A program made the position numbers and the translations under genes. From assembly GCF_037392515.1 (NCBI RefSeq), contig NC_090291.1:37285001-37349000 (forward strand): a stretch of DNA of 64,000 nt, given 5' to 3'. The stretch comes from Haliotis asinina. Its lineage: Eukaryota; Mollusca; Gastropoda; Lepetellida; Haliotidae. The stretch's first letter is position 1. Every line of letters begins with the position of its first letter. Positions 1 through 64,000 of the stretch are shown here, piece after piece. The notes beneath the pieces were generated by a model. The model worked only from the letters and a program-made list of their open reading frames with translations, searched no databases and was not told where the DNA came from.

Positions 1-3000
1 AGAGACGGTCCCCACTCGGGCAGCGGGGAGGAGAGCCTCTTTAAGAGCTGTAATTTCAGGGGTGTATGTCGTCAAACTACGGTTATAACAGACACGTTTG
101 TAACGAACTGATGGATACGACGAAATTGTTTCATCCTGGCCTCTTGATGTATACTTTTAGTCGAAATAGGTCATGCCAGCGACGAACTATTTGTATAAGA
201 CCATCGAGTGATGGTCTAGTAACAGCATAAGAATCAAACTGCGCAATTAGTCGTACGGCGCGAATAACGGAATCGGGTGGTCAGGCTCACTGACTTGGTC
301 ATCGTATGCCAAATTGCGCAGATCGGTACCTATGTCAAATATCAGTGGATTTTCTGGTCTAGATTCGATTATTTACAGACCGATGCTTTATCGCTTGAAT
401 ATTGCTGGGAGCGGCGGTAACAAACCAAACAACAACCGTTCAGACACGTGGTATAATGATTTTGTCCACGGTGGCAAGGTGATCGACAGAATGTTTGACA
501 GATACACGACAAAAAACAAACGCCTCTAAATAACTGTTAATACAAGGGAGAGACCGTTGGATGAGTGTGTCCTAGTATAATTACCTCCAAGCCGCCATTA
601 CGGAGGAAGTGGAACAAGAACCAACCGGGGATAGCGCTCATGGGGAAGAGAGCCACCAGCCAGTAGAGGCCCTGCGCCCAGTCTGGGTAGATGTAGCTTC
701 CAGACGCCATAGGGGTGTACTGAATAGACTTGAACACTATCACTGTCTGGAACAGAAGGTGTACTGGATTGACCTTCACACTATCACTGTGTGCAACGGA
801 GGGTGTATTCAACAGATTTGAAAACTGTCGGCAACATGTGAACTGCTTATAATTTACTTTGAAGGACATAATAGACATCATTGTTCAAGAACATTTAAAA
901 ACAATGTTCAAAAAAGATAAAATGATACAAAAAAACCCTCAAAACCCCAAAACAAACAAACAAACAACCCACAAATGAACAGTGGCCGGACAGTCTGTTC
1001 AAAAATCCAAACACGACAATGACCCAAGCTTCCACATCGGACGTACACGATATAAGCCATGGAGGAACCGTACTCAAATAACGCAGACATTCACAAAACC
1101 CATGAAGAGGCGCATAATGTAACTCACACACAACCGTCATGGCGGGAACATGAGTCTAAATCAGACACCTATAAGCGGCATGACGGCGTCATAATCAAAC
1201 GCAGACGCACGCTAACGACATGTCGGTGACATAGGCCTACACAGACACTCAGGAGACACACGGCCGCGTCACATGCTAAAGCAGCCACAAACAGCATGGT
1301 GGGGTCACAGGCTAATGCAAACACAAATAACGAACATGGTGGGGTCATAGGCTAACGCAGACACTCACAAACAACATGGCAGGGGTCATGAAGCACCAGC
1401 AGAACTTCCAGTAGACAGACGGACGTTTGCCCAGCATCATGGAGATGTCCTCGGAGAACCGACTGTAACCTGCAGCAAGAATATAGTGATAACTCAAATA
1501 GCAGATCACTTCAAGTGGTGGTAAAACTACATGAAGTTACTTTTTTTTACCGTGTTCAATTCTACGCTTATATTTTACAGACACTTGTAAATTTGCAATC
1601 CATCGGGGCAGTACGTCATTCCAATAGCATCCACAGATAGTGTTTGTTACATTTGGTTGGTTGGTTGGTTGGTTGGTTGTTTAACGCCGCACTCAGTAAT
1701 ATTCCAGCAGCAGTCTGTAAATACTCGGGTCTGGACCAGACAATCCAGTGATCAACAGCGTGTGCCTCGATCCACGTAATCGGGATGCGACGTCAACCAA
1801 GTTGCTGACGACCACAGTGTGACGCCACCGCTACCCTCGTCGTTATAAAAGTAAACTGTAAATTTGGTCCGGTGTTGTTCTGAGGTAATAATTAAGTGCT
1901 TGATTTATATTTGACGTAACATTGATTGAGTGAGTTTTACGCTGTACTCCAGCTATATAGCGACCGTCTACAGTGATCAACAGCATTAGCATCGATCTAC
2001 CCAAATGGATATGATAACATGTGTCAAGCAGGTCAGCGAGCTTCCTACGACAGGCATGAGTTGCTGAGAACCAATGGAAGACAGAATCTCCCAGACTTAC
2101 CGTATATGTAGTTGAGGGCGAGACACTCGAGGAGACCCACAAACAACAGAGGGAAGCCGCTGACAGCATTGTCTATCAGGTCCAGCAGATATATACCTCC
2201 CTTGTAAATTCAACATTCACATGAAGGATATCGGAAAATATAACAATACTTCACTGGTCCAACACAACAGTCATAGATATACGATCAATACTAATATTTT
2301 CATTTAAACTTTTAAGATCTTTTAAATCTTTTCAAAATTCCCTGACCATAAGGACCACTACAGACTTGTCACTGAGATGTCCTTTATTTACTGGTCAGGG
2401 ACCAGAGGACCAGCGAAATGTTCGCACACTGTCAATAACGAACAAGGCATCAGGAAACTGCTCTTACAAGGTGAGGGGCATTCTTATTATGATAAGTGCA
2501 CACTCCTCCAGGGAACGCCATTCTTTGTGTGGATGCAGCTACTCTCCTCAGATACAGGAACTTGGCTCTGTGTACATACTCCTCAGTAGGACCCTTCAGT
2601 TTAACCTTACAATGTCACATCTCTCCGTGAGTATATATGTCGGACTAAGGTAATAGAATCTCCTCTCTTGATTCGGACTTTGATAGCGCCCTGATATTAG
2701 AAACAGATATACATTTCGTGAGAGCATCCCTTTCTAAATCGTCCCCCCTGCTAAATACAGTAGTTCTTCTAGTAGAAAGAGGTTAGTGGACCATATTTAT
2801 CAGGCATCTTTGAAGTACTCACGTTTGTGGTCATGGGTAAAGCCATGAGGTAGAAGCCGACACACAGGGAGATCCGGAAGTAGACGGAGTTCCGGAAGTT
2901 CTTCCGGAGGATCCAGTCGTACTCGTCAGAGATGGATGAGATGACCGTCTCTATGATGGAGAACTGAAAAAAGGAAACGTTGAAGATGACGCCAAGAACT

Positions 3001-6000
3001 CGCGGATTGTTTGTATGTTGTTTTAGCACACAATCAGCGATATTCTAACCACAGGGGTTCGAATATCTGTTTGGACAATAATTTTCAAAAAAAATAAATC
3101 TAGACTTTTGCAATCAGTGAAAGTCGTCTTTCGTTTCCGAGTCATTCAGAGATTGCGGACACTGTCGATGTTTACCAAAGCGATTGTTCAAAGAATGATG
3201 GTAGTTCAAATGCGAGGGTCAGCGTTCAAATATGACAAGCAGGTAGACAAAATGAACACTATGAGCAGGAAGGAAAAGACTGACGTACAAGTTCAGTACA
3301 TTTTTAGGGTGAAAAAGGTAAGGTTTGATTGAACCGCAAGTTGAAATAGTCGGGCTGTGTGGTTTTCGATCAGGCTTCTAGGATCGCGAGTATCACCCTT
3401 TGTGTATTTTATGTAATGAGTGTTGCAGTAGAATTTCCTAAAAAGTCCATTTCAAATATATTTAACACAAGTAAACTGGGTAGTTTACGGTTAACTACCT
3501 ACTATCTATCTGTATGTGATTATCAAGGTGAGGTGAAATGGGATTTATAAGGCTGTACTTTAAAATATTTCGCTGATATGACGACGTGTGTGCGTGTATA
3601 TGTGTGGCATATTAAACTGAGCGCCAGACAGGGACCAACAATTACCATATTTTAAAGTCTTTCGCTATGACGACTGTCTGGGCGGACGCTCTAACCACTT
3701 CACTAACCAATATAGTCTTTGATCTTTTAGCTAGGCTCCTCAGATATTCTGCCAATAGCAAACTTTGTAATCAGCTTGATAATGGGACTCGTATTTTGTT
3801 TGTTTGTTTGTTCAACCTGAAGCGATGGTGGAATCTCTTATAACTCTCAATATTGATCTCTCAATGGTTGGGCCTAGAATTTCGAAGCTCTCTTAGCACT
3901 AAGATAGTCGTAAGTGTCATACATTAATATTACCTTACTTACTAGCGCTACTTACTATCTTAGCGCTAAGAGAACTTAAAAAATCTAGGCCCTGGGTTAT
4001 TAAGTTCAAGGGACATCGTTTGCCATGAAGTTCAGAACGTAATTCGTTCCTATAATAAAGCGCCCTCGTTCTGATTTATGCCTACGTTCTAATGCCCATA
4101 TACCCACACAGCCATAAAGAGAGACTGCAGCTGACCTGGGAACTGAATCCTATGATAAGCATCATGAAGAAGAACAGGATGGCCCAGACAGTGGGCGCCG
4201 GCATGCTGGCCAGAGCCTCCGGATAGGCGATGAAGGCTAGGCCTGGACCTAAACACAGATTCACAGCTATTTAACAAACATGTTAAGTACATGTTACTAG
4301 TATTATCATGTTTAAAATCTAAACACGTTGAGGATCTAACTATGCTCACCAACAAAACGTGTTTTGCATCAAATAGTATACCTGGTGACAACAAACAGTT
4401 GTGTCATGCTGAATATTAACACACAACACTAACATAATCTTACAAAATTGGAGACATTCAGAAATATCGCAAGATATCCAGCATGGCAAGAAAATTTCCT
4501 TCGGGATAATGGTTATATCTTGTCTTGTCTTATCTTATCTTATCTTATCTTATCTTATCCGTGTTTCTAGTACTAGCGTTATGGTAATTATGATCACATT
4601 AGAACCGTAGAGTATGATAGTACATGTTATCGGACGGACAAAAAGCTCTCTTTAATCAATGTTTGTCTTCAGCTAATAACGTTTTGTCTAATAGCGGGTA
4701 TGTACACATAGTGGTTTTCAGTTGTTTTAAAGAGTGTATTTCACAACGAACAACCATTTCACCACATACTAATTTTTTCGTCATCAATAACACCTACCCC
4801 CAGCGGCAACATCGGCTACGCTGACCTGCCTGTTGTACGCCATGAACCCCAGCACAGTGAAGACCACGAACCCCGAGAAGAAACTCGTAAAACAATCCAC
4901 GAGAGGAACAATCAAGGCATCCCTGGGCACAGCACGAGAGAATGTGTACGATTATCTGTCATACGTTGGCGTTAGACTTCTATAATTATAGAAACGCATT
5001 TTACCTGAGACAGAAGTTGTTGAATTTGTTGAAGCTGGACATGAGCACGAGGCCCCCAGAGCACGCACTGAGGGAGTAGAACACCTGTGTAGCTGCGTCA
5101 CTCCACACCTGGACGAAAGCACAGATGATGAAGATGAACCAGTGGGTTACATTTTACGCCACAGAGGCATAAAACTCACATGATGTCGCAGTCAGGGTAT
5201 TTACGTACATATAGACACAACAAAACACACATGATGAAGCAGTCAGGGTATTTACGTACATATAGACACAACAAAACACACATGATGAAGCAGTCAGGGT
5301 ATTTACGTACATACAGACACAACAAAACACACATGACGAAGCAGTCAGGGTATTTACGTACATACAGACACAACAAAACACACATGATGAAGCAGTCAGG
5401 GTATTTACGTACATACAGACACAACAAAACACACATGATGAAGCAGTCAGGGTATTTACGTACATACAGACACAACAAAACTCACATGATGAAGCAGTCA
5501 GGGTATTTACGTACATACAGACACAACAAAACACACATGATGAAGCAGTCAGGGTATTTACGTACATACAGACACAACAAAACACACATGATGAAGCAGT
5601 CAGGGTATTTACGTACATACAGACACAACAAAACACACATGATGAAGCAGTCAGGGTATTTACGTACATACAGACACAACAAAACACACATGATGAAGCA
5701 GTCAGGGTATTTACGTACATATAGACACAACAACACTCAAATATGATCTGGAAATAACGGTATTCACGTACATACAGACACAACAAAACTCAAATATGAT
5801 ATGGCAATAACTGTATTTACGTAGATATAGATACAACACAACTCAGTATTTACGGGCATATAGACACAACAAAACTGACGAGGCAATGTAAATATTTTTA
5901 GCTAAATCTATTCAGCTGGTATTAAATACTGGACTATCTGTTATTGGACATAGTTTCTAATTTAGTATGCTCCAGTGACTGCAAAAAATTTTGTTGGAAT

Positions 6001-9000
6001 AAATTTTATTTCATATTTCCCCATGAGCAATGTTGAGCATTGCCTCACATCACTGAATATATTTTGTCATATAATGTGACAACAGTCAAGATGGAACGAG
6101 ATGAAGAGGGTTTATTTAACTACTCACATCTTAAAAACTGAAAGGTCTCGATCAATAGCTGATAAATTCATGCTATTAGTGGTTACCACTGACGGAGACG
6201 AAAGGTATTAGGAGAACTAATTGTTTCACTCTATATGCAAGGACACAGGAATTAGAACAGGAACAGAACATTACACCGTGTAATCATTCTGACCCCACCT
6301 GATTTCCATAACAGGCGATAAATATCGCCTTCCCACAGGCAGAATGTTGCGGCACTTCCCGTGTAATGATTACATCTTGGAAAACGTTCATGAGCCACGA
6401 TGTCTGGCTATTGGTTAGACGAGACTCTATGTTTTCTTGTCTGTCTCACAGTCTCTAACCACGTTATTTTATCATACTGCCTATCCCTCCCTTCAATGCA
6501 GCCAGTCTCACAGCCTCTGAACCACATTATCTTAACTGCTGCCAATCCCTCTATAAAACCTCAAAGTTCCTCAAGTTCTAAATCTCAGGTCTTCCTGAGG
6601 CTCCTTTTCAATTTATATTGGTTTGTTACTATCAAACTAACACACTGGGGCTAAGCGTTAGTCTATATGTTACATTTACATCATATTCATGCAAGTTCCA
6701 ATGGTCACTTACTAAACTAGACTCGCAAAAATAGACTCGTTCGCTCAAACCATTTAGAAACACTCGCGAATCTGCATCTATCACACGCGTCTTAAGTTAT
6801 ATTCATTACATATTTTGAGCAGTACATCCAGTCTATGAAAATATTCACCTCTGAGTCGGCCAGTCGGCTCCAGTTTGGCGTCAGGTAGAACTGAATACCA
6901 TCAGACGCTCCGTCTAGCGTTGCACCGCGGATAAGCAGCGCCGTCAGCAGCAGGTAGGGGAAGGTGGCGGTGAAGTAGACGACCTGGAACACACACAGGT
7001 CTCAGTCAGAACATGGTACACATCAGGTACAATAAGGTTTGAATAGGAGATCCATCAGTGACGCCAGGATCAAGAGCCACCAAAGTTACGTGAAGAACAA
7101 GAACAAACCTGTGACCTTGACTCTACGGTAAGAAACAATACAATGTTGGTCTTAGTCACATGCAGTAAATCGACACGTGCATTCCAAAAAAGAAAACCCC
7201 CCAAAAAACAAATCACCTTCCCTAGCGACTTGATTCCCTTGATGAGCACTCCGAAGACAACAAACCACGCCAGCAGCAGGCACAGACTTAGACGCCAGTT
7301 GAGGGCGCCCATATTCTCCAGTCCGTCAGACATCTTCAGCACGTAGTTCCTAAAACACCGGATGTCAAGACACAAGGCATTGAAAACACAAGAGCCTAGA
7401 TTTTGGAAGCTCTCTTAGCACTAAGATACTCGTAAGTTAATGTTAATGTATAGCACTTACGACTATCTTAGCGCTAAGAGAGCTTCCAAAATCTAGGCAC
7501 TGGTGTCGATCGTAGTGGTAATAATGTTCAGTAAACACTGCAACATTTATTTATTTCAATTCTATATTACAGAACTGATACATCCAATACGCTACATTTT
7601 TGCAAAATAGCATCAGCACTTGGTCAGAAACTGAAACACGTTCTGATGGTAAATCACAGCTAGGAATACACAGACCACAGCAAGTACTTGTACAGATAAC
7701 CTACCACTCTAGAGCTATATTACTTACAGAAAGTAGTCCTCACTTGGTGATATCGTGGTGTCGTACATGGCTGAAACAACATAACAACATCAACAATAAC
7801 TAAACTGGCCGAAAGCTCAACATGCTTTCCTCTGAAACACAGACACTTCATATGTCTTATCCCTTAAACGTTTGAAGTAACAACACATGAAGCAATTGGT
7901 TGTGTGGAAGAAAAAGCTAACATTCTAAAGATTTCAGAATTCTAACTGATGGTTAAAACTGTAGTAGGCGGTTCATCTTTGAAACCCTTGATGCACATTA
8001 AATGTTCAACTGTTTAAATTGATTGTTAAATTGGACTGTCCGCTACGTCCCCTGATACGCCACCAGCAAGATATCTCCGGGATGTTCTCAGGGAAATAGT
8101 GCACAATGGAGACGTTGTATCCCCCAGTTCATGCAGCTGAAGGTAGCCCTTCAGTCTGATTAGTTGGCTTGTGTTTTAACGTCGCACCCAGCTATTTTCC
8201 AGCCATATGGCGGCTGGTTGTAATTAATTGATTCTGGACCAGACAATCGAGTGTTCAACAGCAAGGTCATCGATCTACGTAATTGGGGTTCGGTGACATG
8301 TATAAACCGAGTAAGCAAGCTTGAACACTCACTGGCGTTGGAAACGGTGACATTGGTGTGGTTTGTAATGACATTACTGTCAACGATGCAGTTGGGGCTG
8401 TTCCAGTCATTGTCACAGTGTGACCAGGGCAGCGTTCCTTGCATGGAGGAGAAGAAGTAGAAGAAGCAATAGCCGATGATGACGTTGTAGTAGACGCCGA
8501 TAAGCCCCGATACGATCACCATGCTGTAGCCAAGCCCTGCAGTGAAGGTTGAGACATTTACCCCACACACATGTGAAGAACCATATCCTCGCTAATGAAG
8601 GTTTCTCGGGCTTCGGTTCGCACTCCCATTGAAGCAAACTGAGCCAAAGGATTTTGTTCAGGATTTGCCTCTGTACGCCCTGCATTAAAGGGGTACCGGG
8701 TAGGGTAAACAGAAACCTATCCGCTCACAAGAAACTTAGCTCGAAGACACTCACCCATTGGTCACCCATAGGTACAGCGATCTACTGATCGGGTACTGAT
8801 CGGGTACCAATGGTACCAGTTCTAATCCAGTGTTTCAAACTGTCAATCCATGCCAAAACGAAATGAGATCATCCATGACAGTGGAGACCTGTTAAAAGCT
8901 CAAATTAAATTTCCGGGAAACAAATACTGAATAACACCCACGAATATTAAATCACACAATGTGTATATCCAAATGGACATGCGCCCAAGATTCGCGTTTT

Positions 9001-9739
9001 CAGAATTGTCCTACCTTTAAGTAGAGGGTTGATCTTCCAGATCGTGATGGGCCCAAGACTGGCAAATTGGCCGAAAGACAGCTCCATGAAGAACAGAGGC
9101 ATCCCAACAAACAGCTGCATGATCCAGTAGGGGATGAGGAACGCACCTGTGTCAGATTTATTAATGAATCCTTCACATGCACGTTGTTGACAGTGAAATT
9201 TAATTGGGTGTTGGGGTAGCCAAGTGGTTGATGACCCGGGGCCAATTCCCCACATGGGTACAATTCCTTGGCCTTCGACATTCGAATGCTTTGTAAATGG
9301 GGTCGTGCAAAGGTTTGACAATGATCCAACCTTTCAAAAAGAGGGGGTCATCGTATCCCCACATGGGTACAGGATGTCAAGTCCAATTCTGGTGTCCCCC
9401 GCCCTGATAATAATGCTGAAAGAAAAGCGGCGGAAAAATAACCTCACCCCCTCACTATAACTTTCATCATGTTCAAGTTTCCATTGTGATTCGAGTATAT
9501 TTCTGTCTGGAGTTTAAAAATGAAGGCATATGACATGTCTGTACTTTACCTCCACCATTCTTGAAGGCCAGGTAGGGGAACCTCCACACGTTACCGAGGC
9601 CCACGGCGTAGCCGACACAGGTGAGGATGAACTCTAGCTTCCCGCCCCAGTTGCCGCGTTCCATCATCTCCTTGTCTGGTGGAGCATCAATCCCGCCCTT
9701 TTCCAAAGAGGCCTCATCTTTTGATGCTTGATCCGACTT
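1..9739 (-). CDS. SLC6 transporter gene A (glycine/neutral amino acid transporter-like), 3' end cut by window
   Basis: Na+/Cl- dependent symporter of the plasma membrane, 12 TM segments. Coding exons, in gene order: 9550-9739, 9015-9146, 8333-8536, 7728-7770, 7217-7349, 6849-6983, 5005-5108, 4798-4922, 4136-4248, 2823-2963, 2101-2200, 1369-1469, 585-746, 1-47. Every junction is GT-AG and keeps phase; together about 576 residues. Visible family marks: TM1 [14 protein letters not shown] (Gly rather than the Asp of monoamine carriers), the EL2 cysteine pair in LPWSHC...SPNC with sequons NHT, NVT and NAT, TM6 [11 protein letters not shown] holding the Gln and Ser of the chloride site, and TM7 [13 protein letters not shown], close to GlyT1/GlyT2. 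The last visible exon begins [16 protein letters not shown], the usual start of the SLC6 cytoplasmic tail. The exon at 9550 starts in phase 0 with KSDQASK, so the start codon lies upstream. Substrate is not decided; glycine-like is inference. Confidence 0.9.
255..440 (+). mobile_element. SINE-A copy
   Basis: Contains ATCGGGTGGTCAGGCTCACT, GATTTTCTGGTCTAGATTCG and the end GCTGGGAGCGGCGGTAAC. SINE-A here means the repeat whose 3' end is AGCTGGAATATTGCTGAGTG then CGGCGTAAA and a short tandem tail. Confidence 0.7.
713..830 (-). repeat. ~44-bp tandem triplication over the TM12-exon acceptor, gene A
   Basis: Three imperfect copies of about 44 bp. The first is the start of the exon 585-746 with its acceptor; the next two lie upstream in the intron. 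All contain a version of CACTATCACTGT followed by GTGTACTGAAT-like sequence. In the sense direction the upstream copy reads [14 protein letters not shown], a decayed echo of the exon start [12 protein letters not shown]. Confidence 0.65.
1138..1380 (-). repeat. ~40-bp degenerate tandem array containing the donor of exon 1369-1469, gene A
   Basis: About six decayed units of roughly 40 bp, each beginning CATGGTGGGGTCA or similar on the plus strand. The unit equals the last bases of the exon (CATGGCAGGGGTCAT) plus the donor and some 20 bp of intron. The two units nearest the exon are the best kept. Confidence 0.7.
1651..1830 (-). mobile_element. SINE-A copy with (CCAA)n tail
   Basis: Begins on the plus strand with six GGTT repeats, then TGTTTAACGCCGCACTCAG, TGGACCAGACAATCCAGTG and CACGTAATCGGGATGCGAC. 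Confidence 0.8.
1924..2078 (-). mobile_element. SINE-A copy, diverged
   Basis: GAGTGAGTTTTACGCTGTAC, CAGTGATCAACAGCATTAGC and ACATGTGTCAAGCAGGTCAG. It ends about 20 bp from the donor of exon 2101-2200. Confidence 0.7.
3870..3992. mobile_element. foldback MITE, family GGCCTAGA, copy 1 (gene A intron)
   Basis: Starts GGGCCTAGAATTTCGAAGCT, ends ATCTAGGCCC; arms of about 40 bp pair (CTCTTAGCACTAAGATAG with CTATCTTAGCGCTAAGAG). No coding capacity. Confidence 0.75.
4520..4560 (+). repeat. pentanucleotide microsatellite (TCTTA/TCTTG)n
   Basis: About eight units, gene A intron. Confidence 0.9.
5179..5880 (+). repeat. 51-bp minisatellite, about 12-13 copies, in a gene A intron
   Basis: Period 51 bp, unit including GATGAAGCAGTCAGGG and TTTACGTACATACAGACAC. 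The central copies are almost identical; those past 5740 decay. Because 51 is a multiple of three, frames on both strands stay open, which yields spurious ORFs up to 210 codons. The array lies about 70 bp from the acceptor of exon 5005-5108 and the intron next to that acceptor (CACAGATGATGAAG) resembles the unit. Confidence 0.9.
7393..7498. mobile_element. foldback MITE, family GGCCTAGA, copy 2 (gene A intron)
   Basis: GCCTAGATTTTGGAAGCTCT at one end pairs with GAGCTTCCAAAATCTAGGC at the other. Arms almost identical, so the best copy. Confidence 0.8.
8157..8332 (-). mobile_element. SINE-A copy abutting the EL2 exon donor of gene A
   Basis: GTTTTAACGTCGCACCCAG, CTGGACCAGACAATCGAGTG and CATCGATCTACGTAATTGG, running to the donor at 8331-8332 of exon 8333-8536. 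The intron side of that donor lies inside or immediately beside the repeat. Confidence 0.7.
9212..9457 (+). mobile_element. tRNA-derived SINE copy, rearranged, gene A intron
   Basis: GGGGTAGCCAAGTGGTTGAT (A-box region) and CCCCACATGGGTAC occurring twice (about 9248 and 9358), then CTGGTGTCCCCCGCCCTGAT and AGCGGCGGAAAAATAACCTC. Probably an insertion or partial duplication within the SINE. Confidence 0.6.
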
Positions 9740-10010
9740 CTGGAATTTTCAGTTTCATCAAGATCGGGACCGGAAATAAATTCTAATGGACATGATCCTA
9801 ATGTTTGTAAGAGTCGGTGAGTGTAATTTCTCGACGATGGGGAAAGTACCTAAAAACGTGACGGTACTTTGGCGACAAGGCCTAGACACCTTGAGACAAT
9901 CTCATTGCATATACGATGCAAATCTGTCCCAGCTATCAACAGAATGTGTAATTGGGTGAAGAATATCATCGCATGGCAGCGGGTAGTACTCTGGGATGTG
10001 TGACACTTAC

Positions 10011-10013
10011 CAT
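10011..10013 (-). CDS. possible one-codon initiator exon of SLC6 gene A
   Basis: On the minus strand an ATG in good context (G at -3, G at +4) is followed at once by GTAAGTG, a strong donor. Splicing to the acceptor before 9739 joins ATG to AAG in phase 0 and gives a protein starting [11 protein letters not shown] found no other in-frame ATG before the first core exon except the internal MMERGNW. The 5'UTR would extend to the right of 10013. This is a prediction from splice phase only. Confidence 0.35.
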
Positions 10014-10357
10014 TGCCGCAAGTATCACAGTTGACAAGCAAACGTATTGGGAATTGTCAATGGACATTTCACTGGCCAGCGACATTTCGACGAAATTTAC
10101 TTAATGTCGTTGTTCCACATGTTTCAGTCATATCCACAGGGTATGTACCTGCAGGAATGCGAGACCACTTCTTGCCCTTGCCGTCGTTAGTTGTTATTTG
10201 GGACGAGAAGGTACACGGACATTGGTGTACCTGTCCGCTAAATCCCCGGGCGCTTTACCAACAGAACATGTCAGGGATGTTCTCAGATAGATAGCCACCA
10301 GGGAGGTGTCATCGTACCCTCCATCGTGGTGCAGCTGGGGTTAGCTCTTCACTCTGA

Positions 10358-10470
10358 CTGGTTGGTTGGTTGTTTAACGCCGCGCTCAGCAATATCCCAG
10401 CTATATGCCGGCGGTCTGTAAATCATCGAATCTGGACCAGACAATCCAGTGATCAACAGCATGGTAGAAA
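10358..10470 (-). mobile_element. SINE-A fragment
   Basis: GGTTGGTTGGTTGTTTAACG, GCCGGCGGTCTGTAAATCAT and CCAGACAATCCAGTGATC; stops abruptly near 10470. Confidence 0.75.
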
Positions 10471-11599
10471 TGGTAGCAATACGCACGTTACTCAACAGTA
10501 AACCATCAAGACATTGTGAAGGCATCGGACACGTTCGGTTTAAATGGCGGACAAGCTTGAATATAATGTTTCTCAAACATTTCTATCACCTACTTAGTGC
10601 GACTATTCTTTGTTTGTGATTCCATTTTTGGTTTTAGACATGATTAAACACTGGATTGATCTATAGACTATGTACCTGGTTTAGCACCTGTATGTATTAG
10701 AAACTGTATTGCACACGTACCTCTCATCACAGAGGCTCATGGAGGAATGGTTTCCATCAGACTTTGCCAACTAAATGAGCCAACAGTTCATCCACTACGT
10801 GCAACGTAGTTCCAACACACAACATTAAACCCCAAGTCACCCCACCTTACTTCTTGCTATCAACCATTATTTTGGCGGGTCCACAGTCGGGACTGTTGTG
10901 ATATAGCTGGAACATTGCGACATAATGCATCATTCACTCAATCGTAACGTACCTCCATTGTCGGTGACAGCGCTCTCACCTGGTCCGAATCCCTGCGGCT
11001 GTGCCTCCACCTGATGGTCTTATAGGAGTAACTGAACGAGCACACATTACCATGATGTGTGACTCTGCATATCTAGCATAGCTAGTTTCAGTGTTGATGA
11101 TGAACACGTGATTTACGGACCTACTACTGTGCTTGTTTTTATCACTTGTTTGTATGTAAATTCAAATGGAATTTAGTGCGCATGTCTTCTGTCGCTGACT
11201 TTAGTGCTTGAGTCTGCACAGGTATACCAACAGATCACACCTGCACTAGTTTCAGCATGTCTGAAGTGGTCCGAATGTAACAGTTTCGCTAATTTTTAAT
11301 AGTGCCAGGACAAACTGGTGTCAGTATTTCAGGGCTGCACTGGTATCGGCAGGTTTAAGGCAGCACGTATGTCAGCATGTCATTACTGTAAGTAGCCAGG
11401 GTGTACTTTGCAAACGCAGCCTGCACAGCCATAGCCTCATATACTTTTCAAATGTGTGAGCGTATTAAAAGTACTGTGCCCATTGGCAGTGGTCGCAGTA
11501 GCTATCTGTTGGATGTTAACACGGCATCATAATATGCAGGTGGTATATTCGCAGCAGCGGGACCGGTGCAGGTAATAGTAGTTGCATGGAATAACGCTC

Positions 11600-11680
11600 A
11601 TGGCTAGTCCAGTCCAGACTCGATTATTTCCAGACTGTTGCCATATACCTCGTTGCGGTGTTAAGCAACACACAAAACCA
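11600..11680 (+). mobile_element. SINE-A 3' fragment
   Basis: CAGTCCAGACTCGATTATTT then GTTGCGGTGTTAAGCAACAC; 3' part only. Confidence 0.6.
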
Positions 11681-11865
11681 AGAGAAATCGCCAAATTTCG
11701 TCACCTTAATCAATACATCCAGCACTGACAACATTATTCATTCACCAGGCGTGACAAGGCATATGTATGTGGTGGCTGGAGATTGGCGCCAGGTCAACTC
11801 GAGATTTATACATCAGGCATAAATAACAATGTTATAGAAAAGGGAACAGAATAAGGGAGAGATTC

Positions 11866-12020
11866 CAAGTCACATCAGCAGTATTTCAGCATTATCGTGA
11901 CTACATCAAGTTATGTATTAATAACAACTGTAGGTATATTACAAAACCATGTCAGCGAAGGACAGTAAACTAGACTGTCACATAAATAAATTGTAGTACT
12001 TTAACTAGTGAATTTAAATT
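11866..12020 (-). mobile_element. relic of a related LINE 3' end
   Basis: The stretch AGTCACATCAGCAGTATT through GAAGGACAGTAAAC resembles the 3'UTR of the full LINE at 18735-18860 (GTCACATCGGCAATATC, GAGGACAGTAAAAC) in the same order and spacing. It is 5'-truncated and diverged. Judged by eye only. Confidence 0.5.
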
Positions 12021-12719
12021 TAAATTTAAAAACATTTTAACTGTACGTGTCAAGACAATATGGACAGAAAAGAGAGAAAGAAACATTGGGGAAACTTAAT
12101 GTGTTGAATTAAATGTTGCATGTCCTGTCACAATCACAATACGTCCACGAGGGGACGCTCTGATCAGCACGTGATGTCATAATCGTGTTCTGTTATAAAT
12201 GCTCTACAGTTTCTTGGCAGAGGCTGGAGAAATCTTCGGAATCTGTCATGTGGAATTCTCGATTCCACCTGTAATTGGCCAGGTGGGCAAGTGTCTGTAG
12301 GTGAACGTGAGCGTGTGTTGTGTTCCCACAGATGCTCTATTGGGTTCAGATTGAAACGCCTTCAGAAGAAACTGACACTTAAGTACAGGCTGTCACTGCT
12401 GATTTTTATACATGTAACGTTATCAGGTTTAATGACATCCCTGTGTGGGTTAGTAATCCGCAAAATATGCCGTTAAAAGAATTATTTTTTATGGAGTAGC
12501 GCTATGTCCGCTGTCTAAGTACTGACAAACAATCGATGGAATTAAAGACTTCAACAAACCCTGCCTTCGTGACAGTTTCTCAATGAACCGACGAAATGTC
12601 AAACTTCGATCACGACAAAGGAGGATCTCAATACCCAATGTTAGGCAAATCACAAATCGTGAGCCAAACCCATGAGTTTGCAAGTGATGTTTCATTATAC
12701 TAACTGCACAATGCAAAAG

Positions 12720-12927
12720 TGAGTGAGTGAGTTTAGGTTTACGCCGCATTCAGCAATATTCCAGCTATATGGCGGCGGTCAGTATATAATCGAGTCTGGA
12801 CCAGACAATCCAGTGATCAACAACATGAGCATCGATCTACGCAACTGGGAACCGATGACATGTGTCAACCAAGTCAGCGAACCTGACCACCCGATCCCGT
12901 TAGTCGCCTTTTACGACAAGCTAAGTC
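12720..12927 (-). mobile_element. SINE-A copy with target-site duplication
   Basis: The best kept SINE-A, 208 bp, tail (ACTC)3 in sense. Flanked by the 14-bp direct repeat GCACAATGCAAAAG at 12706-12719 and 12928-12941, which proves retrotransposition and sets the ends. The 5' end in sense starts near TTAGCTTGTCGTAAAAGGCG; it may be 5'-truncated. Confidence 0.9.
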
Positions 12928-14211
12928 GCACAATGCAAAAGACTCAGATCATCTATACATGAAGGTATATGTTAACAGCAAATGAAACCAGACTACCACA
13001 TCTGGGCTCGAACATAGGACTGAAGCCCTTCCTTATCACCCCGTTGATAAATCTGAGAACGTGTACCAGTGTATAACACGCGAAACAATAGCAAAGCCGT
13101 GTATGTACAAGATGGCTATGTTTTACATTTCCAGTCAACAACCCAAACCACTTTCATCCTAATCAGAATTTATGGTAGGCCATGTAGTACGAGAAGTGTT
13201 CATGCCCGCTTGAAGCTCCGCAAATTAATGTACACCGAAATGTTTTCGTTGTGTGTGTAACGCAATACTAATTACCTATTGTCAGTATGGTAAACATCAC
13301 ATTTACATAATGGAAGTCATACTGTGAAGGCAAACTGCGGTAGAAGCCCTCGCAGTGTTTAAGCCACACAATATACTTAAATGCATGAATATCATTTAAA
13401 AGCAAGAGATTAGTTTAACGATGCATTTAGTATTATTCCAGCATCGAGGAGAAAAGAGACCCAGTACACATGTGGGGAATCCAACCCGGGTCATAAGCGT
13501 GACAAGCGAACGTTTTCATCATATCATCTAGTTCCGTGTTAATTACCACGTTCAATGTAATACTTTAACCCACTGAACGACCTTGCACAAGACCAGTCAG
13601 AGCTTACCTGATCACGAAAGTGATTGCTGGAATATGTTCAAGCAACATCAAAGAGGATAACATGGATTATTCCGAATCACTGTCGTCTCTCGCTTCAAAA
13701 GGTTAAACATTTGAACAGGGGATACTTTGCATACGGCCATCTGTTGGACATTGCAGAATTGAAATCGAGAACATTGTAAAAATACATTTCAAGTTAAAAA
13801 ATGGGATTCGTCATAATACCAGGGGATCTGTCACAGGCGTAGCTACCATTATTTAAAAAAAAGCACAGGTTTACTCATGATTGTTGCTAAAAAGGTTGAA
13901 CAAGCGCTCGGTACTATCTTCATATAAAGCTTTGCAACCTATCGGGCTTGCACGAAAGCATTGGTTTGCTACGCGCCTGCCTGTACACTTGATTGTCACA
14001 CATAGGTAAATGAAAGCGACCATCCTGTCATTGTGGGATGCGGAATATATCACTGGACATGATAGTTAAACTGGATCTAGTTTTAAATCAGTTTTTGAGT
14101 TTGGCAAACATTGGGTTGTTCCTTTCTCCATTGGCAAAAATACTGAATGATAACGGTAATTCATATTTACCAAGCGATTTTGAAAAAATAAAGACTCGTA
14201 ATATAAAAATG

Positions 14212-14217
14212 TTTATT
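14212..14217 (-). terminator. candidate polyadenylation signal of SLC6 gene B
   Basis: TTTATT on the plus strand reads AATAAA on the minus strand, about 690 bp downstream of the gene B stop codon. The region between is AT-rich with no ORF, as expected of a 3'UTR. The motif is common by chance. Confidence 0.3.
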
Positions 14218-14902
14218 GGATCATTTATGTGTATGTAAATGTGATATAATAATAACTAGATGTACAAATAAGTGACATTTAATCAATTAAACAATACGCG
14301 AGCGCATACACGATTATAATATTCAATGTACCATAAAGAAAAGAGTATAGTAAGAAGATTTAAGAATACACAATGTGGAGTTCATTTGTAGTAAAGGCGG
14401 TATCATGATGTACCGTATATATTCCATGATGTACCAAGGTCAAGTATATTGTGGTGGGTCAAGGTCAGGTTAAGATGGGGCCTTTAGGCATAAGTCTTCT
14501 CAGTTTTGCCTGGCGTCATCTAAAAAGAAGACTAAGGAAATTTACTCTTCTACGCTTGTTACCGGGTTATTCTACTTTGATAAATGATTTGTATCCATGA
14601 GAGCGTGGCGTCCCGCTTCCTCTGTTACACTGCGGTGAGTGAAGTGTGTAATAAGAGTTCTAATGTGTGCTTCAGTGACCTTGCGCATCAAGGTTGTGTC
14701 TGGTGACCAACATGTCTGTATTCACCGGAAATACCAAAACAATGTGCATCTTTTCAACCCAAACATATACAATTCAGCCAATATTGTCGATGTAGCGTGA
14801 GGTAGGCCAATGCAAAATTTACAGGAGTGTTCAGGTATCTTCCATGTGGATGCTTACTGACTGTGTCCTACCGTCTTCACATATAACCAGTGAGGTAACC
14901 CG

Positions 14903-16027
14903 TTACCACTGCCCTCTCCGCCCTGGCATCACATCCGTCATGGCAGCATCCTCCAGTTCGTACACAGCGATACCTCCATCTTGTATCTTCTTCAAGAAGC
15001 CTACATGTTTACCAGTGGCCTCTGCTTCCCCGAAGTCTCGGATCACTGGAACTTCGGGGGTTCCTCGGCTGTTGGTCTCTGATACTTCTTTAACAATGGC
15101 AACGTTTGACGCCTTGGAACTGATTACAGTTGTGTCTTTGACTTTGCCTGCGACAGTTTCTTTGACGACGGTGAAGGAAGCTTCTTTGACATCGGTTACT
15201 GGTGCTCCTTTGACGCAGGTTACTGGTGCTCCTTTGACGCAGGTTACTGGTGCTCCTTTGACGCAGGTTACTGGTGCTCCTTTGACACCGGCTGCTGATA
15301 CTCCTTTGACACTGGTTACACCTGCTCCTTTGACATTGCTTACGGTCTCTCCTTTCACACCTGTTACAGTGGTCCCTTTGACGCCGGTTACCGTCTCACC
15401 TTTTACACCGGTTACAGTTACCCCTTTAACACCGGTTACGGCCTCCCCTTTGATACTGGTTACAGTCCCTCCTTTGACACCAGTTACGATGTCTCCTTTA
15501 ACACCGGTTACGGTCGCTCCTTTGGCACCGGTCACGGGTGTCCCTTTGACACTCACTACCGACGCTCCTTTCACAGGGGTCGAGACAGCGCCTTTAACAG
15601 ATGCTAAGGGTGACCCTTTCACACTGCCTTGCGGTGCCCCTTTAACGCTTTTAACGCTGTCAGCACGTTTAATTTCCACGGAGGCCCCTTTGACGTAGTT
15701 CCCGACTTCTCTGTCGTCTGTGGCATGGACCTTGCCGGCACTCTTGACACTTCCGACCTTGTTGCCTTTCACGCTTCCTCTTGGCGAGGCCTTACGCCCA
15801 GTAGGTGGGTCCTGCTTCTCTCCGCCATTCCTGTGTTTCGAATCGAATCCCCCCTTGCTACTCACGCCCTTGACATCGTTCTCAGAAGCCTGGTCGTCCA
15901 CGTTGCTGATAACGATTGAGGGGATGCCCGACGTCCCAAGAGCGTTACTGTCAGCGTATATACCAGTCCTGTGTTCGGGCAGCCGGGGACCCCAGTCAGG
16001 AGCCGGCCGGGACAATTTTTTAATAAT
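14903..16027 (-). CDS. terminal exon of SLC6 gene B: 374-residue cytoplasmic tail
   Basis: The acceptor TTACAG precedes ATTATTAAAAAATTG at 16027, joining in phase 0 to the TM12 exon. Residues 1-26 of the exon are the conserved SLC6 tail start ([18 protein letters not shown]). Residues about 50-126 are Lys/Gly rich with irregular VKG motifs. Residues 127-318 are 24 octads in perfect register, consensus G-V-K-G-x-x-V-T. Residues 319-374 are non-repetitive and partly acidic ([12 protein letters not shown]), ending GRRGQW before TAA at 14903. Typical SLC6 tails are a few tens of residues, so this is very long. The tail is predicted intracellular; no hydrophobic membrane segment is visible in it. 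Function unknown. Confidence 0.85.
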   Translation of the reverse strand: MIKKLSRPAPDWGPRLPEHRTGIYADSNALGTSGIPSIVISNVDDQASENDVKGVSSKGGFDSKHRNGGEKQDPPTGRKASPRGSVKGNKVGSVKSAGKVHATDDREVGNYVKGASVEIKRADSVKSVKGAPQGSVKGSPLASVKGAVSTPVKGASVVSVKGTPVTGAKGATVTGVKGDIVTGVKGGTVTSIKGEAVTGVKGVTVTGVKGETVTGVKGTTVTGVKGETVSNVKGAGVTSVKGVSAAGVKGAPVTCVKGAPVTCVKGAPVTCVKGAPVTDVKEASFTVVKETVAGKVKDTTVISSKASNVAIVKEVSETNSRGTPEVPVIRDFGEAEATGKHVGFLKKIQDGGIAVYELEDAAMTDVMPGRRGQW

Positions 16028-19000
16028 CTGTAACAACATCCGCATGCTATTATGGTTAAATCGCTCTTATTGCATATCAGTTTAATATCATATCGTGTAA
16101 ACAAGAGCGTGTAAACGTTGGTTGATACGTCAACGTTTCAGGAACGTCATGTTGGGTTCCTTATTGTTAGTAACGTCATGTTTTGCTGCTAAACGTCAGT
16201 CAAGTCATGTTGTGATGCCTAAACTTAGTAACTTCATGATGTGTTGCGAACGTCATTAACGGCATGTTGTGTTGCCTAATGTTAGTAACGTCATGGTGTG
16301 TTGCCTAAGGTTAGTGACGTCATGGTGTGTTGTCTAACGTTGGTAAGCCGTGACGTTCGTAAGATCGAGTTGTTTTGCGTAAAGTCAGTAACGTCATGTT
16401 GTCTTGCATAACGTTAGCTACGTCATGTCGCGCTGCTACGTCATAATCTGTTGCTCACCGTGCATCCGCCATATCGAAGGAAGTAGACAACGAACCAGCC
16501 CGGGATGAAGATAACACAAACTGTCATGACCAACCAGCCCAGTACTTGTGCCCATGCTGGGTAGATGTACTCTACATACCCCAGGGGCTGGATTCGGCAG
16601 CTCTTGAACACGATCACACCCTGGAGACACAGGACATCCTTAAGTAACTGGGTAAAAAATGTTTAATAAACACTTTATCTCATCCACGATGAAGAAATAT
16701 AGCAGATTTACCTTACGGTACTGGGGAAGCACAAGGTCGGATGTGAGGCAGACCTATGATGTAGCGTGAGAACGTACAAAGTTAACAAAAGGTGAGGTCG
16801 GTGTACATGTACGACAGCAACTGAATTGCACTTAGTTTAATTAGACCCAAGTCTAAAAACGTTCAAATATTCCTCTAATCTAATTTATGAATGCAAAAGC
16901 CTAAAGTAAAGCTGTGAAAACATCAACGCGTCGGCTTCAGTACTGTGAGTGAGTGAGTGAGTGAGTGAGCGAGTGAAATGGTTTGACAACCATTTCGAGA
17001 TTCAATCCCACAGCCAGATCTTTCTGGTCTGGCCAAGGGACACAACTCTGCTCAGGAGTTGCCACGCATCACCTTCCTGTGCGACTCGTGTTGGGAAATG
17101 GCAATTGGAGTGGAGTCTTTTGTATACATACAACGAGAATTACTGGGGCGATGAAGCACCAGCACATCTTCCAGTACACCGACATCTTTTTCCCCATCAT
17201 CATCTGAAGGTCCTCCGCAAACCTTCTGTACCCTGGATATGAAAAGCAGATGTTTTACGGAAGAACTTATCAAACATACCTGGCGGCTGATTCTTCGCCG
17301 AGTCCCGGTAGACAAGTGGTTGAAAATATGATCAACGTGGAGCGACGTCTTTATCACATCCTGAGAAATACCGGCACATCTAATTTGATCTCTCATTGGT
17401 CAGAATTGTGGTCAGGTTCCCTCTCGTCGGGCAAAGGCAGTGTTTGGATTGGTTGGTTAAACAAAGATTCTTACTGCTGATACATGTTCCTGAGTACCCG
17501 CCGTGTCTGGAAGCCCCGTTAAATTGCCAATGTTTGACTCACCGTAGATGTACATGACAGCGACGATCTCGCAGATGGCAATAATCAGCAGAGGGAAACC
17601 GCCTACAGAGGAGTCGACGATGTCAAGGAGGTAGATGCCAGCCTGCAAAACAACGTCGTTACCTATGACTACATGCAGCGGTCTTCTTTGATCAACGTTG
17701 GACGACCAAAGGGAAGTAACTCAAGTACTTCTCAACCCAAATAGGTAACTGCTATATTTCCAGTACTAGTAATATCACAGCGCGTCAGCTCAACTTTGGA
17801 GGAAATCCTGAAGAGATGCTGGTCTTAGACATGTCCCATTTTAGTAAAACACACGAGCAAGCAGCTGACAAACTTAGAAAAATAATCGGGGGATCTTGGA
17901 TTCATAATCACAGATTTCCGGCGCGCCCATGGGACGCAACTCTGCAAGACAAAATCGTAGATGACACATCCATGCCCTTCCAAACCCTTGCTATACGACA
18001 TCATTACGACATGCAATTCGTCCAGAAGACTTCAGCACCAACCAATATTTTTTATATTGCCCTATGATCAATACGATTGCTTTATATGTAACGTTATGGA
18101 GTACTGCCATCCTGTTGTGAATTATTTGTGGTCAGTTAAACGTACCCCTGTTGTCATTGGCAACGATAACAGGAAGAGACCAATGGAGACGATAGTTCGG
18201 AAGATGAGAGTTCTTTTCCATGTCTTCCTCAACAACGAAGGGTATTCGTCACAGAGCGAGGAAACTGCTGTCTCTGTCATAGTGAACTGAAACAAGTCAG
18301 ATACATGTATATAAGATTTGCTGACTGGTTTGGTGTTCAACATTCTCTTCCCACAGTGGTTACTTGTCATATCTTCCTACGTAACCTCTGTTCTAATACG
18401 ACCCTTTCATGGTGCGAGTATTCAAGACTCGTGATTGGTGGCAATCAGATTTAGTAGTGCAGTCAGCGACCTTGTTTCAAAAGTGATCGTTCGCAAGATC
18501 TCGATAATTTCCGGATGCATCGTGAAAACTAGAACCTCTTCCAGAGCGCGATACTCAAATGTTTCTTCTAGACAGAACTCAGTCATCTCATATTTGTTTC
18601 TCCACTTTCCTTGGATTTGTCAATTTGAAGCTAAGTCGATGTAACACGTGTTCTGATTGGACAGAAAAAAGGGAGATAAATCTGCTGCCATTTTATGCCG
18701 CTAGTGAGTGAGTGAGTTAATGTTTAACGTCACATCGGCAATATCTCAGCCATATCGTGACGAGAACATTTAAATTAAATATATGCATATGGAAAAATCT
18801 GTCAATCGAGGACAGTAAAACAACTAGCATATGACAGTTTTAAGTAAAACTAGTATGGAAAGTTAAAACTAATAGCACTATTTAGACAATACATAATAAA
18901 AACAGACTATAGATCGCCAACAACTGAAGGTAGATCACCACACTAGGGACCATGGGGACTTACAGTACCTTTGCTACCTGCATGGACCCTAGTTGGATTT

Positions 19001-22000
19001 ACATCATCCCCTCAGCTGCTGGCGATTGTACGAAAGGTTAGCCAAAATTAAAACAACATGAATACTACGATTAAAAACCTGGCAGACTTAAATTTACTGT
19101 GAATGTTTGTGGACTTACGTACCCTCTCAGGAGGACAATAATTTTACAATACTTCAACCCCCTTTGAGGGTACAGCCACCAACAATTCAAGTTACTAATT
19201 CAAACTACCAATCATTAAAATACATCTATTTACAGAAACATACTATTCAAAATTCACCCAAAAAATCAATTTCTTTTAAAAAACCTATAATAAAATGAGA
19301 ATTAACGTTGGTAAAAAGATCCTTCATTGTTTTAACTGTAAAATATTTATCCCTTGTGATGGAGAATTCAACACAGTCAAGCAGAATATGCTTGACCGTG
19401 ACTCTCTCATCACAAGGGATGCAAAATCGAGGATCCTCACCTTTCAACAGGTATGCATGAGTATATCTAGTGTGGCCAACACGACATCGTCGTAGTATGA
19501 CCTCTTCAAATCTGGATTGACAACCCAAGTGGGTATAACCAATGTAAGGTTTTATCTCATGTAATTTATTTATACCCACTTGGGTGTCCCACTTCTTTTG
19601 CATCAGATCACGGATGTAAGATCTAATGGTGGCTTTGTAATCACTGTAGGGAATAAGAAGCGGTGTCACAGATTTGTTGAGTGCTGCCTTGGCAGCAAGA
19701 TCGGCCATTGTGTTCCCTGAAATGCCTACATGGCTGGGTAACCAACAGAAGACGATGTCGTATTGGCCAGTAGCAAGATTATTATACAATTCAATAATGT
19801 CAATTAAAAGTGGATGTTTACATGATAAATTTTTAATCGCCTGGAGACAAGAAAGAGAGTCTGAATAGATTATATATTGTTTACGTTTAGGGTGTCTTTG
19901 AATATATTTGAGAGCTGTTAATATGGCGTTAGCTTCAGCTGTAAAAATAGAACTACTAACTGGTAATCTAGAAGATATTGTTCTGGATCCAATGACAGTG
20001 GCACAAGCCACAGCGCCACCATCCTTGGACCCATCTGTAAATAAGGATTTATAATTGCTATATTTATGTTTTAATTGATTATATTTTTGCTTATATTGTA
20101 ATTCATTAGTCTCTGATTTTTTAAATGTGGTCAATGTTAGGTCTACTTGAGGCCTGACCAACTGCCAGGGAGTAGAAGAAAGAAGACGGGAGGGAGCTAT
20201 GTTTTCCAGCTGAATCCCAGCAGCAGAAAGAAAAGGTGTAATTCTATGTCCCAGAGGCGGGACAAGAGAAGACTTTTTGTTGTATAAATCCTCATAAAGG
20301 GGATTGAAAACACAGTTATATGCAGGGTTAGAATGATTAGAGTATAATTTAGTAATGTATTGTAAAGCTAACTTTATACGGCGCTGCTCAAGAGAAGGTT
20401 CATCAGCTTCAACATAGAGACTGTCAATAGGTGAAGTTCTAAAAGATCCAAGACAAAGTCTCAGACCTTGATGATGGACAGGATCAAGAAGTTTAAGATT
20501 GCTTTTGCAGGCTCCCCCGTAAACGATTGAGCCATAATCAAGTTTAGAACGAACTAGTGATCGATAGAGATGGAGAAGGGTAGCTTGATCCCCTCCCCAT
20601 TTTGAATTTGAAACAACTTTCAACAAGTCAAGTGCTTTCAGGCATTTAGTTTTAAGTGATTTAATATGTGGTAAAAAAGTTAAATGTGAATCAAAGATTA
20701 GACCCAAGAACTTGGCTTCCTTCACAACTTTAATGGGCGTCCCATCTAGAGACAGTTCAGGATCTTTATGGGGTTTATATCTACGACAAAAATGTATGCA
20801 GTTAGTTTTCGATTTAGAAAATTTGAAGCCGTTTTCAAGACACCATTTATTTATTTTGTTTAAACAAAGCTGCAGTTGCCGTTCAATGGTATGCATATTT
20901 TTCCCACGACAAGAAATATTAAAATCATCCACAAATAACGATCCATCAATTGAATCGTTTAAAACTTTTGATAAACTATTTATCTTGATGCTAAAAAGTG
21001 TGACAGACAGAATACTGCCTTGTGGAACACCCTGATCCTGATTGTAATGATCAGACAGGGTAGAACCCACTCGAACTTGAAACTGTCTGTTATTTAAAAA
21101 GTTGGCAATAAATTGAGGCAAACGACCTCGCAAGCCGAAGTCATGTAAATCTCTTAAAATACCATATTTCCAGGTTGTGTCATATGCCTTCTCAAGATCA
21201 AAAAAGATAGACACAGCATGTTGATTATTAATCAGTGCATTTTTAACAAATGATTCCAGTCGCACTAAGTGATCGACAGTACTTCTGTTTTTACGGAAAC
21301 CACACTGTATATCAGTTATAAGGTTATTTGTTTCCAAGTACCAAACAAGTCGATTATTTATCATGCGTTCCATGGTCTTGCAAACACAGCTAGTTAACGA
21401 AATCGGACGATAATTGGATGGATCGGTATGATCACGTCCAGGTTTAGGTATGGGTACTACTATGGCGTCACGCCATGATGAAGGAAAGTTACCCGATGTC
21501 CAAATATCATCAAAAATATTTAGGAGAGTTTCTAGGCAGGATTCTGGTAAGTGCTTCAGGAGTTGATAATGTATGTTATCAGCTCCTGTAGCAGTGTCGT
21601 GAGCTTGATCAAGAGCAGTATGGAGCTCATGAATAGAAAAAGTTTCATTATAATCTTCCCCATTATCTGAGTTGAAATTAATAGTTTTCTTTTCTTGTTG
21701 TTTTTGATACTGCTGGAATTTAGGTAAATAATTAGAAGAGGAAGAGTGTTTAGCAAGGGTTTCACCCAGTTTATTTGCGATATCTGATTTATCGGTAAGT
21801 ACTTGATCTCCATGTTTAAGATGATTGACAGTAGATTTAGTACCTTTACCTTTACTTTTCTGGACCATATTCCATACCTTGGACATGGGTGTCCGAGAAT
21901 TTATTTTAGATACATAATTTTGCCAAGATTGGCGTTTGTTCTGTTTAAAAGTACGCCGTGCTTTAGCATTTAAAATTTTAAATTTATTCAAATTATGCAC

Positions 22001-25000
22001 CATAGGATGGCGACGGAAATAATGTTCTGCTTTTTTCCTTGCCTTCCTAGCTTGTTTGCATTCATCGTTGAACCATGGTTTTCTTATGTGTGGAACTGCA
22101 GAGGACTTTGGTATACACTCATCAGCTATGGAGTTCAATTCATCAGAAAAACATTTAATAGCATCAGGAACGTCAGTAAAACGTTCAGGTTTAAGCTTTT
22201 CAGCACACAGTGTTTCATATAAAGTCCAGTTAGCCTCTTTAAAATTCCGTCTTGATGATGGAGGAACATCGGATGGAGTTACAGCTTTTAATATAGTAGG
22301 AAAATGGTCACTTCCACAGAGGTCATCATGGACTGACCATTCGAATTCATTAAGTAGTTCTGAATTTGTGAGTGACAGGTCAAGAGCAGAATAGGTCCCT
22401 GTCCCAGGGTGTAAATACGTATTGGAGCCATCATTATAAATACATAAATCGTTGTCAGAACAGAAGTCCTCCAACAACTTACCTTTAGCGTTTATATTTA
22501 CACTACCCCAGAGAGGGTTGTGCCCATTTAAATCTCCCATTATAATACAGGGCTTCGGGAGTTGGTCATAGAGAGCTTGCAGATCAGTTTTGGCAAACGT
22601 CGAAGACGGCGAAATATACAGCGAGCATAGCGTAAACGCTACATGTAAAGTAATTCTCACAGCAACAGCCTGCATATTAGTATTAAGTGATACAGGGCTT
22701 TGAATAACGTTTTGTCTGACTAGAACGGATGACCCGCCAGTGGCTCTATCACCCGGAGGTGAAAAAGAATGATATGCATTAAAATGGCGAAGGTCAAATG
22801 CATCTGTTTGTTTTAAATATGTCTCTTGGAGACATAACGCTGAAGGTGTGAAATCTTGGACTAATAGCTGTAATTCATGTAAATTAGTCCTCAAACCTCT
22901 GCAGTTCCATTGTACAATATTGTTGGAATAAACTATCTTTTGGGGGGATTTTTTGGGGATCTACCCCGCACTCTTTTGGAGGGCGACAAGCTATGTGCCC
23001 TAGAATGGACGTTTTCAGAAACGTCCATATCTTCAAGAGACCCATATTTATTAAACAATTGAATTTTATTTTGTGACCCCTTAGGAACTCTGCCACTTTG
23101 TTGCTTTGAAGCATCAGACTTAGGTTTGGGTTTAGTTTTAACAATTTGTTGTCTATCAGCTGTTGAATGAGACTCAGAGCGTGACTGTGAAGATGACTTA
23201 TGATCAGAGGACTTTGATGTAGTAGGAAGTGATTCCTCAGTCTGGGATGATATAGCAGGGTATAAAACCTGTGGGGAGTCGGAAATGACCCAAGTCAAGG
23301 TAGTTTGGCATCCTGTGGATGATTTTGTTATTTTAGAGTTGGATTCAGATGATGATTTTGCTACTGTAGCATAACTTTCTAGAAGGTCAGATCTCTTCAC
23401 CAGTTTCTTTGCCTCAGAAAAAGAGATATTTTGGGTGAACTTTATTTTGTTAATCGCCATTTGCTCTTTCCATATTGGACACTGTTTTGACGAAGATGAA
23501 TGGTCGCCAGAGCAGTTAGTGCATTTTTTAAAGTCACTGTCACAATCTTCTGTTGTGTGTGTCTTCTCACCACAGTGAGCACACACAACAGACAATGTGC
23601 AGGTAGATACACCGTGTCCATATTTCTGACATTTAAAACACCTGAGCGGGTTGGGGATGTAGGTTTCAACTTGGATATTGCAGTAACCCGCCTTTACTGA
23701 TTTGGGAGCATTTGGCAATGAAAAAAAAAACAGATAGGTATTTGTTTGGATTGTTTCATTGTTTTTTCGGGTGGAAAAGCGCTTCACATACAGCACACCT
23801 TGATCCTTCATTTCGCATGCTATATCAAGCTCGGACATGTCAGCAAACAACCGATCACGATCTCTGACGATACCTTTACTTGTGTTCAAGGTCTTGTGAG
23901 CAGAGACCGTGACCGGAATGCCCACAAAAGATTCAATGTTCATCAGATTGGTTGTCTGCTGTTTCTTGCCACACTCTATTAGTAATGCACCCGAACGCAA
24001 GCGTCTAATGTTCTTGACATCCCCAGCAATACCTTGAATGCCCTTAGATACTGCGAAAGGGTTCAACTTCAATGGTGTCTTGTCCGGAGTCTCAATAACG
24101 AGGAAACGTGGCCAATACTCAATCGATAGAGACGGTCTATGAGAAGTATCAACGGGATCAATTTCAAGTGGACGTTTGGTTTTTTTGGGGGGTATTTCAT
24201 AAGCCATGATTGGTGTCATATGATTCATCATCCGAGCTCCCCACCCACCATGGAGTATCACAAGGACAATGCTAAAGCAAGCGGGCCTCCAGCTTGCAGC
24301 ACCAAGGATACCCGGATGATATACTCCAGCAGAAGAATTAAGAGATTAATAATTCTACCAGATTGGCCCATGAGCCACCGCCTTCTGGCATAGGACTCTA
24401 GGCAAATTACAGAACAACATACTTCAAATTCAAAATGTTTTAGATTATATAGTCAAGTCCAAATTTACAACGATTCCAAATGATATATGTGCATTGATAA
24501 ATATAATAATGCCCCATGCACAGGGCTTGGCATGACCAGCCGATTGGTCGAACCGGGCCTATTCGACCACCCGTCTAGGCGAAGTCAGGGCCGAAGTGGT
24601 GTATTGAGCAACAGGAACACGGTTGCAAGCTCCTATTGCTCTCAACCACCAGGATCCCCTCCTCCGCCTACACAGGGCTGCAACCCACGGCAAACGGGTT
24701 GGTGGACCAAATATCCTCCCGGGTCCACTACGGGGATGTCGGCGAGCTCTTGGCGTTACCCAGCACCCACCACGAGGAGGTGGCTCGCCACGGGTGCCTT
24801 ATGCCGCTAGGAGGGGATTATATGAGAACCGAGAAATATGGCTGTATTAGAACAGAGGTTCGTAGGAAGATATGGACCAGGCAATCCAGTGATCATGAGT
24901 ATCGATCTACGCAATTGGGATACGATGATACGTGTCAACCACGTCAGCGAACCTGACCACCCGATCACGTTAGTCGCTTATTACGACAAGTGTCGCTGAA

Positions 25001-27780
25001 GACCAGTTCTTTATGGGTAAGATATACACTTCACAGAGTGACCCCACAACTGTTTCCGGTATTAAACATTATCTATATACATATGTCAAGTAGAGAAGCA
25101 AAAATTCAAAAATAAACCCTGACATATACTGGACAAAAACAGTTAGGGATATATGTAAATTTTGAAATTATGAAATAATGATCTATATATTCATTGACAC
25201 ACTGATGAGATATTAGTCATAAAAATATCAATAACCCTAACACATTTTGTCCAGTTTATACGGGTGAGAGGGTGTGGCTATCACCGTCCTTATTAAGGCG
25301 GCTTGAAACTGAATCGCGTTGACGCAACCTCCCGGAGCGGCACGCCATCTCTTTTACCCCAACTTATCCCAGTCACCTTTGCATGGACTTGTTGTATAAC
25401 CTACCAGAGAGCTGAATCCTATGATAAGCATCATGAAGAAGAACAAGATGGCCCAAAGGGTGGGGACCGGCATCCTTGAAAGGGCCTCGGGGTACGCTAT
25501 GAAGGCCAGGCCAGGTCCTGGAATAGGTTGTCATTAGGGCTTTGAAAACTGTAAAATCATAGAATCTGTCCTTGTTAACTTACACAAATTACTTCCCCTT
25601 GAGAGAAGAACGCCATTATACATGTTGAACTAGGGAGGTACTCCTAATGAACTCAGATGCCGACTGGTGTATTTTGGGTCTAAAATCTTGCAAAGAACAA
25701 AAGCTGTCAAGAATTAGTGAAAAACTATGTATATTTTGTGTCGTTAAAACTTTACAATCTTCCGTGTAAACCATCGCACCATCGTATGTTTTTACAGAAT
25801 ATTTTTACCTCAGGATACCCGAGTATCCTGCCCTGAGTGTAATGAAAGTTCTGTTCTGTTTCTGTTCTGGCAATCTTTTGATGACAATAATCCGTAACAT
25901 TCAAAAAGACCTTACGAACACACGTGCCTCGTGACTACCCACTTGAGTGGCTTACTCTGGTGACTTACCCCCCGTGAAATGGCTTACCTCCTACAGCTAC
26001 CTCTTCGACAGTGACCCCTTTGTCATGCGCCATAAAGCCAAGCACAGCGAACACTACCAAACCGCACAGGAAACTGGTGAAGCAGTCCACACATGGCACC
26101 AGAATGGCGTCCCTAGATACAAATATGACACTAATAGTGAACACTTTGCACTAGTAGGGCGTCCCTTGACACAAATACGACAACGGTAACCGGAAATGGG
26201 CTCACACATTGTACCCATGTTAGGAATCGAACCCGGATCTTCGGTGTGAAGAGCCAACGCTTTAACCAGTAGACTACCCCAAAAACTTGCATTCCAAGAA
26301 AAGAATGTAATAAATATGGCATTCTTGGAATCAGACATGAACATGAGGAGCCAGTATAGCATCCCATTACTTATGTTATTACTTATTACTTTTCGCAAAC
26401 AACGTGTCCTTACCTTAGACAATTGTTCTTGAAGTTATTGAAGCTAGCCATGAGGTTGAGGCCGCCCATGCCGACTCCGAGAGAGAAGAACACCTGTGTT
26501 GCTGCATCGCTCCACACCTGGGAATGTGTATCAGCAAGTATAGAGACAGTCTGGAAGATTTAGCTAACGGGGCGATTTCGGTTGCCACAGCCAGTTTCGA
26601 CATCTATGAGCGTTAAAATAGGTCGGTATCTGGTGAATGACTTGTACCTCGCTCATAAGATTATTACGGGTAATACAAGGCTGTATGCGAGGGAAGTTCT
26701 CATTTATAACTGTCACAGAACAAGAATAAACTCTGGGTTTAGAAACCGCCGTAATCCGATCCTCGTACGTGTAAGAGAAGTAACCTTGCGCCAGGTTACT
26801 GACAACGCCAGAATGGACTCTAAACCAGTGAGAAAAAACAAACAAAACAACAAAACCTTGCTTGTCCTGCCAGAGTACTGCTAATGTGATCTCACACACT
26901 ATAACATTAACTTACGACAAACCTAGTGCTACGATCTTTTGTGGAAGTGGGACCTGTAATTTACGCATAAATATGAAAAAGGAAATTGGTTCTACATTTA
27001 CTAAATGGATGCAATGCGAATATATGGATGCCAAAATATTGTCCGACAAAGAAGCGAATGTTGACTACGTCGTTGGGGCACAGTACTGACCGAGGCGTCT
27101 GCCAGGCGGTGCCACTTGGGGGTGAGGAAATACAGGATTCCGTCCGTGGATCCCGGGAGGAGACAGGCGTTGATGAGGAGGGACAGCAACAACACGTAGG
27201 GGAAGGTGGCGTTGAAGTACGCAACCTGCATAAACAACCGTTAAAGTTGAACTGTGTCTCAATCCGGGCGTCGGTTTGTTTATAGTACTCCAGCGTTAAT
27301 ACAGCCGCATGTGTGTAATCAGTGTAGACTAGGCAGTCCAGTGATTGACATCACGAACATCGATCTACGCAAATGGGATACGATAACATGCGTCAGCCAT
27401 GTCTGTGAGCCTGACTGTGTACTTGGGATGTAAGCGAGACATTTCAAAGGCGAGGTCCGCATATTTATCATGCTTTTCCTGAATCTTGCCAATCACATTG
27501 CTGTCAAAAGGGACAGAAAATTCTATGATATAAATAATTTCATTGGCTTTATCAAAAAGAACAAGATCAGGTTTGTTGGCTGGAATTCGTCTCAGGCTGT
27601 ATATTGGCCTATTCCAGAGAAGTTTATAGCTGGCATTTTCCAGGACGCCCTGGACATGCTCAGGGTCGTGCCATGGATGGACCTCGGAGTCAAAGCCACA
27701 GGCATGGCGGAGACGATAATAAAAGCAGCGAGCCACGCCATCATGTCTTTTAAGATATGCTGTTTGTGCCAAGGAAGGTG

Positions 27781-27825
<45 letters not shown>

Positions 27826-30800
27826 GTAAAATTAAGTGCAACGTTACATGCTACGTAAACATGAGGGCATCATACAAAGAAAATTTTGCTTTGCTAGTAC
27901 TACCGTACCAAAATACGTTACAAAATGGTAGTTATTGTTACCCTGCCTGGTGTTGGCCATGAAGGAGTTAAAAACATGGACCAGTTGGTCCGGAGTCTGT
28001 GTGCTATGACTGAACAGAGTAGCACCGGCACCAGACAGGACGAACATAAGCCGAGACGCGCCTTCTCTCGCAAGTTTATGTACACTTGGGCCCAAACTAG
28101 ACACCATCTGATGTGCGGCCTTATAGCATGAATACTGCTGAGTGCAACGTTAAAGAACATAAGGTTTGTTGGACTCAGTATAGCTGTGTAACGAATAATA
28201 CTGACACAAAGTTTACTTAGGCTGTTTCTCTAGCCTCCTTTTTTTCACATCACATGATGTTTTGTTTGTATTTTCTTTAACCCCGCACTTGGCAATAATC
28301 TAGCTATATGGCCGCACATCAGAAGGTGTCCAATGCACTGTCTACACCACTATGATCTGTAAACCACAAAAAGAAGAGTGTGATTTCTACTTGGTTACCT
28401 TGCCGAGAGACTTGATTCCCCTGAGTAGCACCAGGAACACGACAATGCAGGCAAACAGGCAGCATAGACACACTTTCCAGTTGACAGTCCCCATGTCTTC
28501 CAGGCCTGACGTCATCTCCAGGACGAAATGTCTGCAACAGTGCACGTGTACCACGGGCAGAGAGCGAGGCAGAGAATGCGACCATTAGAGACAGAGAAAA
28601 ATGTGAGCATAATTCATCTTGAAGATTACATTCATCTTGGTGGTGACTGTGTTAACCATAGAAAGTAAACTCACATATATCATAATTATCATTTGCTTAT
28701 TCCAAAAGTAAATATCTAAGGCCTATTTTACAGGTTTGTGTTCATGTTTTATGTGGCCAATCCAGGTCCTTTGCAATTGGGGCAATCGAAATGGCAAAAT
28801 GTGTAGCTTTATCTGTGGATTGTTGTTAAAGAGATACAGACAAACGGACACAACTGTCAGCTAACAATGACATTACATTTTACACGCTGGGACCTGCTAT
28901 CTCTCACCCTAGCCAGCGTTGTTATGCTATTTTATATTCAACAAATAATGTTGCCGCACTCGACAATATGCCAGCAATATGGCGGGTGTCTGTAAATATT
29001 CGAATCTGGACCAGGCAATCCAGTGATCAACATCATGTGCATCGGTCTCCGCATATGGGGATACAATGTGTCAATCAAGTCAGTAAGGCTGACGCGATCC
29101 GGTTAGTCGCCTGCTACCACAAGCTTCAGTTGCTGAAGACCAATTGTAACCCGGATGTTCACCAACATACAGGTGGTTAAGGACCATTTCTGGCCTGGAA
29201 TTCCTTCTGGTTCGGGTTGTACGTACTTGAAGTAGTCTTCAGTTGGGGAGATGGTGTGGTTGTTGTGGCTCATGCCGCTGAGGCTCACGTTTCCCCCGTT
29301 GATGGTGTGATTCTGTGTGGCGATGTTAGCAGAGGCAACTGCGAATATATACCGAATGAGGTATCAAGGTCGTAAAACTTCAAAAGCGGGAAGGTTTCTC
29401 TTTCTTACAGTTCACGACACACAAACATTTATTACGTTTACAAGCAACAATGGCCATGACCACGCCCATCTCCCAGTCGCGTGAAAGAGTATTTCGGGAC
29501 TTGCACCTAAAATTTGGATTACCTCTTGTGCAGCGACCTCAGTTCAGTTTGATGACAGGTATTTCTATAGCGATTACCTCATTTAACCATCCTGTCAAGT
29601 AACGCCAACAGCGATACTGTTGGACATCTTGATGGAGGTGTACACATAGAATTAACGGCACCGTAACCAGGACTTGTCCAGTGATGACCGCGGTTAGGCC
29701 AGTGTGTCTGTTCCTGCAGTGAGACCAGGGTGTAGTGTAGGATTACCTGCTATATCGACACGACAGTTGGGACTACTCCTTTAGTGCCTGCAGTGAGACC
29801 AGGGTGTACTGTAGGATTACCTGCTATATTGACCCGACAGTTGGGACTACTCCAGTAGTGCCCGCAGTGAGACCGGGGTGTACTGTAGGATTACCTGCTA
29901 TATCGATCCGACAGTTGGGACTACTCCAGTAGTGCCTGCAGTGAGACCGGGGTGTACTGTTGGATTACCTGCAATATCGACCCGACAGTTGGGACTACTC
30001 CAGTAGTGCCCGCAGTGAGACCGGGGTGTACTGTAGGATTACCTGCTATATCGGCCCGACAGTTGGGACTACTCCAGTAGTGCCCGAAGTGAGACCGGGG
30101 TGTACTGTAGGATTACCTGATATATCGACCCGACAGTTGGGACTACTCCAGTAGTGACCGCAGTGAGACCAGGGTAGGGGGGACTGCATGGAGGAGAAGA
30201 AGTAGAAGGCGATGTAACCGACGATGACGGTGAAGTAAAGGACAATGAGGGCGCAGACAATCACCATGCTGATTCCAATACCTACAAGACAAATTACAAT
30301 CATACCAGAATTTTTAAGGTCAACGTTCCACAAAACACTTGAAGATAGCAAGAAACAACTTCTATCTACCTTTAAGTAGAGGATTGGCCTTCCAGATGGT
30401 GATAGGGCCTTGTCCTGCGAACTGGCCGAAAGACAGTTCCATGAAGAACAGAGGCATCCCAATGAACATTTGCATCATCCAGTATGGGATGAGGAACGCA
30501 CCTGCAGTGTGGAGAACGCCCATTAATCACATGACAGAACACAAACAGGTTTAACGTCACGGTTAATCAACATTTGTAAAGGTCTGAGTCAGTGATAATA
30601 TTTCTGTGTTTCTGTGAGTAAATGAAACTGTGTGTGTGTCTGTACGTAAGCATGGATGTCAGATGTATGTATGTATGTATGTCTGGATTGCTGGATGTGT
30701 GTCTGTCTGTCAGATTTATGTATGGATGTGAATCGATACGTTAGTGCGTTTATGCGTGCGTGTGTGCGTACATTCATGTTTACTTGAGGTGGCACAGGGA

Positions 30801-30994
30801 GAGAAATGTCTGTATACAATTTTGACGCAGCGGACTGACATGACAGTGAGGTTTATTCGTGTCTATGCCTCACCTCCTCCATTCTTGAATGCCAAGTATG
30901 GAAACCTCCAGACATTACCCAGACCTACTGCATACGCCACACAAGTAAGGATGAACTCCACCTTCGTTCCCCAGTTGCCACGCAACAGCTTCAT
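14903..30994 (-). CDS. SLC6 transporter gene B with long octapeptide-repeat C-terminal tail
   Basis: Paralog of gene A. Exons in gene order: 30874-31001 (ATG at 30992-30994), 30370-30501, 30117-30281, 29227-29338, 28399-28531, 27091-27225, 26414-26517, 25988-26112, 25405-25517, 18146-18286, 17543-17642, 17132-17232, 16459-16620, 14903-16027. All junctions are GT-AG and in phase, giving 922 residues from MKLLRGNW. The N-terminus is very short for the family, so an upstream exon may be missed. Core marks: [11 protein letters not shown] in TM1, PWSHC...SPNC in EL2, [11 protein letters not shown] in TM6 with chloride-site Gln and Ser, [13 protein letters not shown] in TM7. Most exons have the same length as in gene A; the EL2 pair differs (165+112 bp against 204+43). 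The 374-residue last exon starts [14 protein letters not shown], the normal SLC6 tail motif, then becomes repetitive. The 7.1-kb intron 18287-25404 holds a LINE. Confidence 0.9.
15074..15649 (-). repeat. 24 x 24-bp coding minisatellite (octapeptide repeats) in SLC6 gene B tail
   Basis: 576 bp, exactly 24 units of 24 bp with no indel. Encoded units run from SVKGAPQG to IVKEVSET. Lys at position 3 is present in all 24; Gly follows it in the first 19, then Glu, Glu, Asp, Ala, Glu. Three units, CVKGAPVT, are near-identical at DNA level (around 15195-15290), which shows recent expansion, while the outer units have diverged by point changes yet kept register and Lys, which suggests coding constraint. 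The opposite strand is also open here, but that is a by-product of the repeat. Confidence 0.9.
16130..16458 (-). repeat. ~30-bp degenerate tandem array filling the intron next to the TM12 donor, gene B
   Basis: Roughly ten units containing AACGTCATG, GTGTTGCCTAA and GTTAGT. The array reaches the donor of exon 16459-16620, whose intron start (sense GTGAGCAACAGATTATGACGT) fits the unit. It takes up most of the 431-bp intron 16028-16458. It contains about ten ACGTCA half-sites and one full TGACGTCA near 16315. Confidence 0.75.
16943..16978 (+). repeat. (GTGA)n microsatellite
   Basis: About eight GTGA/GTGAGC units; same motif as the SINE and LINE tails but without a recognisable element body. 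Confidence 0.8.
18342..18391. repeat. partial copy of the palindromic element (gene B intron)
   Basis: A complete left arm up to CTTCCTAC, then GTAACCTCTG from the far part of the right arm: an internal deletion of the hairpin tip side. Confidence 0.85.
18693..18704. repeat. LINE target-site duplication, left copy
   Basis: TTATGCCGCTAG, directly beside the (GTGA)n end of the LINE; identical to 24799-24810. Confidence 0.85.
19247..22960 (-). CDS. LINE ORF2: AP-endonuclease, reverse transcriptase, RNase H
   Basis: About 1.2 thousand codons. Endonuclease domain at the N-terminus: [34 protein letters not shown]. Reverse transcriptase: [35 protein letters not shown] and the catalytic FVDD. RNase [37 protein letters not shown]. 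Near the end a cysteine-histidine motif, [17 protein letters not shown]. The frame opens at 22960 just after a stop, but no ATG precedes the conserved QWNCRG start; expression probably depends on ORF1 (frameshift or reinitiation). All catalytic motifs are present, so the protein could be active. Confidence 0.92.
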   Translation of the reverse strand: MPKKSPQKIVYSNNIVQWNCRGLRTNLHELQLLVQDFTPSALCLQETYLKQTDAFDLRHFNAYHSFSPPGDRATGGSSVLVRQNVIQSPVSLNTNMQAVAVRITLHVAFTLCSLYISPSSTFAKTDLQALYDQLPKPCIIMGDLNGHNPLWGSVNINAKGKLLEDFCSDNDLCIYNDGSNTYLHPGTGTYSALDLSLTNSELLNEFEWSVHDDLCGSDHFPTILKAVTPSDVPPSSRRNFKEANWTLYETLCAEKLKPERFTDVPDAIKCFSDELNSIADECIPKSSAVPHIRKPWFNDECKQARKARKKAEHYFRRHPMVHNLNKFKILNAKARRTFKQNKRQSWQNYVSKINSRTPMSKVWNMVQKSKGKGTKSTVNHLKHGDQVLTDKSDIANKLGETLAKHSSSSNYLPKFQQYQKQQEKKTINFNSDNGEDYNETFSIHELHTALDQAHDTATGADNIHYQLLKHLPESCLETLLNIFDDIWTSGNFPSSWRDAIVVPIPKPGRDHTDPSNYRPISLTSCVCKTMERMINNRLVWYLETNNLITDIQCGFRKNRSTVDHLVRLESFVKNALINNQHAVSIFFDLEKAYDTTWKYGILRDLHDFGLRGRLPQFIANFLNNRQFQVRVGSTLSDHYNQDQGVPQGSILSVTLFSIKINSLSKVLNDSIDGSLFVDDFNISCRGKNMHTIERQLQLCLNKINKWCLENGFKFSKSKTNCIHFCRRYKPHKDPELSLDGTPIKVVKEAKFLGLIFDSHLTFLPHIKSLKTKCLKALDLLKVVSNSKWGGDQATLLHLYRSLVRSKLDYGSIVYGGACKSNLKLLDPVHHQGLRLCLGSFRTSPIDSLYVEADEPSLEQRRIKLALQYITKLYSNHSNPAYNCVFNPLYEDLYNKKSSLVPPLGHRITPFLSAAGIQLENIAPSRLLSSTPWQLVRPQVDLTLTTFKKSETNELQYKQKYNQLKHKYSNYKSLFTDGSKDGGAVACATVIGSRTISSRLPVSSSIFTAEANAILTALKYIQRHPKRKQYIIYSDSLSCLQAIKNLSCKHPLLIDIIELYNNLATGQYDIVFCWLPSHVGISGNTMADLAAKAALNKSVTPLLIPYSDYKATIRSYIRDLMQKKWDTQVGINKLHEIKPYIGYTHLGCQSRFEEVILRRCRVGHTRYTHAYLLKGEDPRFCIPCDERVTVKHILLDCVEFSITRDKYFTVKTMKDLFTNVNSHFIIGFLKEIDFLGEF
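22933..24231 (-). CDS. LINE ORF1: nucleic-acid binding protein with CCHC zinc knuckles
   Basis: About 432 codons from the first ATG (24231). The middle carries [14 protein letters not shown] and [14 protein letters not shown], both C-X2-C-X4-H-X4-C, then a third knuckle starting CTNCSGDH. The C-terminal third is Ser/Lys rich. ORF1 proteins of this kind coat the RNA and aid reverse transcription. The ORF ends SPKNPPKR with TAG at 22933-22935, overlapping the ORF2 frame by 27 bp. Confidence 0.88.
   Translation of the reverse strand: MMNHMTPIMAYEIPPKKTKRPLEIDPVDTSHRPSLSIEYWPRFLVIETPDKTPLKLNPFAVSKGIQGIAGDVKNIRRLRSGALLIECGKKQQTTNLMNIESFVGIPVTVSAHKTLNTSKGIVRDRDRLFADMSELDIACEMKDQGVLYVKRFSTRKNNETIQTNTYLFFFSLPNAPKSVKAGYCNIQVETYIPNPLRCFKCQKYGHGVSTCTLSVVCAHCGEKTHTTEDCDSDFKKCTNCSGDHSSSSKQCPIWKEQMAINKIKFTQNISFSEAKKLVKRSDLLESYATVAKSSSESNSKITKSSTGCQTTLTWVISDSPQVLYPAISSQTEESLPTTSKSSDHKSSSQSRSESHSTADRQQIVKTKPKPKSDASKQQSGRVPKGSQNKIQLFNKYGSLEDMDVSENVHSRAHSLSPSKRVRGRSPKNPPKR
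24799..24810. repeat. LINE target-site duplication, right copy
   Basis: TTATGCCGCTAG beside the 5' end of the LINE; identical to 18693-18704. The pair fixes the element's boundaries. Confidence 0.85.
24871..25005 (-). mobile_element. SINE-A fragment
   Basis: GACCAGGCAATCCAGTGATC through CACGTTAGTCGCTTATTACG. Lacks the 3' tail. Lies just beyond the LINE's right flank. Confidence 0.75.
25125..25260. mobile_element. Tc1/mariner-like MITE (gene B intron)
   Basis: Inverted ends: TATACTGGACAAAAACAGTT then AGGG at the left, CCCTAACACATTTTGTCCAG then TTTATA at the right, pairing over about 25 bp with a TA at each border. About 135 bp, AT-rich, non-coding. Confidence 0.75.
26195..26285 (-). mobile_element. 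tRNA-derived SINE head fragment, gene B intron
   Basis: On the minus strand GGGGTAGTCTACTGGTTAAA and GGGTTCGATTCCTAACATGG, i.e. recognisable A and B boxes; no tail seen. Confidence 0.7.
27312..27415 (-). mobile_element. SINE-A fragment joined to LINE endonuclease fragment
   Basis: GCAGTCCAGTGATTGACATC, CGATCTACGCAAATGGGATA and GTCAGCCATGTCTGTGAGCC; continues directly into the R2-like coding fragment at about 27420. Confidence 0.65.
27425..27772 (-). mobile_element. fragment of a second LINE type: C-terminal restriction-like endonuclease (R2/NeSL-like)
   Basis: Open reading of about 115 codons containing [20 protein letters not shown] and [10 protein letters not shown], followed by [12 protein letters not shown]. 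This is the pattern of the PD-(D/E)xK domain at the C-terminus of R2-like LINEs, where a P-D and a D/E lie on neighbouring strands. The reverse transcriptase is absent. Its left end runs into a SINE-A sequence and its right end abuts a (TTA)n tract. It is only a fragment in the gene B intron 27226-28398. Confidence 0.6.
27783..27826 (+). repeat. (TTA)n microsatellite
   Basis: About 14 units beside the R2-like LINE fragment. Confidence 0.95.
28940..29160 (-). mobile_element. SINE-A copy
   Basis: GTTGCCGCACTCGACAATAT, GGACCAGGCAATCCAGTGAT and GATCCGGTTAGTCGCCTGCT, ending TTGCTGAAGACCAATTGTAA. Confidence 0.8.
29650..30170 (-). repeat. 74-bp tandem array copying the EL2 exon end and its splice donor, gene B
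   Basis: Seven landmarks GAGACC lie at 29721, 29795, 29869, 29943, 30017, 30091 and 30165, exactly 74 bp apart, with a partial unit to the left. In sense each unit contains the exon end encoding C-G-x-Y-W-S-S-P-N-C and then CAG/GTAATCC. Potential donors lie at 30117 (in-phase, used in the model), 30043, 29969, 29895, 29821 and 29747. Confidence 0.95.
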
Positions 30995-31039
30995 GACGGA
31001 CCTGTGTACAGATAGAATACTCTACACCTCTCAGTGACC

Positions 31040-31280
31040 GAGTTTTGTTTTACGCCGCACTCAGCAATATTCCAGCTATATGGCGGCGGTCTATAAATAA
31101 TCGAGTCTGGACCAGACAATCCAGTGATCAATGGCATTAGCATCGATCTGCGCAATTATGAACCGATGACAAGTGTCAAGCAAGTCAGCAAGCGTGACCA
31201 CTCGATCCTCTTACGACAAGCATAGTAGCCTTTTATGGCGAGCATGGGTTGCTGAGGGCCTATTATACCTCAGAATCTTC
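31040..31280 (-). mobile_element. SINE-A copy, long
   Basis: TTTACGCCGCACTCAGCAAT, GGCGGCGGTCTATAAATAAT, CAATGGCATTAGCATCGATC, then TTATGGCGAGCATGGGTTGC. It extends further at the 5' (head) side than the 12720 copy. Sits about 40 bp before the first recognised exon of gene B. Confidence 0.85.
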
Positions 31281-31382
31281 AGTGGTTCCACTACATCTCT
31301 ATAGATATCTGTGAAGATCCGGGCTAGAACTGGCCCACAGTACCCAAAGCTTGTGGTGGACGGCGACTAACGGGGTTGTGTG

Positions 31383-31550
31383 TTCACGCTGACTGACTTC
31401 GTTGATACAGGTTAACTAGTACCAGCTGCGAAGATCGATGCTCATGCTGCTGATCACTGAATTGTCTGGTCCGGACTTGATTATTTACAGACCGCCGACA
31501 AATAGATGAAATATTGCTTGCTAAGTGGGGCATTAAACAGCCAACCAACA
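31383..31550 (+). mobile_element. SINE-A copy, opposite to 31040-31280
   Basis: CTGACTGACTTCGTTGATAC, CGATGCTCATGCTGCTGATC, TTATTTACAGACCGCCGAC and GCATTAAACAGCCAACCAAC. Confidence 0.75.
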
Positions 31551-32099
31551 CGAGCAATAGTTGATATTGCAAAATACACAAGTAATCAGTTTTGGTTCAA
31601 AATGATACATGTTACGAGTACGGAACTAGACAGGGGATCAGGCAACCCGACATGCATGTGATGAGACAAACCGTTTAGTTGTTGCCTGGGAACGCTTTGT
31701 GTCTTGTGTACCCGGTAATGCCCCAAATGTGTTCCAGGACGTCACTGTCATTGCACAAAAACATGCAGCTTAGCCTGTCTTTCATAAATACTAGTCTCTT
31801 AGCATGAGGATCAATAGGTCAGAATTGGACCCAGCACTTCCTGTATGCATTGTCCACCCGTCAAATCCCCACCTTGTCACCAAGTCAAGTCAACAGTCAT
31901 GAAAAAGAAATCCATGAACCATTATGGAACTTCCACCAAAGGCAACAGTTGCTTAAATGGATTCCATACAAATGCTGTATTTCGCTGTCTCCAGATCCCA
32001 AGGGCTCATCAGTTATGTGCAGAAGGAATCAGTTTTCATCATGCCGTTGTATCCTTCGCCAGGTCTTCGGATTACAACGTTACCTTGGTAAACACCGAG

Positions 32100-32375
32100 C
32101 CAAATGTGCTTGTTGGTGATGGGCGTCCAGGAGAGGACATTTGATGACGCGTTTAGAGCTATAACCGGTTAGTCTTTGGCGATTCCGGAGAAAGACGACG
32201 AAATGGTAACCAGTGGTGCTTCAGAACATTGCTTGAAGCGACTGATTTCCCGACAAATTGCATTAAAGGACATACCGGAGTTAGGCATACCAATAATTTG
32301 CCATTTCTGGCCATCCGATAATCTTCTTGGTACACTGGTGGCAGAAAAATGACTGAATGTTGGCCCATGTAGATT
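32100..32375 (-). mobile_element. relic of a Tc1/mariner-type transposase (N-terminal DNA-binding part)
   Basis: The minus strand reads RLSDGQKWQIIGMPNSGMSF then NAICREIS, the usual first helix-turn-helix of Tc1-like transposases. About 150 bp further a different frame reads SPGRPSPT, like the GRP hook between the two HTH units, so frameshifts separate the parts. No DDE catalytic region follows. A dead copy. Confidence 0.5.
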
Positions 32376-32469
32376 ACATACCAACATGTCCATCAATACC
32401 TGTGTAAGTTACGTGTATGTAATACATGTATACATTTATCTTACCTCACACATAAATGTCGTTGTCTGA

Positions 32470-32700
32470 TTGGCTAAGCGCCAATTGTCAATATACCCCA
32501 GGCGACTTGCAATGCAATACACCCCGCTACCAATAGGAAGTCATTCAGGTCTTTGTGGTAGTTACTATTTATTTTTTTTTATCTCAAATAACATTAAATG
32601 ACGCATGGTGCGCTGAATTTACCGATGTTTTGAGAATGAAAATCGCTATCAATCCATTTTGACAAAACGTTCAAATGTAGTCCCTGTGAATATTAAGAAG
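32470..32700 (+). repeat. unnamed dispersed repeat, copy 1
   Basis: ATCTCAAATAACATTAAATG, ACGCATGGTGCGCTGAATTT and ACCGATGTTTTGAGAATG match the 34800 copy. Confidence 0.55.
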
Positions 32701-33176
32701 GTGAATTACATCGCGGCGACTTTATTTAGACAATACCTACGGGGGAAAACAGCAAAATGCAAGATTCGAATAGTTTGATTGACACAGGTTCATGTGGTGA
32801 GGGTGGGTAGGCAGCCTGTGTTTGAAAGTAGATTTGTGTTAATTTTCAAAATAAATAGATTATTTCCGTGCCCATATCATAGTATGTTTACGACACTTCT
32901 GCCTAAATATCGGTATATCCCTCACTCGCTCGGGAAAAGCGAACATTTAAGCAACTCGCGATCGTGTCATAAACATAGGCACTCATATCATGTCTTCTGT
33001 ATGGATATAGATCCATTCCCCCATCGTTTTCCGGACACCCGATACCATCCATTTTTAAAACCCATCACATTTCTGAGGCTGAAGATGGTTTACAGACGAC
33101 TCCACTGTACATATCGGTGCACCATCCACGGAATCAGTCGACACTATAATTATCACTACATACCTCAGGCCTACTT

Positions 33177-33361
33177 GGGGCGGTGGGGTAGCCTAGTGGT
33201 TAAAGCGTTCGCTCGTCACGCCGAAGACCCGGGTTCGATTCCCCACATGGGTACAATGTGTGAGACCCATTTGTGAGACCCATTTTCTGGTGTCCCCCGG
33301 CGTGATGTTGGAATATTGCTAAAAGCGGAGAAAAAACCAAATTCACTCACTCACTCACTCG
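33177..33361 (+). mobile_element. tRNA-derived SINE, complete, with target-site duplication
   Basis: Pol III A box TAGCCTAGTGG and B box GGTTCGATTCC, 3' part GGAATATTGCTAAAAGCGGA and tail (ACTC)4. Flanked by GGCCTACTT at 33168-33176 and 33362-33370. The 3' end resembles those of SINE-A and the LINE at 18705. Confidence 0.88.
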
Positions 33362-34059
33362 GGCCTACTTTGCCATCTAGTAACGATGGTGAAAACTGAA
33401 CTAAAGTATTGACAGTAGAAAATAACATAGAATGTTCATTTCTAGAAACAATTTGCTTTAAAACTCACCCTTCTGGTTTCCGAACGACAAATGGCGCAGT
33501 GCTGGGGACGTGTATGGACTGTCATACTCACACATAGGCGTGTTGGACGTGAGACGCATGCGGTCCCAAAAAGCTGTTCCGGACTGGATTAGTTTATAAC
33601 ATATACGATGTGTCCACGTTAGTAATGAACAATATCCCACGAAATGGTTACCATGGCAATATATCCTTGTCACAGTAAAGAATGTCACCGGGCCATGGTA
33701 AAACTGTTGATAAGTATGGACATTTTGTCGGGTGGCTCACTCGACAGATATGGGTTGATGTACCCTCGATGTTTCGATGTTTGTTTACGTTTCCTGAGCT
33801 CGAAGGGCGAGTCAGCAACGTATTTATACTCAGTGGCACACCTCAACATTAATTTTGAATTGTTTGCAGCATGGGTATAAGATCGTACACTTCAACCTGT
33901 GTGGACTAAATGATTCGAATCTTGCGTCTTATTGTTGTCCTCGCAGGTATTGTCTTAGTAAAGTCGCATCGGTGCAGCTTCTCTCCTAATAGTCATGGGG
34001 GCTACATTTTAGCTTCTTGACAAAATTTATTTATTGGAATGCAATGCAAATCATCGCTG

Positions 34060-34270
34060 GATCTTGCAGACGACACAAGAAAAAACAGATTTAGAGTTAT
34101 CTCCCTTCCATCGATTTGCATTCGCAAAACATGCATGAATGTGCATCATGCGTGAATGTTGTTCCAGAGAAGGAAGTACTACCACGAAGTACCGAATGAG
34201 TTGCCATTGGCAGCTGGGTACATTGACATGTACCTCGCTTATAAGTGGGTTACACTGGAAATAACAGAAG
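34060..34270 (-). repeat. unnamed dispersed repeat, copy 2, inverted
   Basis: AACAGATTTAGAGTTATCTC then CCTTCCATCGAT is the reverse complement of the end of the 34800 copy; GTAGTACTTC motifs also correspond. Confidence 0.65.
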
Positions 34271-34799
34271 AGGGCATAGCCAATCGGAAAAAGCCATTTA
34301 TATGTGTGGTAAGATAATATATCTTGTAAAATAGATGGAATAAAAGATATGCATCTAGTGATATATTTGTTAAGATACAATATTTGTTATCGTTTTTGAG
34401 ATTCCGACATATGCTGAAACGTTCGTTTTGCAGTTATACACATTTTCAAACTATTCAAATGTTGGTATTTGTCCTTTGTCAGTCGGGTAAGTAAAGCTCC
34501 ACAGTCACTGACCCCACTGGCTTGTAAATTTTCATCAGACTAAGTGCTAGTTTATTTATAATACAAAATAATGCTAATAGTAACTATAAATGTTCATCAT
34601 ATTTGCTGCTTTATGATGAAACCAGTGTCATGCAGACAATATCTTATTCTCATATATTTTTTGTAATTTTTTGTCTAGTTTCTACTTTCTAATTTTAAGC
34701 TAGTGAATGATTTTGTGGGCTAATAACTTAAAGGCATAGCCCGACTGGCAAGACAAATTTGGAAACTATTTCGAACACTGTACATGTGTGTTGTCCATT

Positions 34800-35010
34800 A
34801 TGTCCTATTTTCAATGTACCCCGCTTACAGGCGACGTATTGTTTTCAATGTACACCGCTGGGAATTCCGAACTCTTCTGGTGCTTCATGGTAGTACTTCT
34901 TCATCTCGAATAACATTGAATCACGCATGAAGCACGGAAATTACCGATATTTTGCGATTGAAAATCGATGGAAGGGGGATAACTCTAAATCTGTTTTACC
35001 TTCTTCAAAA
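34800..35010 (+). repeat. unnamed dispersed repeat, copy 3
   Basis: ATGTACCCCGCTTACAGGCG, CTCGAATAACATTGAATCAC, TACCGATATTTTGCGATTG, GGGGATAACTCTAAATCTG. With copy 2 it forms an inverted pair about 0.5 kb apart. Confidence 0.65.
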
Positions 35011-35184
35011 TGGCTATTTGCCTCGCTTTCAACAGAAGTGCTTCAAACAGTTCAAAATTAAAACTCAGGTGTTCGGTAAGATAAATACGTGGGCTCATGT
35101 TCCTCGAGCCCGCAACTGATAATACAGATCCGTGTTGTCTAATTATTTCGGAAACTTCTTATATATCTACAACTGTACGCTCGG

Positions 35185-35187
<3 letters not shown>

Positions 35188-35279
<92 letters not shown>
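35188..35279 (+). repeat. (CT)n microsatellite, ~45 units
   Basis: Uninterrupted CT run of about 92 bp, some 600 bp before the first ASB-like start codon. Creates Ser/Leu-only spurious frames. Confidence 0.98.
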
Positions 35280-35280
<1 letters not shown>

Positions 35281-35884
35281 AATTTGTTTTTGTTTAATTC
35301 TATTTGTGACCACTCTCTTGAATGTCTTGAATTCTTTAGCTGAGTCTAGTTTATTTGTGGCACTTTACATTTCATATTCGTTTTCATCTTCGCTAAATCT
35401 GTTTATTTTTTATTACAAACTAAAAAATAAGGCATCGAGCAAATCAACACATATCAGCACTTCTGTAGTCCGACGATGGTTTCGAACTGAATAAGATTAA
35501 TTGGCACGTACTTCAGGGAGGTATCACAGGGAATTTAGAGTTACCTCCCTTAACACCTGTTTTCGTTCACGAACGTTGTGTTATGAGGCAATGTGGTAGG
35601 GAATGTGATGGTTTGTGGGCCGACATATCAGTCGCTTCCTGTAAACTAATATTCGAGAAGGAAGTGAAGCCTTTATCAGTCTCCAAGGTGAAAGACTTCG
35701 GCAAACGCACAATGCAATGTTTTTGAATTGTTTTGTCAGAGACTAATTGGGGGTGTTGTGACAACAATATCAGTGACCAAATTCACCATCACTGGCATCA
35801 GTGTCAGTGGGACCGGGCACGTGTTTTCACGGAGTGTCCAGGTTCGTAATAACTGAACAGGGCACAGGGATTTCGTTAAACAAA

Positions 35885-36982
35885 ATGTCGATTTCTGCTG
35901 AGTTGGTTATGTTGAATAAGCTGATAGCGAATGCTAATGACGAAGAAATTTTATGTCATATTCGGACAAATAACATCACGCCAGAACTCGCTGTCGATCT
36001 GACAGCAGTGATGTCTACAATTTCCAAGGCTGCAGTTCTGGGACGTGTCAACATACTAAACACGCTTCTCTCCCTTGGATTTACTCCCCAGCCAGATCGA
36101 CACCCAATTCATTATGCTTCAGAAAATGGTAGTCTGGCTGTAGTGACATCTTTGGTGGAAGATCACAACACTGACGTGATGTGTGTGGACAAAGTCAATG
36201 ACAGTCCTCTGTTCCTGGCCTCACGTAAAGGGCAGTTGGAAATTGTCAAATATCTTGTTAAAAGAGGTGCAGACATCAACTTCGGAGGTCGAATACCACC
36301 CCTTGTCATTGCTGTTTCTCGCTATCAAATCCATATTTGTGACTACTTGATCAAAAATGGAGCTGATGTAAACAAGGAAGACATATATTCACGCACACCT
36401 CTCCGTGCTGCTGCTCGAAAAGGTTATGTAGACATTGCCCATACTCTTGTGGAAGCAGGGGCATCAGTAAATGCAAAATGTACAGATCAACAGTCTGCAT
36501 TTATGGCAGGAAGCCTGTTTGGTCATTTGTCAGTGATGAAATTTCTTGAGTCTCATGGTGCAGATATCAATGTGATTGATAATAAAGGAGACACAGCATT
36601 ACATCTGGCAGTTCGGGAGGGTCATTATGAAATTGTGAGATATCTCCTTGTTGATCTCTGTGTTGTGTGTACAATTAACTCAGATTGTGAATCCCCTTTC
36701 TCCATTGCACTAGACAATACAGATTTTGACATTTTGCTTCTGTTTCACAAAGCTGGTAGATGGCCATTGAACATGTTGTTTGATTTCCCACCTGATACAG
36801 CAGAGCTGTTGATGCCTATTTTACACCTTGTGACAAAACCATATCTACTTCAAGAACTGGCCTGTTTCAAACTTCGAAGTATGCTTGGACCAAAGTTGAC
36901 ATCTACAGTGAATCATCTACCAGTACCAGGGGCAGTCAAGAACTTCATTCTGCTCAGTCATGTTCCATCTTGTAGACCATGA
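35885..36982 (+). CDS. ankyrin-repeat, SOCS-box-like protein 1 (ASB-like), single exon
   Basis: 365 residues from ATG at 35885 (context ACAAAATGT). The frame is open 28 codons further upstream, but no ATG lies there and the paralog at 40023 starts at the matching place. About eight ankyrin repeats cover residues 50-300, e.g. HPIHYASENGSLAVVTSL, SPLFLASRKGQLEIVKYL, TALHLAVREGHYEIVRYL. The last 55 residues, LLQELACFKLRSMLG then NHLPVPGAVKNFIL, fit a SOCS box (BC-box Leu/Cys helix, then LPxP). Proteins of this layout recruit targets to Elongin B/C-Cullin-5 ubiquitin ligases. Target unknown. No introns. AATAAA candidates follow at 37325 and about 37420. ASB identity is inference from the C-terminal pattern. 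Confidence 0.85.
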   Translation: MSISAELVMLNKLIANANDEEILCHIRTNNITPELAVDLTAVMSTISKAAVLGRVNILNTLLSLGFTPQPDRHPIHYASENGSLAVVTSLVEDHNTDVMCVDKVNDSPLFLASRKGQLEIVKYLVKRGADINFGGRIPPLVIAVSRYQIHICDYLIKNGADVNKEDIYSRTPLRAAARKGYVDIAHTLVEAGASVNAKCTDQQSAFMAGSLFGHLSVMKFLESHGADINVIDNKGDTALHLAVREGHYEIVRYLLVDLCVVCTINSDCESPFSIALDNTDFDILLLFHKAGRWPLNMLFDFPPDTAELLMPILHLVTKPYLLQELACFKLRSMLGPKLTSTVNHLPVPGAVKNFILLSHVPSCRP

Positions 36983-37974
36983 AAGGATTTGGAAATCACA
37001 AACTATGGCTTTGCAGTTTACATTTCGCATGTCATTATGTAACTGAAATATGTTCACGAGTAGCATATATCATCTCAAAAATGAGAATATTGTACATGGA
37101 TGTGCTTTATCAGGGGAATGAGGGCTGATGTCTTTAAGTCGTGTCCATTTCCAATTCAAGTTCATTGTCTGCAAAGTTCATACTAGTCAGCCACCCTAAG
37201 ACTTCTTACTGGTGCTGAGGACAAGGGAAAATCATATGATTGAAGTTCTTGATGACTTGTAGCATTTGGGGTCTGTGGTCTGAACCAGATCTCAGTGCCT
37301 CAGTTTGGCTGCCAAATGGAACTGAATAAACCTAACAGAAAGGGCAAACATAGTTATGAAGGTTTCTGTCTTGTTCAAACAAGACTAGCTACAAAGGAAG
37401 ACAAACAGAATATAATTCACAATAAACCCCTCTTTTTTCTAAGACTAGTCCAGAAGTAGTGATTAGTGTATTATTACAGAAATTATACTGAGACTGATCA
37501 TTGGGATATTGTCTTCGTCTAATGATGAGGTTGTCTAATGCTAGACACACAGGATTTGCATCATGTAGTTTGCTGTATCCCTATTTGTAGGGTAGTAAAA
37601 TATACATGATATAGTTTCGCATTGAATGGTTATTATTAAAGCACAATGGGGCCTGTTCCCTGGTTTTTCAGTGTTTTAGTTCAGGGCAAAACAACATTCC
37701 TATAGTGATGAAGATATATGGCATTGCATATATATATATATATATTGGTATGTTGCTTGTTGAAAGGGCCATGACAAAAAGTAGATTTCCATTATGTATC
37801 TATGTAGAATTTTGCAGATAACAGTATCTATTGAAACAAGAAACTGTAGTCATTTTCCATGTTTTGTGGATATTTATTTGGAAAAAGAGGTCATCATGCT
37901 CTGACAGCAGTTGACAGTTATTCATTAACCTTTCCATATGCCCCAGAACAGAGCACTTCTCATTTATCTGGCAT

Positions 37975-38255
37975 TGTAAACAGGGTGTGTATGTCAGTTT
38001 GGGTTTTGGCATGTATCTCTGTTATTTCTGTGCTATTTATAGCGTAATATCAGAGGGTATTAAAGTTGTGCGACACAGAGGACTATTTTCATACCATTTT
38101 TGTGAATCAGGTGTTGTAAACAAGGTGTGAATGTCAGTTTGGGTTTGGGTTTTCCTTGTAGAGTATAAAATGTTTGTCTTTTATTTCTGTTATTTGGAGG
38201 GTATGAAAGTTGTGGATCATATAGGATTATTTTCATACCATTCTTTTATGAATCC
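37975..38255 (+). repeat. ~135-bp diverged tandem duplication 3' of the first ASB-like gene
   Basis: GTAAACAGGGTGTGTATGTC, CAGTTTGGGTTTTGGC and GACTATTTTCATACCATT recur about 135 bp on as GTAAACAAGGTGTGAATGTC, CAGTTTGGGTTTGGG and GATTATTTTCATACCATT. Confidence 0.7.
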
Positions 38256-38819
38256 TGCAAGCATGGCTACGGTGCTGATTACACATACAGCTTTAAATAT
38301 TAGAGGAGTGAAACCCCCTACCTCCTACCCAACAAATAAAACCAGGGATCTTGGTTTATTAAAGCTATGAAGCAGCTTGTGACAAGCATTGTCTGGTATG
38401 TGAATGAATGACATACAGAGGTACAAGTTTTGAAGTGGAGGAAATTGACCCATACCTTGGTGTTTCACAATTGTTTAATACATACCAGACATTGTAGGGT
38501 TTTGTAACTCTGTGGCACTTCCCTCTATGGTCTTCGAGATTTTAATTGATCTAGATGAAATTTCCGAGTGTGGCCTAAGGTCATTTGGTGTATCCATTTG
38601 ATTGACATTGATTAGCAGATTGATAGCATTATATGAGAGGTTGTCAGGAAAATACATAAGAAGTACATAGGGAGTCCTGGTATTTTCTTATATGATTCGT
38701 CACCTCTTTGATGGCTGTTGTCCATTTTATATATTTTGTGCAAAATCGGCAGGTGAGCAGAAGAGACTGCTACCATATACTATCAGTAGTGGTTTAACAA
38801 TTTTTTCATTAGACCCTAT

Positions 38820-39040
38820 TGACAGTACAGGCCCTCATGTCATTGTGAGGATTAAAGATTTTTAAAAAAAAATATATAAAAATTTGAGATGACTCCCGAC
38901 TTGAAATGCTTCCACAGTACAATATATCTATAAAGACATTGTGTTTCAAGTGTTTCAAGTCGGAGGTTATCTGAACAATTTTTTTAATATATCTTTTTAA
39001 AGTCTTTATCCTTGCATGACACGAGAGCCTATGACTGACA
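38820..39040. mobile_element. foldback element, ~221 bp, between the ASB-like genes
   Basis: Imperfect inverted arms of about 90 bp: GGATTAAAGATTTTTAAAAA pairs with TTTTTAAAGTCTTTATCC, CCCGACTTGAAA pairs with TTTCAAGTCGGA, TGACAGTACAGGCCCTC with the right-hand GAGAGCCTATGACTGACA. Confidence 0.7.
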
Positions 39041-39612
39041 GGTAGTTAGTTAAGCACTAATAAACCTGAGTCATTCACACCTTGTTAATTGAAACTGGTT
39101 ACTGGTACCGCTGTGGCAAGTGGTACCTTTCAATTCCCTCTGTGACCTATGAAATCTGTGAAGAGTAACAGGGATATTTTTATTTCCTCTTGCCTTTCCT
39201 GGTTTTCTGAGGACAGAATCCATAAAACAAGAACTAAAACTGGTCTGGTCTAATGGCACAACGAAAATATATTCCTGCACGCTTAAAAGTATCTAATTAT
39301 GATTACATGAAGCAATTTAGAGGGATACAATCGCTCTCGTAAATAGGACAACCACACCACATGTATATGTCGTCAACACAGTTAAAACCCATAAGGACTA
39401 CACAAACATTCATATGACTTTACTCTTGGCACACATGGCATAAACTATTTTTTTAACACTGACATATTTTTCTGCAATGCTGAGCATATGAAGATCTACA
39501 TGGTGTGGATGACATGCTTCTACTGCATGGTTATGGAAAAATGTAGTACTAAACATTAGTAGTGTATTAATGATACATTATGCCAAATGTACCTGATGCA
39601 ATTTTGTAATGC

Positions 39613-39675
39613 AAACACACACACACGCACACACACACACACGCGCGCGCGAACACTCACACTCACACTCACGAA
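39613..39675 (+). repeat. (CA)n-rich microsatellite, interrupted
   Basis: CACACACAC with CG and CT interruptions upstream of the second ASB-like gene. Confidence 0.9.
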
Positions 39676-40022
39676 CACGAAAAAAACAATGACCAAGGAT
39701 CGAACCGATGAGCTAACTATTATGTTGATATTATGGTCAAAGTGAAAAGAGAGACCCTACATTACAGTTACCTCCCTTATACCTCTTTCCGCGTATTTGA
39801 GAAGCGAACAACATGTGCAAATGGCAAGCACGAATTTGATAAGTCTGGTTTGTAAACTACGACAGAATGTGACCCACGGTTCTATCAAGTAAAATACACG
39901 ATGAGTGACATCCAACACTGTGGATAAGTGCAAATAAGCTAATCCCCTCTCCGGGCTATCCATCTCGTCGATTGATGTTGTAATTTGAATTGTGCCGGAA
40001 TTTTTGAGAAGATTCATAAATA

Positions 40023-41108
40023 ATGAGTGACCTGCGTTTACTGAATTCACTGATTGAGAAAGGCAGTGCACAAGATGTTTTGCGTCACATCAGGGCGAAC
40101 GATATAAATCCGAATTGCTTTCAAAATCTACCTCCTTCTTCAGCGCCAGTATCCGTGGCAGCAATAGCCGGACATGCTAATGTTTTAAACACGCTCCTTT
40201 CTTTGGGCTTCATGCCCCACCCAGACCGACAACCCATCCATTATGCTGCTATAGAGGGTCACCTTACGGTTGTGCAGTCTTTGGTAGAAGATCACAATGC
40301 AGACATAATGAGCGTTGACAGTAAAGGCCATACCCCATTATATCTAGCTACACTTAATGACTGGTTTGATGTTGTCAGATATCTTCTTGAGGCAGGAGCA
40401 GACGTTAATAATCGCGGCCGGATGCCACCACTTATTTTGGCCGTTGTTCACTACAAACCAGACCTTTGTAAATTTTTCTTGAGTTATGGTGCTGATGTTA
40501 ACTTGAGGGATAATTTTGGACGGTCACCACTTGGGACAGCTGCACGGACAGGAAGTGTTAACATAGCATGTGAACTGATACAGGCAGGGGCAGACATTAA
40601 TCTCTCAAGTCGAGGAGGAACACCGTTTCTATCAGCAAGCCGTTTTGGTAAGGTGTCGATGATGAGACTCCTGTCTTCTCAAGGTGCTGATGTTGAGGCT
40701 TGTGATCAAGATGGAGACACTGCCTTACATCTGGCTGTTGGCGAGGGTTACTATAGAGTTGTTAGATATTTAGTTGTTGAACTATGCATTCCGTTAGATG
40801 CTTTTAATGATATTGGCGAAACTGCATTTTTCATTGCTCTGAAAAAGTCTGATATTGCAATTATGCAACTCTTCATAAAAGTTGGATACTGGCCAGTGAG
40901 CGAGATGCAGAGGTTAGAAGTAAATAGTGAGCAATTCAAACTCCTATCAGACATTATGTCGAAGCCTTATTTGCTTCAAGAATTAGCTTGTTTTAAACTT
41001 CGAAGGACAATGGGATCAAGGGTAACAACATCTGTGAATCATCTTCCAGTCCCCCAGCCTGTCAAGGAATTCATTCTGCTCTGCCATTTGCCATTTTCTA
41101 GACCTTGA
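40023..41108 (+). CDS. ankyrin-repeat, SOCS-box-like protein 2 (ASB-like), single exon
   Basis: 361 residues from ATG at 40023. Closely follows the 35885 gene along its whole length: RHIRANDINP against CHIRTNNITP, VLNTLLSLGFMPHPDRQP against ILNTLLSLGFTPQPDRHP, and the same C-terminal LLQELACFKLRRTMG with NHLPVPQPVKEFILL. Repeats include TPLYLATLNDWFDVVRYL, PLILAVVHYKPDLCKFFL, TALHLAVGEGYYRVVRYL. Both genes are intronless and in the same direction, 3.0 kb apart, so tandem duplication of an intronless gene is the simplest history. Both have AGTTACCTCCCTTA about 250-350 bp before the start. AATAAA candidates at 41505 and 41636. A 126-bp hairpin element lies 68 bp after the stop. Confidence 0.85.
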   Translation: MSDLRLLNSLIEKGSAQDVLRHIRANDINPNCFQNLPPSSAPVSVAAIAGHANVLNTLLSLGFMPHPDRQPIHYAAIEGHLTVVQSLVEDHNADIMSVDSKGHTPLYLATLNDWFDVVRYLLEAGADVNNRGRMPPLILAVVHYKPDLCKFFLSYGADVNLRDNFGRSPLGTAARTGSVNIACELIQAGADINLSSRGGTPFLSASRFGKVSMMRLLSSQGADVEACDQDGDTALHLAVGEGYYRVVRYLVVELCIPLDAFNDIGETAFFIALKKSDIAIMQLFIKVGYWPVSEMQRLEVNSEQFKLLSDIMSKPYLLQELACFKLRRTMGSRVTTSVNHLPVPQPVKEFILLCHLPFSRP

Positions 41109-41176
41109 AGCTTTAATTTTAGACAAACAACTAATTTCATGTTGAGTCTTTGAAGGGCATTTAGAAGTGATACACA

Positions 41177-41302
41177 TAAAGACAAGAGTTTTTATGGATA
41201 ACCTCTTTATAGTGAAGAGTCACAACATTTCAAAGTATGCTCTTACTTCTTCGTCTGGTGAATGAATGAAGAAGTTGTCATCCATAAAAACTCTTGTCTT
41301 TA
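41177..41302. mobile_element. 126-bp hairpin element in the 3'UTR of the second ASB-like gene
   Basis: Perfect 22-bp inverted ends beginning TAAAGACAAGAGTTTTTA at 41177-41198 and 41281-41302. Starts 68 bp after the stop codon, so it is probably transcribed as a stem-loop. Confidence 0.8.
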
Positions 41303-43406
41303 ATTCAAATGTCCACTAGGAAAATGTCAGCAGATTTTAGTCTGTACCATATTGTTTTTTAACAGATGATTTCTGGTAGAAAAAATGTATTGAGTTCAAG
41401 GCTCACCTAATTCCAGGAGCGGCAACAGAAAAAATTATTTTCAGCTTAAAATTTAATATTGTGAATGGAATGGATTTGGACGCTTCACAGAATTATCAGT
41501 TTGAAATAAAATCCATAGAAAATTGCCATAAATGTGATCCACTCAAGGCAACCTGAGCAGCTTTTAACTGAAGCTTTGCACAATATGAGTATACAGATGT
41601 TATTTTTATTCCATGTAATAAATTCTGAGGCCAGCAATAAAGGAATCATTGGCTCTTGTTTGGGCTTGTATCATCTGTAAATAAACTAAGAGAGTCCATA
41701 TCAGTGGCCACCCTTTAAATTCCGAGCATGCATTAGATCTTAAATACGAGTTGACTATCATTCAATACTGCACAGTCTCGGTTGTCTGGATGCCTGTTTT
41801 ATTGTAAGAGGTAGTGTATCAGTAATTTGTGTCTTTGTGGTTTGGTTTTTGTTATTGTCATTTTGTTTGTTTTCTGATCAGTTATGTCATCATCAATGGT
41901 ACTCATATTTATGAAGTCAATCGAGGAGTGACCAGACCGAAAACTGCATTGTCTTCACAAGGGACACAACTCCCATTCTGCTGAAGATCACAAATGAAGC
42001 CAAGGAAAGTTAATTTTGAATGTCAAGAGGGTAGAGACTAGGTTTCAACATAGGTTTGTGAACACTCGTTCTTGGAAGAAGGCACTGATAGGATACAAAT
42101 ATATCACTCTATGAAGAATTATGCCATATGCCATTTGGTAAAACTAATCAATGCTACCATGTGTCGCTGAAATTTTGTGTATGTTTGACATATGCGCACA
42201 AACTAAGGGACTGGTCATAATTTATGTCTGGGGGGTGTGTGTGTGTATAGTGATGAACTGAATGAAGTATCTGAAATGTGAATGAACCCCCTCAGGTTTA
42301 TGTACAAAGTAAGCGACCCCACTGCATGTATGGATAAAATCAATGTCAGTCACCAGAATGTCACTTGCAGTCTTATACCTGGAAAATTGCTGATTGTAGT
42401 GTTCAACAACAAACAAACTTCTTGTCTATCCATCAGATAAATGAATACAGTAATTAGTGATATTGCTTTAGAAATTGTTTCATGCTGTCTTAGGTTTGCA
42501 GTCAGCAAATGACAAACAGTATATCTGTGGTACTATTTCTGCTGGCTACGAAAATGTTCTAACCATGTGGATATAAACAGACATTTTGGAACTACATGAC
42601 CAATGTTAAGGACAAGCAGTGATCTAGATTAGTTACAGATGAAATGCAAAGTCTCTAATAATGTCAAATTAAAACAGACACATATTTCTGATGTATTTAT
42701 TCACTGAAAATCCCATAATCTGTTACATCCTTTGCTTGTTTAACAGTGAAACAAACCATGTCCAGTGAAACATAACAGAAACTTCATGCAGAACAGTGAC
42801 ACCAATTATAACAATAAGGCTCATTGTTTGTTTAGCAATGTAATCTACTTCCGTGTGTTGCTGTCTTACCAACAGGAAGGCCATGTCAGTCAGTCCAACA
42901 CTGACTCTTTCAAAAAGACCTGCCTTTCTGTGACAGTTCCATGATATCTGGACCAGCTAGAATCTGTTATCAGTGCAGTGTCTTACCCTGTTTGTTAGGA
43001 AACAACAAAAGAACGTTTCTTCAATCAGATCATTAGATGACAACTGGCAAGTTGTAATGGCAGCTGTATTGTAGCAGTGTAAACAAAACTACTTGGTAGG
43101 GAGAAGTTGTAGACTGGGGTTATGAATGTTAGACTGACGTTTAGACCAAGAAATGAAGTTATACCATTTGAAAATGTACAAAAATATATTTATCTACAAA
43201 ACTAATCTAGATGGAGCCTAGAACAATCCTTCATTTCAGAGGAGAGGCAATTGAGATTTGCCACATCTTTCCAGACTTGAGTTGGGACTCTTACTTGATG
43301 TATTCTCCAGGTCTGGGAGACAGACTATGCATCTGTGTTTTTTGGCCAGCTTAGCCAACTATGAATAGTGAGACAGCTTATCCTTTCTCAAGATTCCAGT
43401 CCAGTG

Positions 43407-43512
43407 TATAGATTTTCGAAGCTCTCTAGGCACTAAGATAGTTGTAACTGCCATATATTAACACTGACTTACGACTATCATAGAGCTAAGAGCGCTTAAA
43501 AAATTCAGACCC
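43407..43512. mobile_element. foldback MITE, family GGCCTAGA, copy 3
   Basis: TATAGATTTTCGAAGCTCTC ... GCGCTTAAAAAATTCAGACC, with the same inner motif CACTAAGATAG; diverged. Confidence 0.65.
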
Positions 43513-43569
43513 TGGATTGGGACACCAAGATCATGGTGTGCATTTACCAGTAGTTTTACACTAAGAGAG

Positions 43570-43670
43570 GGAACACCGGCAATGGGCTTCACACATTGTG
43601 AGGAATTGGACACGGGTCTGCAGCATGACAAGTGAATGAATCGAAATCTAGGCTACCCCACCAAGATCAG
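43570..43670 (-). mobile_element. tRNA-derived SINE relic
   Basis: On the plus strand CAATGGGCTTCACACATTGT and GGCTACCCCACCAAGATC; diverged. Confidence 0.5.
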
Positions 43671-45538
43671 GCTTCATCCATTTAGCAAGAAACCCCGAGT
43701 TCCTGATCTACAAACATTGGCTTAGATCTATGGAACCATGGGTTTCCTGCAGGATTTCTGAGCATGTTCCTCCCATTGCTTGCAGACTGGAAACAAATAA
43801 TCATATTCTGTTTAAGGTTGGATTATTCAGAATTATAAATATTGTGAAATAATGGTCTGGCCATTAAAGCCACTTTTTTATTGGCCTTGACATCAGTGAA
43901 AAACAAGTCTCCATATTAACACAACACAGTAACATGAATTTGGAAAATGTATCATTCCAATCTGTGAAGCTGAAATGACATTTGCAGCAAAATTAATGAA
44001 CATTGGTCTGAGAACAGGTCTAGTGAAACAGCTTTAACAATCCTGTACTATGACATTTTAACTGCATGTGGTATTCTTCAGCGACCCTCTTGTCTCACAG
44101 AAACTTGTGTGTAAATCTGAGAGTAAATTTGTTCTCCTGGGCCTTGATTCACACGGTGTTCGTAACTTTACAACCGGCTCTATATCAATTGTTAACCATA
44201 TGTTTATGAATGTCGTAGCTACAAATGATTTGTAGATAGGGATCCTGTATTGGCTCTGGGTGGCTATCACAACATTTTCCTGTCATGTCCGATAATGCAA
44301 ACACCTTGCAAGTACATATACCTCATTTGCTGAACATGTCTTAAATTACCATTAAATCAAACACAGCCTTCATTATTCCTCATGTAAAACAATATCTGCA
44401 CGAAAATGTGAAAAAATATTGCTATGTGTTTACAAAATTCACATGACCATTCTGTACATATTTACAGTTAAACATAATAGCTAGTGTAAAATGTAAAATG
44501 TCTATCTACATTGAGCATAATTTAAACAGCAAATTATTATTCAAGCAAATAAAGGTATGACAGTGAAAGTGGGGCTTGACCAGTGGTGATTTATTTTGTT
44601 TTGAAAAACCCAAACCAAACCAAAATATTACACCCCCAGTTATCCTATATATTATGGGTCTGCTCAGAGTGATTCATATCTGGGTCAACTCTGCCCTGCC
44701 TACACTTTGTTTTTCAGTCTTGTGCAATGGAGAGACTGCTGAAAATGGACAACAAACAGCAAATTCAGCAGACTTGACTTTCATGTGGTGTTTACATAAA
44801 ATCCAGAAAAGCTCATTGAATATTGGCTTCATGGTCCATTCTTATACTTAAGAGGAAAGTTGACCTTCTACAAAAACATAATCCATAACATGAAAAAATG
44901 TCAGGATTTAGTGGCATTTTGATTACTTAATGATTTCAAACTTTTGAGAAAGAGGAGTTCTGTGGTGAGGTCATGATAAAGGGTAATGGTCACGTCATTT
45001 CCAAAATACAGCGATGGCAGCTGGCTGATCCTAAAATTTTCTTTCATAAAATATTATACATTGAATAATTGTGGGTACAATAATATAAACAGTTTCTCAT
45101 GGTCATGATGTTTTGTGTTGTGCCAGATCAAACATTTCCATAGAAACCTTAAAATAACAAACTGCAGTTGAGTGAGACATCTTTCACCGCGGACACTTGA
45201 GTAAAAGTTTTCATAATAACAAACTGATAGGGTAACACCATACATCCACAGTGTTTCACCCTGTTGAAACAGCGGTGTACATTTCATCAGTTAAATGTAG
45301 TAAATGAGACAGATCAACAATACAATTTCTTTTGTTTATTTTACAAACTTGTAGAAATTTCTTTCTAAATCCGGAGTAAGTGTTTTCCTATACTACAGGC
45401 AGCAAAGAAACTTTGAAAATAAAAATAATGTCATAGATATTTCATGTGAAAAACTGTTTTCAAGATGAAAGTCATCATATAGTTATTTATCACCTTTCCA
45501 ATCCACATCAAATTATAAGCAGATTATTGTTTTTGCCC

Positions 45539-45616
45539 ATTCTCTTCCCACAGTGGTTACTTGTCATATCTTCCTACGTAGGAAGATATGACAAGTAACC
45601 TCTGTGGGAAGAGAAT
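45539..45616. repeat. 78-bp near-perfect palindrome without spacer
   Basis: Arms of 39 bp (45539-45577 and 45578-45616) meet at TACGTA with one mismatch. Arm begins ATTCTCTTCCCACAG and continues GGTTACTTGTCATATC. Partial copies lie at 18342-18391 and 57924-57964. Confidence 0.95.
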
Positions 45617-48378
45617 TGTTTTTACCTTACCAAATTTTTCGTCTAAATCTGCAACCCAAACAAGAGGCCTGGTCTCCAAACATTATTTTATGTCACTGTT
45701 AAAAAATAAGGGCAAGATTTCTGACATGGTCTAAATTTACAGCTGGCCAGCCAGATGGTCTGGTAAATTGTTTTAGATGTTCCATTCATCTGAGTAAATT
45801 CACCAGATTTGGTCTGGTCATATCCTTTCAGGGCTGGTAACATTTTGAAGTTAACAGCCCTGATGTTTGGCTGAATTTTGGCTTATTTCATACACTGATT
45901 ATGTTATATTATTTCATATTTTATGGACATGATATGACTGAGTATGACTACGAAAAGGAATTGAAAACAACAATTTAGTCCACATGAAACATGTTAAATC
46001 CAAGGTTTAAACCTCCAGGCCTCGTTCCACAAACTGACCTAACCATTATGATGATTTTAGTCAAGGGAGTTAAGATTAGTAAGATTTTTTTTTAGGGATG
46101 GGGAAACACTGGTGTTAATCCACAACCCACAAGCGGAGGTTGATGTCTCTCGTTCTGTCAGCCTCTACCATGCCTAATCTACGGAAGCACTAGCGGCAAG
46201 AATATCAGTCACACCGTCATGTGTGCTTCATGCTACTGAGTAATTCATTCATATCACAGCATGTTGGATGAAAGTGAGTGGAATTATAACGTGATGCTGG
46301 CCATGTTATCAACACTGGTGAATCCAATGGACGTGGATGGCACTAATATGGGATATGAACCTCAAACAGCAGGTCCTGTCATAGCTATGGGACACAACTG
46401 TACATACTGCTGCTGTGCCTTACACTACCGGTCTCGACCACGATCTCAAATATGGAAGAATGGATTAACCCTCTGTCATTATCCTATCAACTGATGGCTC
46501 TAAAACTCTGCACTTGTGGTATCACAAGAAGAAAGAGACGCTCTGGCAGCAGAGATCTTCCACAATATTCACCTTCATAACATAAGATTCTGATAATGAC
46601 TATTATTTTCCTTGAATACCACAAACAGCATAGAGGCAAACTTCAAAGAACAATATATACTGACATGCCAACACTGATGTCTTGTTTCAATACTATGAAT
46701 ATCAGTTGAAATCAACTAAAATATGTTACTTCATTTGTTTTGAGACTATGATCCCAAAATTTACTTGACGAAGAAATAGACTGGCACTTTATACTTTATA
46801 TTTCATAAAAAGTATACTCCCACATACTTGACTAAACCTGTGTACAAAATAATAATACCAAACTGCTCATGGAAGACCCCTAGATGATATAAATAAAAAA
46901 CATTCGTAATCTCAGAACAAAAATACCCTGTAGAAGAAACTGACAAATGCAAAAATCATTGACAAAGAATTACATAAGAACTTGATAAACAAAATCCTGT
47001 CAATCTTGACAATAATGTGAACAAATCCAGCACCTGGGAGTAAGTTTTGCAAAGGCAATCTCCTATACCTTCACCTATCTCCCACAACAAAAGGTTAACT
47101 TATTCTTGTAATATAGAACAATAAAATCAATAGGTTGCAATATGCTCTCCATTCCCCAAGGCCAGGTTTAATGAATATACCTACTTCCCAAAATTTAATT
47201 GTGAAAAAGAAATAAGAGGGATGTTAATACTATTTACCAGAACTAATTGAACTATTAAAATTACCTATCACTGTATCAACCTGGCCCGACTCTGGTTGTG
47301 TCTTTCCTTATTTCGCCAACCTATAATTTTTTCCCTACCTACTTAACATTTTAAAGAAATATGAATATATTGGAGATTGGTAGATTTTTATTTTGACAGT
47401 TTTCTAGCACCCAACCTGAATGTTTTGGCCAACAATCTGAAAGGAGAGAGAGAGAAAAACAAACATGTCCAGTTATACAAAATAACATGTTAGTTAAAAA
47501 ATCAATTAATTTTGTATTTATTACAACATCTGGTTCGGATAACTTGAACTGGGAGGTTTGATGGATGACTTCAATATATATTGTGGTAAGAAGGAGATCA
47601 AGACAGTTAGTAAAGACTATATCTTGAAAAAAAAAATATGACAAATTCTTTTGTCACTGTGGACAGTGTGTTCAGTCTTCTGTGTAAGAGCGTAAACTCA
47701 ATATCCATTAACATATATTTTAACTGACTAGATTATCAGACATGCACAAATATGCACAATCTGTAGGAGAGTTAGAAATATTTTGTGATTTAATTTGCCA
47801 AAATGAGAGGCGGTTCCTGTTTTAAAATACTACAATCCAAGTGAAAACAATGATGGTGATGAACGCAGTGAATAAAGGCAAAGTCATTTTTCAATCTTGG
47901 CAAAATCTTTTGACCTGTGATAAAGTGTAATCATCCTCTGACTATTGTCTGATGAACAATGTGTTTCAAAGGGAAGTAACTATGTAGAAGCTTCCTCCTG
48001 AAGCTTCCTCCCCTAAGGGTCAGTCTCACTGGTTTCTTGGCGTGCACCACTTCATCCCTGAGGAATTATCTGGGTGACCTGTCATCTAAAAAATCTTCAA
48101 ATGTATTCACTCTGAATATTCCCATATCATTTATTACATATATAAACCATGCACATGTCTTCATCATGACATGAAATTACCGGTATCCTTGACTAATGTA
48201 CTGTTAATGGCGACAACTATGACCTGCCATCTGCATTGCTCTGACAGTTGTCTCCCCTGACAATATTTTCTCTCACACTGCAGCTGTGGCATAATGTGCC
48301 TCCACTCTCCATCCATAATACGCAATAACAGGTGGCACCAATTGCTTTATTTTTTTCACAGCACAATATTTTCTGGTG

Positions 48379-51300
48379 TCAAGAGTCGCCTCCTCCGACA
48401 GTGAAAACAACACCTCCCGATCCAATATTTGTGCTTCCATTGTCCAAATCTTTGTTGCTGCAGATTTCTGCATACACAGGGCAGTGATCACTTACAACAC
48501 CACCCCATGACCAGCCGTTGGGTATCCATGGGTTGGACAGGCCATCACGAACAACACTGGAACGACCTAGGAAAAACAAAACATTGAGATTTTTACATTT
48601 CTGTCCTCCGATATCTAATAAACCACTGCAGCTGATATGCACAGATGTACAATAGTACATAGGCATGTATGTTGAAAAGTGTATAAAGGAATGTGGCAAA
48701 CGAGACTGATCAAAACTGTTAACATGGAACATTAAGTCTCTGAATTGACCCCTTGAAAACGTCCATGGCAACATAATGATACAGTGATATAAATTACACA
48801 TTTTAGAGACCCTAAATTATTATGGATCACGACTTTTCTGGTCCATGGAGTGTCTTCACTTGAGACGACTCTAATTTGAACGACTTGCCTATTACAGGTA
48901 TACCTTTGTACAATAACTTATTCTCTACCAGTGTCCTCCCATTAGATTTGTTTGTATGTTGTTAACACTGCACCCAACAATATTCACTTTTGTAGCGATA
49001 GTGGTCTGTCTATAACCAAGACTTGACCAGGCAATCCAGTGATCGACATCAAGAACATCAATTTACAAAATTGCGGTGTTTGAAATGAGGCTCATCCACC
49101 TGACTAAGACAGCTAGACTTCTGATGGACGCTCTAAATTAATAGCTAGCTCATGAAATTGAGAGGAATATTTATCATACGATAGCTCCAGAGGCTGAAAT
49201 CACACACTGGTTCAGCAACAAACAGCTGAGGCCTTACCATTATAAACAAGACTAAAGTTAGGGACACATTTGTGACACTAACAGACCTTGCTTAGTCAAG
49301 GCAGTTTCATCACACAGATACAGTTCTATAACTCTTACCTGTAAACACGTCTTTGGTGTGTCTGTTGATCCAAATGTTGTCATAGCAACGGGTTCCATTG
49401 GGGTTATGGCTGCTGATGTTGGTGGCGGTGGTGGCAGGAATGCATGGGGTATAGCCATTCGAGGTCAGCAGTTTGTAGTCTGACGACGAAAAGGTATATA
49501 ATCATAATTCCTGATTCTAAGCTTTCAGATCTTATTAATACCATTATCAAACCATAATCTTGAAGAGTTTTCCACTACATTTTACCCATATCATAATGTC
49601 CTGTAAACTGTTTGTTGTTTTAGGCCACCTTTGGCCATATCGCAATTACATGACAATAAATTTGCACACAATCAAATATGGACTATCCGTGGACTGACAG
49701 GGTGAGCACTGATCTGTGCAAATGGGATGCAGTGACACGTGTCAACCAAGTCAGTGAGTCTGACCACCTAATCCCGTTAGTTGCCTCTTACGACAAGCAT
49801 GGGTTGCTGAAGACCAGTTCTAACCCCAATCTTCTCGGGTCCTTTGACATACAACACAGATGTTCTTACCATCAGAATCTGGGGACAGGTTGAAATCTCC
49901 CACAATGATGATATCGTTTTCTCCTGCAATATATGTCAAATATTTCATTTAACTGATAACCTTACAGGTAAATATACCACAGGATGAAATAGGCACTTAG
50001 GCAAAACATATTAACATCCTATTTCACAGGAAAGTTTATTTATCATACAATGGATAATGTTTTCATCAGGATAAAGCCAACAGATATTTTTTGTATCTGT
50101 TGGAGGCATATACAGATATTGATGCAAATTAGAGATGTCACATGCAAATTTTAGGAACTCTTCACAGTGTAAACAAATGAGGCATCAAGGGTTAGTGATT
50201 GTGGCAGAATTGACAGCAGTGGTTACAAGTGAAAAAGATAGAAATTCACAGACCTACGAAGAAGATACCAACATCAGTACCCCAACTGGCTGTTATTGTT
50301 AGCGAGAGGATGGCACAGGCATACAGATGCACAATGTCATGCAAATATTAAAGTGTATTTGTGTTCAAAAGATTAATCGAAGGTTTCTGAAATTCCATGT
50401 GAGTTAGTTGTTATTTTTCAAACATACAGCCAGGATTTGTTGACAACAATACTTGCTTTAACACAAAAACTTTATGGAAACTAGATGACCTAACACACTC
50501 CGCTGAGTGATAAGGAGAAAATTCTGTCACCAGGTTTGTGACGTAGGGTATTACAGCACACATATTTGTGAATCATGGACATTCAACATAGTTTAGTTTC
50601 ATGATTTGTGGCATTTTAAATCACATTTTTTCAAATTATAAAGTAAGAATGACATTGGATGATAAAAAGGTTATCACACTTGTGTGTTTTGGGAAGGTTA
50701 CTATCCTGCATAGGAACAAGCACGGTGTATTTAGCTTGTCAAGGCTTGCTCAATACACTGATTATTCCAAATATAAGATATTAACCATCCCAAACCACAC
50801 TCATATGATAAGACATATTTACATATATATTCTACTCAAAAGATAAAGACCATTTGATTCTTTCATGGTAATACAGCTAACCTGTTACACTACGACAGAT
50901 TAACTGTAGAAATACAAAACAATGGAGTTTTCTCTATCTTCTCTTGAACACTTTACCTAATAGGTAATAATGAATAATTAACAAATAAGCTTTTATTTCC
51001 CACATATGTTTCACTACATTTCTGAATTACATTTCCCATCTTGAGATTCGGTATATAACTTTGAATCAACACCAACTACTTGGCATGTTGACGAAGATCA
51101 TGAGCAATTATTTCTGTCTATACAAAGCAATGGGAGGCATAATACTGAATGAAGCTGCTCTAAAATCCTTGCAATAACACTGACAAATCACCTTCTGATA
51201 CATCAGCATTTTCCCTTTCACCCTGCTCCAAACACACGGAAGTTCAAACAATTTGTAAAGTTGTGAAGAGTATAAATTTCTATGCTACAATAAACATTTT

Positions 51301-54300
51301 ATTTTGGAAGCACATAAGTTCAATAATATCTACATGCATGTATAAAATAGACGGACTGGATGCACCTTGTTTAATCTGCTATGATCTACATAATCATTCT
51401 CATTGACAATACAGGTTTCTCTCTGTCACTGTCACAGTCCACCATACTGTAGTTGGCCATCATTAGCTAAATGCCCATAGATTTTCATGTTAATTATCTC
51501 TTGCAAGAATACTAATGAAACGTTTTGTTTTGCTTGAATTGTTTTCAATACTTATCTACCAGCTGGGAAATGATCTAGCTGCACACACATAATTTCCATT
51601 CAATTTTCCAATAATTATCATGAAAACTGCAACTACTTAAACAACATATATTAGACGTAGCATTCAACTTTAACACGACTGTCTATGGAATATATTAAAC
51701 ATTGTACTTACATACGGTGCTTAATTAGGTGTCATTCGACAACTAATCAAAGGAAAGATGAAAGAAAATTACTAAGAGGATTTCCAAGATGTTTCCATAA
51801 TAATAATAATAGTAATATAAAAACAATAATAAACTGGCTTCTACTAATTTAATCAAAATTATTCTAGAAAGAGTTAATCAACATGTAAGTCTATGGAAAT
51901 TTTGCTAATGATGACTCACTTAAGACCAACTACTGTCTGTCAGAAATCCTTCATCCCTGGAACTTCAGTTGAAACAGGCACACCTTGCCAGTGCATTGAT
52001 ATTCAACTACCGTGACTCTAGAGTCACAGGGCTTACCTGGAATCTGGTGCTCTATGGCGGAAATGAGGGCTGGGATTTGGCGGACTTCCTCTTTTGTCTT
52101 GTTCAGTGTTTCATCTTGCAGTCCTGCTGCCTTCAGATGGACACTGACCACCACGCAGTCGAACTTCTTGTTTATCTGAGGAAAAACATTGCATGATTAT
52201 ACACACCGAAATATCTTGTTTACCTGAGATGGGATAAGGAGAAAATGGACTCCAGTAAAAATGGACCTCTCCAAAAATTGACAAAAGGGCCACAGCACTG
52301 GAGAGAACTGTCTCTGAACCTACAGAAAATGGACTCACTGCTTAGAGAAAACAGCCAACATAGTTGCTCATATAGTTACACAACTGCAAACTACTGAACC
52401 AATAAACTTCATGTTGAAACATGAGTTATTTACTAGTGGCTAGTACCCATGTCACATATATACATATTGATACAAAAATATTTTCTTAAATCTCCTGTTA
52501 AGTTAAAGGGTCTATCACACACATAGCAAGCAGATTGATGTTTCACCCTTAATTGTTTGGTACTGGATTGATAGGAAATCATCCATTTTTCCTTAAAAAT
52601 ATTTCCAGATTTAGGTTCCCATTAATCCAGTATTAACCATCACCAGTGGCAGTTTTTATGTATTTCTCTGGTTGTTATATATGAAGATGAATATAAACTG
52701 TTAATAGAACTTGACATCAACATCAATATTGTATCAAAGGTTCATGTGAATAGCTATGTCTGGTTTTTGTTTCGGACTTTTTCAAGACGAACATGAACAA
52801 AAACAAGGCTGAAGAAGAAATAGCCTCGCCAAGGTTTGGAAAAAAGTCGTCTTTAAAGCTGACTGGCTAAAGTTTCCCTGTGGTCAGGCTTACTGACTTG
52901 GTTGACACATGTCATCGTATCCCAACTGTGTAGACTGATGCTCATGCTGTCAATCACTGGATTGTCTGGTCTACATTTAGTTATTTACACACATATGCAA
53001 TACAGCTGGAATACAGCCCAGTGTGGCACTAAACAGACAAAATAAATCCTAACACACACGTTATAAGATACGGATTCAGTATTCAATGCTCTCAACCACC
53101 ACCTCTTAGAACTGAAATGTACATCACCCTTGACAGAGTCTGCTAATGCAAACTATACAATTCCACTAATGTAAGAAGTGTTTGTTCAAACAGTGGAGCA
53201 ATCTTCCAGCAATATCATGGTGGCGCACAATGGAAATGGCATTCATAAACCATACCCATATGAGGAATCAAATCCCGGTCTTTAGCATGAGGAGTGAACA
53301 CTTTAACCACTAAGCTGCCCCACCATCCCTAAGACACTGGAAACATACTGGTAACTACCACATTTTACTTCTATCACCAAAGGCAAAATAGTGTACTATT
53401 TAAATAATTAACACTTAGTGTAAACTTTGAGCAAATAATCAGATCTGAAATGCTTTGCATCTCAACTTACTACTCCATTAACAGACAAAATTTGGCCAAA
53501 TTTTCTGTTCAAAAACTTTTTCAACATCAGTATGAAGTCTTTAGACCTTATATTTCTTAACAAACAGGTTCATAAGTGTTCAGTCTGACTTATGTGGGGT
53601 ATTAGTTTGTTTTACAATTAGGTTAAAACCCACACAGTTTTATTATTCCTGTTCATAAGAAAATGGGGAATGAAGCATTTTGAAAATACGATTCTAACCT
53701 CAAAATGAAGCAGTTATCTTTCAGTATCTTTTATTAATCATATTTCCATGATTGCATGACCTACAAGTTTGTTTTTCATTAGCAGTACTAATCAAAAGTT
53801 TTTTGGGTAAGTTTTTACCCCTATTTAATTACAGAAATTTCATTAATTGGAAATTTCATGTCATTTTCATATTCTCTCTCAGCTAAACACCTGCATCGAA
53901 TATTAGACCAACTTTTAGAAATAAAAGGCCTGGCAATGATGCACGTGCTACAAGCTGGTGTATCTCAGCTACGTATTGATCCCGTAGCAGCTTGCTGCAT
54001 TATTGACAGCTATTTCAGCCATCTGTGTGCACTCTCAATACACTCAGGACAATTAACTGTATCGGTGTGCACTATCTAAACATACCTTTCACACTGCTTG
54101 TCATTAGTGACAGGGTTTATTGGCAACATAATGTTCAGTTACTTGTCATGTTCTCTTCAGATGGTATGACATAGACATACATGTAGATATACATCTGACA
54201 ATAACCTCCACCATGACATCCTTACGATTCATGAATGGAAACATTCTATCAAAACCCTCACGATTCATGCATGGAAACATTCTATCAACACCCTCACGAT

Positions 54301-57300
54301 TCATGCATGGAAACATTCTATCAACACCCTCACAATTCATGGATTTTCAGGCACTACCCAGCTGCCGTTATGTCATGATTTGGCTGCTTTTAAGCAGATC
54401 TTACCATAATTGCATAGAGCGATGCTCATGTGGTTGATCACAGGATTGTTTGGTCCAGATTGCCACCATAAAGCTTGGATAATGCTGATTGCAGTATAAA
54501 ACTAAACTCACACACTCAATGTGTTCCTACAATATCTTTACAGAGGAACCTCACTTATCCGGACCCCTGATATATGGAAACCACGATATTGGACAGTATT
54601 TACATGAAACAAACTATCTACTGCATAAAATGTTTCATTTCACTGGAAATCAACCTCCCTGATCTGAATTTTCAGTGCAACTGGTGAAAAATATACAGCA
54701 TTGCCTGACACGTAATTGACAACATTACATTTGGTTTGCACTTCAAAGCCAACTATGCTACAATAAACTTGCCTATCACGTGATCTATATTAATTTACTG
54801 ATATCAATACATATTCTGGTTATACACAGATGGATATACACAGATGTTATACTATTTCTGGACTTGTGTTTTGGATCTATTTTATTGCTTTTATTAAAAA
54901 TGTCATTAAACATCGCACACGTTAGTTTAAGAAAAATCAGTGATCACCCAAATCACAGATGTTCATATCAACCACATGCACGTAACATTTCTTATCAAAG
55001 TGGCAGGTATCACATGACCTATTGAAATCTACACATATCAATACACATGCTGGTGTATCCTATATCAAGACTTTGTTTACAATCTGTTTTATTGATTTTA
55101 TCTGAAACATTCATATTCACATTCACATTCAAATTCACTTTAATTAATTCTGACAAAATTCTGAATGATTGAGAAATTAAAACACATATGGTAGCAACCA
55201 CCACTTGCATATTACCTTTACTTAAAATGAACACATTGCTTTAATACATATTCTGTACACTGTTGCGTTAGTCCTGTTAAAATTCACTTGTGTATTCGGT
55301 GCATCAAAACACTGCCCTTCATGAACTGAAATAATTACTCATGGTCACTGGAATCGAATATATATTGCAGTTGTTACAATGTATTCGTAAAACATATGGT
55401 ATTCACCTTATAATGTTGCAATACTACACACATTCTGTAATGGTATTGTTCATATTCATGTTACTGTAATGGTGTTGTTCATATATGTTGCTGCAATGTT
55501 GCTGTATATATTCTACATGTTGTTGCAATGTATTCGTAAAACAGACGGTATTCACCTTATAATGTTGCAATACTACACACATTCTGTAATGGTATTGTTC
55601 ATATTCATGTTACTGTAATGGTGTTGTTCATATATGTCGCTGCAATGTTGCTGTATATATTCTACATGTTGTTGCAATGATGTTGTTCATGTGGATGTTG
55701 CTGCAGTGTTGCTGTATATGTTCCATATGTGGCTGTAATGTTGCAACACATATGGTGTGATGCTGTAGTGCTAATGTTGCTGTAATGTTGCAACACATTT
55801 GGTGTGATGCTGTAGTGCTAATGTTGCTGTAATGTTGCAACACATTTGGTGTGATGCTGTAGTTGAAACCTTGCTGTAATGTTGCAAAACAGATGGTGTG
55901 ATACAACACATATGGTGTGATGCTGTAGTGCAAACATTGCTGTAATGTTGCAACACATATGATGTTATGCTGTCCTGCAAACGTTGCTGTAATGCTGCAA
56001 CACACATGGTGTGATGCCGCAGTGCAAACGTTGCTGTAATGTAGCAACACACATGGTGTGATGCTGCAGTGCAAACGTTGCTGTAATGTTGCAACACACA
56101 TGGTGTGATGCCGCAGTGCAAACGTTGCTGTAATGTTGCAACACACATGGTGTGATGCCGCAGTGCAAACGTTGCTGTAATGTTGCAACACACATGGTGT
56201 GATGCCGCAGTGCAAACGTTGCTGTAATGTTGCAACACACATGGTGTGATGCCGCAGTGCAAACGTTGCTGTAATGTTGCAACACACATGGTGTGATGCC
56301 GTAGTGCAAACGCTGCTGTAATGTTGCAACACACATGATATGATGCTGTAGTGCAAACGTTTCAGTAATGGGACAGGCTACACATAGGTGGATCCAGGAG
56401 GGTTTGTCCCGAATGTTTATGAAATGACCATTGATATTCTTGTGAAAATGGGTGAAAATAGGTGAAAATAGGTGAAAAGTGAACTGTGCAATCCCCTTTC
56501 TGCCATTTCTGTATCCATCCCTGCCACATATTTTAGTGCATATACTACAACAAGAATGCCATTCTTCAGGGTATTATTATTTGTAGAAGCCTGTAGGAGG
56601 TCATTCATTAACTGCTCGACAAAGGCAAATGAAAAGATCATGTATGGTGTTACACGTGTCATACTGACGTACATATACTGTCACGTAAGTGCTTTGCTGC
56701 TGTTTAAATGCTTCCCTTATCGTGACAGTATTTTTAAACACGGTAATGAACACTGTTGACAATGAGTCATGCTGTAAGAAAATAAATTCTTGGACATGGA
56801 AATGTCAGAGGAGGCCATTATGCGGCTGCTATTGATCGTTACAGCTATAAATAGGTTAATTACTTTCAGACTTCACTAAACCTTTCTAAACGTCAACATT
56901 CATACCACTGCATTATACCACTGTAACAGGAGAAATAACAGTCTGAGCTGATCTAGCGCTGTATAATTCCACCATTGTGGACACAGCATATCCAGCCTGA
57001 GATTTACATTGCAGGCCTAATTTTCATTGCAAACACAGACCCTGGTTATAACTGATTACACATACAGAACAGCACCTGACATACAGTGTATAGGAGACTG
57101 CAGTGCAGAGAAGGTAAATGATCAAATGTACCCACACAGAACAGCACCTGACATACAGTGTATAGGAGACTGCAGTGCAGAGAAGGTAAATGATCAAATG
57201 TACCCACACAGAACAGCACCTGACATACAGTGTATAGGAGACTGCAGTGCAGAGAAGGTAAATGATCAAATGTACCCACACAGAACAGCACCTGACATAC

Positions 57301-59491
57301 AGTGTATAGGAGACTGCAGTGCAGAGAAGGTAAATGATGAAATGTACCCACACAGAACAGCACCTGACATACAGTGTATAGGAGACTGCAGTGCAGAGAA
57401 GGTAAATGATCAAATGTACCCACACAAAAAACAGCAATTTATGGGTAAATAAGCAACTTTTTTCCTTTTTCAATTAAATTCAATTTTGGATAGACCTTGT
57501 CAGTGTGTATTTGCAGGTTGCATACTGAAATCCCTGATAATATGTTCTCTGAACACTAGTGTTGTCCCCAATGGGTGTGAGAGAGTGTGAGTGAGGGAGT
57601 TTGCACGTGAGTGAGTGAGAGAGAGAGCGTTTTTATGCCACTTTTAGCAACAGGCCTATCAGGCCTATTCCAGTGACATCAGAACAGGGGCCCATCAGAA
57701 CAATGGGCTTCATACATGGTACCCATATGGCAATTTCAACAAAACAAAAAAGATGACACAAATATGTCAAAACATAGAGTGAACATATTTCAGTCATTAC
57801 AGGACAATGCAGTGCAGGGTTGTTGACAGTAAGTTTCCAGTCTTACATGCTCATAGTAGAGTCCTTTGAGCTCTTTCAATATTACAGCAGTTCTAACCAC
57901 TCATTCCTGTAATTGTCTTAAATGCAGGAAGATATGACATGAGTAACCTCTGTCGGAACAGAATGATGCCTTACATGGTATTGCTGAAATATTGCTGCAG
58001 AAAGCCTCACTCACTTAATGGATCAACTGTCAGGATCAATGACTTCACTACAGTGGGTTGTTGCTCATGATATCAGTCACTGGACTGTGTCATAATATTG
58101 ACCACTGGGTGGTGTCATAACACTGACCACTGGATGGTGTCATAATATTGACCACTGGATGGTGTCATAATATTGACCACTGGATGGTGTCATAATATTG
58201 ACCACTGGATTACCTACAGTTGTCTATCAATGGAGTGCAATGTGTGAAGCCCATTTAAGGCGTAGCCTGCCGTGATAATGCTGGAGTAGTGTTAAAAGCT
58301 GCACAAAACTATATTCACGCACTCATCATAATAAGCTATTATACGAAACTAATCATCAGTTTATTCTGTAGCCTGCACAACAACACAATCACGGGATCTT
58401 TCATGCGATTAAGTCTTTTGATCTTGTTGTTAATACCATGACTAATCAATACGCACCTTGAACACCCCCAAAAATGGCCGTCTCACGAAGGGAAATGTCC
58501 CAGAAGCTGGTTTCTTCAACAGCGAGCAGCTAACTAGCTCAATATTCTGTGATGTGTCGTACAAAAACGCATTGTACTCCATACTCTGAAACACACATCA
58601 TACTAATATAGGATGATTTGATTTGATTAGAAAGAAGCCTTCCTCATGGAAAAACAAAAGACCTGTGATTTGTGTCAGAATGGCACTGCATGTGTTGTTT
58701 ATAAAAATGTTCGTTTGTTGGTCAGGTAAATGAATTTTCTACATGCTCTCTATTACATGTAATAGTTATGCTTAATCAAAGGATTGTACATGAGAGAAAT
58801 CTCTGTTCAGGTACCAGCACAAATAGACCCTGGACAAGAAGAGAGTGTTTATTGTGTCAAGCAGTTTAGAGAGTATTCTGCACTCACCCTGTACATCCTT
58901 CCTGTGGCTTCTGAGACAGAGCATTTCCAGTTGCCACGGTGACCCGCCCACTTCTTGTTGTTAGCTGATGTGGGAGTGTTGAGTTCATCACAGATCTGAA
59001 GCATAAACAGTCATTGCTGAGTTTGGGATCTGCACTAAAATCTGTAAATTCTCAAATCACTGCTAACATCAGTACACAAAATGTGCTGACTATGCTAATA
59101 TCAGTACACAAAATGTGCTGAATCGGTTAACATCAGTACACAAATGTGCTGAGCCGGTTAACATCAGTACACAAAATGTGCTGAGTCGGTTAACATCAGT
59201 ACAAAAAAAGAGCTGAGTTGGTTAACATCAGTACACAAAATGTGCCGAGTCAACCATAATCAGTACGAAAAATGTGCAGAGTCGGTTAACATCAGTACAC
59301 AAAATGTACTGACACTGCTACCCACTGCCCCTAAATGAGCCTCTGCTGTAATCTACATAGTACATTGACAATAAATCTGTATATACTCAGAGCATCAAGT
59401 GTAACGCATCTCAACAAGGTAGTAAGTATATATACTCACTCTGTCTAAGGCTTTTTCACTTGCTAATTCCTGGACAGCTACGATACCAAAC
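48379..59491 (-). CDS. EEPD1: EEPD1 orthologue, 3' part (endonuclease/exonuclease/phosphatase domain)
   Basis: Seven exons in gene order: 59440-59491, 58888-58995, 58457-58585, 52037-52175, 49870-49923, 49339-49479, 48379-48566 (stop TGA). All GT-AG and in phase, 269 residues. Readable motifs: AVQEL (catalytic Glu), KWAGHRGNWKCSVSEA, VVSVHLKAAGL, IIIVGDFNLSPDSD (catalytic Asp/Asn), YDNIWINRHTKDVFTG, and GLSNPWIPNGWSWGGV then SDHCPVYAE (catalytic Asp-His). From memory, human EEPD1 has FTGHWAVVREGL and NPWIPDNWSWGGVAS in the same places. In vertebrates it is a nuclease acting at stressed replication forks. The N-terminal helix-hairpin-helix part is not found up to position 64000, so the gene is partial here. 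The 6.3-kb intron 52176-58456 is full of minisatellites. Confidence 0.92.
48950..49095 (-). mobile_element. SINE-A copy, diverged, EEPD1 intron
   Basis: GTTGTTAACACTGCACCCAA, GACCAGGCAATCCAGTGATC and GAACATCAATTTACAAAATT. Confidence 0.6.
49615..49840 (-). mobile_element. SINE-A copy beside EEPD1 exon 49870-49923
   Basis: CAAATGGGATGCAGTGACAC, GTGTCAACCAAGTCAGTGAG and CTTACGACAAGCATGGGTTG; the 3' tail end is eroded. Confidence 0.7.
52870..53045 (+). mobile_element. SINE-A copy, EEPD1 intron
   Basis: GTGGTCAGGCTTACTGACTT, GGTTGACACATGTCATCGTA and CAATCACTGGATTGTCTGGT, ending GTGTGGCACTAAACAGACAA. Confidence 0.75.
53195..53328 (-). mobile_element. tRNA-derived SINE copy, EEPD1 intron
   Basis: GAGGAATCAAATCCCGGTCT and ACTTTAACCACTAAGCTGCC on the plus strand are the reverse of the B-box and A-box regions. 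Confidence 0.6.
54215..54345 (+). repeat. 36-bp minisatellite, ~3.5 copies
   Basis: Unit includes CGATTCATGCATGGAAACAT and TCTATCAACACCCTCA. EEPD1 intron. Confidence 0.85.
54413..54515 (+). mobile_element. SINE-A 3' fragment
   Basis: AGAGCGATGCTCATGTGGTT, GGATTGTTTGGTCCAGATTG and ATAAAACTAAACTCACACAC. Confidence 0.6.
55374..55690. repeat. 149-bp tandem duplication
   Basis: GTATTCGTAAAACA occurs at 55381 and 55530 and the following 140 bp match closely. It leads into the 47-bp array. Confidence 0.85.
55735..56350 (-). repeat. 47-bp minisatellite, ~13 copies, EEPD1 intron
   Basis: Unit on plus strand CACACATGGTGTGATGCCGC then AGTGCAAACGTTGCTGTAAT and GTTGCAA. Since 47 is not a multiple of three, one strand reads through three repeat phrases in turn; all three minus frames are open (up to 242 codons), an artefact. 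Confidence 0.92.
57050..57430 (+). repeat. 72-bp minisatellite, 5 copies, EEPD1 intron
   Basis: Unit includes CAGCACCTGACATACAGTGT, AGGAGACTGCAGTGCAGAGA and AGGTAAATGATCAAATG; copies near-identical, so recent. Open on both strands because 72 is a multiple of three. Confidence 0.95.
57630..57735 (-). mobile_element. tRNA-derived SINE body fragment
   Basis: TTTTATGCCACTTTTAGCAA, AATGGGCTTCATACATGGTA then CCCATATGG; the 3' side borders a (GTGA)-rich stretch at 57575-57630. Confidence 0.5.
57924..57964. repeat. single-arm copy of the palindromic element (EEPD1 intron)
   Basis: GCAGGAAGATATGACATGAG then TAACCTCTGTCGGAACAGAA, matching the right arm with a few changes. Confidence 0.7.
58086..58212 (+). 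repeat. 25-bp minisatellite, 5 copies
   Basis: CATAATATTGACCACTGG recurs at 58091, 58116, 58141, 58166 and 58191. Confidence 0.9.
58236..58320 (+). mobile_element. tRNA-derived SINE 3' fragment
   Basis: GCAATGTGTGAAGCCCATTT, CCTGCCGTGATAATGCTGGA and TTAAAAGCTGCACAAAACTA. Confidence 0.55.
59055..59315 (+). repeat. ~32-bp minisatellite, ~8 copies
   Basis: GTTAACATCAGTACACAAAA then TGTGCTGAGTCG, unit length 31-33 bp. Lies between the first two recognised EEPD1 exons (58995 and 59440). Confidence 0.9.
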
Positions 59492-59949
59492 CTGTTAAAT
59501 ACAAAAATATGTTTAAGAAAAACATTTCACACAGATGTGTTTTGATTGTAAAAATGACAATGTATACATGCATGAATGTATGAATGTGACTTCTGTTTGT
59601 GGATTTTTTAAAGACATAAAACAGGTAGTGTCAGTTGTAACTAGCAGGAATCAACTGCTACACAAAATTTGAGGTACTCTAAAGATATTAATCTGGTACA
59701 GCAAACATTTCAGAACATGAGGAAGCTGATTAGACGACTGACTTTGTGCTCTGGCCATTAGGTGCCTGACTCTGAGGGTGTGGGTTTGAATCCCAGATGA
59801 GACTAAACCAACAAAAGTACTAGAATCTGTACTGAGAATGTGTGATCCTAAATATAACATTTGCAAAAACACTGACTGAAGAATATCTGCACTAAATACA
59901 CTGCAGGAAACCCATGAAGATCTGTATTAGAACTTAGCAAATGATACTA

Positions 59950-60145
59950 GTCGTAAGAGGCAACTAACAGGATTGGGTGGTCAGGCTCACTGACATGGTT
60001 GAACATATCATCCCATCCCAGTTGTTGAGATCAATGCTCATGATGTCGATCACTGGATTGTCTGGTCCAGACACAATTATTTACAGACTGACGCCATACA
60101 ACTATAATATTTCTGGGTGTGGTGTTAAACAACAAACCTTAAACA
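59950..60145 (+). mobile_element. SINE-A copy
   Basis: CGTAAGAGGCAACTAACAGG, ATTGGGTGGTCAGGCTCACT, CACTGGATTGTCTGGTCCAG and GTGTGGTGTTAAACAACAAA. Confidence 0.8.
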
Positions 60146-60553
60146 AAACATTAATAGGTCAGTGTGGAACGATGGTAACAGGGATAGGGAGTCTACACAC
60201 AGTACTGTCGGGTCACAACAACCTAGTTCAACAAGTCTGGCTATGAACACACATGTTCCGTATAATGTGTCTGGTAGACAGTAAACAAGTAGCACATGCA
60301 CTGCATAACACTTCACCCTATCTTCAGCAGGTTATCATAGTGACAGACACTCTCAGCAACTAGTTGACCTACTTATGGAAATACAATCAAACTTATCACC
60401 ATGATAATATGATAACTGATCTTCTAATAGGCATGAAAATAGTGATATCATAAGTGTGTTATCTCATGTGTTTATCAAAGTGTTTCATAAACATTGGGAA
60501 TAAATACCGTCTACATATGTAAGTGAATGTATGATTCAGCAACAGTGTTGATA

Positions 60554-60719
60554 CAGTGGAAGCTGTCAAAACCGGCATCTGTCCAATCCGGCAACACTGG
60601 CACAAAATCTGTCCCATCCACGTCTTGTACATTTCTCACCAGCTATACAAACCGGCACATTGTCTAAACCAGATTATTTCTTTAGTCCCAGTGAGTGCCA
60701 GTTTTGACAGCTTCCACTG
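60554..60719. mobile_element. pogo/Tc1-like MITE with TA target duplication
   Basis: Left end CAGTGGAAGCTGTCAAAACC, right end GTTTTGACAGCTTCCACTG; TA at 60552-60553 and 60720-60721. 166 bp, non-coding. Confidence 0.85.
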
Positions 60720-61189
60720 TACTTCTCAGTGTAAACATATGACACATGATAGTCAAGTCTAAAGTCAATGTGTCCATACTAACTCTATAGTAATTTTCTC
60801 CATACAGCAGGAAAGCTGGACAGGGAGGCACTTCTGAATCATAAAGCCAATCTTTATAGGGCTTAATTGCTCTGATATTTAATATAACCTTGGAATATCA
60901 CTTTAAAGGCTTATGACTGTTGAGATAGACTTGTGCAAGTGTTGCCCGTGAGTCATATGGCCACACACAAATGAAAACACACACAAAAAATCCAAAACAC
61001 AAATGCCAGATATGCATGATGCCAAAAGAGCCTTTTCTCTATATTAATTGTTTGTGATGGACAGAGACTACAAACCATTACACTATTCATTTGATCAGCT
61101 TTTTAAACAAAAGTCATCAGAAGATGGCATATCCCTCCAGCCCCAACACATTTGAAAGGACAAATCATCTGACAGCTACTTGATGTTTT

Positions 61190-61990
61190 CTTAGATTAAG
61201 TTTGAATTGTTTCCATGGAAGTCATGAAAAATATAAATGCCATATATCTGTAAACAGCAAAAGGCACCACTTCAAGATCTGTCTCATATCCTTGCCAAGA
61301 TCTGTTGAAAGATATGAAATGGTTTTCTCCAGAAATGAAGCCCATCCCTCCAGTTTGAGACTAAGTGTCACTATGGTTTCCATAGAAACCAGGGAAAATA
61401 AAAATGCCAAAACACTGTAAATAGCAAAAGGCACCACTTTGTGGTCTGCCTCAAATATCTGCAAAGTTTTGCTGTAAGATATTGAATAGTTTTCGAGTTG
61501 CTCCGGAAACGAAGCCCATCCCTCCATTTTGAGACTAAGTCTGAATCGTTTCCATGGAAACCGAGAAAATAATAAATCACAAGAACCTGTAAATAGCAAA
61601 AGGCACCACTTCAGGTTCTGACTGATATATCTACTAAGTTTTGTAGAAAAATATAGAACGTTTTTTGAGTTCTGCTCCAGAAACGAAACACACCTCTCAC
61701 TTTTGAGACTATGTCCGAAACATTTCCATGAAAACCGAGAAAATAATAAATCACAAAGACCTGTACATAGCAAAAGGCACCACCTTAGGTTCTGACTGAT
61801 ATATCTACCAAGTTTTGCAGAAACATATTGAACGGTCTTTTAGTTCTGCTCCGGAAACGAAGCCCACCCCACCATAAGACTAAAAAAATTTTCCATGGAA
61901 AAACAAAAAAAATAAAAATGCGATTATCATATTTATCAAGTTTGGTCTAAAAATATTGAACGGTTTCTGAGTTATGCTCCGGAAACAAAA
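61190..61990. repeat. ~170-bp degenerate tandem repeat, 4-5 units
   Basis: CAAAAGGCACCAC recurs at 61258, 61425, 61597 and 61771 (steps 167, 172, 174). Units also carry TCCGGAAACGAAGCCCA and TTTCCATGGAAA. One minus frame stays open for 183 codons but shows no protein family. Confidence 0.85.
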
Positions 61991-62044
61991 TGATTACAGA
62001 TGGATGGATGAGGCGTCGACTATATCCTCCCGCATTACATGTCA

Positions 62045-62275
62045 TCGCAGGATAGAGTGTTATGATCCAGATTATTACAGGGTAGAGTGTTATGATCCAG
62101 ATTATTACAGGATAGAGTGTTATGATCCAGATTATTACAGGATAGAGTGTTATGATCCAGATTATTACAGGGTAGAGTGTTATGATCCAGATTATTACAG
62201 GGTAGAGTGTTATGATCCAGATGTTTGACAGGGTAGAGTGTTATGATCCAGATGTATGACAGAGTAGAGTGTTAT
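62045..62275 (+). repeat. 30-bp minisatellite, ~7-8 copies
   Basis: Unit GTAGAGTGTTATGATCCAGA then TTATTACAGG, period 30. Confidence 0.92.
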
Positions 62276-62634
62276 GATATGTACTACAGGATAATGCCTA
62301 TATACCAGATGTGTACATCAAGCCACATCACCAGCGGCTCAGTATGTACTACAATATCTGTCATGTGCCATATGCACGCACCAGCCACCTCGCTATTACA
62401 GATGGTGTTAATCACACACTCTTTCATTACCCAACCAAGCAATGTTTTCTGGCTAGAAACCCTGCTACGGACTTGTCATCTGGATGCACATGGTCAATGA
62501 GATTTGATTCTGCAGTAACTGAATAAAGGGACCCACTAAATGTTTAAAGTTATGACTTTCAAGACTAATTTCAAACCCCGTTTAGTTATGCGTATAGGTA
62601 AACTGATCCTTATACTGAAATTACAGGGCTTAAA

Positions 62635-62715
62635 CACTGTGCCCATGTGGGGAATCAAACCAGGGCCTTCAGTATGACAAGCAAAAGCTTTAACCACTGG
62701 GCTACCTACCATGAT
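62635..62715 (-). mobile_element. tRNA-derived SINE head fragment
   Basis: GTGGGGAATCAAACCAGGGC and AGCTTTAACCACTGGGCTAC on the plus strand. Confidence 0.6.
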
Positions 62716-63276
62716 GTCACGAAACTGATCCCTACTTTAAGAATAATGTTCAGCAAACACAGGTTTGTATTGTATTCAGTGTTTTGTTTGTTGATTGTTT
62801 AATGCTGCACAGCAATATTCCAGCTATATGGCATCTATATTCAGCAACAAACGTTCTGAAACACATCAATGAACAATGGGTATTTATTTGTAGTATGTAA
62901 GGTTTTATAATTATCAGTTGTATCCTTTTGTTCATGCTTCTCTTGTTGATTTCTTGCATACTCTGTAAACATTCAAGCTATGACCAGACAATGTAGTAGT
63001 GAGCAAGTCAGGTTTTATTCCAGTATTCCAGAAATGACATGGAAGGGAACACCTGGGCCCTGTTTCACAAAGCTCTAGAGGCAATTATTGTATGTCAGTG
63101 TTACAGTGTTACAGTGTTACAGTTGTAGTATTCTAAAGGTGCTCCAAACCGTAGGTGATACATTTTTAAACCTGGCTCCCTGTGAATACCATCACCCTCT
63201 GCCACCTCACCCACTTCCAGAACTAAAGCTATAATTACAGTTCACAGTTACTGGTACTTCTTAGGGTGCAGAAACA

Positions 63277-63440
63277 GTGGGGTAGCCTAGTGGTTAAAGC
63301 ACTCATCATGCTGACGCTGAAGAGTCCAGTTTGATTCCCCACATGGGTACAAAGTGTGAATCTAATTTCTGGTGTCCCCTGACTGTGATGTTGATGGAAT
63401 ATTGCCAAAGTAACAAAAAACTAAACTCAGTGAACTCACT
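63277..63440 (+). mobile_element. tRNA-derived SINE copy
   Basis: GGGGTAGCCTAGTGGTTAAA, TTTGATTCCCCACATGGGTA, TTCTGGTGTCCCCTGACTGT and GGAATATTGCCAAAGTAAC; tail eroded. Confidence 0.75.
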
Positions 63441-64000
63441 TTTATGGATCAGTCCTACTAGTGAGAAAATCACTGCTCTTAGATATCAGCTGATTCTAGT
63501 TCACTGTAAAAGTCACAAACAGTATTTAAAGGAATACTAGTATTCAGCATTAGATTACTGCTTGGAAAGAGTGTTCTGATGAGTCAGCTGTAATTGTCTC
63601 CTTCTGATCTCTTGAAAATATCAAAAACAGAATATTTACTTTAATCTTGAGAAATGAAGCTGCATTCATCACCTGAAAATAGGTTAACCAGCTCTCTTTG
63701 AATCTCTGTGAAGAACTAGTTAATCCAATATCATTCTCAAGACAAGAAACAAACCAATTTTTCAAAACTGATTACAAAAGTCTGAACACATGGGACAACA
63801 TGGACCCAGCACAGGATGAAGACACAGACCAATATCACATGGATCAATAACTCGTTAATTTCAATCTTTCGTTACAAGATGCCTGAGTGTGGCTGGATTC
63901 TACAGGACACACTGCATGTCGATTGCACATGACACAGTTACAGAGAATACCTGCTTGATAATTAATGAAATAGGTATACACAAAGCTTCTGCTATGGCTG

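Follow-up and report, generated by a model that had tools for sequence, protein, structure and literature searches.

A probable 24-bp coding minisatellite lengthens the predicted C-terminal tail of a GlyT/PROT-like SLC6 transporter in Haliotis asinina

The C-terminal tails of SLC6 transporters are cytoplasmic, are as a rule short and control the trafficking of medically important transporters. In other proteins, coding minisatellites with a unit that is a multiple of three bases are found to duplicate within an exon; we know of none in an SLC6 tail. For GlyT2 (SLC6A5), one report describes constitutive endocytosis as needing a cluster of four C-terminal lysines (Lys; K751, K773, K787 and K791) that are ubiquitinated (PMC3590132), and a second describes the ligases LNX1/2 as ubiquitinating this cluster by recognizing the PDZ ligand of the transporter (PMC6802383), i.e., the terminal TQC (PMC3590132, PMC6802383). 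In the open-access literature, we found neither a published SLC6 transporter with a repeat tail comparable to the one described here nor any mention of its exact octad strings. The gene analyzed here (gene B) lies in a stretch of 64,000 nucleotides (the window, C12:37285001-37349000) of the H. asinina genome (1.143 Gb, 159 contigs). Like GlyT2 and the GlyT1/PROT group, gene B has a full SNF domain, a PDWGP...Y anchor and C-terminal Lys; unlike GlyT2, it has a last exon of 374 residues with 42 Lys and an end reading RGQW. A C-terminal lysine cluster is thus present (42 Lys in 374 residues, of uncertain homology to the four Lys of GlyT2), and the C-terminal PDZ ligand of the GlyT2 (SLC6A5) subfamily is absent.

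Gene B was modeled from sequence as an intact 14-exon SLC6 gene (30994-14903, minus strand; 922 residues after splicing), with exons placed by comparison of the window with itself, by alignment to PDB entries and by inspection of splice sites (Table 1). All 13 internal junctions are GT/AG with consistent phases, and the predicted frame over the spliced exons is open up to its sole, terminal stop. The first 678 residues match PF00209 (SNF) over profile positions 1-522 of 524 with 618.3 bits, i.e., above the curated cut-off of 27 for the SLC6 (sodium:neurotransmitter symporter) family. Among named PDB entries the best match was GlyT2 (E = 4.4e-178; 597 bits), followed by GlyT1 (561 bits) and PROT (543 bits), with an entry named only "Transporter" at 589 bits; ranked by these scores and not by a tree, gene B is, as judged from its sequence, a GlyT/PROT-like SLC6 transporter with GlyT2 as its nearest named solved relative. 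The locus is present as a single copy in the one assembly searched, and the hexamers AATAAA and ATTAAA occur on the gene B strand at 14217 and 14283.

Two repeat-related features were observed upstream in gene B. The intron between 18286 and 25405 contains a non-LTR retrotransposon (19250-24345, minus strand) with one long frame, which encodes RNase H in addition to endonuclease and reverse transcriptase; its other frame, 470 codons long, matches no Pfam family. At 29716-30175, a 74-bp tandem array (6.2 copies) is made up of repeats of the 3' end of a gene B exon, in extracellular loop 2, and the adjoining splice donor; 74 bp is not divisible by 3, and a frame continued past the first donor (30117) runs into a stop shortly ahead of the second one.

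Table 1. Features of gene B and of its neighbor paralog A in the window (positions of the window; all on the minus strand)
Feature	Position	Strand	Basis or remark
Paralog A, start of last exon	1..47	-	continues beyond window; 65-residue tail
Gene B, last exon, 374 codons + stop	14903..16027	-	acceptor ttacag/ATTATT
Non-repeat C-terminal end, residues 319-374	14906..15073	-	translation; ends RGQW
24 in-register octads, 24-bp coding minisatellite, residues 127-318	15074..15649	-	Lys at position 3 in 24/24; TRF
Three CVKGAPVT units, DNA-identical, adjacent	15194..15265	-	unit comparison
Lys-rich stretch, degenerate VKG-type units, residues 35-126	15650..15925	-	translation
Conserved SLC6 C-terminal anchor, 25 residues	15953..16027	-	aligned to PROT, GlyT1, GlyT2; common to paralogs
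Gene B, penultimate exon, end of SNF domain	16459..16620	-	PF00209 31 bits; donor ACG/gtgagc, phase 0
Gene B exon	17132..17232	-	window self-comparison, gene model
Gene B exon	17543..17642	-	PDB alignment, gene model
Gene B exon	18146..18286	-	window self-comparison, gene model
Gene B exon	25405..25517	-	window self-comparison, gene model
Gene B exon	25988..26112	-	PDB alignment, gene model
Gene B exon	26414..26517	-	window self-comparison, gene model
Gene B exon	27091..27225	-	window self-comparison, gene model
Gene B exon	28399..28531	-	window self-comparison, gene model
Gene B exon, extracellular loop 2, ...SPTEDYFK	29227..29338	-	splice sites, phase, similar SPSEDYF in paralog A
Gene B exon	30117..30281	-	window self-comparison, gene model
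Gene B exon	30370..30501	-	window self-comparison, gene model
Gene B, first recognized exon	30874..30994	-	begins MKLLRGNWG; further upstream N-terminal exon possible

The last exon begins with the conserved anchor (PDWGP...RTGIY), which has the counterparts SRPAMDWGPSLEENRTGMY in PROT and PDWGPFLAQHR in GlyT2 and runs on in frame into the tail; this continuity, together with the 14-exon model, bears out the original prediction of a genuine SLC6 gene with an in-frame tail in its last exon. The exon had also been described as adding 374 residues, and it does hold 374 residues and a stop, but the first 25 or so of these are the ordinary conserved SLC6 C-terminus. In the degenerate stretch that precedes the main array, residues 71, 79, 87 and 95 are Lys in steps of 8, in a register other than that of the main array, and K113 and R121 fall in the main register. 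Within the main array, Lys recurs 24 times in unbroken 8-residue steps (residues 129, 137 ... 313), exactly as first noticed. The description of the units as perfect octads holds for their length, register and Lys, but the full GVKGxxVT is matched by only 6 of the 24 units (VKG by 17). The array thus consists of a tandem unit that is a multiple of 3 within a coding exon, i.e., it has the makeup of a coding minisatellite, and TRF reported a 24-bp array of 15.5 copies at 15180-15552 (score 297). The DNA identity of the adjacent CVKGAPVT units is in line with the recent unit duplication proposed at the outset and suggests that the array was either recently changed or altered in assembly; it also hints at copy numbers that may differ between individuals. 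A motif scan of the whole 374-residue tail found neither NPx[FY] nor PPxY. Two further features were seen around the array, i.e., a 300-codon open frame antisense to it (14796-15695, plus strand), as would be expected wherever a 24-bp unit without stops is repeated, and a 29-bp minisatellite at 16143-16428, which occupies much of the intron preceding the tail exon.

As exon GC exceeds that of intron and 3' flank, the tail can be called coding independently of the repeat: the last exon has a GC content of 53%, close to the 52% of the other gene B exons, as compared to 41.5% for the last intron and 37% for 14001-14900. In 200-bp windows, GC ranged from 49 to 57% over 14903-15902, and it fell from 52% on the coding side of the stop to 42% immediately beyond it. 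The 374 codons contain neither a premature stop nor a frameshift; for the array, openness is expected by chance with a probability of (61/64)^8 = 0.68 per frame, and under the same simple model the chance that the 148 non-octad codons past the anchor are open is approx. 0.0008. A codon-usage score, on the other hand, gave the sense frame of the non-octad tail no advantage (-0.144 bits per codon vs. -0.106 for the best antisense frame), and for residues 319-374 the sense frame was beaten by another frame that has five stops. It is also conceivable, if improbable, that the tail is absent from the main protein, either since the exon is spliced out past 15865 or since another last exon is used. 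Four donor-like sites lie within the last exon (the best, GGGC/GTGAGT, i.e. GGGCGTGAGTAG, at 15865), and most of the tail could therefore be removed by splicing. PPxY and NPx[FY] are each found four times as isolated letters, in three frames, in 9701-15900, including a PPQYT followed by a stop at 14457, and a tiny alternative last exon with a paralog-type ending may exist. Against this alternative, 320 more codons are open beyond 15865, the rise in GC extends to the stop, and a tblastn search downstream gave no convincing counterpart of the tails of its neighbor paralogs.

These neighbors, paralogs A (minus strand) and C (plus strand), belong, like gene B, to the SLC6 family and adjoin it on the same contig. 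The last exon of paralog A (from window position 47) encodes 65 residues ending DKPPSYSDTVTTKM; paralog C, on the strand opposite to gene B and with its penultimate exon 3.1 kb past the window edge, ends DNPGFTKGDEPPSYQDTFTKM. Identity to the gene B anchor is 64% for A and 52% for C, and each shares 28 of 54 residues with the penultimate exon of gene B; A and C share 38 of 54 and are thus nearer to each other than to B. The intron before the last exon is in phase 0 in both gene B and paralog A. Unlike gene B, the two paralogs have short tails (65 residues in A and about 90 in C) without octads, and both tails end in DNP(A/G)F...PPSY.DT..TKM (DNPAF or DNPGF), no part of which occurs in the gene B tail.

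The comparison was extended to the whole genome by a search for SLC6 last exons with a 30-residue piece of the paralog A last exon (E up to 10). This search yielded 17 matches, 14 of them weaker than 0.001; each sits in an open frame that includes the WGP anchor. Counted from the W of WGP to the end, under the assumption of no further intron, the 16 last exons other than that of gene B encode 46 to 93 residues with 3 to 7 Lys, as compared to 363 residues and 42 Lys in gene B, i.e., a tail Lys count six or more times higher. None of these 16 exons contains octads, which agrees with the initial view that the layout is unusual (1 of 17 last exons found); this incomplete list is confined to last exons with a recognizable anchor, and the genome has at least 122 exon-level PF00209 matches. 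Of the 16 tails, four (L053, L055, L059 and L062) have PPxY, and six have NPx[FY] outside the anchor (L053, L055, L058, L065, L066 and L067; the tails of L065 and L066 are nearly identical). Three further SLC6-like last exons (L039, L043 and L052), outside both the 17 matches and the 16 comparison tails, are likewise short, with 44, 131 and 42 open codons, respectively, and no octads. The search also revealed a 250-kb tandem cluster at C2:58378197-58625816, in which 11 of the 17 last exons (L057-L060, L062-L064 and L066-L069) lie on one strand.

Overall, it is probable, as far as the genomic sequence allows the protein to be read, that gene B is an SLC6 transporter in which a 24-bp coding minisatellite has lengthened the last-exon tail to 374 residues with 42 Lys. 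An in-frame minisatellite would have expanded within the last exon of a single SLC6 paralog and displaced a short trafficking tail. Growth presumably occurred by unit duplication; with a unit divisible by three, the array can gain or lose copies and still keep its reading frame. The NPxF, PPxY and TKM-type end may have been lost by gene B rather than never present. The architecture, i.e., an SLC6 transporter with a predicted coding-minisatellite tail, is unusual, and its contrast with the paralogs is the new result. Gene B would indicate that a last-exon minisatellite is able to remodel a membrane protein, and it offers a natural comparison of Lys number and spacing versus docking motifs in setting turnover.

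When the gene B tail protein was compared to the genome, 93 matches were obtained (110 of 1431 candidates scored), all of which, except gene B itself, had E values of 1.8e-10 or weaker; tail residues 1-66 and 345-374 were reached by no match besides gene B among these. Thirty matched loci were fetched, one of which was gene B, and 15 others were read (14 plus L014); all 15 are repeat arrays, and no second gene with the gene B tail emerged among them. Arrays with a 24-bp unit are abundant in the genome, and 24 of 31 array loci scored (some of which overlap) are more homogeneous than the gene B array. For example, L007 and L014 (C12, approx. 33.92 Mb) represent a 24-bp array with octads such as EGNVKGDT and EDDVKADA. 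Like the gene B array, L007 has octads that stay open for hundreds of codons (917), with VK in nearly every unit of the part inspected; a difference from the gene B array is that both strands of L007 carry long open frames.

The original prediction had taken the kept register and Lys as arguments for selection, a point on which our data lead to a different assessment. Lys is encoded by AAA in 23 of the 24 octads, as compared to 6 AAA and 12 AAG codons earlier in gene B (P = 1.8e-5; Fisher's exact test), and the adjacent Gly codon is split between GGA (11) and GGG (6) (P = 0.014 vs. AAA:AAG of Lys). As the synonymous site is constant as well, the invariance of Lys is not readable as protein-level selection on Lys alone; the constancy of AAA, while third bases of the neighboring Val and Gly codons vary, perhaps reflects a DNA- or RNA-level constraint. 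Val at position 2 (V2) is retained in 21 and Gly at position 4 (G4) in 19 of the 24 units, with third bases of both spanning all four letters, an observation in favor of some constraint. On a minimum spanning tree, the synonymous share was 0.431 for units 5-19 (0.306 under neutrality; P = 0.0245) and 0.337 for all units (0.290 under neutrality; P = 0.085), with one antisense frame reaching 0.362 in the latter set. Permutation of codon-position diversity gave P values for a third-position excess of 0.0475 (units 5-19) and 0.094 (all units). With units 5-19 the sense frame had a pN/pS of 0.46, with all units one of 0.63, and either time it ranked below the five other frames; but of the 78 frames offered by 13 other 24-bp arrays in the same genome, 12 had values of 0.46 or less, a rough comparison in which 10 of the 13 arrays are more homogeneous than gene B units 5-19. 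The 13 arrays were picked by hand, without a fixed rule, from 31 scored loci (L002, L003 and L006-L034); the 18 left out were overlapping, very homogeneous or poorly periodic (L002, L015, L030 and L031). Evidence for purifying selection on the array is thus marginal (P = 0.02-0.09) and ordinary beside that of anonymous 24-bp arrays. With a marginal outcome in three tests, selection was rejected as proof of a tail function.

The same data bear on the reading that the tail is tolerated filler, i.e., a minisatellite drifting in a permissive last exon, with no role beyond its length and the missing old motifs. The modest synonymous excess (for all units below that of an antisense frame), the pN/pS values of the other arrays and the large number of 24-bp arrays in the genome (the window alone has 47 tandem-repeat rows in the TRF output, some overlapping) all speak for filler. 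The retention of V2 and G4 despite varying third bases, the rank of the sense frame as lowest in pN/pS and the 374 codons without stop or frameshift speak against it. We consider filler a real possibility, about as likely as a changed turnover of the transporter.

Among functional roles, we tentatively rate an altered surface turnover via ubiquitin first, by analogy with GlyT2, because the Lys of the GlyT2 tail accept ubiquitin and because motifs that might dock E3 ligases or PDZ proteins are missing from its tail. The gene B tail would, from SLC6 topology, lie on the cytoplasmic side, and its Lys array might act as an acceptor of ubiquitin (or SUMO) that sets the endocytic rate, with a dose tuned by copy number. 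Such a role is possible in view of the control of GlyT2 turnover by a C-terminal Lys cluster (PMC3590132, PMC6802383), of the place of GlyT2 as nearest named solved relative and of the excess of Lys over the 16 paralog tails; on the other hand, the gene B tail lacks possible E3 docks (PPxY, PDZ-type end), and psi-K-x-E, the SUMO motif, occurs in only 4 of 24 units. SUMO spacing as the logic of the array was rejected on this latter count. The PPSY or TKM of paralogs A and C may, judging from the motifs, dock ligases or PDZ proteins. Access of other ligases to the Lys ladder would speed up the turnover of gene B, and a loss of docking would slow it down. That the octads form a lysine ladder tunable by copy number, which replaces NPxF/PPxY/PDZ control so that minisatellite length sets the rate of membrane removal, is a far more speculative extension that we regard as improbable.

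A selected polyvalent docking tail, in which spaced Lys/Val units would bind acidic lipid, cytoskeleton or a scaffold, appears rather unlikely. It is consistent with the strict register of the 24 Lys, with a net charge of +15 over the 192 octad residues (25 K, 10 D/E; +20 for the whole exon) and with the position of the Val-rich octads on the folded side of the charge-hydropathy line, i.e., they are not simply disordered. A polyvalent basic tail as initially envisaged is nevertheless weakly basic at best, as this charge is modest and drops to 0 to +1 per 24 residues toward the C-terminal end of the array; moreover, the invariance of Lys extends to the synonymous site and octads are absent from all 16 paralog tails. 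No Pfam family was above cut-off for the octad array, and a beta-flower fold (Bflower_2, PF21785) was rejected, as its match is below threshold (21.9 bits; cut-off 38) and repeat-driven. As the octads are rich in Val and on the folded side of the line, a beta-prone, sticky tail is conceivable. Elsewhere in the window, two single-frame proteins with ankyrin repeats and a SOCS box, alike in layout, are encoded on the plus strand at 35777-36979 and 40020-41105.
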